Assembly (NCBI GenBank): GCA_017433195.1
Contig: JAFRHR010000024.1
Coordinates: 62,001-126,000 of the forward strand
Source of the DNA: a bacterium
Lineage (GTDB): Bacteria; Cyanobacteriota; Vampirovibrionia; Gastranaerophilales; Gastranaerophilaceae
DNA: 64,000 nt
Direction: 5' to 3'
Part shown: piece after piece, positions 1 to 64,000 of the stretch
Position numbering within the stretch: the first letter of the stretch is position 1
Layout of the letters: every line of letters starts with the position of its first letter
Program-made: the position numbers and the translations under genes
The notes under the pieces: model-generated
What the model was told of the DNA's origin: nothing
Database searches by the model: none
The model's input: only the letters and a program-made list of their open reading frames with translations

Positions 1-842
1 TTTGTGATTATACAGTTTGCGGTGTAGGTACAACAGGCAGCGGAAGAAATTTGGCAGGTGCTCTTGTTGGTGCAGATGTTATAAAAAATGAAATTACGGC
101 GCACGCAGTTGCCGCAAGCACAAATATCCCCGGAGTTCAGACAATTCTTGAAATCGGCGGACAGGACAGTAAAATTATTATTCTGAGAGATGGTATTGTT
201 ACCGATTTTGCAATGAATACTGTATGTGCTGCAGGAACGGGAAGTTTCCTCGATCACCAGGCTGCAAGATTAAATGTACCTATCGAAAGTTTTGGTGAAA
301 CTGCGTTAAAATCTACAAACCCTGCAAGAATAGCAGGTCGTTGCGGTGTCTTTGCTGAAAGTGACTTAATCCACAAACAACAGTTAGGTTATCCTGTTGA
401 AGACTTGTTATACGGACTTTGTCAGGCTTTGGTAAGAAATTATTTAAGTAATTTGGCATTAGGTAAAGAACTTTTGCCAATTGTTTCTTTCCAGGGCGGG
501 GTTGCTTCAAATTCAGGCATGGTAAAGGCATTTGAGGAAGAATTAAAGACCGAAATAGTTGTTCCAGATAATCATCAGACAATGGGGGCAATAGGTGCAG
601 GCTTGTTGGCAATGGAAAATCACCAATATACAGATGCGCAGACTAAATTCAAAGGTTGGGAAGTCGGTAATATGGAATTCCATTCAATTACCTGTGATTG
701 TAACGGTTGTTCAAACAATTGCGAAGTTATTACCATTCTTGAAGGTGAAGTTGAAAATACTCACTTTGAACGTATCAAAGATATTAAAGGTAATATTATC
801 GCACGTTGGGGCGGTACTTGCGGAAGATGGGATATCGCTTAA
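1..842 (+). CDS. 2-hydroxyacyl-CoA dehydratase activator (BadF/BadG/HgdC ATPase family), 3' part
   Basis: The frame is open from base 3, so the gene enters from outside the window and only the C-terminal ~280 residues are seen. The ASKHA ATPase motifs of the BadF/BadG/BcrA/HgdC family are clear: GVGTTGSGR near the visible start, EIGGQDSK, then CAAGTGSFLDHQA and GRCGVFAESDLIHKQQLG. Family members use ATP to drive electron transfer from a [4Fe-4S] cluster to a 2-hydroxyacyl-CoA or benzoyl-CoA type dehydratase/reductase. The tail carries CDCNGCSNNC and a GGTCGRW end, a cysteine-rich extension seen in the large multidomain activases, so the missing part may hold further domains. The substrate cannot be told from this fragment. 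It converges on the next gene with a 4-bp overlap. Confidence 0.85.
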   Translation, partial: CDYTVCGVGTTGSGRNLAGALVGADVIKNEITAHAVAASTNIPGVQTILEIGGQDSKIIILRDGIVTDFAMNTVCAAGTGSFLDHQAARLNVPIESFGETALKSTNPARIAGRCGVFAESDLIHKQQLGYPVEDLLYGLCQALVRNYLSNLALGKELLPIVSFQGGVASNSGMVKAFEEELKTEIVVPDNHQTMGAIGAGLLAMENHQYTDAQTKFKGWEVGNMEFHSITCDCNGCSNNCEVITILEGEVENTHFERIKDIKGNIIARWGGTCGRWDIA

Positions 843-3022
843 TCTGATAATCCAAATTCTTTTTTAATGCGTTCAGCGATGATTCTCGAGCATTTTTGCC
901 ATGAGAAGAATTTTGCCTGCTCTGAAACTTTGTTTCGGTATTCGTTATAATAATCGTTATCAAAACAGATTGCTTCGAGTTCTGAAATTAATTGTTCCTT
1001 GGGGGTATTGTCCATATAAAGCAAAATGCCTGCATCACCTGTAACTTCCGGAAGCGATGTTGAGTTTGATACAATAACCGGACATCCGCATTTCATAGCC
1101 TCTAAAACAGGAAGTCCAAAACCTTCATAAAGCGACGGATAAACAAAAACTCTTGCGCCACTATACAGATATGGTAAATCTTTATCATCAACATAGCCTG
1201 TCTGAATAATGTTTTTTGAATTAACCCTGCTAAAGGTTTCGGATAACTCCTTTTCATATTTCTTCCATTTACCCCCCGCAAGGACAAGACATATCTTTTC
1301 GTCTTTATGTTGTTCTGAAAATTTGTCAAAAGCTGTTATTAATAACGAAATGTTTTTACGTTTTCCAAGTGTGCATAAACTTAAAATATATGCTGAATTT
1401 TCGGGGATTTTGTATTTTGCCTTAATTTCACTGATTTTTTGAATATCATTTTGCGGTACAAATTTTTCGTCTGCTCCAAGATGTGCTGTAATAATGTGTT
1501 CTGACGGTATTTGTCTGAAATGTTTCAGAAAATCGTCTCTTGTGTTTTCGGAATTTGTAAAATAAAAGTCGTTTTCGTTTAAATCGTTAAACAGTTTATA
1601 GTGCCATTCGGGAAGCAGACTATTTTTATCCGAATTATCGAGTAACGGAATTATGTCGTGCAGAAAAGTAAACCGTTTAATCTTTTTGTTGTTTGTAATT
1701 TCAGGGAAAGGTGAATTTAAGGGGGAAAAGAATAAATCAAAGTCGTCAATTTTCTTTTTCAGTTTTCTGCTTTCTGTATAAAAATAAATTTCATAAATTC
1801 TCATAATAATTTTGAATAAATAAATTATTTTGAAATCAAAATTTCTTATTGCAAAATTAATGTTTCCAATAAATTTATTAATAAAATTATCCTGTGAAAT
1901 TACTGTTAAATCGGAAAAATCTTTTATATCTTTCGTCATTTTTTGTATGAATTTTCGGCTTTTGTAGTCGGCAAACAGAGTTATTTCAAAGTCGGGAATT
2001 TTGGTAAACTGTTTCAGCAAATTCATTGCGACATTGTAAAATCCTGCTTTGTATCCGTTTTTTGAAAGGTAAGCATCTAAACATGAGGCATCAAACAAAA
2101 CTTTTAGTGATCTGTTTTTGATAATTTTTTCTTTTATTTCGGGATATTGTGTCAAAACGGATTTTATCTGTTCGTCATTTCCGCCGTTTTTGTTTTGGGA
2201 GTACAGAGTTCTTTCTTTTATAAGTCCCAATTGTCTTAAAATGTTTGTTGAAAGAATTGTAGTGATGTTATCTTTTATGACTCTTATTTTTCTTTCATTT
2301 TTTATTCCCATTAACCAAAACCATACATCATCTGCGTTTGGGGCAAGGACTTGTGCCAAATTATAATTCAGTCCTGCCTCATCAAAACAGTATGGAGGAT
2401 AAAGCACTCCGCCGACTCCTGTCAGGAAGTTTAACGATGAGACGCTTTCGCCGTTTGTATTTTTATCCCAGCTTTCATAAGGAAGCAGATTGTTGTTTTC
2501 ATCAAGTTTTACTCTGTGTGCTCTGTGGCAGTGAATATCCTGCGGATATTTAAGGTAAGAATTATAAAGTTTTTCGAGCCAATTCTTTTCGTAATAAACA
2601 TCATCGTCTGCAGTTACAATTACCGCATCAGGATATTCGATCATTGCGGGAATTAATTTTGTATAAGATTTTATATCTCTGCAAAATTTTATTTCCAAGC
2701 CGTTTTTTATAAATTTTGAAACTTTTTTGGGTAAATTGTTCTCGTTAAATTTTTCTTTATCAAGCCATAAAATTACTTTATCAGGTTTTACGGTCTGATT
2801 TAAAAGTGAATATATCGTAAAATCGATATCTTTTAGTCTTTCGCCGTATGAGGTTAAAGACACAATTAACTCAGGTTTTCTTATTTCTGTATTAAGACCG
2901 TTTTGGGTAAAATTTCTTATTTTCAGACGTAAAAAAGGTCTGTTTACTGTTTTTGTATGACCTTTATAATTTATTATTGTTTTAAGTAAATTTAATAAAT
3001 TCATTTTTTTTACCCAATGCAT
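839..3022 (-). CDS. Two-domain glycosyltransferase (GT-A-like plus GT4)
   Basis: This 727-residue protein appears to be a fusion of two sugar transferases. Residues ~45-290 form a GT-A-like part with [12 protein letters not shown] and a metal-binding [11 protein letters not shown] motif. Residues ~305-720 form a GT-B fold of the GT4 type, with [10 protein letters not shown], a hinge at [11 protein letters not shown], and the nucleotide-sugar binding block [19 protein letters not shown] followed by [10 protein letters not shown]. It probably builds a surface polysaccharide or glycan using two sequential sugar additions; donor and acceptor are unknown. No signal peptide or membrane span is visible. 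ATG at 3022 is used; a second ATG six codons later (MNLLNLL) is equally possible because neither has a clear ribosome binding site. It is divergent from the Lrp-type regulator. Confidence 0.8.
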
Positions 3023-3057
3023 TATAATAATTTTATAATAAAAACGGGGAGAGAAAA

Positions 3058-3537
3058 ATGAGAGAAGAAATACTTTCTGTTATTGCAAAAAACAGTAAAA
3101 TAAACCTTAAAGACCTTGCGGTCTTGTTGAATAAAAACGAAGTTGATATCGCAAATGAAATTGCGGATATGGAAAAAGAAGGTGTAATCTGCGGTTACCA
3201 TACGCTTATTGATTGGGAAAAAACCTCTGTTGAAAAAGTTTCTGCACTAATTGAAGTCAGAGTTACCCCGCAGAGAGGTCAGGGGTTTGACAGTATTGCG
3301 GAAAGAATTTATAACTATCCTGAGGTTAATTCACTGTTTTTGATTTCAGGCGGTTTTGATTTGCTCGTAACTCTTGAAGGCAAAACCCTTAAAGAAGTTT
3401 CTTATTTTGTATCAGATAAACTTGCTACATTGGATACGGTTTTGAGTACATCGACTCATTTCATTCTTAAAAAATATAAACAGGAAGGTTTAATTATTGC
3501 AAAACCTAAAAAAGATGAACGTGAGGCTATTTCATGA
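3058..3537 (+). CDS. Lrp/AsnC-family transcriptional regulator (AlaR-like)
   Basis: 159 residues with an N-terminal winged helix-turn-helix (about 1-55; NSKINLKDLAVLLNKNE is the recognition region) and a C-terminal RAM/AsnC ligand-binding domain (about 65-145). These regulators sense an amino acid and control genes of its metabolism. The stop overlaps the start of the following aminotransferase (ATGA), so the two are translationally coupled. The same pairing of an Lrp regulator with an aminotransferase occurs in Bacillus alaR-alaT, so an alanine-responsive role is a reasonable inference. A GGGGAG ribosome binding site precedes the ATG. Its ~35-bp divergent intergenic region with the glycosyltransferase gene is short for two promoters. 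Confidence 0.85.
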   Translation: MREEILSVIAKNSKINLKDLAVLLNKNEVDIANEIADMEKEGVICGYHTLIDWEKTSVEKVSALIEVRVTPQRGQGFDSIAERIYNYPEVNSLFLISGGFDLLVTLEGKTLKEVSYFVSDKLATLDTVLSTSTHFILKKYKQEGLIIAKPKKDEREAIS

Positions 3538-4706
3538 GAAATCCTCTTTCAGAAAAAATAGTATCTGTTAAACCGTCAGGCATAAGAAAATTCTTCGATA
3601 TCGTAAATGAAATGGAAGATGCAATTTCATTGGGTGTTGGGGAACCGGATTTTGATACCCCCTGGCATATAAGAGATGAGGGAATTTACGCTTTTGAAAA
3701 AGGGCATACTTTTTATACTTCAAATTCAGGGCTGAAAGAGTTAAAACAGGAAATATGCAAATATATAGAACGTACTCAGGGAATAAAATACGACTATAAC
3801 AGTGAAGTTGTTGTTACTGTCGGAGGTTCAGAAGCAATAGATTTAGCCTTTAGAGCAATGATAGACCCCGGGGATGAGGTTCTTATTCCCGAGCCGAGCT
3901 ATGTTTCTTATCAGCCTTGTGCAATTTTGGCGGGTGCAAAACCCGTTATTATTGATTTAAAACCCGAAAATGATTTTAAATTAACGGCGGAAGAAATTTT
4001 GGAAAAAGTAACGGATAAAACTAAAATTTTAGTTCTTCCGTTTCCGAATAACCCGACAGGTTCAACATTAGGAAAGTCGGATTTGGAAAAAATTGCAAAA
4101 GTCTGTATTGAAAAAGATTTATATGTTTTATCTGATGAGATTTACGGAGCTTTGACCTATAACGGTCAGCATGTTTCAATTGCATCAATTAACGGAATGA
4201 AAGAAAGAACAATTCTTATAAACGGTTTTTCAAAAACTTATGCAATGACGGGATGGCGTTTGGGGTATGCGCTTGCGCCGAAGGAAATTCTTGCGCAAAT
4301 GCTTAAAATTCACCAGTTTGCAATAATGTGTGCTCCGACAGTGAGTCAGTATGCTGCAATTGAAGCACTTAAAAACGGTGATGGTGATATTGAAATGATG
4401 AAAAATTCATACAATCAGAGAAGAAGATTTTTGCTTAATGCATTTAAAGAAATGAATTTACCCTGTTTTGAACCGAACGGTGCTTTTTACGTGTTTCCTT
4501 GTATAAAAGAATTCGGAATGACAAGTGAAGAATTTGCGACAAGATTTTTGCAGGAAGAAAAAGTTGCAACCGTTCCCGGAACGGCATTTGGTCAGTCCGG
4601 AGAAGGCTTTTTAAGAATATCTTATGCGTATTCTCTCGATACTTTGAAAACTGCAATGGAAAAATTAGAGAAATTCATTACACGTCTCAGAAAACATGTA
4701 CAATAA
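3534..4706 (+). CDS. PLP-dependent class I/II aminotransferase (AlaT/PatA-like)
   Basis: Fold-type I aminotransferase of 390 residues, full length for the family. Visible signature elements are GVGEPDFDTP near residue 35, the PNNPTG stretch at ~171-176, SDEIYG at ~200-205 (Asp contacts the pyridine nitrogen) and the PLP Schiff-base lysine in GFSKTYAMTGWRLGY (Lys234). Subfamily features match the aspartate/alanine/N-acetyl-diaminopimelate transaminase group. The overlap with an upstream Lrp-family gene supports a role in alanine or branched amino acid turnover, similar to Bacillus AlaT. Amino acid specificity is not decidable from sequence alone. Confidence 0.85.
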   Translation: MRNPLSEKIVSVKPSGIRKFFDIVNEMEDAISLGVGEPDFDTPWHIRDEGIYAFEKGHTFYTSNSGLKELKQEICKYIERTQGIKYDYNSEVVVTVGGSEAIDLAFRAMIDPGDEVLIPEPSYVSYQPCAILAGAKPVIIDLKPENDFKLTAEEILEKVTDKTKILVLPFPNNPTGSTLGKSDLEKIAKVCIEKDLYVLSDEIYGALTYNGQHVSIASINGMKERTILINGFSKTYAMTGWRLGYALAPKEILAQMLKIHQFAIMCAPTVSQYAAIEALKNGDGDIEMMKNSYNQRRRFLLNAFKEMNLPCFEPNGAFYVFPCIKEFGMTSEEFATRFLQEEKVATVPGTAFGQSGEGFLRISYAYSLDTLKTAMEKLEKFITRLRKHVQ

Positions 4707-4766
4707 ATTGCTTATACAATAAATTTTGTTTAATATATAATAAAACAGAGAAAAAGAGGTTTTATT

Positions 4767-6758
4767 ATGAGCAATTATTTACTTGAAATTGGTGTAGAAG
4801 AATTACCGTATAAGTTTATCCCGTCTGCGATCAGTCAGTTAAAGCAGAGTTTTGAGAATTTGCTGAATACAAATGCGGTTAATTTTTCAAATGTTGATGT
4901 TTACGCAACGCCGAGGAGATTAGCGGTAATTATAAAGAATTTGGATTCAACACAAAAAGAATCGGAAAAACTTGTTAAAGGTCCCGTTCAGAATATTGCT
5001 TATAATCCGGACGGAACTCTTTCAAATGCAGGAATGGGATTTGCAAGAAAAAACAACGTGTCGGAATCTGATTTGTTTGTTCATGACGGTTATGTTTATG
5101 CAAAAATTAAAACCGTTTCAAAATCAGTTGAAGAACTTTTAAAAGAAAGTATTCCTCAATTGATATTTAAACTTCAGGGTTCTCACTTTATGAGATGGTC
5201 TGATAATGAAGAGAAATTCTCAAGACCTATAAGATGGCTGGTATCTCTTTTGGATGAAAAAGAAGTTAAAATAACTATTCTTGATGTAACTTCTTCAAAA
5301 ATGACAAGAGGTCACAGATTTTCAGAAAACAAAGATATTGAAATCAACAATCCTGATGAATATATTGAAAAACTAAAAACAGGAAACGTTTTTGTTAATC
5401 AGGAAGAAAGAAAAGATTTAATTGTAAAACTTATAAAAGAAAATGCCGATAAATTAGGTGCTTATGCTGATTATGATGATGATTTGCTTGAAGAGGTAAC
5501 TTATATCTGCGAATATCCTGTGGCTGTTGTTTGTGATTTCAGCGAAGAATACCTTAAAATCCCACAGGAAGTTGCAGTTACCGTTATGGAAGTACATCAG
5601 AGATATTTTGCACTGTATAAAGACGGCAAACTCATCAATAAATTTGTTACGGTTACAAACTATGTCGGCAATAATTTTGAGAACATAAAAGCAGGAAACC
5701 TGAGAGTTATCAAGGCAAGACTTGATGATGCAGTTTTCTTCTTCAAAGAAGATACGAAGAAATCACTTGAATCATACCTTGAAAAACTCAAAGGAATAAC
5801 ATTCCAAAAGAATATGGGTTCAATGTACGATAAAACTCAGAGAATAGTCAAATTGTCCGAATACATAAGTGAAAAGTTAGGAATAAATAATCCGAATATA
5901 AAAAGAACGGCTGAACTTTGTAAGGCTGATTTGGCAACAAACCTTGTATTTGAATTTACTGAATTACAGGGTTTTATCGGTGCTGATTATGCAAGAGTTT
6001 CGGGAGAAAATGATGCTGTTGCGACAGGTATAAAGGAACACTATTTCCCGCTTAATGCAGATAGTGAACTCGCAGAAAAAATTGAAGGTCAGGTTGTAGG
6101 AATTGCGGATAAAATTGATACTATCTGTGCGGTTTTTGCTTCGGGTAAAAATCCGACAGGTTCTTCAGATCCTTTAGGCGTCAGAAGAGCAGTTTTGGGT
6201 ATTATAAAAACAGTGCTTGAAAAGAATTTAAACTTAAACCTTGCGGATTTAATCAAATTTACCCTTAGTCAGTTAAACGTACAGGCAGATTTATTCGGTA
6301 AGATAGAAGAATTTTTCCTTCAGAGATTATTTATTTATCTGTCAGATAAGTATGACAAGACTATATTAGAGGCCTGCGCAAACAATAAACCGCTTGAAAA
6401 CCTTTCAGATTATATGGAAAAACTCAATGTCGTTTCAAAAATAACTGATAAACAGTTCTTGGAAAGTGCAAACAGAGTTTCCAAAATACTGAAAGAAGGG
6501 GTAAATAAAGAAGTTGACGAATCCTTATTTACTTACAAAGAGGAAGCAGAATTGTATAAAGCGATTAAAGAAATTCCTGAAAATCAAGAGTATTCTCAGC
6601 TTGTAAATTCATTAATTTCAATAAATAAATATATTGAAAACTTCTTTGATAAGGTGTTAGTCATGGATAAAGATGAAAAAATTAAAAGAAATCGCATGGC
6701 TTTACTCGAAAATTTAAAACTAAAGTATGAAATATTAGCAGATTTTTCAAAAATATAA
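4767..6758 (+). CDS. glyS: Glycyl-tRNA synthetase beta subunit
   Basis: Starts with the family signature LLEIGVEELPYKFIPSAI and runs 663 residues, slightly shorter than the usual ~690. It is the beta chain of the bacterial alpha2-beta2 glycyl-tRNA synthetase, which recognises tRNA-Gly; an HD-like stretch and a C-terminal DALR anticodon-binding region (LYKAIKEIPEN..., ~590-660) are visible. The alpha subunit gene glyQ is not in the window, so it must lie elsewhere or be distant. The AAGAGG ribosome binding site at about 4753 supports the ATG. A TATAAT box lies just upstream at ~4736, so it likely has its own promoter. Confidence 0.95.
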   Translation: MSNYLLEIGVEELPYKFIPSAISQLKQSFENLLNTNAVNFSNVDVYATPRRLAVIIKNLDSTQKESEKLVKGPVQNIAYNPDGTLSNAGMGFARKNNVSESDLFVHDGYVYAKIKTVSKSVEELLKESIPQLIFKLQGSHFMRWSDNEEKFSRPIRWLVSLLDEKEVKITILDVTSSKMTRGHRFSENKDIEINNPDEYIEKLKTGNVFVNQEERKDLIVKLIKENADKLGAYADYDDDLLEEVTYICEYPVAVVCDFSEEYLKIPQEVAVTVMEVHQRYFALYKDGKLINKFVTVTNYVGNNFENIKAGNLRVIKARLDDAVFFFKEDTKKSLESYLEKLKGITFQKNMGSMYDKTQRIVKLSEYISEKLGINNPNIKRTAELCKADLATNLVFEFTELQGFIGADYARVSGENDAVATGIKEHYFPLNADSELAEKIEGQVVGIADKIDTICAVFASGKNPTGSSDPLGVRRAVLGIIKTVLEKNLNLNLADLIKFTLSQLNVQADLFGKIEEFFLQRLFIYLSDKYDKTILEACANNKPLENLSDYMEKLNVVSKITDKQFLESANRVSKILKEGVNKEVDESLFTYKEEAELYKAIKEIPENQEYSQLVNSLISINKYIENFFDKVLVMDKDEKIKRNRMALLENLKLKYEILADFSKI

Positions 6759-6891
6759 TTGACTAAATGCTTAATTTGACTTATTATACAGGAAAGTGTA
6801 AAGATTTGTAAAAAATTGCTTAAAAAAAGTAAATTATTTTTTTGACGATACTTTAAAATGGTATAAGAAACAGAAAATTTGGTGTAGAAAA

Positions 6892-7200
6892 ATGGAAGAC
6901 GAAATTAAAAACTTAAAGATTGCTAATGAAGAAGCAGAAGAAAATCAAAAATTAAAATGGTTAGATTTCTCACACGCTCAAGATAAGACCAGTTCAGATT
7001 ATATTGGAATGGTTACATCTGATTCAGAATTAAAATCTCATTCTGACGAGAAAAGGCTGGAAGCAATGGTCAGAGAACAGTTGAAGATTGAATTCCCAAA
7101 TATTGAGAATTACAATTCTTATGAAATGCTTGTAGATGCTGTAATGTACAACATCAAACGCAAACAGCTTCAGGCCATGGATGATATTGAAATAAAATAG
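6892..7200 (+). CDS. Small acidic protein of unknown function
   Basis: 102 residues, highly charged and predicted helical, with no signal peptide, membrane span or motif that I recognise. The first 45 residues are rich in Glu and Asn; the C-terminal half (LEAMVREQLKIEFPNIENY onward) looks like a compact helical domain. It stands alone between glyS and bioD and is followed by a strong intrinsic terminator, so it is a monocistronic unit. Codon use matches its neighbours, which supports a real gene. Confidence 0.65.
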   Translation: MEDEIKNLKIANEEAEENQKLKWLDFSHAQDKTSSDYIGMVTSDSELKSHSDEKRLEAMVREQLKIEFPNIENYNSYEMLVDAVMYNIKRKQLQAMDDIEIK

Positions 7201-7247
7201 CATCCGATTGTGTAGTGAGTGGTTGTTTAAATCATTCGAATTTTAAG

Positions 7248-7275
7248 GGAAGTAACAGAAGTTACTTCCTTTTTA
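7248..7275 (+). terminator. Rho-independent terminator
   Basis: A perfect 9-bp stem, GGAAGTAAC/GTTACTTCC, around an AGAA loop is followed by a run of T. It ends the small unknown gene and insulates bioD. Confidence 0.9.
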
Positions 7276-7311
7276 GTGTGAAAAAATACTTTATAAAAAT
7301 AATTCACTAAA

Positions 7312-7323
7312 TATAATATACCT
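7312..7323 (+). promoter_or_regulatory. -10 box placed for a leaderless bioD transcript
   Basis: TATAAT at 7312-7317 is followed by exactly six bases (ATACCT) and then ATG. With the usual -10 to +1 spacing, transcription would begin at the A of the start codon. No Shine-Dalgarno sequence lies upstream. The -35 region is weak (TTTATA at 7290). Confidence 0.55.
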
Positions 7324-8040
7324 ATGATAAAGTTAGGCGTTACATCTATAGGATATAAAAAGGGAAAGACCTTTGTTTCGGCAGGTTTGGCATCGACAAT
7401 GCAAAGTCTTGGCTATGCCACCTGTGTTTATAAACCTGTACATACCGGCGGAATTGAAAAAAACGGTTTTATGCAGGCACAGGATTTAACTTTTGTTACC
7501 TCAATGGATCCATATATAGGAACAAAATTTTCTTATCTCTTCAAATCTGAGCAGGAACCTGTTATTGCATCAGAAATTGAAAATACAAGGATTGATAAAT
7601 TCATTATCCAAAACGAATTTCAAGTTATCTCAGAGAAGTATGATTGCGGAATTATTGACGGGAACGGAGGAATTGCAACCCCTCTTGGGGTAAATTTCAG
7701 CGAGGCGGATTTGTTTAAATTTTTGAGAGTGCCTGTTCTTATTGTCGTAACTCCTCAAAAAGATGCCGTTAATGAGGCAATACTTTCAATAAATTATGCA
7801 CAGCAAAAAGGTGTTGATGTAAGAGGTGTTGTTATAAATGATTTTCCGGAGTTTTCTTCTGATGAATGTATAAAAAATATTCCGAGATTAATTGAAGAAT
7901 ATACGGATGTTAAAATTTTGGGAATAATAGAACATTTAAAAAGCCCGTTTACATCGAATGATTTAATTGCGACAATTCTGAACGGAACAGATGTTGAAAG
8001 TATTTTTGATTTAAAAATCGAAAAATTAGGTATGTGCTGA
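7324..8040 (+). CDS. bioD: Dethiobiotin synthetase
   Basis: 238 residues of the P-loop dethiobiotin synthetase family, which closes the ureido ring of dethiobiotin from 7,8-diaminopelargonate, CO2 and ATP. Visible elements are the N-terminal nucleotide loop GYKKGKTFVSAGL (residues ~10-22; unusual, since the common form is GTDTxVGKT), the substrate-binding KPVHTGG and the loop DGNGGIATPLG in place of the common EGAGG. Later strands read VPVLIVVTPQ and VRGVVINDF. No other biotin gene is present in the window. It overlaps rsmD by one base, so the two are translated together. The degenerate loops leave some doubt about strict dethiobiotin specificity. Confidence 0.8.
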   Translation: MIKLGVTSIGYKKGKTFVSAGLASTMQSLGYATCVYKPVHTGGIEKNGFMQAQDLTFVTSMDPYIGTKFSYLFKSEQEPVIASEIENTRIDKFIIQNEFQVISEKYDCGIIDGNGGIATPLGVNFSEADLFKFLRVPVLIVVTPQKDAVNEAILSINYAQQKGVDVRGVVINDFPEFSSDECIKNIPRLIEEYTDVKILGIIEHLKSPFTSNDLIATILNGTDVESIFDLKIEKLGMC

Positions 8041-8561
8041 TGAATATTACGGCAGGTTTATATAAGGGGCGAAAATTAATTACTCCAAAAATTGAAACAA
8101 CACGTCCGACTTTGTCAAAAGTAAGAATGGCTGTTTTTAATGTGCTTCAGGCAATGATTGATTTTGAAGGAAAATCATTTCTTGATATGTATTCAGGTTC
8201 CGGAATAATGGGGTTAGAAGCAATATCAAGAGGATTTGAAGAGGTTGTTTTTATCGATAAAAATCCTGATGTTGTAAAAACAATAAAGGCTAATTGTGAT
8301 TTACTGAAAATTTCTCCTAAAATCTTTAAAGGAGACAGTTTAAATGTTGTTCCGAAATTAAACAAAAATTTTGATGTAGTTTATATAGATCCTCCATATT
8401 TTGGAGGAATTTACGAAAAAAGTTTGGAAGTTGTCAAAGCATCTGATATAATTGTTGTTGAACATGCTGTAAATATTGATTTTTCAGCATTTGAGGTAGA
8501 GGTGCAAAAAAAATACGGTGATAAATTTTTAACATTCTTAAAAACAAAAAATAGAATGTAA
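8040..8561 (+). CDS. rsmD: 16S rRNA (guanine-N2-966) methyltransferase
   Basis: A class I SAM-dependent methyltransferase of 173 residues. It has the RsmD opening ITAGLYKGRKL, the SAM loop FLDMYSGSGIMGLEAISRG, and the catalytic/adenine-contact motif DPPYFGG. It modifies 16S rRNA in assembled 30S particles. The ATG at 8040 overlaps the bioD stop as TGATG, so translational coupling decides this start over the GTG two codons upstream. It ends ~110 bp before fliF. Confidence 0.9.
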   Translation: MNITAGLYKGRKLITPKIETTRPTLSKVRMAVFNVLQAMIDFEGKSFLDMYSGSGIMGLEAISRGFEEVVFIDKNPDVVKTIKANCDLLKISPKIFKGDSLNVVPKLNKNFDVVYIDPPYFGGIYEKSLEVVKASDIIVVEHAVNIDFSAFEVEVQKKYGDKFLTFLKTKNRM

Positions 8562-8670
8562 AAAAATACGAAAAATCTTCCAAAAACTGTGTTACATAAA
8601 CTTAACAAATTGAAATCTTTGTAAAATAAGGTTACGATATTAATGGTTTTAATTATTGGGCGAGGAACGA

Positions 8671-10215
8671 ATGAGTAATAATTATTTTAGCTTATTAGCC
8701 GAAGATATAAAGAAGATGTGGAATATGCTGGATGGAACTCAGAAATTCGGCATGGCTTTTCTTATAGTTGCAACATTGATAGCATCAACTTTTTTTCTTA
8801 CAAAATCGTTTGAACCAAACTGGACTGTTTTGTATTCTGATTTAGCGGAAACGGATACCCTTAGTATCGTTGAAAATATGAAAAAGAATGGTTTTGCTTA
8901 TAAAGTATCGGCTGATAAAAAAAGTATTTTGGTTCCGTCAAACGCAGTTGATGAAATGAGGTTATTTGTTGCGGATAATAATCTTATACAAATTGAAAAT
9001 CGCGGGTTTGAATTGATTGATGACTATAAAATGGGTTCTACGGAATTTCAAAATAAACTTACTAAACAGAGAATTTTTCAGGGGGAATTAGTTCGTTCAA
9101 TAGAAAAAATTAATGGGGTTAAGACTGCAAGAGTTCAGTTGGCAGAGCCTGAACGTTCTATATTTCAGGATAAAGATGAATTGCCGACAGCATCGGTTAT
9201 GTTGATTTTGCAACCCGGATACAGAATAAAAAGTGCTCAGGTTAAGGCAATCAAAAATTTAGTAGCATATGCAATTCCAAGGTTAACTCCGGATCAGGTA
9301 TTTGTTACCGATCAAAACGGGGTTACTTTGTCCGATGAAACTTCCAAAAATTCAAATGACATGGACAGTTTTAAAAACAATGTTGAATCTCAGACTGCAC
9401 AGAAGGTTGTGACGGTTCTTGAAAAAATTGTAGGAAAAGGTAATGTTTCAGTTCAGGTCAATGCGGATATTGATTTCAATACTGCAAAATCAACAATTGA
9501 AAGTTATACTCCTATAAACAGTAAAGGAGAAGGAGTTGTTACCAGTTCTCAAACTGAAATTGAAACTTATGAAAATCCAAACGGAGGACAAACTCCTAAC
9601 GAAGTTAAAAAGCTTAACTATGCAAAAGAAAAAAATGCTGTAAATTACAGTGTTTCAAAAGAGATAAAGCAAATTATTTATGCGCCGGGAACAATAAAAA
9701 GGCTTACTATTGCCGTTGCAATAAATAAAATTTTAACAGAGAAAGAAAAAGAAGAGTTAAAGCAGTTAGTTCTGTCAGCTGCCGGTGCTGATTTTGTAAG
9801 AGGTGATGTAATAACAGTATCCGGTTTGCAGTTTGAAAATTTAGGACAGGAAATTCAAAAGCAGGCTTCTTTAGAAAAAGAAGTTAAACAAAATGCAATT
9901 ATTGATTATCTGACAACAAAAGTTGCACCATTAATCGTTATTTTGATTTTAGGTATGACGGCGTTAAAACTTTTGAAAAACCTTGTAAACAAGCTTCCTG
10001 TCAGACAGGTTCCTGTTGAAACAAAATATATTGAAAAAGAAGAAGAAGAACCTGAAGAAGGATTAGTTGATGAGCCGGTTAATCCTTCTACTCAGGAAAT
10101 AATAAAAGATGCTGAGGTCATGCGGCAATCGCAAAAGATTGATGAATTAAACAATGCAATTCTTGCAGATCCGGCTGAGGCAGCAAAATTGTTAACATCT
10201 TATATTAAGGATTAA
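8671..10215 (+). CDS. fliF: Flagellar M-ring protein FliF
   Basis: 515 residues forming the MS ring in the inner membrane, the first assembly platform of the flagellar basal body and export apparatus. Two membrane spans bracket a large periplasmic part: one at ~27-45 (FGMAFLIVATLIASTFFL) and one at ~415-435 (VAPLIVILILGMTALKLL). Ring-building YscJ/FliF repeats lie in between (NWTVLYSDLAETDT; KTARVQLAEPERSIF). The cytoplasmic tail (NNAILADPAEAAKLLTSYI) is the FliG-binding segment. The ATG at 8671 has a good GAGGA site; the in-frame TTG at 8656 is less likely. First gene of fliFGHI, with a 2-bp gap to fliG. Confidence 0.95.
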   Translation: MSNNYFSLLAEDIKKMWNMLDGTQKFGMAFLIVATLIASTFFLTKSFEPNWTVLYSDLAETDTLSIVENMKKNGFAYKVSADKKSILVPSNAVDEMRLFVADNNLIQIENRGFELIDDYKMGSTEFQNKLTKQRIFQGELVRSIEKINGVKTARVQLAEPERSIFQDKDELPTASVMLILQPGYRIKSAQVKAIKNLVAYAIPRLTPDQVFVTDQNGVTLSDETSKNSNDMDSFKNNVESQTAQKVVTVLEKIVGKGNVSVQVNADIDFNTAKSTIESYTPINSKGEGVVTSSQTEIETYENPNGGQTPNEVKKLNYAKEKNAVNYSVSKEIKQIIYAPGTIKRLTIAVAINKILTEKEKEELKQLVLSAAGADFVRGDVITVSGLQFENLGQEIQKQASLEKEVKQNAIIDYLTTKVAPLIVILILGMTALKLLKNLVNKLPVRQVPVETKYIEKEEEEPEEGLVDEPVNPSTQEIIKDAEVMRQSQKIDELNNAILADPAEAAKLLTSYIKD

Positions 10216-10217
10216 AA

Positions 10218-11264
10218 ATGGCATTAGATACTTCAAAAAATACAGATTCAGGAGATGAAATTTCTTTAAAACCTTCTCAAAAAGTAGCGGCGTTATTGAT
10301 TATTCTTGGGCCAAAAACTGCATCAGAGGTTTTAAGAAATATAAGTGATGAAAATTTACTTGAGCAAATAACTCTTGATATTGCAAATTTGAATAAGGTT
10401 CCTAATGAAAAACTTTCTACAATTTTAGATGAATTTAGGACGGTATTTAAAGCAAATTCACTTGTATCATCAGGTGGTGTTGATTATGCTAAGAAGATTT
10501 TGGAATCTGCATATGGTAAAGAAGAAGCGAACAGGATGTTTGATCGTTTGACATCATTGATAAACACAAACCCTTTCTTCTTCTTAAATGAAGCAGATCC
10601 AAGTCAATTAGCAACAACTTTTCAAAATGAAAATCCGCAATTGCTGGCACTTGTAATGGCTTATTTGAGACCTGAACTTGCGGCTCAGGTAATGGCATCA
10701 CTACCATCGGATATTCAGTCTCTTGTTTCAATGAAAATAGCTGAAATGAATACGACAAACCCTGAAATTTTGTCAGAAATAGAAGATGTAGTAGAGAAAA
10801 AATTCTCAGCTTTGGTAGTTCATGATTTCTCTAAGGCGGGAGGCGTACAAGCGTTGGCTAATATTTTAAACTATTGTGACAGAGCAACTGAAAAGAATAT
10901 TATGGAGTGTCTGGATATTGAAAATCAGGAAATGGCACAGGAAGTAAGAGACCTGATGTTTGTATTTGAAGATATTATTAATCTTGATGACAAGGCTGTT
11001 CAGAGAGTTCTTCGTGAAGTTGAAGGAAAAGACCTTGCTACAGCACTTAAAGGTGTTAAGGACGAACTGAAAGAAAAGATCTTCCAAAATATGTCAGAGA
11101 GAGCTCATTTAATGTTGAAAGACGATATGGATTACTTAGGACCTGTACGTGCTAAGGAAGTTCAGGAAGCGCAGACGAAGATAGTTACAACCATCAGAAC
11201 GTTAGAAATGTCCGGTGAAATTGTTATAAGCAGAGCAAGTGCTGAGGACGAATTCATTGAGTAG
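10218..11264 (+). CDS. fliG: Flagellar motor switch protein FliG
   Basis: 348 residues, normal length. The N-terminal domain binds FliF, the middle domain carries ENPQLLALVMAYL (the EHPQ motif of FliG, with Asn for His) that contacts FliM, and the C-terminal torque domain contains the charged helix LDDKAVQRVLREVEGKDLA and the conserved LGPVRAKEVQEAQ. It forms the cytoplasmic C-ring face that meets stator MotA. No mot, fliM or fliN gene is in this window. Its last codons overlap the likely start of fliH. Confidence 0.95.
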   Translation: MALDTSKNTDSGDEISLKPSQKVAALLIILGPKTASEVLRNISDENLLEQITLDIANLNKVPNEKLSTILDEFRTVFKANSLVSSGGVDYAKKILESAYGKEEANRMFDRLTSLINTNPFFFLNEADPSQLATTFQNENPQLLALVMAYLRPELAAQVMASLPSDIQSLVSMKIAEMNTTNPEILSEIEDVVEKKFSALVVHDFSKAGGVQALANILNYCDRATEKNIMECLDIENQEMAQEVRDLMFVFEDIINLDDKAVQRVLREVEGKDLATALKGVKDELKEKIFQNMSERAHLMLKDDMDYLGPVRAKEVQEAQTKIVTTIRTLEMSGEIVISRASAEDEFIE

Positions 11265-12012
11265 AATTAAAAGTGATAATGTGCATTTAGGTAATAATTA
11301 TGTCTTGCCGCTTGAACAGACAAATTTAAGCAGGCAGGAAATCAAAATGCAAAAAATGATTGACGATGCTGAGGTGCAAAAAAATCAGATTATTGAAAGT
11401 GCAAAAACACAGTCACAGGAAATTCTAAATAAGGCGAAAGCAGAAGCGGAAAAAATAATCTCAGATGCACGAGTGCAGGCAATACAGGAGTCTGAAGTAA
11501 CAAAAAAACAGGGCTTCGATGAAGGATTTAAAGAAGGTTTAGCAGAAGGTAATGACAAATTCAAAAATGAAGCGGCATTGTCTTTGAAAGCTCTTGATAC
11601 GTTGGCTTCAAGTACGTTTGAAGTTAAAAAAAATATTTTAAAATCAGCTGAAAAAGATATTATAGAATTAGTAACGGCAATTTCTTTAAAAGTTTGCAAT
11701 AAAGTCTTTGATGAAAAGATGTTATACGAAATTACCCTAAAAGCAATTGATCAGTTAAAAGATAAGGAAACAATTACAATTATTGTCAGCCCGGAGTTAT
11801 CTGAAAGAATTGCAAAATATTCTGATAAATTTAAGGCTGAAATCCCGCAGCTTCAGTCAGTTAAAATAATTGAGGATTCATCACTCTCTTGTGACGGAGT
11901 AATAGTGGAATCACCAATGACAAGAGTTGATTCAAGAGTATCATCTCAGATTTCGGAGATTACGGATAAATTAATGAACGGAGTCGCAGAAAATGACGAT
12001 GAGCTTCAATAA
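11257..12012 (+). CDS. fliH: Flagellar assembly protein FliH (export ATPase regulator)
   Basis: About 251 residues with the FliH/YscL layout. A long charged coiled coil (~40-110) includes the GxxxG-type segment GFDEGFKEGLAEG. A C-terminal domain (~125-250) resembles V-ATPase subunit E and binds FliI. FliH restrains FliI and docks it at the export gate. TTG at 11257 is chosen because a GAGGA lies eight bases before it and it overlaps the fliG stop (TTGAGTAG); an in-frame GTG at 11239 would add six residues. The 3' end overlaps fliI by 20 bp. Confidence 0.85.
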   Translation: MSRIKSDNVHLGNNYVLPLEQTNLSRQEIKMQKMIDDAEVQKNQIIESAKTQSQEILNKAKAEAEKIISDARVQAIQESEVTKKQGFDEGFKEGLAEGNDKFKNEAALSLKALDTLASSTFEVKKNILKSAEKDIIELVTAISLKVCNKVFDEKMLYEITLKAIDQLKDKETITIIVSPELSERIAKYSDKFKAEIPQLQSVKIIEDSSLSCDGVIVESPMTRVDSRVSSQISEITDKLMNGVAENDDELQ

Positions 12013-13312
12013 AAATAAATATCTTGATATTATAGAACAGACTAAATCAATAAGAGAAATAGGCAAAATCACCGAAATAATCGGTTTGATAATAGAAGCG
12101 GACGGACCTGAGGCTTCTATAGGAGATTTATGCTATATCTATAACAAGTTTAATGCGGATCCTGTCTGGGCAGAGGTTGTTGGTTTTAAGGAAAACAAAA
12201 TTCTGTTAATGCCTTTGGGTGCTATGGAAGGCATTCAGCCCGGAGCTATTGTTGTAAATACGGGTGAAGCCATGAAAGTCAATGTCGGAGATCAGCTTTT
12301 AGGCAGGATTTTAGATGGTTTGGGTAATCCTATAGATACACTTGGAGAAATTCACTGTAATGAAAAGCGCTCTACATTTTCAGAAATGTTAAATCCTCTG
12401 AAAAGAAAAAGAATTTCAGAGCCTTTATCTTTAGGTATAAAATCGATTGATTCAATGATAACTGTTGGTAAAGGTCAGAGATTGGGGATTTTTGCCGGTT
12501 CAGGAGTCGGAAAAAGTACGACAATAGGTATGATTGCAAAAAATACTTCCGCAGACTTAAACGTAATAGCGCTAATCGGGGAAAGAGGCAGAGAGGTAAA
12601 GGAATTTATTGAAAAAATTCTCGGTCCTGAGGGTATGAAAAGAACTGTTGTTATTGCGGCAACTTCTGAGCAGCCGTCTTTGGTAAAAATAAAAGCTGCA
12701 TTTGTTGCAACGACAATTGCGGAATACTTCAGAGACAAAGGAAAAGACGTTTTGTTTATGCTTGACAGTGTAACCCGTATTGCAATGGCGCAGAGAGAAG
12801 TTGGTCTTGCGGTTGGAGAACCTCCTGCAACGAAAGGTTACACGCCTTCGGTATTCACATTGATGCCAAAATTAATGGAAAGAACAGGATGTAATGATAA
12901 AGGTACAATAACAGGTCTATATACCGTCTTGGTTGAAGGTGATGATTTTAATGAACCGATATCGGATACTGCAAGAAGTATTTTGGATGGTCACATCGTG
13001 TTATCAAGAGATTTGGCACATAAAAATCATTATCCTGCGGTAGATGTTTTGCAATCTATAAGCCGTGTTATGCCTGATGTAACCTCTAAAGAACAGCGTG
13101 AATATGCAGGTATGTTAAGAAATTTACTTGCAGTATATAAGCAAAACGAGGACCTTATAAATATCGGGGCTTATGTAAAGGGCTCTAATCAGGCATGCGA
13201 CAGAGCAATTGCTTTAATGCCTATGATAAATGAATTTTTGCAGCAGTCGGTTGATGATAAATTTGATTTTGAAACAACAAATCAACTTTTGGCTGAATTG
13301 TTGAATTCATAA
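11993..13312 (+). CDS. fliI: Flagellum-specific ATP synthase FliI
   Basis: 439 residues of the F1-beta-like type III export ATPase family. Walker A is AGSGVGKST (~168-176). The catalytic region has GERGREVKEFIEKILG, and Walker B lies at VLFMLDSVTRIAMAQREVGLAVGEPP, split here by position 255-280. It hydrolyses ATP to unload flagellar export substrates from chaperones. It is coupled to fliH by overlap, with a second ATG two codons downstream. It is the last gene of the cluster: no fliJ, fliK or flgD follows, so the rest of the flagellar regulon lies elsewhere. Confidence 0.95.
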   Translation: MTMSFNKNKYLDIIEQTKSIREIGKITEIIGLIIEADGPEASIGDLCYIYNKFNADPVWAEVVGFKENKILLMPLGAMEGIQPGAIVVNTGEAMKVNVGDQLLGRILDGLGNPIDTLGEIHCNEKRSTFSEMLNPLKRKRISEPLSLGIKSIDSMITVGKGQRLGIFAGSGVGKSTTIGMIAKNTSADLNVIALIGERGREVKEFIEKILGPEGMKRTVVIAATSEQPSLVKIKAAFVATTIAEYFRDKGKDVLFMLDSVTRIAMAQREVGLAVGEPPATKGYTPSVFTLMPKLMERTGCNDKGTITGLYTVLVEGDDFNEPISDTARSILDGHIVLSRDLAHKNHYPAVDVLQSISRVMPDVTSKEQREYAGMLRNLLAVYKQNEDLINIGAYVKGSNQACDRAIALMPMINEFLQQSVDDKFDFETTNQLLAELLNS

Positions 13313-13334
13313 CAGTTTGTAAATATCGGTTTTA

Positions 13335-14438
13335 TTATCGAGTATATCCCGGTTTAAATGTTAAAGTTAATCCGACATGTGGGGATACAACTTTTTGGTC
13401 TCCTGAATAAAGATTGATATCTTTATTGGGAATTGCCATAAAGTAATTTTCGTTTTGATATTTACTTGAAATTTTTACCCCGGCAAATGCCTCAGCAGAT
13501 ATTTTAGATCCTTTTTTTGTTGTATATGCATAGCCTGCTTCAAATCCTAAAAGAGGATTAACGAATGTACCTGCCGGATTAATTTCCTCAGGTATGTTTG
13601 GTGCATCAGTTCCCGGAGTTCTGCTGGTGGTTATAGCATTTCTTGTTGTTATTCTTACTCCGGCATAGCCGCCAAAATATCCGTCAGTTTCGCTTTTAAT
13701 TTTTTTTATAGTTTTTTTAAATCTAAATCCGCCATGAATTTTTTCTTCAGTTACGAAAGAATGGCTTCTCGTCCTTATATCTACATCATCTCCGGGTATA
13801 GTGGAATTACTTAAACAACTCCAATCCGTAGTAGAAAAGTTATATCCTATTTTTGTATCAGCCACACCATATGCGTGCATATTACTGGCTTCTAATTCCC
13901 CATGATATTCAATACTTGCTTGAATACCGCTTCCAACAGTAGTTTGTGAATATAATTCTTCAGCTTTGTTTGTTGAAAAGTCAGTGTACACACCTGCTTT
14001 TAAATTCAAGTTTTCAATGCCTTTAACGTCTTTGTATGCAACTTCATATATTCCGTTAAGCAGTAACCCTTTATCACTTGCATATCCGGCGGATACGACA
14101 GGATTCAATTCGACTTCTCCTTTGTATATCCCGTTGTGACGTTTACGTTTTGGTTTTGAACCTGCTTTTAAATTTGTTTGTGCGTCCTGTTTATCTTCCG
14201 CTTCAGCTTCTTCAGGTTGAGGAGTTGTGTCAGGTTCGTCCTGTAGGTCTGCTTTTGGTTGAGTTTTAACTAAATTATATGCGTCTAATTCGTTTTCGTT
14301 TATTACATCATTGCCGTCAGTGTTAGCTTCATCAAAGATGCTTAAAATTTCATTTCCTGATTTACACGCCTGTTCACGAGTCATTCCTGTATATATTTGT
14401 GAAGTTATTGCTTCATTCGTGTTAATTTCTAATCCCAT
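13335..14438 (-). CDS. EF-hand protein with beta-rich C-terminal domain
   Basis: 367 residues. Near residues 38-49, NTDGNDVINENE fits the 12-residue EF-hand calcium loop (acidic or Asn at 1, 3 and 5, Ile at 8, Glu at 12), preceded by a helix containing TREQACKSGNEIL. A Glu/Gln/Pro-rich linker (~60-95) leads into ~270 residues of short alternating hydrophobic strands with Tyr/Gly/Thr, such as PVVSAGYASDKGLLLNGIY, ending LTLTFKPGYTR. That looks like a beta-barrel or beta-sandwich. There is no obvious signal peptide, which is odd for an outer-membrane type barrel. The upstream region repeats GGGATATTTT twice before the ATG. I do not recognise the family. Confidence 0.6.
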   Translation of the reverse strand: MGLEINTNEAITSQIYTGMTREQACKSGNEILSIFDEANTDGNDVINENELDAYNLVKTQPKADLQDEPDTTPQPEEAEAEDKQDAQTNLKAGSKPKRKRHNGIYKGEVELNPVVSAGYASDKGLLLNGIYEVAYKDVKGIENLNLKAGVYTDFSTNKAEELYSQTTVGSGIQASIEYHGELEASNMHAYGVADTKIGYNFSTTDWSCLSNSTIPGDDVDIRTRSHSFVTEEKIHGGFRFKKTIKKIKSETDGYFGGYAGVRITTRNAITTSRTPGTDAPNIPEEINPAGTFVNPLLGFEAGYAYTTKKGSKISAEAFAGVKISSKYQNENYFMAIPNKDINLYSGDQKVVSPHVGLTLTFKPGYTR

Positions 14439-14556
14439 AAAAAATATCCCAAAAAATTAAAATATCCCGTATATAAATAAAGTTTTTCTGTGAAAAATAA
14501 TTTACTTAATTTTTTAAAATATTACGGAATATTTACTGAGTATTTTAAGATATTTT

Positions 14557-17031
14557 TTAAAGTCTATACAGTGCATTAAATTTATTACGATAAAAGTCAG
14601 TATTTATGTTTAATCTTGATCCTATGTCGAATAAAAGTTGCAACATTTCCTTATCGATGTCGCAGTTTATGCTGTCGATTATAGAGCCGAAATTTACCGC
14701 AATCTTATTGAAATAAATGTTTTGCGCTTCAGAAATATCAACATTAAGCTCAAGTTTATCAATGTTGTCCAGAAGTTCTAATGTTACTTCAGCCTGTTGA
14801 ATTTCCATTCCGTATGCGAGTCTGTTAACATTCTGCGCAACTTTTTTCTCAAATATTCTTGATGTTTGAGATTTATCAACAGTAATGCCTAATTTCTTTA
14901 TTTCAAGATTAAGATCGATTGCCTGCTGAATTGTGTCAGGATCCAAAAATCCGTTTACGAACAGTTCGTTAAACTGTTTTGATAAACAGTATTGAGCAGA
15001 AATTTTAAATTCTTCAGGTACATCGAGTCCGAGTGTCTGAAGGTGATAAATAGAACTTTTGCCTGCGTTGTAAATTGATTCGTAGGTTTGGGCAAAATCT
15101 TTTAATTTTCCTTTCAGAAGAACCTGTAAAATTTTTCTTCTTTCTTCAATGAATATGTCTTTTAACGTAAAGTATTCCTGTCCGAAATAATTATCAAGCA
15201 TTCTTATAATTTCTGTCGGAGGATTTACCATGTATGTTCTTACAAGTTCTTTTTGTACATCTGCAAAATCCGAAGTACATTCTCTTATTGCGCAGTGGAA
15301 ATCTCCGCCTGAGAATTGTAATAAAGCAAATGCCATATTTGTTTTTTCAAGTGTTATTTTTGATCTTACTTCAATGTTTCCTGTTACAAATTTTGTTTCG
15401 CCTTTTTTGACTTTTTTATAGGATAGTCTTTTTATTTTATAGCAGTAAATATCTTCTTCTTCGCCTAAAGTTCTGTACAGAGATGTTAAAGCCCAAAGGC
15501 TTACAATTTGTTTTGATGTTATTACGGAAGGTTTTACAAATCTGTTATAAATTTCTTTTCCGTTACCGTATTCCGTGAAATTGCTCTTTGCATCTTCAAG
15601 TATATTTAAGAAGTTTGTTTCCAAATCTTTATCCGTGAATTTTTTTGCAAGTTGTAAAAGTCTTGCCGCATATTTCATAACCTGTACTGTTTCAATTCCT
15701 GAAATTTCAGAGAAGAACCATCCGCAGCTTGTATACATTAACATTGACTGTCTTTGAATTTCAAGCAATTCCATTGCTTCGACTTTCTGTTCATCAGAAA
15801 GATTTTCAAGCATATATTGTTCCTGAAATTTCTTAACGTTAAGCGTGCTTCTGTCTAAAATTACATTGATATAATTTTCTTCGGCTTCTTTCGGGTTTTT
15901 GAAATACTTTTTCAACAGTTTTTGCTGAATACCGATTACTTCATCTCTTATGTAATCAAGAGCATTTCTTAAAGGTTTTCTCCATCTTTGATTCCAGCCC
16001 GGGTGTCCGCCTGTTGAACATCCGCAATCGTCACGCCATCTGTCAACTCCGTGGAAGCAACTCCATGAAGATACGGGTTTTATGTCAACGACATAATCGC
16101 TTCTGTATTTTTCAAGGTATTCCGCATAATTTGTTATCTTGAAGCCTTCGTCTTTTGCTCTTATTTTAAGAGTGTAGGCTAATGCCATATCGCCGAATTT
16201 TGTGTGGTGTCCGTAACTTTCTCCGTCTGTTGCTATGTTGATTAACTGTGTATAGTTACGATCTTCGGATATACCTTCTTTTAATCTGTTTATGAATTTA
16301 TTTCCGTCTTTTAAGACTTCGTCAAATGCAACTGATTTTGAAATGGCTCCATCATAGAAGAACAAATCTATGAATTTGCCCGGGGCGGATTTAATATAAT
16401 ATCTGTAAGATCTTGCAGGATCTATGTTTCCCCAGGATACGTCTTCCCAGTTGTTATCCCCTTCTTTTTTAATTTTAAGTGCCTGATAAGGTGATAAAAT
16501 TGTGAATTTTATTCCGTTTTCAGCTAAAACCCTTAAAGTATCATCATCAACGGCTGTTTCTGCAAGCCACATTCCTTCTGGCTCTCTGCCGAAGCGGTAT
16601 TCAAAATCTTTTATCCCCCATTTTACCTGTAATTGTTTGTGTCTTTCGGTAGATAACGGCATTATCATATGGTTATAAACCTGAGCAATTGCGTTACCGT
16701 GGTCATTGTGTGTTTCACGGCTTTTTATGTCTGCTTTTATTATTCTCTCGTATGCCAAGGGTGCATTTTTTTCCATCCACGATAATAATGTCGGTCCAAA
16801 GTTAAAACTTATAAATTCGTAGTTATTTACAACATCAAGAATTTGGTTTCTGCTGTCAACAATTTTGGAAACAGAGTTGGGTGTATAACATTCGTTGTTA
16901 ATTCTCTCATTCCAGTCGTGAAAAGGCAGGGCTGAATCCTGTAATTCTATTGCTTCAAGCCATGGATTTTCTCTTGGGGGCTGATAAAAGTGCCCGTGTA
17001 TCGTTAAACATACTTCCTTCTTATTTTCCAT
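14557..17031 (-). CDS. GH57-family glycoside hydrolase with DUF3536 domain
   Basis: 824 residues. The N-terminal GH57 (beta/alpha)7 barrel shows conserved region 1 as HGHFYQPPRENPW, the catalytic-nucleophile region as EGMWLAETAVDD, and the acid region as ATDGESYGHHTKFGD. The C-terminal half (from ~330, with CFHGVDRWRDDCGCS and HPGWNQRWRKPLR) matches the DUF3536 extension found on such enzymes. Family members act on alpha-glucans (amylase or branching enzyme type); the exact reaction is uncertain. GGAGA precedes the ATG. It follows the small exported OB-fold gene with a 23-bp gap on the same strand, so the two are probably cotranscribed. Confidence 0.85.
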   Translation of the reverse strand: MENKKEVCLTIHGHFYQPPRENPWLEAIELQDSALPFHDWNERINNECYTPNSVSKIVDSRNQILDVVNNYEFISFNFGPTLLSWMEKNAPLAYERIIKADIKSRETHNDHGNAIAQVYNHMIMPLSTERHKQLQVKWGIKDFEYRFGREPEGMWLAETAVDDDTLRVLAENGIKFTILSPYQALKIKKEGDNNWEDVSWGNIDPARSYRYYIKSAPGKFIDLFFYDGAISKSVAFDEVLKDGNKFINRLKEGISEDRNYTQLINIATDGESYGHHTKFGDMALAYTLKIRAKDEGFKITNYAEYLEKYRSDYVVDIKPVSSWSCFHGVDRWRDDCGCSTGGHPGWNQRWRKPLRNALDYIRDEVIGIQQKLLKKYFKNPKEAEENYINVILDRSTLNVKKFQEQYMLENLSDEQKVEAMELLEIQRQSMLMYTSCGWFFSEISGIETVQVMKYAARLLQLAKKFTDKDLETNFLNILEDAKSNFTEYGNGKEIYNRFVKPSVITSKQIVSLWALTSLYRTLGEEEDIYCYKIKRLSYKKVKKGETKFVTGNIEVRSKITLEKTNMAFALLQFSGGDFHCAIRECTSDFADVQKELVRTYMVNPPTEIIRMLDNYFGQEYFTLKDIFIEERRKILQVLLKGKLKDFAQTYESIYNAGKSSIYHLQTLGLDVPEEFKISAQYCLSKQFNELFVNGFLDPDTIQQAIDLNLEIKKLGITVDKSQTSRIFEKKVAQNVNRLAYGMEIQQAEVTLELLDNIDKLELNVDISEAQNIYFNKIAVNFGSIIDSINCDIDKEMLQLLFDIGSRLNINTDFYRNKFNALYRL

Positions 17032-17054
17032 AAATTATCTCCGAATTATAAATT

Positions 17055-17543
17055 TTATTTCTTTTCAACCTTTTCAAGTTTTGTTACTTCTACCCAGGGA
17101 TCACCCAATGCAGTAGAAAATACTTTGCCTGTAACGGTAATATCATCACCTGATTTCAGGTTTATAAACTTTTCGGCGGTCTTTTTGTCTAAAAATATCT
17201 TTAATTCCGATAGCGGAATATCGTTAAGTGTATCGTCTCTTTTAATCAGAAATGATATAAAATCTTCTGAACTTTTATGTGTCGGTTTATAGTCTAAACC
17301 GAGAGTTGAAAATTTATCAAATCTGCAATTCATAGTTATGTTTTTATCTAAATATCGGTTTGGAAATTTAACTAATTCCAAAGAATTGACTTTAATTACT
17401 TCATTATCAGCAGGTTTTGTAACAACTTTCTGTTCCTGTTTTACGGGTGCTTTTTCCGGTGTAGCAACTGGCGCTGCCGCATTTATGCAATTAAAATTAG
17501 ACCCTAAAAATATTATCGATAATAAAATTATAAAACGTTTCAT
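17055..17543 (-). CDS. Exported OB-fold-like protein
   Basis: 162 residues with a clear signal peptide (MKRFIILLSIIFLGSNF..., cleavage near INAAA) and a Pro/Lys/Gln-rich linker (~25-48). The ~110-residue domain is full of beta-strand pattern; its end, GDDITVTGKVFSTALGDPWV, resembles the last strands of an OB fold of the tRNA_anti-like type. It is likely periplasmic or surface-exposed. No catalytic residues are visible and the ligand is unknown. AGAGGGAA precedes the ATG. It is the first gene of a unit with the GH57 enzyme. Confidence 0.6.
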   Translation of the reverse strand: MKRFIILLSIIFLGSNFNCINAAAPVATPEKAPVKQEQKVVTKPADNEVIKVNSLELVKFPNRYLDKNITMNCRFDKFSTLGLDYKPTHKSSEDFISFLIKRDDTLNDIPLSELKIFLDKKTAEKFINLKSGDDITVTGKVFSTALGDPWVEVTKLEKVEKK

Positions 17544-17703
17544 TATATATTCCCTCTCTTATTATATTGTAGCATAATTTATAAATTTTTTATCATCTGT
17601 TTATAATAGTTTAGAATAATTTTTTTATAGTATCAGATTATAAAAATGCTATTTATTTACCCCCGATATATGGTATAATTTTTTTGACAGAAAGAGGTGC
17701 TTT

Positions 17704-19107
17704 ATGGAAATAAAAATTGTTTCTGATGTGAAAAACATTGAGTGTGACGTACTTGTAGCGGGAATGTTTGAAAAAGAAAAAACATTTTCTGATTTCGTTA
17801 ATGAGTACGTTATAGAAAAAGATAAATTTGAAGGAAAGTTCGGAGAAACTTATCTTATTCAGACTTTCGGAAAACTTCCCGCAAGAAAAGTTCTTGTTTT
17901 GGGATTGGGTAAGAAAGAAGAACTTAATACAGATAAGTTGAGAGAAGCAGTTGCAAAAGCAACTAAAAAAGCAATGTCTATAAAGGCAGAAAAGGTTGCG
18001 TTTTTGCTTGAAAATATCGGCTTTGATTATTCAAAACAGTTTGTATATGGGACTATGATTGCTGATTATGTTTTTGATAAATACAAATCAGAAAAGAAAA
18101 CAACTCATATTAAAGAAGTTTATGTTGCAGCAAACGAAAACGAAGTAAACAAAGGAATAAAAATTGTTTCCGCTATGAATTTTGCAAGAAATCTTGCAAA
18201 TGAACCCGCCCAGTTTGCAACTCCTGCTGAACTTGCGGCAACTGCGTGTGATTTGGGCTTAGAAACAAAAATATATTCAAAAGAAGAATGTGAACAAATG
18301 GGAATGGGTGCTTTCCTTGCGGTAGGTCAGGGAAGTACAAGAGAACCCAAATTTATTCATATGAAATACACCTGCAATAATCCGAAAAAGAGAATTGCAA
18401 TAATAGGTAAAGGTATTACTTTCGATAGCGGCGGTTTGGATTTAAAACCAGCTTCATCAATGCTTACAATGAAAGACGATATGTCAGGTGCTGCTTGTAT
18501 TTTGGGTGTTATGAGCGTTATAAAAGAATTTAATCCAAATATCGAAGTACACGGATTAATTGCCGCTTGCGAAAATATGCCGAGCGGAAGTTCTTATAAA
18601 CCCGGCGATATTTTGACTGCGAAGAACGGAAAAACAATTGAAGTCGATAATACGGATGCTGAAGGAAGATTAACTCTTGCAGACGCTCTTTGTTATGCGT
18701 GCGAATTAAAAGTTGATGAAGTTATTGACCTTGCAACTCTGACAGGTGCTTGTATGGTTGCTCTTGGTACTCACGCATCAGGTATTATGGGTAACAACGA
18801 TGAATTAGTTAAAAATGTAATCAAAACAGGTAAAGAAAACGGTGAAACATATTGGGAATTACCGATGTTTGATGATTACTTTGATTCATTAAAATCTGAT
18901 ATTGCAGATATGAAAAACACAGGCTCACGCTGGGGTGGTGCATCTACTGCAGGTAAATTCCTTGAAAAATTTGTTACTCCCGAAACTAAATGGGCTCATT
19001 TGGATATTGCAGGAACTGCATTTTTGGAAAAACCGCAAAAAGAATTTATTGCGGGTGCAACAGGTGCAGGCGTAAGAACTCTGTTAAATTACATAATTGA
19101 ACAGTAA
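17704..19107 (+). CDS. pepA: Leucyl aminopeptidase (M17)
   Basis: 467 residues of the cytosolic M17 aminopeptidase family, which removes N-terminal residues using two metal ions. The N-terminal macro-like domain (1-~160) is followed by the catalytic domain with GKGITFDSGGLDLKP and DDMSGAACILG (metal-binding Lys and Asp residues) and the signature NTDAEGRLTLADAL. The C-terminal part keeps GGASTAGKFL. AGAGGTG precedes the ATG, and TATAAT at ~17674 gives it its own promoter. A long terminator follows. Confidence 0.95.
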   Translation: MEIKIVSDVKNIECDVLVAGMFEKEKTFSDFVNEYVIEKDKFEGKFGETYLIQTFGKLPARKVLVLGLGKKEELNTDKLREAVAKATKKAMSIKAEKVAFLLENIGFDYSKQFVYGTMIADYVFDKYKSEKKTTHIKEVYVAANENEVNKGIKIVSAMNFARNLANEPAQFATPAELAATACDLGLETKIYSKEECEQMGMGAFLAVGQGSTREPKFIHMKYTCNNPKKRIAIIGKGITFDSGGLDLKPASSMLTMKDDMSGAACILGVMSVIKEFNPNIEVHGLIAACENMPSGSSYKPGDILTAKNGKTIEVDNTDAEGRLTLADALCYACELKVDEVIDLATLTGACMVALGTHASGIMGNNDELVKNVIKTGKENGETYWELPMFDDYFDSLKSDIADMKNTGSRWGGASTAGKFLEKFVTPETKWAHLDIAGTAFLEKPQKEFIAGATGAGVRTLLNYIIEQ

Positions 19108-19121
19108 GGTTTAAATATATG

Positions 19122-19159
19122 AGAGTGGCGATGAAACTTGTTTCATCGCCACTCTTTAT
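19122..19159. terminator. Bidirectional intrinsic terminator
   Basis: A 16-bp perfect inverted repeat, AGAGTGGCGATGAAAC paired with its complement at 19140-19155, is flanked by TTTATTT on the plus strand and an A-rich run (T-rich on the minus strand). It lies between the convergent pepA and decarboxylase genes and can serve both. Confidence 0.9.
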
Positions 19160-19169
19160 TTAAATATTT

Positions 19170-20600
19170 TTATTTTACAACGTCGAGGGTTTTGTAATTA
19201 AACAGATACGGCAAATGTTCTTCTCTGATTACTTCCCCGGGCAACAGGATTGATATTCCCGGAGGACATTCGGCAATTACTTCCGCACAAATTCTTCCTA
19301 TTGCATCTCTTGTTTTTATGTTTTCTTTCTCGGAATAGTAAGCATTTCTCATGCTCATTTCTGTAATCGGAATACACAGAGGCATATGTTTTCTTCTTTC
19401 GGGCTTATATATTTTTGAATAATCGGTTTTATCAATTTTGCTCAATGCCTTTATGAGATATTTAATATCGTTTTTGGTGTTTCCGGGGTTACATAGAATA
19501 AGTATTCCTATGTCTGACGAGGATTCAACCTCGATTTTAAAATCAGTTTCAAGAATTTTTTCCAACTGAGTTCCCGTCAGCCCGTCTGCTTTTATAAATA
19601 CTTTGGTAACATCGGTTTTAAATTTTTCGCTTGTTGATATAAGGTGAGAAATTTTCTTCATTCCGTCAATATGTTTTCTCAAATACTTTGCGTTATCGAC
19701 TGCCATTTTTATCTGCGCTTTTCCGCTATCTGATTCAAGGTTTGCTCTTGCGGCATCGAGGCTTGCCATAAGAAGCATTGAAGGACTTGTTGTGTGTACA
19801 AGTTTTAAAGCTTTTTCTATTGCATCTGCATTGAATTTTGAGTTCTTTGAAATATGGAGCATAGAACTTTGGCTCATACTTCCGCCTGTTTTATGCAGAG
19901 AATTTATTACAATATCAGCGCCCGCATCGAGTGCTGACATAGGTAATTCGTCACAGAATTTCCATAAGCAGCCGTGAGCCTCGTCGACAACGAGCGGAAC
20001 ATTGTATTTTTTGCAGACTTCAGCAATTGATTTTATGTCTGAAACAACGCCCTCGTAAGTCGGATTTGTAATCCAGACAAGTGCAACGTCATTGTTTTCT
20101 TTAAGCATTTTTTCTATCTGTTGCGGAGTTATTTCACCCCAGATACCCCAATCACTTAAAGTTTCGGGAATTGCCCAAAGCACTTCAGCTCCTGAGATTA
20201 TAAGCCCTGTCAGAATTGATCTGTGACAGTTTCTGTTAACAATTACTTTTTGTCCCTTTTTTGTCATTCCCATAGCGACTGCAAGGTTTCCCGCAGTCGA
20301 GCCGTTTACTAAAAACAGTGTTCTTCCAGCGCCAAAGGCTCTTGCCGCCGAAAGTTCAGCTTTTCTTATAGGCCCTGTTGCGGGATGTAGTGTTCCCAAA
20401 CCGTCAAATTCGTCGGTCGTATCTATTGTCAGGGCTTTTCCCATAAGGTTTTTAAATTTCTTAGAGGTGAATTTGCCTCCTGTGTGTCCCGGAATATGAA
20501 ACTGATATGACGGATGTTTTGCAAACTGTTCCAAAGCATCAACTAATGGTGCCTTTTCACGTCTTTGTTTTCTTTTTTTGCTTATAAATTTTTTGTTCAT
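19170..20600 (-). CDS. Orn/Lys/Arg decarboxylase, PLP fold type I
   Basis: About 476 residues of the short (Bacillus/cyanobacterial type) basic amino acid decarboxylase family. Key elements are FHIPGHTGGKF near the start, TDEFDGLGTLH, LVNGSTAGN, VDEAHGCLW (PLP-ring Asp) and the PLP lysine in NSLHKTGGSMSQSS (residue ~237). It makes agmatine, putrescine or cadaverine; arginine is the most common substrate in this subgroup. AdoMet decarboxylase elsewhere in the window supports a polyamine role. The N-terminus is strongly basic. ATG at 20600 is chosen; a TTG six codons upstream is possible. It lies just downstream of mscS on the same strand. Confidence 0.85.
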   Translation of the reverse strand: MNKKFISKKRKQRREKAPLVDALEQFAKHPSYQFHIPGHTGGKFTSKKFKNLMGKALTIDTTDEFDGLGTLHPATGPIRKAELSAARAFGAGRTLFLVNGSTAGNLAVAMGMTKKGQKVIVNRNCHRSILTGLIISGAEVLWAIPETLSDWGIWGEITPQQIEKMLKENNDVALVWITNPTYEGVVSDIKSIAEVCKKYNVPLVVDEAHGCLWKFCDELPMSALDAGADIVINSLHKTGGSMSQSSMLHISKNSKFNADAIEKALKLVHTTSPSMLLMASLDAARANLESDSGKAQIKMAVDNAKYLRKHIDGMKKISHLISTSEKFKTDVTKVFIKADGLTGTQLEKILETDFKIEVESSSDIGILILCNPGNTKNDIKYLIKALSKIDKTDYSKIYKPERRKHMPLCIPITEMSMRNAYYSEKENIKTRDAIGRICAEVIAECPPGISILLPGEVIREEHLPYLFNYKTLDVVK

Positions 20601-20624
20601 TAACTTATTTTCAACCAACTAATT

Positions 20625-21470
20625 TTACTGTTTTTCGATATAAAGAGATTGTGACGGATAAGCAAAGCTTATGTTTTCTTCGCCAAATCTTCTGTAAATA
20701 TCTTCAAGGAATTTTCCTTTTATTTCCTGCATTTCAAAAAATGCGCCTGTTGCTGCGTAACCAAAAAATCTTATATTAACCGAATATGCTGCTAATTCGC
20801 TGACAAAAATTTTATATCCTTTTATAATTCTGCTTCCGTCAGCAACTTCCGAAATTATCTGTTTTGCTCTTTCGATTTGTTCGGGAGTAGTTCCGTATAC
20901 AACACCAAAAGAAACATCAATTAATCTGTTTTCGGCTTTTGATATATTTTCGATAACGGCATTTGCCATAGCGTGGTTTGGTATAACAACCAAAACATTG
21001 TTAAGACATCTGATTTTTGTTGACCGTAAATTTATATCTTCGACGTTACCTTCATGATTATTTACTCTTATATAATCGCCAAGTTTATAGACTCTGTCTA
21101 CCATAATTGAAATACTTCCGAAAACGTCAGCGATGGTTTCCTGAGCCGCAAAACCGACTGCCAAACCTGTAATTCCGAAACCTGCGATTATTGAAGACAT
21201 TGAGTATCCGTAACTTTGTAAGAACGATGCGACAATAAAGAAGATTGCAATTACATCCAATGTTTTGTTTAAAAGCGGTATAAATCCCAATAACGGTGAT
21301 GACGGATCTGTTTTTAAAATATTATGGTACATCTTTTTGCAGACTATTTTTAAAACTTTTATAATCCCAAATAATATAACTATGTTAAGTACCATCAAAA
21401 TAAAAAATCCGCAGTGGAATGCTTTTATTAACTCTCCGATTTCGTGATATTTTGCCAAAAATTGTTCCAT
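20625..21470 (-). CDS. mscS: MscS-family small-conductance mechanosensitive channel
   Basis: 281 residues, the size of E. coli MscS. Three transmembrane helices lie in the first ~125 residues. The pore-lining TM3 reads GITGLAVGFAAQETIADVFG, and the cytoplasmic beta domain begins with the family hallmark YKLGDYIRVNNHEGNVEDI. It releases solutes when the inner membrane is stretched. AAGGAGAG precedes the ATG and TATACT lies upstream. The decarboxylase follows closely, so the two may be one transcript. Confidence 0.9.
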   Translation of the reverse strand: MEQFLAKYHEIGELIKAFHCGFFILMVLNIVILFGIIKVLKIVCKKMYHNILKTDPSSPLLGFIPLLNKTLDVIAIFFIVASFLQSYGYSMSSIIAGFGITGLAVGFAAQETIADVFGSISIMVDRVYKLGDYIRVNNHEGNVEDINLRSTKIRCLNNVLVVIPNHAMANAVIENISKAENRLIDVSFGVVYGTTPEQIERAKQIISEVADGSRIIKGYKIFVSELAAYSVNIRFFGYAATGAFFEMQEIKGKFLEDIYRRFGEENISFAYPSQSLYIEKQ

Positions 21471-21596
21471 CTTTTTCTCTCCTTTGTATTCTGTATATCA
21501 AAGTATAACACAAATAATTACGACAAATAATTTATATAATTTTTTATAGATATATGTTAGAATACTAAAAATATAAAAATTCAGCAGGAGAAAAGT

Positions 21597-23309
21597 ATGA
21601 AAACAGAAAAGATGATAAGGGTTGCCAAAGGCGAAGAAAAGGCAGATTTAGTCATAAAAAATGCAAATATCGTGAATGTTTTTACGGATAAAATTCAAAA
21701 AGCAGATATTGCAATTGTGGAAAACAGAATTGTAGGTGTCGGTGAAAACTACCACGGGCAGAGAGAAATTGACGTTAATGGCGCTTATGCTACTCCTGCA
21801 TTTATTGACGGGCATGTGCATATAGAAAGTTCAATGTGCCTGCCGAAAGAATTTGCAAAAGCGGTTGTTCCGGAAGGTACGGTTACTGTTATGGCGGATC
21901 CTCACGAAATATCAAATGTTTTCGGCTTGCACGGTATTAGTTTTATGAGAGAAGCATGTAAAAATCTTCCGCTCGATGTTTATATGATGCTCCCGTCCTG
22001 TGTTCCTGCGACAGATTCCGAAACTTCAGGTTTTGAACTGAAAGATTATGACTTATCATTGTTAATAGACTCTCCCGAAATTTTGGGGATTGCTGAAATG
22101 ATGAATTTCCCCGGTGTTTTGAGTTGTAATACAGATACCATGAGTAAGATAAAATTAGGTTTGTCACATCATAAAAAAATTGATGGTCATGCTCCGGGAC
22201 TTTCCGGAAAAGATTTATGCGGATATATTGCAGCGGGTGTAATGTCGGACCACGAATGTACAAATGCTCAAGAGGCAGAAGAAAAACTTAGTTTGGGAAT
22301 GCACCTTATGATTAGAGAAGGTTCTGCAGCTAAAGATTTAAAACCGCTTATTCCTGTTTTAAAAGGGAAAAATACGAGCAGATGTATGTTTGTAACTGAT
22401 GACAGACATCCGACCGATTTAAAAGGTCATATCAATGCTATGGTAAAAACTTGCGTTGAGGAAGGAGTTGATCCTGTTACCGCAATAAAAGCCGCTACCA
22501 TAAATACGGCACAATACTTCGGTTTGTCTGACTTAGGAGCAATTGCTCCCGGATACAGAGCTCACATTTTGATTTTTGAAGACTTAAAAGAATTTAAACC
22601 GACTTTGGTATTCAAAAGTGGTGAAATTGTTGCAAGGAACGGTATTTTAACTGCGATTTATGAAACAAACGACACTCCGAAATTAAGAGGTTCTGTTAAC
22701 GTAAAATGGATAGAACATGAAGATTTCAAAATCCCTGCAAAGAATGACAAGGCAAAAGTTATTGAAATAACTCCGTCTTCACTTTTGACAAATTCCGTTG
22801 TTGAAAATATTAAAGTTGTTGATGGTTTTGCTGAAAGTAATTTAGACAGCGATGTTTTAAAAATTGTTGTAATAGAGCGTCATAAAGCAAGCGGAAATAT
22901 CGGGAAAGGCTTTGTAAAAGGTTTCGGCTTGAAATCAGGTGCTATTGCATCAACAGTTGCCCACGATTCTCATAATATGGTTATTATTGGAACAAACGAT
23001 GAAGATATGTACACTGCAGCAATTGAACTTGTGAAATCTCAAGGAGGAAAAGTTGTTGTAAATAACGGAAAAGTGCTTGCAAAATTACCTCTTCCGGTAG
23101 CAGGACTGATGTCAGAAGAAAATTTTGAAGATGTTCTTAACGAATGTCAGAAACTTAAAGAGGCAGTAAAAGAAATAGGATGTCCGCTTGAAGATCCGTT
23201 TATGACGGCTGCATTTATGTCTTTATCAGTTATCCCAAGTTTAAAAATCACCGATAAAGGCGTTTATGACGTTTGTAAGTCAGAATTTACAGATATATTT
23301 GACGTTTAA
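21597..23309 (+). CDS. ade: Adenine deaminase
   Basis: 570 residues of the amidohydrolase adenine deaminase family, converting adenine to hypoxanthine and ammonia with a Mn/Fe centre. Diagnostic elements are DLVIKNANIVNVF, the metal ligands in FIDGHVHIESSM, VMADPHEISNVFG, HAPGLSG and DDRHPTDL, and the C-terminal adenine-deaminase domain with VAHDSHNMVIIG. An AGCAGGAG site precedes the ATG. It is one base from the stop of the convergent gene. MtnA lies nearby, which is consistent with salvage of adenine from methylthioadenosine (inference). Confidence 0.95.
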   Translation: MKTEKMIRVAKGEEKADLVIKNANIVNVFTDKIQKADIAIVENRIVGVGENYHGQREIDVNGAYATPAFIDGHVHIESSMCLPKEFAKAVVPEGTVTVMADPHEISNVFGLHGISFMREACKNLPLDVYMMLPSCVPATDSETSGFELKDYDLSLLIDSPEILGIAEMMNFPGVLSCNTDTMSKIKLGLSHHKKIDGHAPGLSGKDLCGYIAAGVMSDHECTNAQEAEEKLSLGMHLMIREGSAAKDLKPLIPVLKGKNTSRCMFVTDDRHPTDLKGHINAMVKTCVEEGVDPVTAIKAATINTAQYFGLSDLGAIAPGYRAHILIFEDLKEFKPTLVFKSGEIVARNGILTAIYETNDTPKLRGSVNVKWIEHEDFKIPAKNDKAKVIEITPSSLLTNSVVENIKVVDGFAESNLDSDVLKIVVIERHKASGNIGKGFVKGFGLKSGAIASTVAHDSHNMVIIGTNDEDMYTAAIELVKSQGGKVVVNNGKVLAKLPLPVAGLMSEENFEDVLNECQKLKEAVKEIGCPLEDPFMTAAFMSLSVIPSLKITDKGVYDVCKSEFTDIFDV

Positions 23310-23310
23310 A

Positions 23311-23823
23311 TTAACGGGACCAAATAGCTCTTATAGCCATTTTAAAGTAATCAATAAAGCGTTTTACTTTTCCTAAGTCAAACACGTCCATAAATATATC
23401 CATACTTTTTGAATATTCGCTGTTGCTGTTGCTTACAACTTCACTTCTTGATGAACGCATTGCTTTATATGTAACATCTCTGTGTTCTTCAGCTTTTCTA
23501 TAGTTTTCATCGCCCATTGGTAAATCTTTTAAAGCATAGTCAGCGATTCTGTAGTCATCATATCTTTCAGTATAAGTATGATTTAATTCATTTCCGACAG
23601 CTCTGATTTGTTCGAGTTCACCTCTTTTTCTGGCAATAGCATCTTCCAAATCTTTTGCTATATTTTCCATTACAGAGCAATCGCCTGTCTTTTCTTTCAA
23701 ATCTTCAGCCATTTCAAATATGGTTGCTTTAGCAGATTTTTCATCTTTGTTTTTTAATTCTGTTGTAAATTTCTCTAAGATAGCCTTTTTAGAGACGGCC
23801 TCAGACGTCGTTTTTACTGACAT
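23311..23823 (-). CDS. Predicted helical protein of unknown function
   Basis: 170 residues, almost entirely charged helix, with no signal peptide and no motif that I recognise. The segment DLEDAIARKRGELEQIRAV suggests a coiled coil, and the C-terminus (VKRFIDYFKMAIRAIWSR) is an amphipathic basic helix that could touch a membrane. ATG at 23823 is chosen because GAGGA lies five bases upstream; the TTG four codons earlier overlaps that site. A TGTTAAT-A-ATTAACA palindrome lies ~85 bp upstream and may be its operator. Confidence 0.6.
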   Translation of the reverse strand: MSVKTTSEAVSKKAILEKFTTELKNKDEKSAKATIFEMAEDLKEKTGDCSVMENIAKDLEDAIARKRGELEQIRAVGNELNHTYTERYDDYRIADYALKDLPMGDENYRKAEEHRDVTYKAMRSSRSEVVSNSNSEYSKSMDIFMDVFDLGKVKRFIDYFKMAIRAIWSR

Positions 23824-23907
23824 AATGTTCCTCAATTATTTCCTATGTATATATAAAGTATATACTAAAGAAAAAATTGCCTTTTAGAGGTAAGTAATAT
23901 TAACATT

Positions 23908-23922
23908 TGTTAATAATTAACA
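23908..23922. promoter_or_regulatory. Palindrome, possible operator
   Basis: TGTTAATAATTAACA is a perfect 15-bp palindrome around a central A. An additional TTAACA half-site lies just beside it (23900-23905). It sits upstream of the minus-strand helical-protein gene and right after mtnA. The AT-rich background makes chance possible. Confidence 0.35.
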
Positions 23923-23923
23923 T

Positions 23924-24985
23924 TTAGGCAAATGCTTCTGCAATAGATGTTTTGTAATCAGGTCTTAAAATGCCTTTTTCTGTAATAATTCCGGCAATTA
24001 ATTCATGAGGAGTTACATCGAATCCGGGGTTAATTATGTTTACGCCGTCAATGCAGATGTTTTTGCCGTTTATGTGTGTAACTTCTTCGTGCGAACGTTC
24101 TTCGATTACAATTTCGTCACCTGTTTTTATTGAGGTGTCGATGGTTGACAAAGGTGCTGCAATGTAGAACGGAACATTGTGGTATTTTGCGGCAATTGCA
24201 ACGGTATAAGTTCCGATTTTGTTTGCGGAATCCCCGTTTGCTGCAATTCTGTCAGCGCCTGTTATTACCAAATCGATTTTGCCCTGTTTCATAAAGTATG
24301 AGCACATACCGTCAGTAATCAGAGTAACAGGGATTCCGTCAGTTACAAGTTCAAAAGTTGTAAGCCTTGCACCCTGTTGTCTCGGGCGTGTTTCGTCCGC
24401 AAAAACCTGAATTGTGTTGTCGTTAGCGTAAGCCGAACGTACAACGCCGAGTGCCGTTCCGTACCCTACGGTTGCTAACGCGCCCGCATTACAGTGAGTT
24501 AAAATTGTTGCACCTTTCGGAACAATTTCCGCTCCGTAATCACCTATTTTTTTATTTATTTCAACGTCTTCGTTTTCAAGTTTTATTCCGTTTTCTTTCA
24601 AATTATTTATTAATTCGTGTATTGATAAATTGTTGTTTACTCCGTTATTGATAACTTCTTTTTGTTTTTTTACTGCCCACATAAGATTTACGGCAGTCGG
24701 TCTTGCTTCATTTACGTAGTCTGCTTTTTTAATCAGTTCCTGAGCAAATTCGTTTAGGTCAGTGTATGTTTTTTCAAGTTCCTGTGCATATAAAACAATA
24801 GCGTGTGCGCCTGCAATACCGATAGCCGGTGCACCTCTTACAATCATTGTTTTAATTGCGTTAACCATCTCGTCGCCTGATGTTATATCAAGGTATTTAA
24901 ATTCATACGGGATAATAGTTTGGTCAATTATTCTTGAATAGTTATCAATCCATTGAATTGTCTTAATTTTTGAATTAAATCTCAT
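23924..24985 (-). CDS. mtnA: Methylthioribose-1-phosphate isomerase
   Basis: 353 residues of the MtnA/eIF2B-alpha-like family. Visible signatures are RGAPAIGIAGAHAIV, the catalytic-cysteine region THCNAGALATVGYGTALGV, FADETRPRQQGARLT, and GADRIAANGDSANKIGTY with the catalytic Asp. It isomerises 5-methylthioribose-1-phosphate to the ribulose form in methionine salvage from methylthioadenosine, the by-product of polyamine synthesis. It lies 8 bp after a small membrane-protein gene and is probably cotranscribed with it. No other mtn gene is in the window. Confidence 0.95.
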   Translation of the reverse strand: MRFNSKIKTIQWIDNYSRIIDQTIIPYEFKYLDITSGDEMVNAIKTMIVRGAPAIGIAGAHAIVLYAQELEKTYTDLNEFAQELIKKADYVNEARPTAVNLMWAVKKQKEVINNGVNNNLSIHELINNLKENGIKLENEDVEINKKIGDYGAEIVPKGATILTHCNAGALATVGYGTALGVVRSAYANDNTIQVFADETRPRQQGARLTTFELVTDGIPVTLITDGMCSYFMKQGKIDLVITGADRIAANGDSANKIGTYTVAIAAKYHNVPFYIAAPLSTIDTSIKTGDEIVIEERSHEEVTHINGKNICIDGVNIINPGFDVTPHELIAGIITEKGILRPDYKTSIAEAFA

Positions 24986-24993
24986 TTTTATAC

Positions 24994-25473
24994 CTATCTG
25001 ATTTCAAAATCTATATTTTCGTTTTCCTGTTTCTTAAAGCCTGATAAAATTTCATAAACGTAAGCAGTAACAACTCCTGCAAAAGCGTTCATTAATGCAG
25101 CTAAAATTGCAATAAAGAAGACAAGCATAATCATTACGACAAAACTTATAAATGATGTAAAGAAACTTCTCAAAATTCCGAAAGAAACCGTTTTAAAAAT
25201 TAGTCCAATCAAACTGCTTACCGGAATATAAACTACAGAAAAAGCGATAAATGAAACAAAACCTGATATTGCACCATAAATTGCAGATTCTTTATAATCA
25301 AGGATTCCTATCATATTTTTTTGTTTCATAAAGACTAAAACAAAAGCAGCAAGTGCCAAAAACATTAAAAGAAAAGCAATTCCTCCGATAAAAGGGATCA
25401 TTCCTATAATTCCTACTGCCGCACCTGCTAACGCACTTAAAATGGATATTTGTTTGATTAAAAGCAAATTCAT
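24994..25473 (-). CDS. Multi-pass membrane protein of unknown function
   Basis: 159 residues with four or five hydrophobic segments: about 8-28, 32-50 (FLLMFLALAAFVLVF), 65-90, 100-120 and 122-145 (VMIMLVFFIAILAALMNAF), with a short charged tail (KKQENENIDFEIR). Glycine-rich turns (GAAVGIIGMIPFIGG) resemble small DUF-type membrane proteins, but I cannot name the family. It is translated from a good AGAGGTG site and is directly followed by mtnA. A transport role for the salvage substrate is only a guess from position. Confidence 0.6.
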   Translation of the reverse strand: MNLLLIKQISILSALAGAAVGIIGMIPFIGGIAFLLMFLALAAFVLVFMKQKNMIGILDYKESAIYGAISGFVSFIAFSVVYIPVSSLIGLIFKTVSFGILRSFFTSFISFVVMIMLVFFIAILAALMNAFAGVVTAYVYEILSGFKKQENENIDFEIR

Positions 25474-25530
25474 AAAACACCTCTTTATTTTTATTTATAA
25501 CCTTAATATACAATAAACATAAAAATTTAA

Positions 25531-27075
25531 CTATTTTTTATTGCGGATTAAGGATATCATATTTTTGTATAATTCACGGTTTTTTTCGCTGTCGTCAATT
25601 TCTGATGCCTCCGTAATATAGGCAAGAGCATTTTCAAGCTGTCCTGTTGCCTGATAAAATTCACCCATTTTTACATACAAATCGGCATTATTTACGTCAA
25701 GTGAAATTGCTTTTTTAAGACTTTCTATAGCAAAATCAATATCTCTCTGTTCAAAAAGTGCCAAAGCATTGTAATAATAACCGTCAGCACAATTTGAATC
25801 AAGTTCTATTATTTTTTGTGCGATTTCATAAACTTCATCATAATCTTTTTTGGCATAGTTTAATTTAGCCATTAAAACGTAAGACGAAATGTACTTAGGA
25901 TACATTTCTGCAAAACTTTTTATGTACTTTTCGGCATCGTCAAGATCGTTTATTTTGATTAAAATTTCGCATAACAATTTATGTGCATCTTTCATATCAG
26001 GATTTTTTGATATTAAATCAACAAGCAGTTTTTTAGCCTGTCTGAACATATCTAAGTTGAAATAAACGTTTGCAAGAGATGAACATAAAAGTTCGTTATT
26101 CGGATAAATTTTTAGTAAGTTTTCAAGTCCGTTTTTGGCGGAGGCAAAATCACCCTGTTGCGCTTTTATTTTGTATAAAAGAATGTCTGCAGGGAGATAG
26201 TTTTTGTTTAACTCGCTTTCTGCCTTTTCCAGATCGCCTTTTCTGTAGTATAAATATGCCAATGAATATCTGTACTCGTCATTTTCGGGCTCTATATAAA
26301 TTGCTTTTGTAAAATATTTCTTTGCCTCTTCAAGCCAGCCTTTAAGAAAATAGGTTTGTCCTAAATTGTAATTGAAGATACCCGATACATTATCGAGTTT
26401 TAATGCCTCAAGAAAACATTCTTCGGCTTTATCAAGTTCCATATTGTCAAGGTAAATAAGTCCGAGTTTGTTATAGGCATCAGAGAAGGTTTTATCCTGT
26501 TCGATTAAATTCAAAAACACCTTTTTTGCAGAGTCATAATCTTTTTTATCGTAGTAATAATTTCCCGCCAAAAACAGAGCCTTTGAAAAATCAGGTCTTA
26601 TACTAAAAATTTTATCCAGAATATCTTTAATATTATTGTTTAAATGGTATTTAGCGGAAGCTACTTCAAAAACGGTATTTTCAGTTTCTGCTTCATTTTC
26701 GTATTTTGTTACTTCTTCGTATTTGCCCATTTTATTTAAAATTTCAAGCAGTAGCATCAGGTTTTCCTGATTTTTTTCCAAACTGTATATTTTTTCAGCA
26801 AGTTCTTTTGCCTGTTCAAGTTTATCAGTTCTGTAATTTATTTTGCATAAGTTTGTAAGGCAGACTATATTGTTTTCTTCTGTTTCTAAAACTTTTTCAG
26901 CGTAATAAGAAGAACGTTCATAATTGTTCAGCAAAAAATAAAGTGTAGATATTTCAGACAGGACTTCAGTATTATTTTCTTCTTCTGCAAGAACTTTGTA
27001 TAAAAGTTCTATTGCCTGTTTATAGTATCCTTTTGATTTTAAATCAAAAGCTTCAATTATCATTTGCTGATCCAT
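25531..27075 (-). CDS. Tetratricopeptide repeat protein
   Basis: 514 residues made almost entirely of TPR units (about twelve 34-residue repeats, for example AYNKLGLIYLDNMELDKAEE and FNYNLGQTYFLKGWLEEAKK). No signal peptide is visible, so it is probably a cytoplasmic scaffold for protein complexes. The start overlaps the stop of the DivIC-like gene by one base, indicating coupled translation and perhaps a role in cell envelope or division complexes. The partner cannot be inferred. Confidence 0.85.
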   Translation of the reverse strand: MDQQMIIEAFDLKSKGYYKQAIELLYKVLAEEENNTEVLSEISTLYFLLNNYERSSYYAEKVLETEENNIVCLTNLCKINYRTDKLEQAKELAEKIYSLEKNQENLMLLLEILNKMGKYEEVTKYENEAETENTVFEVASAKYHLNNNIKDILDKIFSIRPDFSKALFLAGNYYYDKKDYDSAKKVFLNLIEQDKTFSDAYNKLGLIYLDNMELDKAEECFLEALKLDNVSGIFNYNLGQTYFLKGWLEEAKKYFTKAIYIEPENDEYRYSLAYLYYRKGDLEKAESELNKNYLPADILLYKIKAQQGDFASAKNGLENLLKIYPNNELLCSSLANVYFNLDMFRQAKKLLVDLISKNPDMKDAHKLLCEILIKINDLDDAEKYIKSFAEMYPKYISSYVLMAKLNYAKKDYDEVYEIAQKIIELDSNCADGYYYNALALFEQRDIDFAIESLKKAISLDVNNADLYVKMGEFYQATGQLENALAYITEASEIDDSEKNRELYKNMISLIRNKK

Positions 27076-27518
27076 TATTTTTTCTCCGTTTTTTTATTTT
27101 TAACTTCCTGTTCTTTTTCCTGTTCTTGTTTTGAATTTATTATTACAAGGACTTCATCCGGAGCAGAAAGTTTTAACTGATTACGAACCATTGCTTCGTA
27201 TTCTATATCCTGATTTGATGACAGATTTCTGTATTCCTCGTTTAATAATCTGTTTTGATTTTTTACTTCATCTAAAGTTTTTGTAATTGTTGTTATTTTA
27301 GATTTGTAAGAAATTGTTTTTGTAATGTTGCAGATGGTGCTTACAAAAATCTGTATTAAGAACACAAGCAAAACAAAGGTTAAAAATGAATAGTAAACTC
27401 CTATTTTATATTGTTGGTTTTCTTTTTTCTTTTTTAATTTTCCCAACAAAGAATCTTTTGCGTTCTGCGTCTTTTGTTTTATTTTTATGTTGTTATTAAA
27501 TCTCTTCTTTTTTATCAT
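27075..27518 (-). CDS. FtsB/DivIC-like septum formation initiator
   Basis: 147 residues with the FtsB/DivIC layout. A basic cytoplasmic N-terminus (~1-40) is followed by one membrane span (~43-65, YYSFLTFVLLVFLIQIFV), a periplasmic coiled coil (TKTLDEVKNQNRLLNEEYR) and the short conserved end IEYEAMVRNQLKLSAPDEV, which matches the A-R-x-x-L-x-x-x-x-P-x-E pattern of the family. It would act in the divisome with FtsL/FtsQ. The Lys/Glu-rich tail is an addition. ATG at 27518 is used. TATAAT lies five bases before it and there is no ribosome binding site, so this may be another short-leader transcript. Confidence 0.75.
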   Translation of the reverse strand: MIKKKRFNNNIKIKQKTQNAKDSLLGKLKKKKENQQYKIGVYYSFLTFVLLVFLIQIFVSTICNITKTISYKSKITTITKTLDEVKNQNRLLNEEYRNLSSNQDIEYEAMVRNQLKLSAPDEVLVIINSKQEQEKEQEVKNKKTEKK

Positions 27519-27547
27519 ACCCAATTATATTATAAATTCTGCTTTTA

Positions 27548-28255
27548 TTACAACCTGAAATTAGTGGAAAATTTAAAAAACGAAGAAGTATTACCGTTAT
27601 CGTAATAATTTTGTCCGGCACCCAAATCCATTTGTAACATATCTTCATGATGTCTGAATTCAGGTCTGTATCTTAATACAAATTCGTTTTTCTTTTTTTG
27701 TCGGCCCATGTAAACCTGAAAATTATCCAAAACAGATAAATGCCTTGTCAGTTTTATTTCGGGTGAAAGGATAAAACTTCTGCTTAAATCACTTGCGCCA
27801 AAGTTTCCCAGAGAAGTTGCATAGGTTGTTGTAAAAGCGAGGTGTTTTGATTCTACTCTCGTATAAACATTTGCAAGATATTCTAACTGGGCGGAAGTAT
27901 TATCTACATCAGAACCAAAAGTTGTTCCGTATGAGAAGAAATCATTTTTTTCAATTTGTGAAAATAATCTCGGAGCAATTTTTTTATATTCAGGTATATT
28001 TAACTGGCTTGAAAAAACGCTTTTTGTGTTTATTAGTTCGTTTTTGTTTTTTTTAACTGCTTTAATGGCGCGTATTCCGTTTTGATCATTAAGATTTAAA
28101 GTGGGTTTGTCTATTGTGTCATTAAGATAGACAACATTTTGTGTGTTGTCATCGAACACGACATAACCGCTTAATACTGCATCCTCCTCCGAAAAACATG
28201 CATTACTTAAGCCGAAAATGAATAATAAAATTAGTAATATTTTCAGTTTTTTCAT
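27548..28255 (-). CDS. Exported protein, possible outer-membrane beta-structure
   Basis: 235 residues with a signal peptide (KKLKILLILLFIFGLSNACF, cleavage near CFSEE). The mature part begins with a small strand-rich domain (~25-75) followed by alternating strands (TYATSLGNFGASDLSRSFIL, NEFVLRYRPEFRHHED) and ends KFSTNFRL. Amphipathic strands and an aromatic-rich end suggest an outer-membrane barrel fragment, but it is short for one. No known domain recognised. It sits in a minus-strand run upstream of the DivIC-like gene. Confidence 0.6.
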   Translation of the reverse strand: MKKLKILLILLFIFGLSNACFSEEDAVLSGYVVFDDNTQNVVYLNDTIDKPTLNLNDQNGIRAIKAVKKNKNELINTKSVFSSQLNIPEYKKIAPRLFSQIEKNDFFSYGTTFGSDVDNTSAQLEYLANVYTRVESKHLAFTTTYATSLGNFGASDLSRSFILSPEIKLTRHLSVLDNFQVYMGRQKKKNEFVLRYRPEFRHHEDMLQMDLGAGQNYYDNGNTSSFFKFSTNFRL

Positions 28256-28296
28256 CTTAATTATATTTTATTATTTAGCAAATTAAATATCCATAC

Positions 28297-29760
28297 TTAA
28301 ATCATTGGAATTTTATTTGCATAATCGTGTTGTTTTTCAAACTGATGTGCAACATTCAGAAGTCTTGCTTCCTGAAGCTGAGGTGCAAGTATCTGAAGTC
28401 CGACAGGCATGTTATCGCTGTCATAACCTGCAGGAATGCTTATTCCTGGGATTCCTGCAAGATTTGCTGTAATTGTTCCGATATCTGTCAGGTACATTTC
28501 AAGCGGATCTTCAGTTTTTGAACCGATATCAAATGCCGTATTCGGACAGGTTGGAGAAATAAGTACATCAACTTCTTTGAATGCTTCTAAGAAATCGTTG
28601 TAAACTAATTTTCTCATCTGCTGGGCTTTTTTATAATAAGCATCGTAATAACCTGAACTCAATGCATAAGTTCCGAGCATTATTCTTCTTTTAACTTCAG
28701 GACCGAAACCTTCTGCTCTTGATTTGCAGTACAATTCCATTAAGTTTTTCGGATTTTGTGAACGATGTCCGTATCTTACACCGTCAAATCTTGCTAAATT
28801 TGAACTGCATTCTGCTGTTGCAAGAATATAATAAACTCCGATAGAGTATTTTAAATTCTTTAATGAAATCATTTTTATTTCAGCCCCAAGGGACTTATAT
28901 GTTTCAATAGCGTTATTAACTGCTTTTAATACGTCAGGAGAAATTCCTTCATCGTATAATTCTTTGATTACACCGATTTTTAAGCCTTTTATGTCGTTGT
29001 TTAAACTTTCTGTATATTTTTCAACAGGTAAGTTTAAAGAAGTTGAATCGTGGTAATCATAACCTGAGATTACTTCCAGAAGTGCGGCTGCATCTTCAAC
29101 AGTTCTTGCAAAAGGGCCAATCTGGTCTAATGAGGAAGCGAATGCTATTAAACCGTATCTTGAAACACGACCGTAGGTTGGTTTCATCCCGACAATACCG
29201 CAGAAACTTGCAGGAAGTCTTATACTTCCGCCGGTATCAGAACCGAGTGAAAGTGCAGTCTGTCCTGATGCAACTGCAGCTGCAGAACCACCGGAAGAGC
29301 CTCCGGGAACTTTGTTTAAATTCCATGGGTTATGAACTTTTTTGAATGCCGAATTTTCATTTGAAGAACCCATTGCAAATTCGTCTAAGTTTGCTTTTCC
29401 TACTATCGGTATAAGGTTATTCAAAAGTTTTTCGGTAACCGTTGCATTGTAAGGAGAAACAAAGTTTTCAAGGATTTTACTTGAAGCCGTTGTTTTTGAG
29501 CCTGTAAGGTTCATATTGTCTTTCAATGCCAAAGGTACACCTGCAAGTAACGGCAATGTTTCCCCTTTTGCAAGTTTTTCGTCAGCTTTTTTTGCGGTTT
29601 CCATTGCTGTTTCTTCAGTCAGAGAATTAAAAGCTCCTATTTTTTCATCGGTTTCTTTAATTCTTTTTATCGAAGCGGCAGTTAATTCTTCCGCGGTTAT
29701 TTCTTTATTTAAAATTGCCTTGCTTTGTTCAACGGCACTCTTTGTTAAAATACTTTCCAT
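28297..29760 (-). CDS. gatA: Glutamyl-tRNA(Gln) amidotransferase subunit A
   Basis: 487 residues of the amidase-signature family. The Ser-cisSer-Lys triad is visible as Lys80 (LALKDNM), Ser155 (PGGSSGGSAAAVA) and Ser179 (SLGSDTGGSIRLPAS), and the C-terminal part keeps PVGLQILAP. GatA releases ammonia from glutamine, which GatB uses to convert Glu-tRNA(Gln) to Gln-tRNA(Gln). gatB and gatC are not adjacent. AAGGAGAG precedes the ATG. It lies 52 bp downstream of holB on the same strand. Confidence 0.95.
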   Translation of the reverse strand: MESILTKSAVEQSKAILNKEITAEELTAASIKRIKETDEKIGAFNSLTEETAMETAKKADEKLAKGETLPLLAGVPLALKDNMNLTGSKTTASSKILENFVSPYNATVTEKLLNNLIPIVGKANLDEFAMGSSNENSAFKKVHNPWNLNKVPGGSSGGSAAAVASGQTALSLGSDTGGSIRLPASFCGIVGMKPTYGRVSRYGLIAFASSLDQIGPFARTVEDAAALLEVISGYDYHDSTSLNLPVEKYTESLNNDIKGLKIGVIKELYDEGISPDVLKAVNNAIETYKSLGAEIKMISLKNLKYSIGVYYILATAECSSNLARFDGVRYGHRSQNPKNLMELYCKSRAEGFGPEVKRRIMLGTYALSSGYYDAYYKKAQQMRKLVYNDFLEAFKEVDVLISPTCPNTAFDIGSKTEDPLEMYLTDIGTITANLAGIPGISIPAGYDSDNMPVGLQILAPQLQEARLLNVAHQFEKQHDYANKIPMI

Positions 29761-29812
29761 GCTCTCTCCTTATCAATAAATAAATTATAACACAAGGAAA
29801 AAGACAAAGTAT

Positions 29813-30649
29813 TTATTTTATTAATTTAAGACAAATGTTTTCATAAATGCCTGCGGAATTTATTCCTAATCTCAGCTGATTTTTTGCATCTTCCGTAACT
29901 TCAAGGTCTTTTATGTATGTTCTGTCGTTCGGGTTTGATTTCAGGCAAAACAAAATGTAATTTTGTATGGAGTTTATGATTTCCAAATCCGAGTGTTTTT
30001 GGGATAAATTTTGTAGTTGTTCGGCAGTATCAAAGGCATCTGCTCTTAAAATGTTTCGGTAATTAGTGAAAACTCCGTCAATAATACTGAAATTATAATC
30101 ATAATCGCTTTTTGACGGAACAAAAAATGCCTGAGATCTTGATAATATGGTTTGCAAAACATCTTCTTTGTTTTCGGTTATAAAAATAAAAGTAACGTTT
30201 TTGCCTTCCTCTGTAATTTTCAGCAGTGCGTTTGAGGCTTCTTCCTGAAAATTCAGCCTGTTAACGGGAGCAATATTCCCGTCATTATCTCTGTCACAAA
30301 GTATAAATACTCTGTGAAATTCAGAGGTTGTTGAAAGATTTGATTTTATAAGGTTTGCCTGTTTGACTGAAATTACAGTCTTTGATTCATCATCAGCAGG
30401 TTTGTTATCTTTTCTGGATATTGTTAAAATCGCAGGATGAGTACCCTCTTTTATCCATTTGCAGTTCAGACATTCACAGTTTTCGCTGCCGTCAGTTTTA
30501 CAGTTGAGTCTGCGTGCTATTTCAAGTGCGATTTCATACTGTGCATTAAAATCTTTCCCGAAAAATAAAATGCTGTTCGGAACAGTGCCTTTTTTTATTG
30601 CTGAATTAAAGTAATCATATAAAAAAGGAAAATCATTTGAGAAGTGCAT
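29813..30649 (-). CDS. holB: DNA polymerase III delta-prime subunit
   Basis: 278 residues of the clamp-loader delta-prime family. It has a zinc-binding cluster (CKTDGSENCECLNC, ~50-63), the sensor-1-like helix NFQEEASNALLKITEE and FIFITENKEDVLQTILSRSQ (the SRC region). The nucleotide loop is degenerate (FFGKDFNAQYE), as expected for delta-prime, which does not hydrolyse ATP. With HolA and DnaX it opens the sliding clamp. The start overlaps holA by 17 bp, so the two loader subunits are made together. Confidence 0.85.
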   Translation of the reverse strand: MHFSNDFPFLYDYFNSAIKKGTVPNSILFFGKDFNAQYEIALEIARRLNCKTDGSENCECLNCKWIKEGTHPAILTISRKDNKPADDESKTVISVKQANLIKSNLSTTSEFHRVFILCDRDNDGNIAPVNRLNFQEEASNALLKITEEGKNVTFIFITENKEDVLQTILSRSQAFFVPSKSDYDYNFSIIDGVFTNYRNILRADAFDTAEQLQNLSQKHSDLEIINSIQNYILFCLKSNPNDRTYIKDLEVTEDAKNQLRLGINSAGIYENICLKLIK

Positions 30650-31589
30650 ATTCTATTTCCTCCTCAATGTTTAGTGATTTTGCATTCTTAATTTTATATT
30701 CAGCGTCAAAAAGATTTTGTTTTAAATTTACCAAATCTTTCATCGGAACTTTTTGAAGTTTTTGCATAGCAAGTTTTACAACGTATTCGTTTTGTTTTGT
30801 GATTTTGGATATTTCTAAAGGTGATAACGTTTTTGATTTTAATTTTGTGATAATCCATTTTCGAATCATTGTCTGTAATGCAGATAAAATCTCCAAAGGA
30901 TATTTTTTTGTAATAAGGTTTCTGTATTCGGTTACGGCTTTTCCTCTGTCACCTTTTAGTAAATACTCTGTTAAATTAAATAAATCTTCATTTGTAAAAC
31001 AATTATCTTTAATATCGTTCAAAGTGATTTCTGTTCGGGGATGTATTGTAATTGCAAGTTTATTTAGTTCTTCATTATAATCTCGAAGGTTATTTCCCAG
31101 TTGTTCGATAAGAACTTCACAGGCATCCTGTTTTATAGAGACATTTTTATCTGCCGCCATTTTTTTTATTATTGCGGAAAGTTCTTTTACTTTATAGGTT
31201 CTTATAGCCTGAAATTCGCAGGAATTGTAGTTTTTGAAAAGCTGAAAAATATCGCTTTTTGTCTTTAATTTTTTCTCTCCGTCTCTTGGTAAAATTGCGG
31301 TTAAAATTATATCTACACTGCTGTCGTTACTGTCTAATGCTGATTTTATTTCTTCAATTTGTGATTTTTCAAAGTCTTTTGACAGATAATCAAGACAATC
31401 TATTACAATCAGCATATTTCCGAACATCATCGGAATTGTTCTCAAAACGGAAATAAAGTCGGAAAAATTCAAGTTATCATATTTTCTGAAATTCATATCA
31501 GAAAATTCTTTATCCAGTTTGCTTCTGAATTTTAAAATTTCCTGCTCTATCAGATAATCTTCATCCCCATAATAAAAATAAATGCTCAT
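30633..31589 (-). CDS. holA: DNA polymerase III delta subunit
   Basis: About 318 residues of the HolA family, the clamp-opening subunit. The opening IYFYYGDEDYLIEQEI, NMLIVIDCLDYLSK, and the C-terminal lid domain (GDRGKAVTEYRNLITKKYPL, ~210-230) are characteristic. ATG at 31589 is used because the protein alignment begins there; an upstream in-frame TTG would fall inside the -10 region. No ribosome binding site is visible and TATAAT sits six bases before the ATG, which suggests a leaderless mRNA. Confidence 0.85.
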   Translation of the reverse strand: MSIYFYYGDEDYLIEQEILKFRSKLDKEFSDMNFRKYDNLNFSDFISVLRTIPMMFGNMLIVIDCLDYLSKDFEKSQIEEIKSALDSNDSSVDIILTAILPRDGEKKLKTKSDIFQLFKNYNSCEFQAIRTYKVKELSAIIKKMAADKNVSIKQDACEVLIEQLGNNLRDYNEELNKLAITIHPRTEITLNDIKDNCFTNEDLFNLTEYLLKGDRGKAVTEYRNLITKKYPLEILSALQTMIRKWIITKLKSKTLSPLEISKITKQNEYVVKLAMQKLQKVPMKDLVNLKQNLFDAEYKIKNAKSLNIEEEIEYALLK

Positions 31590-31595
31590 AAAATA

Positions 31596-31601
31596 ATTAT
31601 A
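31596..31601 (-). promoter_or_regulatory. -10 box placed for a leaderless holA transcript
   Basis: On the minus strand TATAAT is followed by six bases (TATTTT) and ATG. The -35 region is weak (TTAATT at 18-bp spacing). Confidence 0.5.
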
Positions 31602-31645
31602 CAATAAAAGAGTCTTTAAAATTAAAAGGCGTTTCTTATTTTATC

Positions 31646-31891
31646 TTAATCTTCGTGGTAACTTTTTATATTTTCAAGTTTTTCAAGAACGACAGATAAC
31701 GTATTTATACAGTTATTTCTTTCTTCGCTTAGTTTAAATCTGTAATCTTTGCAGTCGTTATAATAAACGGAATTAAATTCCAAATTGTTGCAGCCGTCTT
31801 TCAGTATATTAATCAGGCTTTCGATAATGTATAAATTCTGCCAAAAAATTTCGTTTTTTTCTTTTACGGCAATCTTTTCACTCCTCGTCAT
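31646..31891 (-). CDS. Short helical protein of unknown function
   Basis: 81 residues, charged and helical, with two Cys pairs separated widely (KDGCNN and NDCKDYR). No family recognised. A GGAG site eight bases before ATG supports translation. Another start (GTG four codons in, preceded by CGAGGA) is possible. It precedes holA on the same strand, 56 bp away. Confidence 0.5.
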   Translation of the reverse strand: MTRSEKIAVKEKNEIFWQNLYIIESLINILKDGCNNLEFNSVYYNDCKDYRFKLSEERNNCINTLSVVLEKLENIKSYHED

Positions 31892-32184
31892 AATAAAACT
31901 CCAAAAAACTAATCTTTAACAATTCCCAAGTATAAGTATAAATTTAAAATGAGAATTATTTTTAATGCTTTTTCGGTTTTAAAAAAATTGATATTTACAA
32001 AAGTTAACATTTATAATCAAAGGTAGCAAAAAATAAAATTTACATGTTTATAAAGAAGTGAAGATATTAATTGTACAAAATACATTTATTAAAACTGAAT
32101 AATCATCATGCCAAGAGCATGTTTTTCATATAACCAACCGCCGAGCAAAGATGCTCGGCATAATTTTTGGTTATATTTTAGGGC
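31892..32184. other. Non-coding gap with two hairpins
   Basis: This 293-bp stretch holds no credible reading frame. The left part is AT-rich. The right part (32107-32176) carries hairpin CATGC-CAAGA-GCATG followed by TTTTT, and hairpin GCCGAGCAAAGATGCTCGGC, itself nested in an outer stem ATATAACCAA/TTGGTTATAT. The arms are tight and the nested pairing is perfect. It could be a small RNA with its terminator on the plus strand, or an elaborate 3' end for the minus-strand DUF378 gene. Confidence 0.5.
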
Positions 32185-32376
32185 TTAGGGTTCTTTAAAA
32201 AATGTCAGCAGTGAAATGATAGCAGATACACCTACAAGTGTATAAACGACTCTTGATATAAGACTCATTTCCCCAAATACTGCAGCAACCAAATCAAAGC
32301 CGAACAACCCGATAAGCCCCCAGTTCAGGGCTCCTATAATAACTAAGGCGTAACTTGTTATTCTTATTGCATTCAT
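32185..32376 (-). CDS. DUF378 small membrane protein
   Basis: 63 residues with two membrane spans (~8-28 and ~40-58) and the DUF378 core ALNWGLIGLFGFDLVAAVFG. These short proteins are widespread in bacteria and their function is unknown. AAAGGAGG precedes the ATG. Confidence 0.85.
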   Translation of the reverse strand: MNAIRITSYALVIIGALNWGLIGLFGFDLVAAVFGEMSLISRVVYTLVGVSAIISLLTFFKEP

Positions 32377-32459
32377 ATCAAACCTCCTTTTAATTAAATT
32401 TTAAAAGAGGCATTGTGTTTTTTTATCGGAAACACAGGCTAATCAGTATTTCTTATTTT

Positions 32460-32915
32460 TTATTCTTCTTCAACAGCTGCTTCAGTTAATTTAACTTCAG
32501 GATCTTTTACGTCAACACCCATATCTTTGAGTGCTGCTCTTGCTTTTGGGGCTAAAGCTGTATCTCCGAAGTTTTCCAAAACTGTCTGAAAACAGTCAAT
32601 TGCTTCAGACTGCATATCTCTTATTTTGTATAACATGCCTGCTTTATAGTAAAGAGGAGCCATTACGGCATCAGGGGTAGCAAGCATTTGATTATCAAGT
32701 TTTATTTTAATTCCTATTAAGTTTTCGTTATCCTGCGGTGAGAGTAACGCTCTGCCGTAAACTTTTTTCGTCAAATTATCAACGGTATCTGACATTTTTT
32801 GTATTTCTTCCGTTGAAACTTTGCTCTTTCCGCCTTTTTTTGCAGCTTGTGCTTTAATGCCAAATGCTGATGAAATAAATACTCCTATAAGTACTAATAT
32901 TAATAACTTTTTCAT
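32460..32915 (-). CDS. Exported TPR-like protein
   Basis: 151 residues with a signal peptide (KKLLILVLIGVFISSAFGI, cleavage near IKAQA). A helical region follows with a TPR-like unit at ~90-125 (PLYYKAGMLYKIRDMQSEAI) and an acidic tail (KLTEAAVEEE). It resembles periplasmic lipoprotein-type assembly factors (YbgF/BamD-like) in style, but it is too short to assign. An AGAGGA site lies before ATG. Confidence 0.6.
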   Translation of the reverse strand: MKKLLILVLIGVFISSAFGIKAQAAKKGGKSKVSTEEIQKMSDTVDNLTKKVYGRALLSPQDNENLIGIKIKLDNQMLATPDAVMAPLYYKAGMLYKIRDMQSEAIDCFQTVLENFGDTALAPKARAALKDMGVDVKDPEVKLTEAAVEEE

Positions 32916-32955
32916 TATACGAAATCCTCTTCCCCGAATTTAATATATCAAATAA

Positions 32956-32985
32956 TTGATTTTTTACATCAATCAAATGTATGAT
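32956..32985 (+). promoter_or_regulatory. Promoter for a leaderless nagZ transcript
   Basis: TTGATT (32956-32961), an 18-bp spacer, and TATGAT (32980-32985) form a promoter. Six bases (TATTTT) separate the -10 box from ATG at 32992. No ribosome binding site is present. Confidence 0.6.
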
Positions 32986-32991
32986 TATTTT

Positions 32992-33945
32992 ATGGAAAAG
33001 TATTTGTATCAAATGTTTATATTGGGAACGGGAAACCTTGATTTAGCTTTAAATAAAGGGCTTGGAGGGGTTATATTTTTTCAGAAAGATATTGATACAA
33101 AAGAGCAGTTTGCTGAATTAATAAAAAGTTTAAATAAAAAGGCTTTAATACCTCCTTTTATGTCAATTGATCAGGAAGGCGGCAGGGTTGAAAGAACCAA
33201 AAACATACATCCGCCTTATTTATCCGCAAAATTTGCCTATGAAAAAGGTGAGGAATTTTTAAAGGAACAGACTCAAAAAATTTCTGACGAACTAAAATCA
33301 TACGGGATAAATCTTAATTTTGCGCCCTGTGTCGATGTAAACACAAACCCAAACAATCCGATAATCGGTGAAAGGGCATTTTCGGACAAGACAGAAGATG
33401 TAATAAAAGGGGTAAAAATAGTATCTGATGTTTACAGAAAAAACGGGATTGTTCCGTGTCTTAAACATTTCCCCGGACATGGTGATACTGATAAAGACAG
33501 TCACGTTGAAATGCCTGTATATAATTTTTCACTGAGTGAGGCAGAGAAAACCCATATAAAACCTTTTGCGGAAAATATAAATGATGCGGAAATGGTTATG
33601 GTTGCACACATGTATTGTCCTTGTTTTGACAGGAATAAAATTATCCCCGCATCAATAAGCAAAAATGTAATAAATTACTTAAGAAAAAATCTGAATTATG
33701 ATGGCATAGTTATAACCGATGACATGGTTATGGGCGGGATTTCGGGCATATCACCTTTGGAAGCGTGTATTGTGGGAATTGATGCCGGAGTTAATATGTT
33801 TATCTTCAGAAACTCTGACGATAATACGCTTTCAATGATAGAAGACTTATTAAAGATTGTAGAAAGAAGTGAATTTTTAAAATCTCAGGTTATGAAATCT
33901 TATGAGATAATCACCGGAATTAAAAAGAAATACGGAATTTTGTAA
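32992..33945 (+). CDS. nagZ: Beta-N-acetylhexosaminidase (GH3, NagZ)
   Basis: About 317 residues of the bacterial GH3 N-acetylglucosaminidase family used in peptidoglycan recycling. The family signature KHFPGHGDTDKDSHVEMP holds the catalytic Asp-His dyad, and ITDDMVMGGI holds the nucleophile Asp. SIDQEGGRVERTK is the substrate-binding loop. No signal peptide, consistent with the cytosolic enzyme that removes GlcNAc from anhydromuropeptides. ATG at 32992 is chosen from the promoter geometry; an in-frame ATG at 32977 is possible but would lie in the -10 region. Confidence 0.9.
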   Translation: MEKYLYQMFILGTGNLDLALNKGLGGVIFFQKDIDTKEQFAELIKSLNKKALIPPFMSIDQEGGRVERTKNIHPPYLSAKFAYEKGEEFLKEQTQKISDELKSYGINLNFAPCVDVNTNPNNPIIGERAFSDKTEDVIKGVKIVSDVYRKNGIVPCLKHFPGHGDTDKDSHVEMPVYNFSLSEAEKTHIKPFAENINDAEMVMVAHMYCPCFDRNKIIPASISKNVINYLRKNLNYDGIVITDDMVMGGISGISPLEACIVGIDAGVNMFIFRNSDDNTLSMIEDLLKIVERSEFLKSQVMKSYEIITGIKKKYGIL

Positions 33946-33970
33946 TACCTCTGTGTTATTTGTGTAGTTC

Positions 33971-33999
33971 GTCAGATGCTGAAACAAGTTCAGCATGAC
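33971..33999. repeat. Short intergenic inverted repeat
   Basis: ATGCTGAA and TTCAGCAT pair around an ACAAG loop, with GTC/GAC at the edges. This sequence type (GTCATGCTGAACTTG on the other strand) is one I know from intergenic repeats in unrelated bacterial genomes. The surrounding 33946-34047 has no gene. Confidence 0.55.
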
Positions 34000-34047
34000 A
34001 AAGAGTATATAGGTTGGCTATACTAAGTCAACAAAACAAACTAATTT

Positions 34048-34101
34048 TGTAAAAATTTTATTTACCCTTAGCAAAAAATATTTTTATGGGTTTTGTATAA
34101 A
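34048..34101 (+). promoter_or_regulatory. Shared upstream element, FKG-protein gene
   Basis: TGTAAAA at 34048 and TATAAA at 34096 (48 bp apart) with GCAAAAAATATTTTTATG between them. The same layout precedes the phosphofructokinase gene and the array units. Then ATTAGCAGGAGAAA gives the ribosome binding site. Confidence 0.5.
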
Positions 34102-34135
34102 GTACTAAAGTTTTAAATTAGCAGGAGAAATATTT

Positions 34136-34786
34136 ATGTACATTTCCCAAATAGCAAGTATCCGCAATAATATCGGACTAAATAAAAAGAGCAACAGTCC
34201 TCAATTTAAGGGAACGGTTTCCCCTGAGTTCGTTGAATATGTAGATACTCTAAGAGGTGATTGCTTAGATACATATCCGAAGCAGTTCTCTGACAGAATT
34301 AATAACCTGTGCGATAACATAATGAATAAAGCGCAGAGAGTTATGCAAAATTGTTTTCCTCCGGAATCAGTTTTATCGGTTGATACTAATACAGATGAAA
34401 GCTATGATACGATTACATATTCAAATAAAGTTATAAAAAAATACATCCCCGGAGATCTTATATTGGGTGAGCTACATAAGAAACACAAAGATACTCCCAT
34501 AGAAAGACTAAAGCGTTTGCACCAAATTGTATTTGATAAAGATCGTTTTTCGGATGCCTGCAACAAGGATTATGCTAAAGTCGATGCTATGACATACGAG
34601 GGTGCGGATATATTTGATAAAAATTTTGTAAAAGATTTTGTAAATGCTTGTATTCCTATAGTTGAATTTTATCATGACAATTTTAATCTTTATGATTCTG
34701 AAATGACGGATGCTAATCATTACAATGAAAGAACACAAGCCGAATATGCAGAATTGTTGTCGAAAATGAAAGAATTGAGCGATTAA
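34136..34786 (+). CDS. Unknown protein with N-terminal FKG motif
   Basis: 216 residues. The first ~26 are low-complexity and basic (IRNNIGLNKKSN) and end in SPQFKG, a short motif resembling the DTVSFSG of the array proteins and NVSFSG of the adjacent phosphofructokinase. The rest is helical and acidic, with no recognised domain; the C-terminal stretch YNERTQAEYAELLSKMKEL is a coiled coil. No signal peptide is visible. It shares the upstream element with its neighbours. A strong AGCAGGAG ribosome site precedes the ATG. Confidence 0.55.
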   Translation: MYISQIASIRNNIGLNKKSNSPQFKGTVSPEFVEYVDTLRGDCLDTYPKQFSDRINNLCDNIMNKAQRVMQNCFPPESVLSVDTNTDESYDTITYSNKVIKKYIPGDLILGELHKKHKDTPIERLKRLHQIVFDKDRFSDACNKDYAKVDAMTYEGADIFDKNFVKDFVNACIPIVEFYHDNFNLYDSEMTDANHYNERTQAEYAELLSKMKELSD

Positions 34787-34906
34787 GTTAGCAAGTAGTG
34801 GACAAAATGTAATGTACCATCTTCTTTAGTATGTAGGGTATATTTTAGTCTGCAAGCAAAGAGATTTTTTATATTTTTTTATCCCCACTCTTATTTGGTT
34901 AAAATT

Positions 34907-34959
34907 TGTAAACAATTTAAAACGCTTTTGGCAAAAAAAATTTTTAGTGTTTTTAATAC
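34907..34959 (+). promoter_or_regulatory. Shared upstream element, phosphofructokinase gene
   Basis: TGTAAAC at 34907, GGCAAAAAAAATTTTTAGTG, and TAATAC at 34954 (47 bp apart) repeat the element of the preceding gene. TTAGGAGGG is a strong ribosome binding site. Confidence 0.45.
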
Positions 34960-34986
34960 CATTGTTCACGAGATTTAGGAGGGAAT

Positions 34987-36822
34987 ATGAATATTGTAAT
35001 GAACACGTTAAAGTCTTTTAACAGCAACTATGTAACTGCTAAAAGAGTTAATAACACTAATTTAATTATGTCTAATCCGATTCAGGCAGATACTTTTGAA
35101 AGAACAAATGTTTCTTTCAGCGGCAAACACGATAATGTATCAGAATTACAGCAGGCAAGAGTTCACTATGAACCAAAGTTGCCGAAAGTATTCAGAGGTG
35201 ACGGAATAAACAATTTTGAAGTAAAACAGGGTAAAAAGACAGAATCTGTTTCAGATCAGAAAGAAATTCAGAGACTTTTCCCTGAAACATACGGTCAGCC
35301 GATTATAGAATTTGAAGAAATGTCTTCTAAGAAAGCGGCTAAAGTCGGTAAAAACGAACATTCTGATAACAAACCGTTAAAAGTAGGTATTATCTTATCA
35401 GGAGGACAGGCTCCCGGCGGACACAACGTTATTACAGGCTTGTATGATTCATTAAAGAAGATTAATCCTAAATCTGAATTATACGGATTTTTAGGCGGCC
35501 CGTCAGGATTGGTTGACGATAAATATATTAAATTTGACGATAAAAAAATTGATTCTATAAGAAATACAGGCGGATTTGATGTTATAGGTTCAGGAAGAAC
35601 AAAATTAGAAACAGAAGAGCAATTTGAAAAAGTTTTAGATAACTGCAAAAAACACGGAATTGAAGCAATAACAATAGTTGGCGGGGACGATTCAAACACA
35701 AATGCCGCAGTTTTGGCTGAATGGTTAAAAGCAAAAGGCGAAAATATCAATGTTGTAGGCTGTCCTAAAACTATTGACGGAGACTTAAAGAATGAACAAA
35801 TCGAAACTTCTTTCGGTTTTGATACCGCAACAAAGACTTACTCGGAAATCGTAGGTAACATTGAAAAAGATGCAGCTTCAGCAAAGAAATACTGGCACTT
35901 CGTTAAGGTTATGGGAAGAAGCGCATCACACGTTGCATTAGAAGTTGCTCTGCAAACTCATCCGAACGTAACTCTGTTATCAGAAGAAGTTGAACAGAAG
36001 AAACTTTCTTTAAATGACGTTGTAGATTACACAGCAGGTGTTGTTGCAAAAAGAGCGGAAGAAGGTAAGAATTACGGAGTTGCCGTAATTCCTGAAGGCT
36101 TAATTGAATTCTTCCCGGAAATGAAGACTTTAATCGGAAACCTTAACGATCTTGCAGCAGACGAGAACTTACAAGATGTAATGCAAAACGGTTCAGCAAA
36201 GGATAAAATTTCAGTTACAAGACAAAACTTGGGCGAGGATGACTTAAAGGTATTTGATTCACTTCCCGAAGCAATACAGGGACAGTTGCTCATGGACAGA
36301 GATTCTCACGGAAACGTTCAGGTTTCTAAAATTGATACAGAAAAATTGATTATTCAGATGGTAGATAAGAAGCTCAAAGACATGAAGGCTGAAGGAAAAT
36401 ATAACGGCAAATTCTCATCTCAGGCACACTTTGTAGGATATGAAGGCAGATGTGCATTCCCGTCAAACTTCGATGCTGACTATTGCTACTCTTTGGGTAC
36501 AACTGCCGCAGCCCTGATAAATTCAGGCAAAACAGGTTATTTGGCATCAGTTAAAAATCTTGATAAAAAAGCAGATAAGTGGACTGCAGGCGGAACTCCT
36601 ATTACCATGTTATTCAATATGGAAAAGAGAAGCGGAAAGAACAAACCTGTAATTAAGAAAGCGTTAGTTGAAATGGACAGCCCTGCGTTCAAAGAACTTC
36701 AAAAGAACAGAAAAGACTGGGCAGTAAATGACGAATACTTAATTCCTGGTGCAATTCAGTATTTCGGGCCGTCTGATGTTTGCGATAAAACAACAAAGAC
36801 GTTACAATTAGAACATAAATAA
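34987..36822 (+). CDS. pfp: PPi-dependent phosphofructokinase with N-terminal tag
   Basis: 611 residues. The core (~131-600) belongs to the long, plant/spirochete-type diphosphate-fructose-6-phosphate 1-phosphotransferases. GIILSGGQAPGGHNV is the first loop. VGGDDSNTNA (~231-240) has Asp where ATP enzymes have Gly, and GCPKTIDGDLKN (~258-269) has the Lys tied to PPi use. VMGRSASHVALEVALQTHPN binds sugar phosphate. It makes fructose-1,6-bisphosphate from PPi, reversibly, saving ATP. Residues 1-~90 are an extra low-complexity segment with NVSFSGK at 41-47, absent from usual members. A lipoprotein gene starts 2 bp downstream. Confidence 0.9.
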   Translation: MNIVMNTLKSFNSNYVTAKRVNNTNLIMSNPIQADTFERTNVSFSGKHDNVSELQQARVHYEPKLPKVFRGDGINNFEVKQGKKTESVSDQKEIQRLFPETYGQPIIEFEEMSSKKAAKVGKNEHSDNKPLKVGIILSGGQAPGGHNVITGLYDSLKKINPKSELYGFLGGPSGLVDDKYIKFDDKKIDSIRNTGGFDVIGSGRTKLETEEQFEKVLDNCKKHGIEAITIVGGDDSNTNAAVLAEWLKAKGENINVVGCPKTIDGDLKNEQIETSFGFDTATKTYSEIVGNIEKDAASAKKYWHFVKVMGRSASHVALEVALQTHPNVTLLSEEVEQKKLSLNDVVDYTAGVVAKRAEEGKNYGVAVIPEGLIEFFPEMKTLIGNLNDLAADENLQDVMQNGSAKDKISVTRQNLGEDDLKVFDSLPEAIQGQLLMDRDSHGNVQVSKIDTEKLIIQMVDKKLKDMKAEGKYNGKFSSQAHFVGYEGRCAFPSNFDADYCYSLGTTAAALINSGKTGYLASVKNLDKKADKWTAGGTPITMLFNMEKRSGKNKPVIKKALVEMDSPAFKELQKNRKDWAVNDEYLIPGAIQYFGPSDVCDKTTKTLQLEHK

Positions 36823-36824
36823 TT

Positions 36825-37310
36825 ATGAGAAAATCAATTGTAACATTATTTTTAATTTCATTATGCTGTTTGTTTTCGGGTTGTACCGAAGACAAACAGC
36901 ATTTTGTCGGTATGTCTAATCCCTGGCATGAATGTAATATGGATTTGGATTGCGGTGCAAAATATGCGGGATTTAAATTTCCGGTTGTGCTTTCAAATTA
37001 TACAGTCAGAGCAATGGACGGTATTTTTGAAGTCAGGTATCCGTTAGACGAATTCAGAGATGTTATTGTAAGAAAAAGCAACAAGTATAAAACCGATATG
37101 TTATCGGGCGTTTATATTGATTACCCAGTTAATAAGGAAATTAAAATAAAAAGTGAGTATCCTGCTCAGATAAGAGGAACTGAGGATAAAATTTACGTTT
37201 TAAATGTACACAATTCAAAAAATTATTACTCGGCATATTGTGAAAAAGGAATGAGCTTAAAAGAGGCTGAAGGTATTTTTGAGGTTTTAAAAACTGTCGA
37301 TAAGTTTTAA
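36825..37310 (+). CDS. Lipoprotein of unknown function
   Basis: 161 residues. A typical lipobox (LFLISLCCLFSGC, Cys20) marks it for lipid attachment. The mature part is beta-rich with two further cysteine pairs (HECNMDLDCGAKY, SAYCEKGMS). No known domain. It starts 2 bp after pfp, so the two are cotranscribed, although a surface lipoprotein and a cytosolic kinase share no obvious task. Confidence 0.7.
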   Translation: MRKSIVTLFLISLCCLFSGCTEDKQHFVGMSNPWHECNMDLDCGAKYAGFKFPVVLSNYTVRAMDGIFEVRYPLDEFRDVIVRKSNKYKTDMLSGVYIDYPVNKEIKIKSEYPAQIRGTEDKIYVLNVHNSKNYYSAYCEKGMSLKEAEGIFEVLKTVDKF

Positions 37311-37319
37311 AACAATAAC

Positions 37320-37495
37320 ACCTCACCCTCGGCAGACTATGTTGCTTACGCAACACCCGCTGCCGCACCCTCTGTCTTGACCTGCTCGCATTAAACGGAT
37401 ACGCTGTCGCTTCATCCTCTGCTCGCAGGTCGTTCCTCGAAGGAGAGGGAAGAATTTCAATGCGAATTTATGAGTATTAGAAATTCGGGTGAGGT
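37320..37495. repeat. Miniature inverted-repeat-like element
   Basis: A 176-bp non-coding block bounded by ACCTCACCC (37320-37328) and GGGTGAGGT (37487-37495), a perfect 9-bp terminal inverted repeat. Inside, GACCTGC/GCAGGTC can pair over a ~38-base loop. It is visibly richer in G and C than its neighbours. No transposase gene is present. Confidence 0.6.
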
Positions 37496-37556
37496 ATTAA
37501 TTGATAAATTTTAAGTTTATTGAATTATGCTAATTTTTTTAAATACTGATGATTTT

Positions 37557-37628
37557 TACCCTCCCGTAGTGCTAATAAAAAAATTAAAGCACTACTCCCT
37601 CCCTAATTAGGGAGGGATGGGGTGGGTA
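37557..37628. repeat. Composite hairpin repeat
   Basis: TACCC and GGGTA at the ends flank GTAGTGCT/AGCACTAC (8 bp, AT-rich loop) and a 22-bp perfect palindrome at 37596-37617 centred on TAATTA and made of TCCCTCCC arms. It is a compact, GC-rich non-coding repeat like those scattered in many bacterial genomes. The remainder up to 37726 holds only a likely promoter (TATAAA at ~37706) for the next gene. Confidence 0.6.
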
Positions 37629-37726
37629 GTTTTTCTTTATTAATAACGTAATTTGTAATTTTAAGTTTTTTATTGATTTTGCCCGAGCCGTTTCAATTTG
37701 CTATTATAAAATTAAGAGGAGTTTTA

Positions 37727-38770
37727 ATGGCGGGAAGTGTTTTAAAAAGGATAACATCAGAGAATTATCTGAAACATTATTATGATATTCCTTATGAGGG
37801 AAAAACCTCTGCGGGCAAGCCTTTGAGAAAATTAAAAAACATAACATGCCCATATAGAGGAGTAAAAATCCTCTCGAACGATTCCATAAAAAAGTTTGAA
37901 AAAGAACTTGCCGTTTGTAAAACCGCAGAAGAGTTTGTAAGGCTTTTGGCGGGGTACCAGAATTTTATGCTGCCGACGGAAAAATCAATGTTTGCAATGT
38001 TCAGAGATTTTGCTGCGCTAAATGAAAAGGATAGTCTGCAAAATTGTCTGGCTATGATTAAAAACAATTGCGTTACAAAACTGAAACTTGAAGAATTTGA
38101 AGTTCTGGACAGTGTTGATCATCTGACAAGAAAACTCTCGCCTCAGACGGCGCTTGAAATCAGGGCAAAAACCACAAAATGCAGACAAATAATTTTGAGT
38201 GACAGCAAAAGAGATACTTTTAAACGAAAAACTTTCCTGGCTTCATTAGAACAAATCATTCCCAAAAAGAACGAGCGGGAAATTTTTAACGATATTAAAA
38301 ACAAAGCATTATTTTTACCGACTTCAGAAAGTAGCATAAATGCATTCGTTGTAAAATATTCAAGCAGAAAGCAAACAGAAATTGCAAGGCGTTTGTTTAT
38401 TGCATCAACAGGCTCCATTGAACACATTGTTCCGGCATCTATGGGCGGGCTGAATACGATAGGAAACTTCCTTTTGACAACGGCAAGCGGAAACAGGTAC
38501 AGAGAGAACATGCCGCTTGTTGAATATATAAAAAGATTCCCGAAAATTCCCGAATATATGCAAAAATATACGGACGACATCGTGAATGAAATTCATAACG
38601 GCGGCTTGCAGGGAAATGAAACTTACCCTTACAAAATCAAAAAAAGACTGATGGAAGTATCAGAGGGCAGAATAATGATAAGCCTTTCAAAGTACAATTA
38701 CACGGAAGAAGAAGCGGCAGATGCCGTTGAAGAATTTGAAACCCGCTGGACGAAATTAAAAGGGGAGTGA
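37727..38770 (+). CDS. HNH-like nuclease domain protein
   Basis: 347 residues. The C-terminal half contains STGSIEHIVPASMGGLNTIG followed by NFLLTTASGNRYR, which matches the HNH layout (E-H-I-V-P-x-S-x-G-G, then N-x-L and the last N). The zinc-binding CxxC pairs of many HNH enzymes are missing. The N-terminal 200 residues are helical with CPYRGVKILSN; no family recognised. ATG at 37727 has a GAGGAG site; earlier in-frame codons do not. Function (DNA nuclease, defence or effector) is not settled. Confidence 0.6.
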   Translation: MAGSVLKRITSENYLKHYYDIPYEGKTSAGKPLRKLKNITCPYRGVKILSNDSIKKFEKELAVCKTAEEFVRLLAGYQNFMLPTEKSMFAMFRDFAALNEKDSLQNCLAMIKNNCVTKLKLEEFEVLDSVDHLTRKLSPQTALEIRAKTTKCRQIILSDSKRDTFKRKTFLASLEQIIPKKNEREIFNDIKNKALFLPTSESSINAFVVKYSSRKQTEIARRLFIASTGSIEHIVPASMGGLNTIGNFLLTTASGNRYRENMPLVEYIKRFPKIPEYMQKYTDDIVNEIHNGGLQGNETYPYKIKKRLMEVSEGRIMISLSKYNYTEEEAADAVEEFETRWTKLKGE

Positions 38771-38793
38771 GTAATTTAGTTTTAGGTTTTTAT

Positions 38794-38828
38794 GTCATTC
38801 TGAGGGAGTGTAACGACCGAAGAATCTC
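38794..38828. repeat. Intergenic repeat of a widespread type
   Basis: The stretch from GTCATTCTGAG to CGAAGAATCTC resembles a short sequence I know from intergenic regions of many unrelated bacteria. It lies between the HNH-like gene and the first array gene. Recognition is from memory and not checked. Confidence 0.45.
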
Positions 38829-38838
38829 TTTTGTGTTT

Positions 38839-38900
38839 TGTAAAATTATATTAAACGGCCTGTTTTTAATAGCAAATTATTTTTTTACGTTGTTTATAAA
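38839..38900 (+). promoter_or_regulatory. Type I shared upstream element, array unit 1
   Basis: TGTAAAA at 38839 and TATAAA at 38895 (56 bp apart), followed by CAGCAGG before the ATG at 38917. It matches the elements of array units 3 and 5. Confidence 0.55.
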
Positions 38901-38916
38901 AATCAGCAGGTAAAAA

Positions 38917-39711
38917 ATGAAAATTAATCCTATAAGTTTAAACTTTTTTCAATATAAACCCCAAAATACGGTGACAAGTCCTTTACGTATGAATAACGGG
39001 CTTCAGTGTGATACGGTCAGTTTTGGCGCTGACATATCAAATGATCATTCTTCGTCGTGGTTTAACGAATTTTACGGGATAGACAAATTAGGAAAATTAA
39101 AACCCAAACACAAAGGTACTATTTATAAAAAAGTTAAAGATAAAGACGGAAATATCAATAAAGTTCCGGTAAAAGTAAGTATTGTAAAAGAAGAGCCTGA
39201 CGAATTTCATTTTTATGACGGTCATAAAAATATAGGTCATGTTGAATTGAGTTATATTACGAAGGAACATTGTAAAGAAGATAAAGGCTATATATTCAAA
39301 AATTATAAAGACGAAGGAATCAGAGGCGACAGAGTTATAGTAAATTATGTTGTTAATGAGGAACAGGGTAAATATTGCGGAATAGGTCATTTGGCAGATT
39401 TGATAGAAGTTGCGGTCTGTAAAGAACTCGGAATTAAACCGAATGTCGTATCTGAAAGTCTTGACGAACCTGCACCTCTGCACTACTTGAGAGGAAAAAG
39501 GTTTGTTCCGTATGAAAAATATGTTAATAAAAAAGAGTTACAGTCTTTGGAAGGTGAAAATCCAAATAAAATAATAAAACAAATAATAGATGAAACTCCC
39601 AAAGGTGAAAAATTTAAAGTGCCGAAATTACATAATGATCTTGTTATGTATATGCCGAGAGATATGATAAAAAAACTTGAAAAAGAACTTGAAGAAAACC
39701 CCATATTCTAA
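38917..39711 (+). CDS. Array paralog 1, GNAT-like family
   Basis: 264 residues; first gene of unit 1 (type I element). The N-terminus reads INPISLNFFQYKPQNTV and QCDTVSFGA, with Gly-Ala in place of the common Ser-Gly. The linker has the FYGIDKLGKL stretch shared with copies 3 and 11. Core motif KYCGIGHLADLIEVAVCKEL and helix PAPLHYLRG align with GNAT motif A and the acetyl-donor helix, respectively (inference from pattern). It ends EENPIF. No signal peptide. C-terminal part most like copy 11. Confidence 0.8.
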   Translation: MKINPISLNFFQYKPQNTVTSPLRMNNGLQCDTVSFGADISNDHSSSWFNEFYGIDKLGKLKPKHKGTIYKKVKDKDGNINKVPVKVSIVKEEPDEFHFYDGHKNIGHVELSYITKEHCKEDKGYIFKNYKDEGIRGDRVIVNYVVNEEQGKYCGIGHLADLIEVAVCKELGIKPNVVSESLDEPAPLHYLRGKRFVPYEKYVNKKELQSLEGENPNKIIKQIIDETPKGEKFKVPKLHNDLVMYMPRDMIKKLEKELEENPIF

Positions 39712-39725
39712 ATAAAAGGATTGAT

Positions 39726-40541
39726 ATGAAAATAAATCCTGTACAGTTTAATTTTATTCAACCAAAACCGCAAAAAACGGTTAATCGCACGCTGCTTTTG
39801 AATAATACACTAACTACTGATACTGTAAGTTTTTCAGGAGTTTTGGATATATTTAGGGGAAAAAAGACAGAAGAGCCTGAAAAGACTTTAGATGATCTTG
39901 TTCCGAAGCATAAAGGGATTATTTATAAAAAGGTTACGGATAAAAACGGGAAAATTGTTGATAAAGTTCCGGTAGAAGTCGATATTGTAAAAAAAGAAAA
40001 CCCTAAAACTGAACCAACTGAATTTTTTATCACAAAAGATGATCAACTTTTAGGTTATGTTAAATTAAAGTACTATTCTGAGAAAGATTGTAAAGAAGAT
40101 CCTTACCGTACGTTATGCAAAGATTTTAAGGAAGAAGGAATTAAAGGCGGCAGAATAGAAGTTAAGTATATTCATAACTTTTGCGAAGATGAATATGCAG
40201 GAATCGGACACCTTGCAGATTTGATAGAAGTTGCAGCCTGCAAAGAATTAGGAATTGAGCCTAACATTGTATCTTTAAGTTTTAATAATGTTGCTCCGAT
40301 ACATTATTTAAGAGGAAAAAGATTCTTTCCTTATGAAAAATATTGTCCGGATTCAGAAATGAAAAAGCACAATTTATACGATAAAAATCCGAATGATACT
40401 GTAAGAGAAATTATCGAAAATACTTCAAAAGGGGAAAATTTCGATACTTCTCCTATAAAAGCAACTTGTTTATATATGTATATGCCAAAAGAACAGGTAA
40501 AAAAACTTGAAAAAGAACTTGAAAACCACCCGATATTTTAA
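39726..40541 (+). CDS. Array paralog 2, GNAT-like family
   Basis: 271 residues, the longest copy; second gene of unit 1. Tag TDTVSFSG at ~31-38. Core EYAGIGHLADLIEVAACKEL and VAPIHYLRGKRF. A two-residue insertion and the run PKTEPTEF lengthen the region between the first and second strands. Its C-terminal part (MYMPKEQVKKLEKEL) shares the Gln-Val variant only with copy 6 (MYMPKSQVKELEEEL), suggesting common descent or conversion between them. Ribosome site AAAAGGA precedes ATG. Confidence 0.8.
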   Translation: MKINPVQFNFIQPKPQKTVNRTLLLNNTLTTDTVSFSGVLDIFRGKKTEEPEKTLDDLVPKHKGIIYKKVTDKNGKIVDKVPVEVDIVKKENPKTEPTEFFITKDDQLLGYVKLKYYSEKDCKEDPYRTLCKDFKEEGIKGGRIEVKYIHNFCEDEYAGIGHLADLIEVAACKELGIEPNIVSLSFNNVAPIHYLRGKRFFPYEKYCPDSEMKKHNLYDKNPNDTVREIIENTSKGENFDTSPIKATCLYMYMPKEQVKKLEKELENHPIF

Positions 40542-40553
40542 AAAAGGACGAAA

Positions 40554-41357
40554 ATGAGAATAAATCCGATACAATTTAATTTTATTCAAAACAAACCGCA
40601 AAACACGGTTAATCGACCTTTGCGTATAAATAATACGTTACAAAAAGATACTGTCACTTTCAGCGGAAATAAAAAGGATAAAGACTGTTCCTCAGCAGAT
40701 GACGATTTTTTCGGAACAGAAAAATTAAAAAAATTAGAACCTAAGTACAAAGGAATAGTTTATAAAAAAGTCTATGATGAAAACGGCAAAGTTATTAAAA
40801 AAATTCCGACAGAAGTTGATATTGTAAAAACATCATCGGATGTGTTTTCTTTTATAATTGACGGGGAATACAGAGGCTTTGTTGAATTGAGTTATGTTTC
40901 AAAAGAGCATTGCAAAGAAGATAAGGATTGCAAATACAGAAATTATAAAGATGAGGGAATCACAGGAGACAGAGTTATAGTTGATTATCTCAAAAATGAC
41001 TGCGGGAATGAATATTGCGGATTCGGACATCTCGCAGATTTGTTGGAAGTTGCCGTTTGTAAAGAATTGGGTATTGAACCTAATATAGTGTCTCAAAGTA
41101 CAAGAAGTGCAGCCCCTTTGCACTATATGAGAGGAAAAAGATTTGTTCCTTACAAAAAGTATCTCAGCCGATATGACAGAAAAAGTATGGATGTATACGG
41201 AAAAAGTCCGAACGAAACAATAAAAAAAATTGTTGAAAATACTCCAAAAGGAGAAAAGTTTGATACTTCCGAATTAAAAAATACGCCTTTAATGTATATG
41301 CCAAAAGAAATGATAAAAGAACTTGAAAAAGAACTTGAAGAACACCCGATATTCTAA
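40554..41357 (+). CDS. Array paralog 3, GNAT-like family
   Basis: 267 residues; third in unit 1. N-terminus INPIQFNFIQNKPQNTV, tag KDTVTFSG. The linker is acidic and Ser-rich (DCSSADDDFFGTEKLKKL), sharing the G-T/I-[DE]-K-[LI] element with copies 1 and 11. Core EYCGFGHLADLLEVAVCKEL carries Cys and Phe at positions that are Gly and Ile in most copies. Helix AAPLHYMRG. Ends EEHPIF. Confidence 0.8.
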   Translation: MRINPIQFNFIQNKPQNTVNRPLRINNTLQKDTVTFSGNKKDKDCSSADDDFFGTEKLKKLEPKYKGIVYKKVYDENGKVIKKIPTEVDIVKTSSDVFSFIIDGEYRGFVELSYVSKEHCKEDKDCKYRNYKDEGITGDRVIVDYLKNDCGNEYCGFGHLADLLEVAVCKELGIEPNIVSQSTRSAAPLHYMRGKRFVPYKKYLSRYDRKSMDVYGKSPNETIKKIVENTPKGEKFDTSELKNTPLMYMPKEMIKELEKELEEHPIF

Positions 41358-41368
41358 AAAGGACGAAA

Positions 41369-42157
41369 ATGAATATAAGCTCAATACAATTTAATTTTAT
41401 TCAACCCAAAACGCAAAACACGGTTAATCGTCCTTTGTGTATGAAAAACGAACTTCAAACGGATACGGTAAGTTTTTCAGGATTATTCAGAAAAGAAAAA
41501 AAACAGGAAAAGGATATAAAAGATCTCGTTCCTAAACATAAAGGAATAATTTACAAAAAAGTAAGAGACGAAAACGGAAATGTAGTTAAAAAAGTTCCTG
41601 TTGAAGTCGATATTGTGAAATATAAATATGATAGCGCTACATTTGATTTTATGCTTGACGGAGAAAATGTAGGATATGTTCAGTTAAGATATTACCCGAA
41701 AGAAGTTTGTAAACGCAGTAAATACTATGATTCTTTAAAAAATTACAGAAGAGAGGGAATTAAAGGGGACAGAATAATAGTTGATATGGTTAAAAATAAA
41801 AAACAGGATGAGTATGGCGGGATAGGACATTTATCAGATTTATTAGAGATTGCGGTGTGTAATGAATTAGGAATTGAGCCTAATATATTATCCTATAGCA
41901 AGAAAGAGGCCGCACCATTACATTATTTAAGAGGTAAAAGATTTATTCCTTATGAAAAATATTGTAAAAGAAATGAATTAAGGCAACGCAATGTAAAAGG
42001 CAAAAATCCGAATGACACAATAAAAGAAATTATCGAAAGAACTCCAAAAGGAGAAAAATTTAATACTGACGAACTTCCTTTTGCGCCATTGATGTATATG
42101 CCAAAATCCGTTGCAAAAGAACTCGAAGAAGAACTTAAAGAGCATCCGATTTTTTAA
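41369..42157 (+). CDS. Array paralog 4, GNAT-like family
   Basis: 262 residues; last of unit 1. Tag TDTVSFSG. Core EYGGIGHLSDLLEIAVCNEL is slightly divergent (Ser and Asn substitutions). From KEAAPLHYLRG to the end it is nearly the same as copy 9, including FNTDELPFAPLMYMP and KELEEELKEHPIF, although the two are five genes apart and their middles differ. That points to recent gene conversion or segmental duplication of the 3' half. Confidence 0.8.
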   Translation: MNISSIQFNFIQPKTQNTVNRPLCMKNELQTDTVSFSGLFRKEKKQEKDIKDLVPKHKGIIYKKVRDENGNVVKKVPVEVDIVKYKYDSATFDFMLDGENVGYVQLRYYPKEVCKRSKYYDSLKNYRREGIKGDRIIVDMVKNKKQDEYGGIGHLSDLLEIAVCNELGIEPNILSYSKKEAAPLHYLRGKRFIPYEKYCKRNELRQRNVKGKNPNDTIKEIIERTPKGEKFNTDELPFAPLMYMPKSVAKELEEELKEHPIF

Positions 42158-42166
42158 AACTTAGAA

Positions 42167-42230
42167 TGTAAATTATTATTAATTTACCTTTTATATTTAT
42201 CAATTTTTTCTGCGAAAAAATGTTTATAAA
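42167..42230 (+). promoter_or_regulatory. Type II shared upstream element, array unit 2
   Basis: TGTAAATT at 42167 and TATAAA at 42225 (58 bp apart), with TTTTTTCTGCGAAAAAATG between. TGTAAGG is a weak ribosome site. It resembles only the element of unit 4 in detail. Confidence 0.5.
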
Positions 42231-42248
42231 TGTGTAAGGTATTTTTGT

Positions 42249-43007
42249 ATGAATATTTCGTGTCTGAATTTTAATATGATTAAACCTGTTCAAAATAATA
42301 ACAGGCAAAACTGTTCTTATGCAAATTTAGTTGGGCTTCATGCAGACACAGTTACTTTTACTGGAATAAATAAAAAAGAAAAAACTTTAGAAGACCTTGT
42401 CCCGAAAAATAAGGGTACTATCTATAAAAAAGAAACAGACGCAAACGGAAATACGGTTAAAACATCTGTTAAAGTCGATATAGTTAAATCGCAACCATTC
42501 GAATTTACTTTTATTCATGACGGTGAAGTTATAGGAAAACTTGATTTAACTTATATAAAAAAAGATGAAGAGGGTAGATACAATGGGATTCTTGATAGCG
42601 ATTATGAGAATGAAGGTGTTATTGGAAGCCGAATAGATGCAGAATATGTTGAAAACTTTAAGCAGGATGAATATGGCGGTATAGCACATCTTGCAGATTT
42701 AATAGCTGTTGCAGCTTGTAAAGAACTCGGAATTAAACCGAATGTCGTTTCGCTTAGCCTGGAAGATGCAGCTCCGTTTCATTATGTAAGGGGAAAACGT
42801 TTTATTCCGTTTAAAGAATACCACAGTGATTATTATGATTTTTACGATAATAAAGAACCTAATGATATTGTAAGAGAAATTGTTGAAAATACTCCGAAGG
42901 GTAAAAATTTCGATACTCTTATGATTCAGCATGAATTCTTAACCTATATGCCGAAAGAAATGATAGAAGATCTGGAAACAGAACTTGAAAAAAATCCGAT
43001 ATTTTAA
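42249..43007 (+). CDS. Array paralog 5, GNAT-like family
   Basis: 252 residues, the shortest copy; first of unit 2. The N-terminus is the most divergent of the set (SCLNFNMIKPVQNNNRQN) but retains ADTVTFTG. Core EYGGIAHLADLIAVAACKEL has Ala where most have Gly. Helix AAPFHYVRGKRF. Its YYDFYDNKEPND region and FLTYMPKEMI end belong to a subtype shared with copies 7 and 12. Confidence 0.8.
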   Translation: MNISCLNFNMIKPVQNNNRQNCSYANLVGLHADTVTFTGINKKEKTLEDLVPKNKGTIYKKETDANGNTVKTSVKVDIVKSQPFEFTFIHDGEVIGKLDLTYIKKDEEGRYNGILDSDYENEGVIGSRIDAEYVENFKQDEYGGIAHLADLIAVAACKELGIKPNVVSLSLEDAAPFHYVRGKRFIPFKEYHSDYYDFYDNKEPNDIVREIVENTPKGKNFDTLMIQHEFLTYMPKEMIEDLETELEKNPIF

Positions 43008-43018
43008 AAGGAAAAGAA

Positions 43019-43798
43019 ATGAAAATAAATCCGGTACAATTTAATTTTATCCAGCCAAAACCTCAAAGCAGGGTAACTTGTCCTTTAAGAATGAAACCTG
43101 CTTTAAAAGCTGATACTGTTAATTTTACAGGTTTTTGGGATGATTCTCCAATGAGTAAAATGAACAGTTTAGTTCCAAAACATAAAGGAATTGTTTATAA
43201 AAACATTACGGATGAAAACGGAAATGTTACAGGAAAAGTGCCCGTAGAAGTTGATATTGTAAAAACAGCTCCGAATGTATTTCAGTTTCAGAAAGATAAA
43301 AAGATTATAGGCAGAGTTGAAATGAATTATGTTCCTGCATATGATTGTGACAGCAGTCCTTATGCTGTTTTAAGCAAAACTTATAAAGATGAAGACATTG
43401 TGGGAGACAGAATAGAGGTTCAGTATATATATAACAATTGTGAAAATGAATATAGCGGAGTTGGGCACCTTTCTGATTTGGTAGAGGTTGCTGCATGCAA
43501 GGAATTAGGCATTAAGCCCAATATTATATCTTACAGTTTTGACGATGTTGCACCATTGCATTATAAAAGGGGAAAAAGATTTATTCCTTATGAAAAATAC
43601 TGTGGTAAGTCCGAAATAGACATGTATGATTTGGAAGGCAAAAATCCGAACGATACAGTCAGAGAAATTGTCGAAAGTACCCCAAAAGGAAAAAAATTTG
43701 ATACATCACCGATTAAAACTCCGTTTTTGGTAATGTATATGCCAAAAAGTCAGGTAAAAGAGTTGGAAGAAGAACTCAAAGAGCATCCGATTTTTTAA
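43019..43798 (+). CDS. Array paralog 6, GNAT-like family
   Basis: 259 residues; second of unit 2. N-terminus INPVQFNFIQPKPQ, tag ADTVNFTG (Asn before Phe). Core EYSGVGHLSDLVEVAACKEL, with Ser and Val at variable positions, helix VAPLHYKRGKRF. C-terminal FLVMYMPKSQVKELEEEL links it to copy 2. A GGAAAAG site precedes the ATG. Confidence 0.8.
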   Translation: MKINPVQFNFIQPKPQSRVTCPLRMKPALKADTVNFTGFWDDSPMSKMNSLVPKHKGIVYKNITDENGNVTGKVPVEVDIVKTAPNVFQFQKDKKIIGRVEMNYVPAYDCDSSPYAVLSKTYKDEDIVGDRIEVQYIYNNCENEYSGVGHLSDLVEVAACKELGIKPNIISYSFDDVAPLHYKRGKRFIPYEKYCGKSEIDMYDLEGKNPNDTVREIVESTPKGKKFDTSPIKTPFLVMYMPKSQVKELEEELKEHPIF

Positions 43799-43807
43799 TT
43801 TTTGTTT

Positions 43808-43870
43808 TGTAAAAATATATTAAAGGTTGAGGCTTGCGCTAACAAAATATTTTTTTATGCTTTTTATAAA
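43808..43870 (+). promoter_or_regulatory. Type I shared upstream element, array unit 3
   Basis: TGTAAAA at 43808 and TATAAA at 43865 (57 bp apart), with AACAAAATATTTTTTTATGC in between and TTAGCAGG as the ribosome site. It is almost identical to the element of unit 5 and close to that of unit 1. Confidence 0.55.
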
Positions 43871-43884
43871 ATTAGCAGGTAAAA

Positions 43885-44679
43885 ATGAATATCACAGCTG
43901 TTAATTTTAATTCATTTCAGTATAAACAAATTGGTAAAAATACTACCCCTGCATTTTGCGTGCTGAAAAATAATACTTTAAATTCCGATACTGTTAGTTT
44001 TTCGGGGCTTTTTGATGTATTTAAAAAAGAAAAAACAGAACAGCCCCAAAAAACTTTAAATGACTGCGTGCCAAAGCATAAAGGAATTGTTTACAAAAAA
44101 ATCAAAGATGAAAAAGGGCAGGTTATCGAAAAGAAACCTGTCGAAGTTGATATTGTAAAAATCGGAGCGAGTGATTTTGAGTTTGAATTAGACGGCGAAA
44201 TAGTCGGTGGAGTAAGAATGAATTATTTCAAAAAAAACGGGAGGAAAGATAAATTCAGTAATTTATACTGGAATTACAGGAGAGAAGGGATAAAAGGCGA
44301 CAGAATAATCGCAAATTATATATATAACTGCAATGAAAATGAATATGGCGGAATCGGGCATCTTGCCGATTTGGTAGAAGTTGCTTGTTGTAAAGAATTG
44401 GGTTTTGAGCCAAATGTTGTTTCTCATAGCGTGCCTGATGCTGCTCCGTTGCATTATTTGAGAGGAAAACGTTTTGTTCCCTTCAGAAAGTACAACAAAC
44501 AATATAATTGGTATTACAACAGAAAAAATCCGAACGCTATGGTTAAAGAAATTATAGAAAATACCCCAAAAGGACAGAAATTTGATACTTCAAAAATAAA
44601 ACATTGTTTTTTAACTTATATGCCCAAAGAAATGATAAAAAATTTGGAAGAAGAACTCAAAGAACACCCGATATTTTAG
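43885..44679 (+). CDS. Array paralog 7, GNAT-like family
   Basis: 264 residues; first of unit 3. N-terminus ITAVNFNSFQYKQIGKN, tag SDTVSFSG. The linker (FDVFKKEKTEQPQKTLNDC) resembles that of copies 2 and 9. Core EYGGIGHLADLVEVACCKEL has a second Cys. Helix AAPLHYLRG. C-terminal subtype NWYYNRKNPN and FLTYMPKEMI as in copies 5 and 12. Confidence 0.8.
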   Translation: MNITAVNFNSFQYKQIGKNTTPAFCVLKNNTLNSDTVSFSGLFDVFKKEKTEQPQKTLNDCVPKHKGIVYKKIKDEKGQVIEKKPVEVDIVKIGASDFEFELDGEIVGGVRMNYFKKNGRKDKFSNLYWNYRREGIKGDRIIANYIYNCNENEYGGIGHLADLVEVACCKELGFEPNVVSHSVPDAAPLHYLRGKRFVPFRKYNKQYNWYYNRKNPNAMVKEIIENTPKGQKFDTSKIKHCFLTYMPKEMIKNLEEELKEHPIF

Positions 44680-44691
44680 AAAAGGACGAAA

Positions 44692-45480
44692 ATGAGAATA
44701 AATCCGATACAGTTTAATTTTGTTCAGCACAAACCGCAAAATACGGTCAGCAGTCCTTTGCGTATAAATAATTCGGTTCAGGCAGATACTGTCAGTTTTA
44801 CGGGTAAGGCGGAAAAGAAAATATCAAAAGAGAAAATGGGGAAATTAGTCCCGAAACATAAAGGAATTATTTACAGAAAATTGCAGGATGCAGAAGGAGC
44901 TGTGGTAAAAGTTCCTGTATTGGTAGATATCGTTAAATCTGAACCTGAGGAATTTGAATTTAAAATTGACGGAAGAAGAATCGGATATGCACGTTTGAGT
45001 TATATCCCTAAAAAATACTGCAAAGATGAAATTAAAGATGCTTACGTTGATTGTTATTACAAAAACTATGAAGATTTGGGGATAACAGGTGACAGAATAA
45101 AAGTTAATTATGTAGAAAATGAAAAAGAATACCTGTACGGAGGGATAGGACATCTTGCGGATTTACTTGAGGTTGCGTGTTGTCAGAAACTCGGGTTCAA
45201 ACCAAATGTTATATCGTCAAGTGTAAATGATGCTGCCCCGATACATTATTTAAGAGGGAAAAGATTTGTTCCGTATGAAGAGTATTGCGATGAAGCTGAA
45301 ATGAAAGGTTATGATTTGTACGGTAAAAATCCAAACGACACAATGGAAGAAATAATTGAAAATGCTTCTTCGGGTTATGAATTTGATACTTCCAAAATCC
45401 AAAATGAACCCCTGATGTACATGCCTGAAGAAATGATAGCAGAACTTGAAGAGGAACTTAAAGATCATCCGATATTTTAA
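44692..45480 (+). CDS. Array paralog 8, GNAT-like family
   Basis: 262 residues; second of unit 3. INPIQFNFVQHKPQNTV and ADTVSFTG. The region before the core is longer and lysine/aspartate-rich (DEIKDAYVDCYYKNYEDLG). Core LYGGIGHLADLLEVACCQKL starts with Leu instead of Glu. Helix AAPIHYLRG. It uses NASSGYEFDTSK where most have a Thr-Pro-Lys-Gly stretch, the only copy to lose TPKG apart from copy 13. Ends KDHPIF. Confidence 0.8.
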   Translation: MRINPIQFNFVQHKPQNTVSSPLRINNSVQADTVSFTGKAEKKISKEKMGKLVPKHKGIIYRKLQDAEGAVVKVPVLVDIVKSEPEEFEFKIDGRRIGYARLSYIPKKYCKDEIKDAYVDCYYKNYEDLGITGDRIKVNYVENEKEYLYGGIGHLADLLEVACCQKLGFKPNVISSSVNDAAPIHYLRGKRFVPYEEYCDEAEMKGYDLYGKNPNDTMEEIIENASSGYEFDTSKIQNEPLMYMPEEMIAELEEELKDHPIF

Positions 45481-45494
45481 ACAAAAGGATAAAA

Positions 45495-46280
45495 ATGAAA
45501 ATAACCCCGATACAATTTAATTTTGTTCAAAACAAACCGCAAAATACGGTTAGCAATCCTTTGCGTATGAATAACGGACTTCAGGCAGACACGGTAAGTT
45601 TTTCGAGTTCATGCAGAAAAGAAAAAACAGAAAATCCCCAAAAGACTTTAAAAGACTGTGTTCCGAAACACAAAGGTATTATTTATAGAAAAGTTTATGA
45701 TAAGAGAGGAAAAATTATAAAAAAAGAGCCTGTTGAAGTTGATATCGTAAAGGACGGACCGGATATTTTTACTTTCCAAGTTGACGAGGAATCTTTAGGG
45801 TATGTTGATTTGAGTTACCTTACGGCAGATGAATGTAAAAAGATAAAACTCAACATATACAAAAATTACAAGGACGAAGGTATCGAAGGAGACAGGATTA
45901 GAGTAGATTTTGTCGAAAATCAAGAGCCGGATGAATATGGCGGTATGGGACATTTGGCAGATTTGCTTGAAGTTGCAGCTTGTAAAGAACTGGGTATTGA
46001 GCCGAATATTGTATCTCACAGCAAGAAAGAAGCAGCCCCATTGCATTATTTAAGAGGAAAAAGGTTTATTCCGTATGAAAAATACTGTAGCAGAAGCGAT
46101 ATAAGACGTCTCGATTTAAAAGGCAAAAATCCGAACGACACAATAAAAGAAATTATAAAAAGAACGCCGAAAGGTGAAAAATTTAATACCGATGAACTTC
46201 CTTTTGCCCCGTTAATGTATATGCCGAAATCAATGGCAAAAGAACTTGAAGAAGAACTTAAAGAACATCCGATATTTTAA
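45495..46280 (+). CDS. Array paralog 9, GNAT-like family
   Basis: 261 residues; third of unit 3. ITPIQFNFVQNKPQNTV and ADTVSFSS, where Ser replaces the Gly of the tag. Core EYGGMGHLADLLEVAACKEL. The 3' part is nearly the same as copy 4 (see there). The N-terminal 20 residues match copy 10 (ITPIQFNFVQ and KPQNTV). It is therefore mosaic: one neighbour at the 5' end, a distant copy at the 3' end. Confidence 0.8.
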   Translation: MKITPIQFNFVQNKPQNTVSNPLRMNNGLQADTVSFSSSCRKEKTENPQKTLKDCVPKHKGIIYRKVYDKRGKIIKKEPVEVDIVKDGPDIFTFQVDEESLGYVDLSYLTADECKKIKLNIYKNYKDEGIEGDRIRVDFVENQEPDEYGGMGHLADLLEVAACKELGIEPNIVSHSKKEAAPLHYLRGKRFIPYEKYCSRSDIRRLDLKGKNPNDTIKEIIKRTPKGEKFNTDELPFAPLMYMPKSMAKELEEELKEHPIF

Positions 46281-46294
46281 ACAAAAGGATAAAA

Positions 46295-47074
46295 ATGAAA
46301 ATAACCCCGATACAATTTAATTTTGTTCAAAGCAAACCGCAAAATACGGTTAATCGTCCTTTGCAAATGAATAAAGGACTTATGACTGATGTTGTGAGTT
46401 TTACGGGATCAGATAAACAAGAAAAAACGAAGAAAAAATTAGAAGATCTTGAACCAAAACATAAGGGAATTATTTATAAAAAAGTAAGAGATGAAAAAGG
46501 AAATGTGATAAAAAAAATACCTGTTGAAGTTGATATTGTAAATTGGGGAGAGGGGGAATTTCAGTTTAAACTTGACGATGAATGTATAGGATATGTTCAG
46601 TTGCATCATATTCCTGCAGAAGAATGTGATAAAAACAGCTGGGCTGAGTTATACATGAATTATAAAGAAGAAGGAGTTGTCGGGGACAGACTTGAAGTAA
46701 AATATCTGTCAAATCAGAATGAAGAAGAATACGGCGGCATCGGACATCTTGCGGATTTACTTGAGGTTGCAGCATGTAAAGAAATGGGTATAAAACCGAA
46801 TGTAATTTCACATGCTGCTTTAAATGCTTCTCCTCTGCACTATGTAAGAGGGAAAAGATTTATTCCTTATGAAAGATATTGCAGTATAGAAGAACGGGAC
46901 GAGTATGACATATTAGATAAAAATCCGAATGACACAATAAAAGAAATTATTGAGAGCACTCCGAAAGGAGAAAAATTTGATACGTCAGAACTCGATATGT
47001 TCCTCGTAATGTATATGCCGAAAGATATGATAAAAAGTCTTGAAAAAGAACTCAAAAAACATCCGATTTTTTAG
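46295..47074 (+). CDS. Array paralog 10, GNAT-like family
   Basis: 259 residues; last of unit 3. Tag TDVVSFTG (Val replaces Thr). Core EYGGIGHLADLLEVAACKEM with Met, helix ASPLHYVRGKRF. Strand VDIVNWGEGEFQF replaces the common VDIVK, so the Lys before the variable segment is lost. Ends KKHPIF. The upstream ribosome site is shared with copy 9 (AAAAGGATAAAA). Confidence 0.8.
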   Translation: MKITPIQFNFVQSKPQNTVNRPLQMNKGLMTDVVSFTGSDKQEKTKKKLEDLEPKHKGIIYKKVRDEKGNVIKKIPVEVDIVNWGEGEFQFKLDDECIGYVQLHHIPAEECDKNSWAELYMNYKEEGVVGDRLEVKYLSNQNEEEYGGIGHLADLLEVAACKEMGIKPNVISHAALNASPLHYVRGKRFIPYERYCSIEERDEYDILDKNPNDTIKEIIESTPKGEKFDTSELDMFLVMYMPKDMIKSLEKELKKHPIF

Positions 47075-47083
47075 TAAAAAATT

Positions 47084-47149
47084 TGTAAAATATTATTAAT
47101 TTGCCCCTTATAAATATCAATTTTTTTCTCCAAAAAGTGTTTTTATAAG
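47084..47149 (+). promoter_or_regulatory. Type II shared upstream element, array unit 4
   Basis: TGTAAAA at 47084 and TATAAG at 47144 (60 bp apart) with TTTTTTTCTCCAAAAAGTG between. The flanks match unit 2 (TATTATTAATTT, ATCAATTTTTT). Confidence 0.5.
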
Positions 47150-47166
47150 TGTAAAGGTTTAGTTGT

Positions 47167-47979
47167 ATGAATATAAATGCTATAAATTTTAATGCTTTCC
47201 AATACAAACAAAATTCTAAAGTGACAAATCCATCACCAAGATTTGGGCAACTAATGCAGGATACTGTTGAGATAAGTCAAAAGCCTGTACAAAATGAGCC
47301 TTTTAGCTTGACGGATTCTATACTGAATATGCTTTACGGAACTGATAAAATCGAGAGCTTAGAACCTAAGCATAAAGGGATTATTTATAAAAAAGTTAAG
47401 GATAAAAACGGAAAAGTTATTCAAAAAATTCCTATTGAAGTTGATATTGTAAAATCAAGAGCTGATAAATTTGAATTTGAACATAAGGGTGAAACTATAG
47501 GTTATGTTGAATTGAGTTATGTTCCGGAGGATAAATGTAAAGACGATACAGATGAGATTTTATACAAAAATTATAAAGAAGAAGGAGTCGTTGGGGACAG
47601 AATTATAGTTAACTTTCTATATAACAAAAATCCTGATGAATATGGCGGAATAGCTCACCTCGCAGATTTACTGGAGGTTGCAGCCTGCAAAGAATTGGGG
47701 TTTGAACCTAATGTCGTATCTGAAACTCTTGACGATGCAGCACCATTGCATTATCAGAGAGGAAAAAGATTTGTTCCTTATGAAAAATACTGTGATGAAA
47801 GAACTTTGGAAAGATTAAAAGGTAAAAATCCAAACGAGATAGTAAAAAAAGTAATTGAAGACACTCCGTCAGGAGAAAAATTCAAAAAACCGGCTTTATG
47901 TAGTGAAACAGTAATGTATATGCCAAAAGATATGATAAAAGAACTTGAAGAGGAGCTTAAAGAACACCCGATTTTTTAA
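47167..47979 (+). CDS. Array paralog 11, GNAT-like family, tag lost
   Basis: 270 residues; first of unit 4. The N-terminus (INAINFNAFQYKQNSKV) keeps the start of the pattern but QDTVEISQKP replaces DTVSFSG, so the F-S-G tag is absent, the clearest loss in the array. A 15-residue linker insertion (FSLTDSILNMLYGTDKIESL) resembles copies 1 and 3. Core EYGGIAHLADLLEVAACKEL, helix AAPLHYQRG. Ends KEHPIF. Confidence 0.8.
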   Translation: MNINAINFNAFQYKQNSKVTNPSPRFGQLMQDTVEISQKPVQNEPFSLTDSILNMLYGTDKIESLEPKHKGIIYKKVKDKNGKVIQKIPIEVDIVKSRADKFEFEHKGETIGYVELSYVPEDKCKDDTDEILYKNYKEEGVVGDRIIVNFLYNKNPDEYGGIAHLADLLEVAACKELGFEPNVVSETLDDAAPLHYQRGKRFVPYEKYCDERTLERLKGKNPNEIVKKVIEDTPSGEKFKKPALCSETVMYMPKDMIKELEEELKEHPIF

Positions 47980-47988
47980 AGGACAAAA

Positions 47989-48753
47989 ATGAATATAATA
48001 CCCTTACAGTTTAATTTTATAAAAACAAAACCGCAAAATACGGTGACAAGTCCTTTGCGCATGAAAAAACAGATAGCTGTTGATACTGTCAGCTTTTCAG
48101 GGAATACCGAGCCGGCCAAAAAGCCCGATCCATTGGATAAACTCGTTCCCAAAAATAAAGGAGTTATTTATAAAAAAGTCAGAGATGAAAAAGGTAAAGT
48201 AATTGAAAAAGTTCCTGTCAAGACTGATATTGTAAATGATGGTGGCGGACTTTTTCTGTTTAAAATTGACGGGAAACAGGCAGGCGGTGTTGTAATGTCA
48301 TGTCTAAAAAAAGACTGTGATACAAAAGATTCTGATTTAATTAAAGATTATGAAAACGAAGGTATTGTCGGAGACAGAATGTATGTAAATTATGTTCAAA
48401 ATGATAATCAGGAAGAATACGGAGGAATAGGACACCTTGCAGATTTGTTAGAAGTTGCGGCTTGTAAAGAAATGGGTTTTGAGCCGAATGTAATATCTTA
48501 TAGTGTGGAAGATTCAGCTCCGCTGCACTATTTGAGAGGTAAAAGATTTATTCCTTTTAAAGAATACAGTGAAAATTTATACAAGTATTACGACAATAAA
48601 AATCCTGATGATGTTGTAAAAGAAATTATTGATAGTACTCCGAAGGGTGAAAAATTTGATACGTCGAACATCAAAGATTATTTCATGGTTTATATGCCGA
48701 AAGAAATGACAAAAGAATTAGAAGAAGAACTCAAAGAACACCCGATTTTTTAA
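47989..48753 (+). CDS. Array paralog 12, GNAT-like family
   Basis: 254 residues; second of unit 4, 9 bp after copy 11. Tag VDTVSFSG. A glycine-rich turn (DGGGLFLFKIDGKQAGGVV) replaces part of the second strand region. Core EYGGIGHLADLLEVAACKEM, helix SAPLHYLRGKRF. C-terminal subtype as in copies 5 and 7 (KYYDNKNPDD, FMVYMPKEM). Confidence 0.8.
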   Translation: MNIIPLQFNFIKTKPQNTVTSPLRMKKQIAVDTVSFSGNTEPAKKPDPLDKLVPKNKGVIYKKVRDEKGKVIEKVPVKTDIVNDGGGLFLFKIDGKQAGGVVMSCLKKDCDTKDSDLIKDYENEGIVGDRMYVNYVQNDNQEEYGGIGHLADLLEVAACKEMGFEPNVISYSVEDSAPLHYLRGKRFIPFKEYSENLYKYYDNKNPDDVVKEIIDSTPKGEKFDTSNIKDYFMVYMPKEMTKELEEELKEHPIF

Positions 48754-48762
48754 CGTGTCGTA

Positions 48763-48825
48763 TGTAAAAATATATTAAAGTTTGAGTCCTGTAGTAACAA
48801 AATATTTTTTTATGCTGTTTATAAA
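48763..48825 (+). promoter_or_regulatory. Type I shared upstream element, array unit 5
   Basis: TGTAAAAATATATTAAA at 48763 and TATAAA at 48820 (57 bp apart), with AACAAAATATTTTTTTATGC between, then TTAGCAGG. Nearly identical to unit 3. Confidence 0.55.
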
Positions 48826-48839
48826 ATTAGCAGGTAAAA

Positions 48840-49625
48840 ATGAAGATAAATTCGATACAGTTTAATTTTATTCAAAACAGGCCGCAAAGAGCAGTAACTT
48901 GTCCTTTGTGCATGAATAATTCACTTTCTGCCGATACGGTCAGCTTCAGTGGTAAAAGTGATGAAGAAGACGAATCAAAAAAAATAGATGATCTTAAGCC
49001 TAAACATAAAGGAATTATTTATAAAAAAGTCAGGGATAAAGACGGAAAAATAATAAAAGTTCCTCAGGAAGTTAAAATTATTAAACGTTCAGGCGGTACG
49101 TTTGATTTTAAAGATGGTAAAGAGTTAATCGGATATGCGCGTTTGGAATATATTCCGGCATCTCACTGTCAGAAAGACAGTATGTATTATGACGATTATA
49201 CAACCAAAAATTATGAAGATTTGGGAATTAAAAATGACAGAATAGAAGTCGAGTATGTTAAGAATTTTGATGAAAAAAGATACGGCGGAATAGGACATTT
49301 AGCCGACTTGATAGAAGTTGCAGCCTGTAAAGAACTCGGGTTTGAACCTAATGTTGTGTCGGTAAGTGTTCCGTCTGCTGCTCCCTTACATTACATGAGA
49401 GGAAAAAGATTTGTTCCGTATGACAGATATTTAGATGAATTTGAAATGAAGAAATATGATTTGGAGGGTGAAAATCCAAACGATACGATAAAAGGAATTA
49501 TTGAAAATAAGCCCGAAAAAGGTGGGTTTGATACATCTTCTCTCGGTTTTGAACTTTTAATGTATATGCCGAAAGATATGATAAAAGAGCTTGAAGAAGA
49601 ACTAAAAGAGCACCCGATTTTTTAG
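48840..49625 (+). CDS. Array paralog 13, GNAT-like family
   Basis: 261 residues; the only gene of unit 5 and the last copy. INSIQFNFIQ, tag ADTVSFSG. The first core strand is altered (QEVKIIKRSGG where others have VDIVK), and motif A begins with Arg (RYGGIGHLADLIEVAACKEL), the closest of all copies to the Q/R-x-x-G-x-G/A of true GNAT enzymes. NKPEKGGFDTSS replaces the usual TPKG stretch. Ends KEHPIF. Confidence 0.8.
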   Translation: MKINSIQFNFIQNRPQRAVTCPLCMNNSLSADTVSFSGKSDEEDESKKIDDLKPKHKGIIYKKVRDKDGKIIKVPQEVKIIKRSGGTFDFKDGKELIGYARLEYIPASHCQKDSMYYDDYTTKNYEDLGIKNDRIEVEYVKNFDEKRYGGIGHLADLIEVAACKELGFEPNVVSVSVPSAAPLHYMRGKRFVPYDRYLDEFEMKKYDLEGENPNDTIKGIIENKPEKGGFDTSSLGFELLMYMPKDMIKELEEELKEHPIF

Positions 49626-49709
49626 AAAAAATTCAATAAAATTCCTACATATATATGATAATAATTTATTTAATTATTAGTAAAATAGTGTTGGGAAAAC
49701 AGCAAAATT

Positions 49710-50498
49710 ATGTCTATAAATTCAAATAATTCTTATAAAGGATTAACTGGATTTACTGTCAAAAATATTTCGTACGAGGTTAACAACATTCTTTATAAAT
49801 CAAGAAGAAAGAAAAAGTACGAATTAAATAAGATTTTCACGGTTTTGACAGTATCTTCACTTGCTGTGCTCTTTTTTGCTGTTTTAACCGTAAGTGCGAA
49901 GGCTTTGCATAAAACAAATGTTATAGACGATCAAGTTGCCTATACAGAGGCTGAAGAACTTATAAAAAACTATACATATCCCACAAATAAACATATTTTG
50001 CTGGCTTTAGACGGAACAACATCTTCCTCGAAAACAAAGAGGGTGTTGCTTAAAGATCCCGGAGGAACTTTGCCTTCAGGCAGGGTTACCATAAAAGTTA
50101 TTGATGATGTAAGGCCAAATCCGTTTTTACCATACAAAGATTACGATTTTTCCAATGTAAGAAAATCGGATATAATCTTACCGCCGGAAGAATTATCAGA
50201 GGGAAGTGATGCGGAAAGAGTTATGGATACTTCTGTTTCCGGAATTTTATACGATACGTATAATCCGTCTGCAATAATCAATATTGAAGGTATTGAATAC
50301 CTTGTAAAACGAGGTGATTGCGTTAATAATTATCATATTTTGGATATTAATAATAAATATGTTGTTGTGAAATTAGGTAAAAATGTTTATAAAGCGGGAG
50401 TAGGTGAAATACTGACTCAAGGCTCAATAAAAAATTCAAATATTCCTAATTTAGAACATAAATTTGGAGGTGCATACTCTTATGACAAAAAAAATTAA
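49710..50498 (+). CDS. GspC/PilP-like pilus or secretion protein
   Basis: 262 residues. The cytoplasmic N-terminus (1-41) is basic and includes NNSYKG, then one membrane span at ~42-63 (FTVLTVSSLAVLFFAVLTV) and a periplasmic region. The C-terminal ~75 residues (SAIINIEGIEYLVKRGDCVN to GVGEILTQGS) resemble the homology region of GspC or PilP, which docks on the secretin. It overlaps the secretin gene and leads a unit with pilB and pilC. The assignment rests on that context as much as on sequence. Confidence 0.6.
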   Translation: MSINSNNSYKGLTGFTVKNISYEVNNILYKSRRKKKYELNKIFTVLTVSSLAVLFFAVLTVSAKALHKTNVIDDQVAYTEAEELIKNYTYPTNKHILLALDGTTSSSKTKRVLLKDPGGTLPSGRVTIKVIDDVRPNPFLPYKDYDFSNVRKSDIILPPEELSEGSDAERVMDTSVSGILYDTYNPSAIINIEGIEYLVKRGDCVNNYHILDINNKYVVVKLGKNVYKAGVGEILTQGSIKNSNIPNLEHKFGGAYSYDKKN

Positions 50499-52257
50499 AA
50501 AGTTAATTGTGTTAATAATGCTTATTGTTTTTTCAGCTCCGGCATGCTTGGCTGTTATATCAAGAAATATAGAGTCAAATGTTAAGAAGCCTATAGATGC
50601 TACAGTTAAAATTGACGATGATATCTGTATTTCAAAAGATAATCCAAAAATAAACATGAGTTTAAGAAATTCTGATGTTCGTCAGGTTTTGAGAATGCTT
50701 GCTGATAAAGCAGGTTTGAATATAATGTTCCACGACAGTGTTGAAGGAAATGTTACTCTTGATTTGGTTAATATGCCGTTAAATCAGGCATTTAAATTGG
50801 TTTTACAGTTATCCGGTTTGAATTATTTTTTGGATACAAACACACTTATAATTACAAAAGGTGATGGAGAAGGAGCAAATTTTTCAAAACAGGAAATAGG
50901 AATTATTCCTATAAAAAACAGGGATGCTATAGAAATTGCCGACTTTTTAAATGGTAATGTTTATTCAATCGGTAAGCCCGGTTTTTCTTCCAGTGAAGCA
51001 GCTATAGTTAATGCAGATAAGAATGAATTGATAATATTTGGTACTGAAAGTGATATTAAAATAGCTAAAAAAGTAGTTGCACAATTTGACAAACCTCAAA
51101 ATTCGAGAACATATATTGTAAATCATACAACTCCGCAGGAAATGGCAAAATTAATTTGCGGTATGCTTGAACCAAACTTTTCAACAGGTGGTGCAGCTGG
51201 AGTTATGACAGGTGGTGCGGATGAAATAAAAATAGGTGAAAATAAAATTGCATGCACAATATCCAAGCAGATGTCAAAAAAAGGTGAGGGGCTTACATCA
51301 TTGGGTAAGACTAACTTGGTTGTGTCATACTTTCCGCAAAGAGGCACTATAAATGTTATTGGCGGATCCGAATATCAGATGCAGCAGATAGAAGAATTTA
51401 TCAAACAAAACGATGTAAAACAACCACAAGCATATTTGGAAGTTTCTTTTTTAGAATTAAGTGAAGATGGCAGTAAAACTTTTGCAAATATATGGAGTAT
51501 GTACGGCGGCAGTCCTTTTGTGGTTAACTTCTCAGGAGGTACAACAACAGTCAGAAGAGATTCTCCCTCGTATTCAGATCTTACATATCATTTTATAACA
51601 TATGATCCGACAACAGGGATGCCGACTCAACAGGATGTCACTTTATCAACACTGAACAAACTTCTTCCTATGAGAATTTCCTGGGCAATGAACTATATTC
51701 TTGAAAATAAAAAAGGAAAAGTTTTATCTAATCCAAAAATATTAATAACAAACGGAGAAGAATCAACAATTGACTTAACGGGTGATTATATCAAGTCATC
51801 GAAAGCGGAATATCTTACCTCAACATCTACAGGAGGTACATCTGTCGGTGCTACTCAAAGAACTTATGACATAGGTAGTGATTTGGGTATTAAAGTTAAT
51901 TTAACTCCTTTTATAAGTCCTGAAGGTTATGTAACTTTGAATATAGAACCTGATTATACAACAGAGAGGTCAACAGTTCTGGATGATGCCGGAAACATAG
52001 TTGCTACATTGTTGCAGAGAAGAAATCTTAAATTAAGTAATGTAAGAATAAAAGATAACGAAACTTTGATTATTGGTGGTATGATGAAAGAATCTGAAAC
52101 CAAAACTGTTAATAAAATTCCTGTGTTAGGAGATGTTCCGGTTATAGGGGCAATTTTCAGATCTACCGCAACCAAAAAAGTTAAAGAAGAAATGGTTATA
52201 ATGCTTACACCAAGAATAATAAAAGAAAATTCAGACATGATTTCAAGTGAGTTATAA
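50482..52257 (+). CDS. pilQ: Type IV pilus/type II secretion secretin
   Basis: About 592 residues. A signal peptide (1-~24, IVLIMLIVFSAPACLA) precedes an STN/N-type domain (RNSDVRQVLRMLADKAGLNI), two further N-domains, and a C-terminal secretin barrel domain with GKVLSNPKILITNGEE, VNLTPFISPEGYVTLNIEPD and the end IPVLGDVPVIGAIFR. It forms the outer-membrane channel for a pilus or secretion pseudopilus. ATG at 50482 has GGAGGTG upstream; the TTG at 50464 does not. It is coupled to pilB (3' end near the next start). Confidence 0.9.
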   Translation: MTKKIKKLIVLIMLIVFSAPACLAVISRNIESNVKKPIDATVKIDDDICISKDNPKINMSLRNSDVRQVLRMLADKAGLNIMFHDSVEGNVTLDLVNMPLNQAFKLVLQLSGLNYFLDTNTLIITKGDGEGANFSKQEIGIIPIKNRDAIEIADFLNGNVYSIGKPGFSSSEAAIVNADKNELIIFGTESDIKIAKKVVAQFDKPQNSRTYIVNHTTPQEMAKLICGMLEPNFSTGGAAGVMTGGADEIKIGENKIACTISKQMSKKGEGLTSLGKTNLVVSYFPQRGTINVIGGSEYQMQQIEEFIKQNDVKQPQAYLEVSFLELSEDGSKTFANIWSMYGGSPFVVNFSGGTTTVRRDSPSYSDLTYHFITYDPTTGMPTQQDVTLSTLNKLLPMRISWAMNYILENKKGKVLSNPKILITNGEESTIDLTGDYIKSSKAEYLTSTSTGGTSVGATQRTYDIGSDLGIKVNLTPFISPEGYVTLNIEPDYTTERSTVLDDAGNIVATLLQRRNLKLSNVRIKDNETLIIGGMMKESETKTVNKIPVLGDVPVIGAIFRSTATKKVKEEMVIMLTPRIIKENSDMISSEL

Positions 52258-52258
52258 A

Positions 52259-54283
52259 ATGTCAAACAACAATATATTAAAAATAAAAAATACTATAAAC
52301 AAAGAAATACTGGAGGCTTTTGATAAAAGTATTATTCAAAAGTTTGATTTTGTTCCGATAAATCATAAAGACGGAGATTTGTTTGTTGTTGTAAAAAATG
52401 TTTCGGACAGCAAGAAAAATACAATAGAAAGTGTTATAAGAAGTCATCTGAAAAATCTTAATATAAACGGAATAAGGTTTATACAGGTTTCTGATCAGGA
52501 ATTTAGTGATCTTTTGACTGCTATTGATGTTTCCGCGGAAATAAAAAATTATACAAAAGACGATATAGCAAGAGTCGATGCCGGTCAGTATTTTATAAAT
52601 AAAGGTTTAATTAACACTTTGCAATTTAAGGATGCCGCAACAGAAAGTAAAAAAAATAATATTCCAATGGCATCAATGCTTTGTATTATGGGATACATTA
52701 CAAGAGCTGATTTGATTGAATATCTTAAAAAGAGGTATTCAGCACCGATGGTAGAAGATTATCAGTTAAATATAACGGAAAAAATAAGAGATACTTTACC
52801 TGAAGATTTTGTTTTGACAAACAGAGTACTTCCGCTTGGTTCTGAAAAGGGTATATTTAATGTTGCAATGGTAAACCCTGAAGACAAAGATGTTTTAAGG
52901 GATTTGATATACCTTACAAACGAAAAACCAAAGCCGTTTACCATATCTTATATGGAATTTGAAGAACTTACCAAAAAACTTTTTAATGAAGAAACTAAAA
53001 AAACAGCAGAAATTATAGAACAAATTGAGAAAGAATCTTTTGACGGAGAAGAATCTCTTTGGGAACAAGTTGAAAAAGAATTGCAGGCGTCAACAGGTTC
53101 TGTTGCAAAATTCGTATATAAAATTATTACGGACGCAATAGATGCCAAAGCATCAGATATTCATATTGAGCCGCGATTATCAACACACGTTGTAAGAATA
53201 AGAGTTGATGGTATTTTAAGACAAGTACTTGAGTTACCTGAAAAGGTAGAACAAGCGGTTATAACAAGATTTAAAGTTTTAGCCAGAATGAATATAGCAG
53301 AGCACAGAAGACCTCAGGATGGTACTTTTACCATAAACTATAAAGGACAGCCTTTCGACTTCCGTTTAAATTCTCTGCCTGTATCAGGTAAAGAAAAACT
53401 TGTAATCAGGGTTTTGGCACCTGCTGTCAGTTTAAAAAATTCCGGAGGCGGAATTGTTCTATCCGGTGCTTATCCAAAAGATTTGGAAGATATAAACAAT
53501 ATGATAAACTGTCCGAACGGGGTTATTTTAACATCAGGCCCGACAGGTTCCGGTAAAACTACTACATTATATTCAATACTCAGAGGTCTGAATAAACCTG
53601 AAGTTAATATAACAACAATCGAGGACCCTATCGAAATTAAACTCGAAGGAATTAACCAATCTCAGGTAAATCCAAAGGCCGGAATTACGTTTGCTTCATG
53701 TTTGAGAGCGATATTAAGACAAGACCCGGATATTATACTTGTCGGAGAAATCAGAGACTATGAAACTTTAGAAGTTGCTATATCAGCAGCAATGACAGGT
53801 CACCTTGTATTAAGTACTGTTCACACAAACTCTGCGGCTGCAACAGTTACAAGATTAATTGAAATGGGTGCAAAAGATTATTTGGTATCATCAACATTAA
53901 CTGGTGTTATTGCGCAAAGACTTGTAAGAAAACTCTGCGACCATTGCAAGGAAGAATATCACGCTTCATATGAGGAAGCAAAACACTTATATAAAAACGA
54001 GGAAGATATTAAGCATTTTATGCAGCAGAAAATATATCGAAAGAAGGGCTGTAAATACTGTAATTATCAGGGATACAGCGGACGTTTGGGTGTGTTCGAA
54101 ATACTCCCCGTTACAAAAGAAATAAAAAAATTGCTTGCGCAGGGCGTTCACGATATTGAAATCGAAGAGGCTGCAAGAAGAAATGGTATGCGTACACTAT
54201 CTGAATCCTGTCTGCAGCATATTTTAAACGGAGTTTCAACAACTGATGAATTTTTCAGAGTTTTAGGTTATGTAAACGAGTAG
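52259..54283 (+). CDS. pilB: Type IV pilus assembly ATPase PilB/GspE
   Basis: About 674 residues, full length. The N1 domain comes first, then the ATPase core with Walker A GPTGSGKTTT (~427-436), the Asp box IEDPIEIKLEGINQSQV, Walker B RQDPDIILVGEIRD and the His box TGHLVLSTVHTN. A C-terminal tetra-cysteine zinc motif (CDHCKEEY...CKYCNYQGYSG) is present. It powers pilus extension. A GTG 4 codons upstream is in frame; the ATG is preferred as it follows the secretin stop by 1 bp. Confidence 0.95.
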   Translation: MSNNNILKIKNTINKEILEAFDKSIIQKFDFVPINHKDGDLFVVVKNVSDSKKNTIESVIRSHLKNLNINGIRFIQVSDQEFSDLLTAIDVSAEIKNYTKDDIARVDAGQYFINKGLINTLQFKDAATESKKNNIPMASMLCIMGYITRADLIEYLKKRYSAPMVEDYQLNITEKIRDTLPEDFVLTNRVLPLGSEKGIFNVAMVNPEDKDVLRDLIYLTNEKPKPFTISYMEFEELTKKLFNEETKKTAEIIEQIEKESFDGEESLWEQVEKELQASTGSVAKFVYKIITDAIDAKASDIHIEPRLSTHVVRIRVDGILRQVLELPEKVEQAVITRFKVLARMNIAEHRRPQDGTFTINYKGQPFDFRLNSLPVSGKEKLVIRVLAPAVSLKNSGGGIVLSGAYPKDLEDINNMINCPNGVILTSGPTGSGKTTTLYSILRGLNKPEVNITTIEDPIEIKLEGINQSQVNPKAGITFASCLRAILRQDPDIILVGEIRDYETLEVAISAAMTGHLVLSTVHTNSAAATVTRLIEMGAKDYLVSSTLTGVIAQRLVRKLCDHCKEEYHASYEEAKHLYKNEEDIKHFMQQKIYRKKGCKYCNYQGYSGRLGVFEILPVTKEIKKLLAQGVHDIEIEEAARRNGMRTLSESCLQHILNGVSTTDEFFRVLGYVNE

Positions 54284-54289
54284 TAAACT

Positions 54290-55513
54290 ATGGCTATATT
54301 TAACTATACAGCAATAAAAAACGGATCTGAGCAGGTAAAAGGAAAACTGTCAGCAGCAACAATAAAAGAGGCTCGTGCGCAAATTCGTGAAAATGGTTTA
54401 ATTCCGGTTCAGATTACTGAAGAAAATTTAGCAAAAAGTGTAAAAGAAGGTAATGAAAAATCTAAAATTCAAAAACTCTCTCCGCTCAGTTTGGGGGAAA
54501 AAATAGATTTAACTTCATCATTACAAATACTTATTCAGGCGGGTATTCCGACTGTTGAAGCATTAATGTTTTTAGAAAATGATGCAGCAAAAGCTAAACT
54601 TAGAAATACGGCACAGGAAGTCAGACGACAGATTATAGCCGGTTCAACACTGGCAGATACGTTAGCAAAATATCCTGATATTTTTGGCTATGTTTATATA
54701 GGTCTTGTAAAAGCAGGAGAAGAATCAGGGGAATTAGAAATAACGTTGGAAAGATTGCTTGATTTATTAAAAAAACAATCTGCAATAAAAGGAAAAGTAA
54801 TAGGTACATTGATGTACCCGATATTTGTAATAATACTTGCCATAGTAGTAAGTCTTGTAATGTTAATATTTGTATTTCCGGCATTTAGAGAAATGTTTGA
54901 AATGCAAGGTGCGGAGTTACCTTTTATAACTGAAATTTTTATGAATTCCGGAGAATTTCTGAAAATGTATTGGCCGGTTATTCCGATTACTTTTATTGCT
55001 TTTACGGCGTTATGTATAACAATTAAAAAATGGAAACCGGCAAAAAATGTTTTTGACAGGGTAATTTTAAAGGTCCCTTTGGTATCGAATCTTATTATGT
55101 ATTCTAATTTTGCAAACTTTATGTCAGTATTGCAGGTTTCTTATGATGCAGGTGTCCCTATTGTTGATAGTTTATACCTCTCTGTTATAACGTTAACAAA
55201 TGACAAATTGCAGCAAAAAATAGGTATGGCTATTGATAAGGTAAAACAAGGTCAGCAATTGTCAGTTGCATTGAAAAGTGAAAGCGTAATGCCTAAAATG
55301 CTTTTATTTATGGTCGCAACAGGTGAACAATCAGGTAAATTGGGGGAAATGCTTAAACAAGCCGTTTCATTCCTTGATAAAAAACTCGATGCAATTATTG
55401 ATACGATGACTAAACTTATAGAACCTATTATGTTGGTTGTTATAGGTAGTATAGTTCTGGTCATGGCACTTGCGCTTTATCTGCCGTTGTTCCAGTCCTA
55501 TATGCAAAGTTAA
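54290..55513 (+). CDS. pilC: Type IV pilus inner-membrane platform PilC/GspF
   Basis: 407 residues with two GspF domains (~65-190 and ~270-390). Membrane spans are at ~170-200 (YPIFVIILAIVVSLVMLIFV), ~225-245 and ~375-400. Conserved LIQAGIPTVEAL and GEESGELEITLERL repeat as YDAGVPIVDSL and GEQSGKLGEML in the second domain. It anchors pilin polymerisation with PilB. Starts 6 bp after pilB. No pilin gene is in the window. Confidence 0.95.
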   Translation: MAIFNYTAIKNGSEQVKGKLSAATIKEARAQIRENGLIPVQITEENLAKSVKEGNEKSKIQKLSPLSLGEKIDLTSSLQILIQAGIPTVEALMFLENDAAKAKLRNTAQEVRRQIIAGSTLADTLAKYPDIFGYVYIGLVKAGEESGELEITLERLLDLLKKQSAIKGKVIGTLMYPIFVIILAIVVSLVMLIFVFPAFREMFEMQGAELPFITEIFMNSGEFLKMYWPVIPITFIAFTALCITIKKWKPAKNVFDRVILKVPLVSNLIMYSNFANFMSVLQVSYDAGVPIVDSLYLSVITLTNDKLQQKIGMAIDKVKQGQQLSVALKSESVMPKMLLFMVATGEQSGKLGEMLKQAVSFLDKKLDAIIDTMTKLIEPIMLVVIGSIVLVMALALYLPLFQSYMQS

Positions 55514-55657
55514 AAAATAATTATTAAATATAGAGTGTATTTTGGACACGAATGTAAATATTTGTTAATAAAATGAAAAATTTAGAAATTTATGGTTTTT
55601 TATTGTAATATACTTAATGTATTGTGTAGATAAAAATTTTATTAGGAGGCTCATGAG

Positions 55658-56107
55658 TTGGAATTAGCAACACCATTTACCGCAATAACAAACGGAGAAA
55701 AGGAAACTTACTTAGGTCGTCATATATTGGCAGAATTTTTTGAATGTGACCCCAATATTTTAAATTCACTTGATAAAATAGAAAAAAACATGTTAGATGC
55801 AGCGCTTGAATGTGGCGCAACAATTGTTCAAAAATGTTTTCATATGTTTAATCCATATGGTGTAAGCGGTGTTGTTATCATAGCAGAGAGCCATTTGGCG
55901 ATTCATACATGGCCGGAATTAGGTTATGCTGCAGTTGATTTATTTACTTGCGGAAGCAGTTGTGATCCGAAAGTTGCATATGAATTTTTAAAGAAAGTTT
56001 TTAATTCAAACAGAGCAACATTTACGGAATTAAAACGCGGCATAATAAATAGCGAAACTCATACGGTTGAAGAAAAACCTTTTGAATTGGCTTATTCTGA
56101 AGCTTAA
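55658..56107 (+). CDS. speH: S-adenosylmethionine decarboxylase proenzyme
   Basis: 149 residues. The self-cleavage serine (Ser78), His83 and Cys98 lie in ESHLAIHTWPELGYAAVDLF and TCGSSCDP, matching Ser63/His68/Cys83 of the Thermotoga enzyme with a 15-residue offset at the N-terminus. It makes decarboxylated AdoMet for polyamine aminopropylation. TTG start at 55658 follows AGGAGG with an 8-base spacing. An ATG five bases earlier opens a 4-codon frame that overlaps it. No spermidine synthase is in the window. Confidence 0.9.
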   Translation: MELATPFTAITNGEKETYLGRHILAEFFECDPNILNSLDKIEKNMLDAALECGATIVQKCFHMFNPYGVSGVVIIAESHLAIHTWPELGYAAVDLFTCGSSCDPKVAYEFLKKVFNSNRATFTELKRGIINSETHTVEEKPFELAYSEA

Positions 56108-56115
56108 TTCATTTG

Positions 56116-57171
56116 TTATTCGTTTATTGCTTTAAGGACTTCATCCATATTTGCAGATGTTTTGTGTACTTCAGCAGCGCCGAATTTAATTGCATTATCA
56201 GGATCTTTTAAACCATTTCCTGTTAATATACAAACAATTTTGCTGTCTGATTTTACAAGCCCGTTGTTATGAGCCTGAATAAGTCCTGCGACAGATGCGG
56301 CGCTGGCGGGTTCTGCAAGTATTCCTTCTGATGAGGCAAGTAATTTATATGCTTCAACTATTTTTTTATCAGAAACGCAGCCAATCATTCCGTGGCTTTC
56401 GTCTCTTGCGGCTTCAGCTTTTTCCCAGCTTGCCGGGTTGCCTATTCTTATTGCGGTTGCAAGTGTTTCAGGCTTGTAAATTCTTTCGCCTCTGACAATT
56501 GCTGCAGCTCCTTCTGCTTCAAAACCCATCATTTTAGGTAATGCTTTTATTATTCCGTTTTCAAAATATTCTTTATAACCTTTCCAGTATGCAGTTATGT
56601 TTCCTGCGTTGCCTACCGGAATAAAGTGGTAATCGGGCGCTTGTCCTAATGAATCACATATTTCAAAAGCACCTGTTTTTTGTCCTTCAATTCTGTACGG
56701 ATTTAATGAATTTACTAAGGTTATGTTTGAATTTTCGGAAATTTTTAAAACCATTTCAAGAGCTTCATCAAAGTTACCCTGAATTGCGACAATTTTTGCT
56801 CCGTACATCATAGCCTGAGAGAGTTTTCCCATTGCGATATAACCGTCAGGAATAAGTACAATCGTTTTTAATCCTGCTTTTGCGCCGTAAGCTGCTGCTG
56901 ATGCGCTTGTGTTTCCTGTTGAAGCACAGATAATGGCTTTACTTCCGCTTTCTTTGGCTTTGGTTACAGCCATTGTCATTCCTCTGTCTTTAAAACTTCC
57001 TGTCGGATTGCAGCCTTCGAATTTCAGATAAATTTCAGCATCTAAACCTATTTTTTTTGCAAGATTATCTGCTTTTATGAGAGGCGTATTTCCCTCGTTA
57101 AGTGTTACTATTTCAGTATTATCCGAAACCGGTAAGTATTTTCTGTATTTATCTATTAAACCTTTGTACAT
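56116..57171 (-). CDS. thrC: Threonine synthase
   Basis: 351 residues of the short bacterial threonine synthase group. LNEGNTPLIKA leads into the PLP lysine motif GCNPTGSFKDRG (Lys61), then ICASTGNTSASAAAYGAKAG and the phosphate-binding region around VPVGNAGNITAYWKG. It converts O-phosphohomoserine to threonine. AGGAG precedes the ATG. It starts one base after the homoserine dehydrogenase gene stop. Confidence 0.95.
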   Translation of the reverse strand: MYKGLIDKYRKYLPVSDNTEIVTLNEGNTPLIKADNLAKKIGLDAEIYLKFEGCNPTGSFKDRGMTMAVTKAKESGSKAIICASTGNTSASAAAYGAKAGLKTIVLIPDGYIAMGKLSQAMMYGAKIVAIQGNFDEALEMVLKISENSNITLVNSLNPYRIEGQKTGAFEICDSLGQAPDYHFIPVGNAGNITAYWKGYKEYFENGIIKALPKMMGFEAEGAAAIVRGERIYKPETLATAIRIGNPASWEKAEAARDESHGMIGCVSDKKIVEAYKLLASSEGILAEPASAASVAGLIQAHNNGLVKSDSKIVCILTGNGLKDPDNAIKFGAAEVHKTSANMDEVLKAINE

Positions 57172-57172
57172 T

Positions 57173-58432
57173 TTATTCTCCTACTCTTATTAGACTGTTT
57201 ATCTGGCAATTATCAAGTTCTGCAAGTGCGTGTTTTATATCAGTTTCTTTGCAGCGTTCTGTTATGACAATAATATCTGCGGTGTTGTTATTTGATAAGC
57301 CTTTTTGTAATAGTGTTGATAAACTTATGTTTCTGCTTGCACAGGCATTACCGATTTTACCAATCATACCTACTGCGTTTGGAGAGGTTATTGATATGTA
57401 GTATTTGTTGTAAGTTTCTGATATATCAATCATTTCTGCAGTTGAATGGTGGTGGCATCTCATCATTGGCAGTAAATAATCAGTTGTTCCTAATTCTGCA
57501 GCTATTGATAAAATGTCGCCGACAACCGAACTTGCGGTCGGGAACTCTCCTGCGCCGGCTCCGGAAAGTAATATATCGCCTATCGGGTAGCCTGTTATGT
57601 TTACGGCATTGGTTACGTAATCTATATGTGCAAGGGTTGAACTTTGCGGAACAAGCATTGGATGAACACGTACATCAGCTTTTCCGTTATCCATAATTTG
57701 TCCCATTGCAATAAGTTTGATTTTATAGCCTAATTCTCTTGCTATTTGCATATCTTCAGGACGTACTTTTGTGATTCCTTCTCTGTAAACGTTTTCAAGT
57801 TTTATTCTTTGTCCGAACGCAATTGTTGAAAGTGTTGTTATTTTGTATGCAGCATCAAATCCTTCAACATCACCTGTTGGATCAGCTTCTGCGTATCCTA
57901 ATTCCTGGGCTTCTTTTAAGACTTTTTCGTATGATGCATTATCAACATCCATTTTTGTTAAAATGTAGTTTGTTGTTCCGTTAATAATTGCCTGAATTTT
58001 CTGGATTTTATTACCTCTTAGAATGGTTTTCATAGGCATTATAAGAGGTACTCCACCTGCAATTGCCGCTTCGTATAATACAACACGGTTGTGTTCTTCG
58101 GATAAATTAAAAAGTGCCTCACCCTTTTTTGCTAACAATTCTTTGTTTGCGGTTACTATGTGTTTACCGTTTTCAATGGCAGTTTTTATGTAATCCCAGG
58201 TTGGTTCTACTCCGCCGATAAGTTCGACAACTATTTGTATATCTTTGTCATTAACAACGTCATATGGGTTGTCTGTTAAAATTGAAGTATCAAGATTTTC
58301 AATATCTCTCTTTTTATTTATATTTTTTACTGCAATTTTTTTGATTTCAACATTATCAAACATTTTGAGAGTTTTAAAAACTCCTGAGCCGACAGTTCCA
58401 AGTCCGAGCATCCCAATTTTAATTTTATCCAT
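57173..58432 (-). CDS. hom: Homoserine dehydrogenase
   Basis: 419 residues. NAD(P) loop GMLGLGTVGSGVFKTL, VELIGGVEPTWDYIKTAI and the catalytic region with KELLAKKGEALF and GYAEADPTGDVEGFDAAYK are visible. A C-terminal ACT domain (~345-419, NAVGMIGKIGNACASRNISL) is the usual threonine feedback site. It reduces aspartate semialdehyde to homoserine. A 10-bp inverted repeat overlaps its -10 box. Gene order hom-thrC. Confidence 0.95.
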   Translation of the reverse strand: MDKIKIGMLGLGTVGSGVFKTLKMFDNVEIKKIAVKNINKKRDIENLDTSILTDNPYDVVNDKDIQIVVELIGGVEPTWDYIKTAIENGKHIVTANKELLAKKGEALFNLSEEHNRVVLYEAAIAGGVPLIMPMKTILRGNKIQKIQAIINGTTNYILTKMDVDNASYEKVLKEAQELGYAEADPTGDVEGFDAAYKITTLSTIAFGQRIKLENVYREGITKVRPEDMQIARELGYKIKLIAMGQIMDNGKADVRVHPMLVPQSSTLAHIDYVTNAVNITGYPIGDILLSGAGAGEFPTASSVVGDILSIAAELGTTDYLLPMMRCHHHSTAEMIDISETYNKYYISITSPNAVGMIGKIGNACASRNISLSTLLQKGLSNNNTADIIVITERCKETDIKHALAELDNCQINSLIRVGE

Positions 58433-58456
58433 AAAAACCTCATCTTCTTTTTATTC

Positions 58457-58488
58457 ATTATATCAAAAACTTTTATTATTTGATATAA
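58457..58488. promoter_or_regulatory. Inverted repeat at the hom-thrC promoter
   Basis: TTATATCAAA (58458-58467) and TTTGATATAA (58479-58488) form a perfect 10-bp inverted repeat. On the minus strand the left arm includes the -10 TATAAT, so a bound repressor would block transcription. Confidence 0.5.
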
Positions 58489-58566
58489 ATTTCAGAATTA
58501 TGAAAGATAATTGCTTTTTTGAAAATCATTTTTAATATGGTATACTGATTTTGCAGGAAGAAAAAG

Positions 58567-58920
58567 ATGTACGGCTACAGAGTTTTTAAATGTGAAAATT
58601 GCGACTATACCTTCAGAGCCTATGGAGGTATTCCTTCAAGTGTGGAGGCTGATCCGTCATTTAGCCAGCAGTATCTATATGCTACCTACGCTATGCATTG
58701 TCCGATGTGTGACGAAAATTATAATATTGACGGTTATAAAGACGAAGTATTTTGTGAAAAGTGTGGTGGACGACTTGAATATCTTGAAGTTGAGAGCGGA
58801 ATTATAAGTTCGATTTTGGGCTCGTTTAGAAATGTAAGAACAAGATATACGTGTCCAAAATGCAGGACAGGGATGTTAATAAGAGAAAAGGGAGTTCATG
58901 TAGAAGACATGAGTTTATGA
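58567..58920 (+). CDS. Zinc-ribbon protein of unknown function
   Basis: 117 residues with four CxxC pairs: CENC (~9-12), CPMC (~45), CEKC (~63) and CPKC (~97), enough for two zinc sites. No other domain is recognised. GGAAG precedes the ATG and TATACT lies ~20 bp before it. Its end overlaps the tail of uvrC by 6 bp on the opposite strand. It may be a DNA- or RNA-binding accessory factor; that is a guess. Confidence 0.65.
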   Translation: MYGYRVFKCENCDYTFRAYGGIPSSVEADPSFSQQYLYATYAMHCPMCDENYNIDGYKDEVFCEKCGGRLEYLEVESGIISSILGSFRNVRTRYTCPKCRTGMLIREKGVHVEDMSL

Positions 58921-60585
58921 CCTCTGTTGTTTACCTGTAAGTTCTTTGCTTCTGCGTTCTCTGTGAAAAGTTATTGCAAATCTGTGTGCTTCATCTCTTA
59001 TTCTCTGGATAAGATATAAAGCATTAGAGTCTTTGGGAAGCATTATTGATTTTGATTTTCTGGGTAAAAATACTTCTTCTTCTCTTTTTGCGAGAGATAC
59101 AATATCAATTCCTGATATGTTCATTTCTTCCGCAATTTCCATAACGGAAGAAAGTTGTCCTTTCCCTCCGTCAATTATTATTAGGTCAGGTTTTTCCCAG
59201 CCTTTTTCTCCCAGACGGTTAAATCTTCTGGTAAGTGTTTCCTGCATTGACAGAAAATCGTCAGGTTTTCCTTCTGCAGATTTTATTTTGAATTTTTTGT
59301 AAGCAGATTTTTTGCTTATTCCGTTTTCAAAGACAACCATTGATGAAACTGTATTTGTCCCCTGAATGTGTGATATATCATAACATTCAATCCTGTGAGG
59401 AAAGTTTTTGAGTTTTAGTTTTTCAGCAAGGTATGCGCCTACCTGATTAAAGTCTTCTCTTATTTTTGACATTTTTTCTATGTTTGCATTTTTCAGAACA
59501 TCATTTGCGTTCTTTTCGGCAAGTAAAGCCAGTTCTTTATCATTTTTAGTTTTTGCATAAGTTATTTTTATATTTTTATTTCCCAAAATTTTAAGCCAGT
59601 TTTCGTACATTGATTTGTTTCCGAGTTCTTCAAGGTGAGTTGAAGTGATTTTGTCGGGAAACTCTGATTTAAGGCTGCCGTAGTATTCTCGGAAAAATGT
59701 TTCAAAAAATTCAGGGACGGTTGCTTCAATGTCAAAATATACGAAATCTCGTTTGTCAATCAAGCGGCCTTCTCTTATTAACAAAATTACAATTGCAAAA
59801 ATTCCTTTTTCTGTGGAAACGGCAATTACATCCTGATTTAGTTTAGTATTTTCGTAAACTACTTTTTGGCGTTCAAGTGTTTTTTCAAGGTCAAAATAAC
59901 TGTCTCTTAGTTTTGCGGCTTTTTCATACTGTTCATTTTCTGAATAAATTTGCATCTGTTCTTTTAGTTTTTCCAAAAGTTCGTTTTGCTTGCCTGATAA
60001 AAAAAGTTCAACCTGAGAAACTAATTTTTTGTATTCTTCTGATGAAACCATATTCTGGCATGGTGCAAGGCATCTTCCTATGTGGTAATATAGGCAGGGT
60101 CTGTTTTTAAATTTCGGGGTTTTACACTGCTTCAGAGGAAACAGTTTTTTTAAATAATCAAGTGTAGAATACATTGCTCTTGCGTCAGTATATGGTCCGT
60201 AATATCTGCCGTGTTCCGGGTTTAAATTCTTTTTTCTGACAACAACAATTCTGGGGTATTCTTCATCTGTAATCAGAAAATAAGGAAATTTTTTATCATC
60301 TTTAAGTAATATGTTGTATTTCGGTTTATATTTTTTTATAAGGTGAGATTCTAAAATAAGGGCTTCGGCTTCGGAATCTGTGATAATGTATTCTAATTTT
60401 TTTATTTGAGATACAAGAACTGTTGTTTTGGGGTTATCGTGTTTTTTGTTGAAATAACTGTGAACACGTCTTTTCAGATTTTTTGCTTTTCCGACATATA
60501 TAATTTCATCTTTGCTGTCGTGATAAAGATAGCATCCCGGAAGTTCGGGAATAAGTTTTAGAGTTTCTTTCAGCTGATTGTTCAT
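58915..60585 (-). CDS. uvrC: UvrABC system protein C, lacking the C-terminal HhH domain
   Basis: 556 residues. The GIY-YIG nuclease domain (GCYLYHDSKDEIIYVGKAKN), Cys-rich region (CLYYHIGRCLAPCQN), UVR motif (YEKAAKLRDSYFDLEKTLE) and RNase H-like domain with IIIDGGKGQLSS are intact. The chain stops at HRERRSKELTGKQQRS, where the family normally continues with two helix-hairpin-helix motifs (~50 residues). No continuation in another frame is visible. No ribosome site; TATAAT is six bases before ATG. It makes incisions in nucleotide excision repair. Confidence 0.9.
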   Translation of the reverse strand: MNNQLKETLKLIPELPGCYLYHDSKDEIIYVGKAKNLKRRVHSYFNKKHDNPKTTVLVSQIKKLEYIITDSEAEALILESHLIKKYKPKYNILLKDDKKFPYFLITDEEYPRIVVVRKKNLNPEHGRYYGPYTDARAMYSTLDYLKKLFPLKQCKTPKFKNRPCLYYHIGRCLAPCQNMVSSEEYKKLVSQVELFLSGKQNELLEKLKEQMQIYSENEQYEKAAKLRDSYFDLEKTLERQKVVYENTKLNQDVIAVSTEKGIFAIVILLIREGRLIDKRDFVYFDIEATVPEFFETFFREYYGSLKSEFPDKITSTHLEELGNKSMYENWLKILGNKNIKITYAKTKNDKELALLAEKNANDVLKNANIEKMSKIREDFNQVGAYLAEKLKLKNFPHRIECYDISHIQGTNTVSSMVVFENGISKKSAYKKFKIKSAEGKPDDFLSMQETLTRRFNRLGEKGWEKPDLIIIDGGKGQLSSVMEIAEEMNISGIDIVSLAKREEEVFLPRKSKSIMLPKDSNALYLIQRIRDEAHRFAITFHRERRSKELTGKQQRS

Positions 60586-60591
60586 AAAAGA

Positions 60592-60597
60592 ATTATA
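60592..60597 (-). promoter_or_regulatory. -10 box placed for a leaderless uvrC transcript
   Basis: On the minus strand TATAAT, six bases (TCTTTT), then ATG. The box overlaps the stop codon of the upstream phosphohexomutase gene, and no -35 match is clear. Confidence 0.4.
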
Positions 60598-61987
60598 TCA
60601 TATTTTTTATCTGAGATTTTAATTGTTCAAGCTTTTTCTCAGAGTCGGTTTCTATATAGCATCTTAAAAGAGGTTCAGTTCCGCTCGGTCTTATTAAAAT
60701 CCAGGTTGTTGTGTCACTGAAATAAATTTTTACTCCGTCTTTTGTATCTTTTTTTGAAATTATCAGCGGTTCAAAAGAGTCAATTTTTGTGTTTTTAAAT
60801 TTTTCAATAACCTGAATAGTTTCATCCTGACTGCTTAGAGGTAAATCTATTCTGTCATTTATAAATTCTGCGTTTGCTATTATTTTTAATTCATTCTGGA
60901 GTTCAGTGAGTTTTATTTTTGTTGCGGCCAAAACTTCAAGAATGAGTAAATTTGCCAAAATCCCGTCTTTTTCCGGAATGTGAGACTGAATACTTAAACC
61001 GCCGGATTCTTCTCCTCCGATAATGAAATCATTTTCCCGCATTGCTTTTCCTACGTGTTTAAATCCGACAGGAGTTTCAATTACTTCAACTCCTAAGTAT
61101 TCAGCAATTTTGTCGAGTAATAAACTTCCTCCGACAGTTTTTATGAGTTTGCCTGAATAATTTTTGTACTTTTTCAGGTACATAAGAAGAATTGATATAA
61201 TTTCGTTCGGTGAAACGTATTCCCCTCTTTCATTTATGACTCCGAATCTGTCGGAGTCGCCGTCATTTGACAAACCTATGGAGTTTGGAGTGTTTTTGAC
61301 TTCTGCAATTAATTCTTTTAAATATTTTGGTTTCGGATCAGGCATAAGTCCTCCGAAATTCTTATCGTGTTTTAAATGCAGGGTTTTATAATTCAGGTTT
61401 AAATTTGCCAAAATTTTATCAAAATATCCTACGGCTGCAGAGTATAAACCATCAAAAATAACTGTTTTATCAAGTGTTGATATTTTATTGAAATCAATAA
61501 TTGATTTCAAATGTTCCAGATAATCGGGGAAAAAGTCAAAAGTAACCAGTTTCCCTGATGAGGTTGGGCTAAAGGACAACGGCTTTCCTATAAAAGATAC
61601 GATTTTATCTGTTGTTTCAGTTTCAGCCGGTCCTGCATAATCCGGAATAAATTTTAACCCCATATATTCAGGGGGGTTATGTGATGCGGTAAACATTAAG
61701 GCACAGGCGTTTAAATGTTTTGCATTGTATGCAAGTACGGGAGTAGGTATTATGTTTTTTGAATAATAAACAGTAAAACCCAATTCACTCAAAATATCAG
61801 CTGATATTTTTGAAAATAAATCTGCTTTGTTTCTCGGATCGTAACCTATAATAATAAGTTTATCCTGCCCGTATGTTTCATATACATAATTTGCAATGGC
61901 TTTTGTTACCAAAATAAGATTTTCCTCATTAAAATCTTTATCTGTAATTGCACGCCAACCGTCTGTCCCAAATTTAATAGTTGCCAT
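60593..61987 (-). CDS. Phosphoglucomutase/phosphomannomutase family enzyme
   Basis: 464 residues of the alpha-D-phosphohexomutase family. The four domains show FGTDGWRAIT, the phosphoserine loop TASHNPPEYMGLK, the metal loop SNDGDSDRFGV, the sugar-binding GGEESGGLS and RPSGTEPLLRCYIE. Substrate (glucose, mannose or glucosamine phosphate) is not certain. AAGGA precedes ATG. It diverges from pheA, and the two promoters overlap. Confidence 0.9.
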   Translation of the reverse strand: MATIKFGTDGWRAITDKDFNEENLILVTKAIANYVYETYGQDKLIIIGYDPRNKADLFSKISADILSELGFTVYYSKNIIPTPVLAYNAKHLNACALMFTASHNPPEYMGLKFIPDYAGPAETETTDKIVSFIGKPLSFSPTSSGKLVTFDFFPDYLEHLKSIIDFNKISTLDKTVIFDGLYSAAVGYFDKILANLNLNYKTLHLKHDKNFGGLMPDPKPKYLKELIAEVKNTPNSIGLSNDGDSDRFGVINERGEYVSPNEIISILLMYLKKYKNYSGKLIKTVGGSLLLDKIAEYLGVEVIETPVGFKHVGKAMRENDFIIGGEESGGLSIQSHIPEKDGILANLLILEVLAATKIKLTELQNELKIIANAEFINDRIDLPLSSQDETIQVIEKFKNTKIDSFEPLIISKKDTKDGVKIYFSDTTTWILIRPSGTEPLLRCYIETDSEKKLEQLKSQIKNMI

Positions 61988-62010
61988 AAATAATTTCCTT
62001 CAAGTATAAT
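61981..62010 (+). promoter_or_regulatory. Promoter for a leaderless pheA transcript
   Basis: TTGCCA (61981-61986), an 18-bp spacer and TATAAT (62005-62010) lie six bases before ATG at 62017. The palindrome ATGATATCAT (62009-62018) overlaps the start, and TATACT on the other strand serves the divergent mutase gene. Confidence 0.6.
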
Positions 62011-62016
62011 GATATC

Positions 62017-62868
62017 ATGGAAATAAAATCTGGTAATATAGATAAAATTGCATACTTAGGTATTGGTGGTTCTTATTCGGAAATTGCAAAAGATATTTTT
62101 TGTCAGAAATACAATATCGAGACTTATCAGTCATCTTTAAGAACAATTGAAGAGATAGTTGATTATGTAGATACATATCCGAATACATTGGGGGTTATTC
62201 CTTATGAGAACCAGATGGAAGGAATTATCAGAAAAACCATTGATAAATTGTCAAAAACAAATAATAAAAATATACAAATACTTGCGGAAGTTGAACTTGA
62301 AATGAACAGCTGCCTGCTTTCAAAAAATTCGGAAATATACAATATATCGGGTATAATTGCACACCCGAAAGCGCTTGCAAATTGCAGAGAGTTTATAAAA
62401 AATGAAATGCCCCTGCATGTGAATATAATAACTGCAAACAGTATGGATGAATCTGCAAGAATGTTAGATTCTTATAATCTTACTTATGCAACAATAGGAA
62501 CGGAAAAAACGGCTGAAGTTTATAATCTGAATATATTAAAAAGAGATATAAACGATTGCAATAATAAAACCAGATTTATTTTAATCGGAGAATATGAAAC
62601 AGCGCCTACAGGGAATGACAAAACAAGTTTTCTTATAAAACTTGAGGACAGAGAAGGGGCTTTGCTTGAAATCACACAAATAATTGTGGAAAATAAGATA
62701 AACATAATCCATGTTGAGTCACGAAAAACAGAAGAAAGTAAAACGGAACAAATGCTTTATCTTGATATAGAAGGACATATAAAAGAAGAAAAAATAAGTA
62801 AAGCGCTTTCTGAAATTGAGAAAAAATCTCTCGGAATAAGAATATTAGGTTCATATGAAAGAGATTAG
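62017..62868 (+). CDS. pheA: Prephenate dehydratase
   Basis: 283 residues. The dehydratase domain (~10-185) has IAYLGIGGSYSEIAK, IPYENQMEG (Gln where Ser is common in ENSxEG) and the active-site NKTRFILIG. An ACT domain (~205-283, KTSFLIKLEDREGALLEIT) gives phenylalanine feedback. It makes phenylpyruvate from prephenate. No chorismate mutase domain is fused. Confidence 0.9.
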   Translation: MEIKSGNIDKIAYLGIGGSYSEIAKDIFCQKYNIETYQSSLRTIEEIVDYVDTYPNTLGVIPYENQMEGIIRKTIDKLSKTNNKNIQILAEVELEMNSCLLSKNSEIYNISGIIAHPKALANCREFIKNEMPLHVNIITANSMDESARMLDSYNLTYATIGTEKTAEVYNLNILKRDINDCNNKTRFILIGEYETAPTGNDKTSFLIKLEDREGALLEITQIIVENKINIIHVESRKTEESKTEQMLYLDIEGHIKEEKISKALSEIEKKSLGIRILGSYERD

Positions 62869-62933
62869 ACATTCGGGGAATAATTTAACTTTATCTTTTG
62901 TTTTATAAATAAAGCAGAAAAGGGAGATTAATT

Positions 62934-63329
62934 ATGAATAAAAATTCGGTAATCATTTTTTTAATACTTGTAATACCCGTAATGCTTTATTACTTGCTTG
63001 ATTCTAGTGTCGCAAAAGTTCAGGGGGTTCCTGAAAATAACGGAATGCCTCAGATAATAAAATTTTCGTCTGCTATGTGTCGTGATTGTCAGGAAATGGA
63101 TAAAATTATGAAAGAAGTTTTTCCTCAGTATCAGGATAAAATTTCATACAGAAATATAATGACTCAGGAACGAACTTCCGAAATAAATAAACTCATAAAA
63201 CAGTATAATGTTCTTGTTGTTCCGACAACCATATTTAAAAATAAAGACGGAAAAACTTTGCACAGAATTGAAGGCAGTATTGAGCCAAAACAGTTAAAAA
63301 AATATATGGATGAAATGATAAATGAATAA
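62934..63329 (+). CDS. Membrane-anchored thioredoxin-like protein
   Basis: 131 residues. N-terminal signal anchor (SVIIFLILVIPVMLYYLL, ~5-22), then a thioredoxin fold with redox-active CRDC (FSSAMCRDCQEM) and the cis-proline loop VLVVPTTIF. It is oriented to the periplasmic side. An AAAGGGAG site lies before ATG. It overlaps the CcdA-like gene by 8 bp, so it probably receives electrons from it. Confidence 0.85.
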   Translation: MNKNSVIIFLILVIPVMLYYLLDSSVAKVQGVPENNGMPQIIKFSSAMCRDCQEMDKIMKEVFPQYQDKISYRNIMTQERTSEINKLIKQYNVLVVPTTIFKNKDGKTLHRIEGSIEPKQLKKYMDEMINE

Positions 63330-64000
63330 TTTGGAAACATTTTTTGCTCAGTATATAAATACAAATAATGCACCTGTTATAATGTTGATGTTTTCCTTTT
63401 TAGGAGGAGTGCTGGCATCGATATTACCCTGTAATCTTGCTATGCTGCCTTTGATTACCGGATATGTTGCAGGACAGGGAAAAAATAAAACTTCTGTTGT
63501 TTTTATTCAGATGGTTTTTATGGTTCTTGGCATGTCCGTTGTTTTTAGTGCAATTGGAGTTTTTTGTGCATTAACCGGAACGGTTTTGGGAAGTTTGGGC
63601 GGTGCATATTTTATACTTATTATGTCGTCAATAATACTTATTATAGGTTTAAAACTTACAGGGCTTCTTGATTTTGAATTTCCTGTTTTGATAAAAAAAA
63701 TACCGCAAAATGAAGGAAACAGTTTAATTTTGTATCCTTTTCTGCTCGGAGTTTTATTTGCAATAGCGGGAAGCCCGTGTTCAACTCCGGTACTTGCTGC
63801 AATTATGGCATTTTCGGTTCTTTCATCAAAAATACTTTTGCCTGTTTTGATGCTGTTTATGTTTGCATTGGGGCAGGGATTGATTCTTATAATAGCAGCA
63901 GTTTTTACTTCAGAAATCAAAAAATTCACAGAAGTTTCAAGATTTTCGGAATGGATAGTAAAAGCGGGAGGCTTACTTTTGATACTTACCTCCCTGATTT
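63322..64000 (+). CDS. ccdA: CcdA/DsbD-like membrane electron carrier, 5' part
   Basis: Open to the window end, 226 residues seen. Several membrane spans begin at LMFSFLGGVLASILPCNLAM; the two redox cysteines are in LPCNLAMLPLITGY and AGSPCSTPVLAAIM, matching the CcdA layout. It passes electrons from cytosolic thioredoxin to periplasmic thioredoxin-like partners for cytochrome c maturation or disulfide reduction. Coupled to the thioredoxin-like gene. Confidence 0.85.
   Translation, partial: MNNLETFFAQYINTNNAPVIMLMFSFLGGVLASILPCNLAMLPLITGYVAGQGKNKTSVVFIQMVFMVLGMSVVFSAIGVFCALTGTVLGSLGGAYFILIMSSIILIIGLKLTGLLDFEFPVLIKKIPQNEGNSLILYPFLLGVLFAIAGSPCSTPVLAAIMAFSVLSSKILLPVLMLFMFALGQGLILIIAAVFTSEIKKFTEVSRFSEWIVKAGGLLLILTSLI

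Follow-up and report, generated by a model that had tools for sequence, protein, structure and literature searches.

Thirteen intact tandem genes for predicted GNAT-fold proteins with a common N-terminal tag in a genome of the Gastranaerophilaceae

Proteins of the GNAT superfamily (e.g., Pfam PF00583 and PF13302) have a core of strand, GxG loop, helix, strand and helix, with a Tyr in the last helix, and the protein family described here is predicted to have the same core. It differs from the superfamily in that no profile scores above threshold, the Q/R position of motif A is variable and the helices alpha1-alpha2 are missing before the core, and in having its own invariant Cys and His, extra C-terminal helices and an N-terminal tag. 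Another described protein of use for comparison is VipF, a single Legionella effector with tandem GNAT domains, delivered by a type IVb system (PMC10936415). By description rather than by sequence comparison, VipF resembles our family in carrying the GNAT fold in a diverged protein, and two relatives of 555 aa (L030 442-2106 and L034 580-2244) are likewise double-domain proteins with two GNAT-like cores each; unlike the array, VipF is one protein.

The window analysed is a stretch of 64,000 nucleotides (positions 62,001 to 126,000 of contig JAFRHR010000024.1, assembly GCA_017433195.1), and its ORF list contains, at 38917-49625 on the forward strand, 13 ATG-started ORFs of 252-271 aa, of which none is interrupted (Table 1). 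Most intergenic gaps measure 9-14 bp, but copies 5, 7, 11 and 13 are each preceded by a gap of 86-92 bp. All copies could be aligned over their full length, with a mean column identity of 61% and 52 invariant columns, and identity to copy 1 ranges from 45 to 58%. Searched with the family profile, the whole own genome gave exactly the 13 places of the array (E 1e-107 to 1e-134), without internal stops, and no family member outside it. The 13 intact same-strand tandem paralogs reported in a preliminary description of this DNA are therefore borne out by ORF list, alignment and genome search, and the pattern of 13 copies with a shared core is far beyond chance. The invariant columns include Y-x-G-x-x-H-L-x-D-L and P-x-H-Y-x-R-G-K-R-F; the core motifs given in that description are present in all copies, with two corrections: copies 7 and 9 have C in place of the first L of L-x-P-K-x-K-G, and only copies 5 and 11 have A at the loop position described as G or A.

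Table 1. Positions of the array genes, their upstream regions, tagged proteins outside the family and the 305-aa family
Feature	Position	Strand	Evidence
Array copy 1, 264 aa	38917..39711	+	ORF, alignment, genome profile search
Array copy 2, 271 aa, sister of copy 6	39726..40541	+	ORF, alignment, tree
Array copy 3, 267 aa	40554..41357	+	ORF, alignment, genome profile search
Array copy 4, 262 aa, sister of copy 9	41369..42157	+	ORF, alignment, tree
Array copy 5, 252 aa, most divergent	42249..43007	+	ORF, alignment, divergence analysis
Array copy 6, 259 aa	43019..43798	+	ORF, alignment, genome profile search
Array copy 7, 264 aa	43885..44679	+	ORF, alignment, genome profile search
Array copy 8, 262 aa	44692..45480	+	ORF, alignment, genome profile search
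Array copy 9, 261 aa, modelled: 1-45 disordered tag/linker, 51-261 confident GNAT-like core	45495..46280	+	ORF, alignment, AlphaFold2, Foldseek
Array copy 10, 259 aa	46295..47074	+	ORF, alignment, genome profile search
Array copy 11, 270 aa	47167..47979	+	ORF, alignment, genome profile search
Array copy 12, 254 aa	47989..48753	+	ORF, alignment, genome profile search
Array copy 13, 261 aa	48840..49625	+	ORF, alignment, genome profile search
Alpha-type upstream region before copy 1, putative promoter and ribosome-binding site	38830..38916	+	77-80% identity to other alpha regions
Alpha-type upstream region before copy 7	43799..43884	+	85% identity to region before copy 13
Alpha-type upstream region before copy 13	48754..48839	+	Identity to alpha regions
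Beta-type upstream region before copy 5	42158..42248	+	74% identity to region before copy 11; 48-56% to alpha regions
Beta-type upstream region before copy 11	47075..47166	+	74% identity to region before copy 5
Phosphofructokinase-domain protein, not a family member, N-terminus MNI...ADTFERTNVSFSGK like the array tag	34987..36822	+	PF00365, E 1.5e-40
Further tagged unrelated proteins	L052 1999-13856; L055 15203-18480; L072 16834-19101; L075 3-1202; L112 461-1483		
305-aa family	L109 2456-3370; L110 4122-5036; L111 4096-5010; L112 1542-2456; L113 691-1605; L114 4011-4925; L115 3621-4535		

For 41 members of the family, Pfam and NCBIfam gave no meaningful match and hence no GNAT model. Three members searched against PADLOC had no match, and the same number searched against PHROGs had no informative one (best E 0.0024, function unknown); the family profile found nothing meaningful among PDB chains, and no relative was found on viral contigs. 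A phage or anti-phage defence origin was rejected on the results for viral contigs, PADLOC and PHROGs. Among papers on the suspected order, none was recognisable from its title or the start of its abstract as describing the family or its tag, and both appear undescribed within the libraries and literature searched, in line with what had been proposed for the family at the outset.

Copy 9 was modelled by AlphaFold2 with 16 sequences, and the block means of pLDDT were 92-97 over residues 51-261 but only 31-54 over residues 1-50. The model has strands at 61-68, 74-86, 91-96 and 99-109 and a helix at 111-116, followed by strand 134-142, helix 151-166, strand 172-175, helix 178-186 and C-terminal helices; no counterpart of helices alpha1-alpha2 of a standard GNAT precedes strand 2. 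When this model was compared with the PDB by Foldseek, almost all of the 50 matches listed were GNATs (best E 5.0e-3, probability 0.98; none below E 1e-3), and one was malonyl-CoA decarboxylase, which also contains a GNAT domain. An independent AlphaFold model of a tag-less 189-aa relative (L042:6486-7052; pLDDT 89) had GNAT-type acetyltransferases as its listed top matches, 25 of them below E 1e-3 (best 1.1e-4, probability up to 1.00). TM-scores of both models are low, about 0.2-0.57, so the relation to known GNATs is distant, and in a profile-profile comparison with ordinary GNATs from related genomes, a kind of check that had been proposed, hhalign assigned a probability of only 7%, though in the expected register. 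The GNAT-like assignment thus stands on two confident models and on top fold matches that are almost only GNATs, against low TM-scores and the lack of a Pfam or NCBIfam GNAT match; the GNAT fold is supported at the fold level and weakly by sequence. In both models the path from motif A to motif B, strand-loop-helix-strand-helix, lies where the preliminary description had placed it.

Conservation across the 41 members agrees with that description also in the replacement of the classic Q/R of motif A, where position 147 is E in 13, K in 8, Q in 4 and R in 3, Q/R being a minority. In the same motif G150 is found in 36 of 41, and position 152 is G in 37 and A in 3. D156 is kept in 40, and C163, H184 and G188 in all 41. 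The Tyr of motif B, the general acid of GNATs, to which a catalytic role may be ascribed here from its position, is Y185 in 37 members and F in the remaining 4. On the predicted fold, and with the x-x-G-x-G/A of motif A and the motif-B Tyr retained in most members but the Q/R variable, we accept the GNAT fold and treat acyltransferase activity as an inference.

The gene content of the genome points to a probable gut bacterium of the Gastranaerophilales (Vampirovibrionia), and relatives of the array genes are restricted in distribution. Among 191 genomes of the same family-level group, 25 genomes other than that of the array have a match, with 1-3 copies each, and 9 of 41 genera hold a member when the own genome is counted; overall, 30-odd same-family genomes carry mostly 1-3 copies and many others carry none. 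Most relatives are about 30% identical to the array. Some further ones came from a sample of 386 genomes of the phylum, and all of the matches listed there fall in the same family-level group. In a maximum-likelihood tree with 32 rows from other genomes, the 13 array copies are monophyletic, and since they form one group at a support of 100/100, the array is, judging from this tree, a lineage-specific tandem expansion. Locus L042 (Bacterium isolate RGIG9635, yak jejunum) has three shorter tandem copies of 189-204 aa, adjoining thrS and flagellar rod genes (both labels given by reading). The neighbourhoods of single copies that were read in other genomes consist mostly of housekeeping genes and differ between genera, with neither a conserved operon partner nor a hint of substrate, and on this variation a conserved partner for the family was rejected. 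Just upstream of the array in the window lies an HNH-endonuclease-like gene (37673-38770), with relatives in 53 of 60 family genomes and up to 10 matches in one genome. Directly downstream (50464-55513) lie a secretin gene and then PilB/GspE- and PilC/GspF-like genes; this secretin-type operon is conserved, and in the relatives examined no family member is beside it.

A tagged family of 305-aa proteins from the same lineage (L109-L115) is distantly related to the array family and matches its profile over most of its length including the N-terminus (hmmsearch E 6e-12; hhalign probability 97%, E 1.3e-11). Its GNAT-like core, GGIG...FHYSMGYR, has a motif A/B more typical than that of the array family, and no informative Pfam match was found for it. 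Unlike the array genes, it is present as a single copy in the seven genomes where it was found and is nearly invariant between genera, and this strong conservation suggests a core function or a recent transfer.

The longer gaps and the stretch ahead of copy 1 belong to one of two types, alpha (before copies 1, 7 and 13; 77-85% identical) and beta (before copies 5 and 11; 74%), with 48-61% identity between types; the preliminary description did not mention this recurrence. Ribosome-binding-site-like sequences precede all 13 genes. With putative promoters in these regions, the array has five apparent transcription units of 4+2+4+2+1 genes. Because alpha and beta recur in the order alpha-4-beta-2-alpha-4-beta-2-alpha-1, the layout suggests that a six-gene block was duplicated. 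The gene-body tree lacks the pairing that a recent event of this kind would leave, but coding sequences may have diverged too far, or recombined, to show it. That the upstream regions have stayed similar although synonymous sites are close to saturation suggests that they have a conserved role in regulation. When about 0.84 Mb of the genome was searched with nhmmer, the five array sites were the only significant matches, and a regulon defined by these regions was rejected on this result; scans for Sigma-70 promoters and terminators stayed at shuffle expectation.

The first approximately 40 residues form a separate module, which the preliminary description had missed. Residues 1-45 of the array proteins are predicted to be disordered, with an approximate sequence of M[KNR]I..[IV].FN....L..DTVSFSG, and the pattern can be generalised as MxI..I..N...[ST]F[KSG][GA]. 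Unrelated proteins of the same genome begin in a similar way, among them a phosphofructokinase-domain protein, proteins which we take, from reading their translations, to be ankyrin-repeat-like, and others. With the family removed, x[ST]F[KSGT][GAS] within residues 8-60 is enriched 3.3-fold among 664 own-genome predicted proteins, covering about 0.84 Mb of 1.58 Mb (p 5e-6), and 4.8-fold among 226 proteins of other genomes (p 1e-4). The matches listed include chance matches in ordinary enzymes. Because unrelated proteins carry the tag while some family members (L035/L042, L036 and L038) are without it, the tag is a module, probably for sorting.

The explanation that we favour, with somewhat better than even confidence, is that the 13 proteins are GNAT-fold acyl-CoA-dependent N-acyltransferases with diversified substrates and a common sorting tag. 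Strand 134-142, the loop N...EYGGxGHL, helix 151-166, strand 172-175 and helix 178-186 would hold the CoA cofactor, and H184-Y185 in the last of these helices would supply the catalytic Tyr/His. The variable linker 37-57, the insert 110-133 and the loops 201-210 and 231-240 would be turned towards different substrates, and the disordered N-terminal residues would probably act as a sorting or export signal. The genes would be expressed from five transcription units behind two recurring upstream types, an arrangement consistent with the proposed six-gene block duplication.

A GNAT fold does not have to transfer acyl groups, and the proteins might be binders of CoA, peptides or RNA, or catalyse another reaction through Cys163/His184/Asp156, the array being a diverged set of binders. 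The variable Q/R position, the invariant C163 and H184, which are not standard GNAT signature residues, and the distant fold scores are in accord with this possibility, and VipF shows that a GNAT domain can bind a ligand without catalysis (PMC10936415). Nevertheless, Y185 and the GxG loop are kept in almost all copies and relatives, and a non-catalytic scaffold would not require them; we consider this reading rather unlikely, though the strongest of the alternatives. A different proposal concerns where the proteins act: the tag would send them out of the cell, possibly through a second type-III-type apparatus, as an effector set acting on other cells. An FlhA/SctV-type export gate is found in 190 of 191 family genomes, in two score classes (approximately 1e-260 and 1e-218), and flagellin is present in exactly 26 of 60 tested genomes, those whose best gate is of the first class. 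Flagellin-less genomes thus still have the second class, which is retained by nearly all family genomes; six of nine Gastranaerophilales genomes have been reported with only a subset of flagellar genes (PMC4040986). Two type-III-type export operons are found in the own genome, L182 4220-10108 (G000:C67) and L091 1133-6156 (G000:C35), and the former contains a second-class gate together with FliE-, FliF-, FliG- and FliH-like genes (names by reading translations). The near-universal gate, the disordered tag on unrelated proteins including ankyrin-repeat-like ones, and the precedent of GNAT effectors such as VipF (PMC10936415) speak for the effector set, but the link between tag and apparatus is drawn by reasoning, the tag also heads the phosphofructokinase-domain protein, which is not an obvious effector, and many family genomes have no copy. 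We judge it unlikely; it is compatible with the favoured acyltransferase explanation and would narrow the role of the tag. Its most specific form seems less probable still: the tag would be an export signal used across the lineage by a second type-III-type apparatus without a role in motility, which even the flagellin-less genomes of the family keep, and the 13 proteins would be exported acyltransferases diversified over outside targets.

The history of the copies bears on a further alternative, raised in the preliminary description as antigenic variants, that they are cassettes which exchange sequence by recombination to vary a surface protein. In its favour are the many tandem paralogs, the 37 identical bases at the 5' end of copies 9 and 10, the longest exact tract common to two copies, and the 87% identity of copies 4 and 9 at the 3' end; short exact tracts such as these (at most 37 bp) may reflect occasional gene conversion. 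However, all 13 genes are intact with ribosome-binding-site-like sequences in front, neither a signal peptide nor a lipobox is evident on reading, and the median dS of 1.41 is near saturation, so that there is little ongoing homogenisation. With a mean dN of 0.37, dN/dS across copies, one of the checks proposed earlier, is about 0.27, and pN/pS rises from 0.32 in motif A/B, the lowest value, to 0.58 in the 110-133 insert and 0.70 in the linker. We therefore regard antigenic or phase variation as very improbable: the genes are intact and under purifying selection, dS is near saturation and there are no long common tracts. By these rates the array is a set of old intact duplicates on which purifying selection acts, most strongly in the presumed cofactor-site region. 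Entropy along the alignment peaks at residues 41-50, 111-120 and 201-210, and variation is located in the linker 37-57, the insert 110-133 and the loops 201-210 and 231-240, motif A/B being conserved, a distribution compatible with the diversified roles also suggested before. Among the sister pairs within the array, copies 4-9 and 2-6 have the best support.

Because thirteen old, intact versions have been kept in one place under purifying selection, the array argues for distinct roles of its copies. With this family the GNAT fold gains a distant branch that no profile model covers. Should the tag prove to direct sorting or export, sequence alone would suffice to list which proteins of a large uncultured gut lineage are localised or exported.
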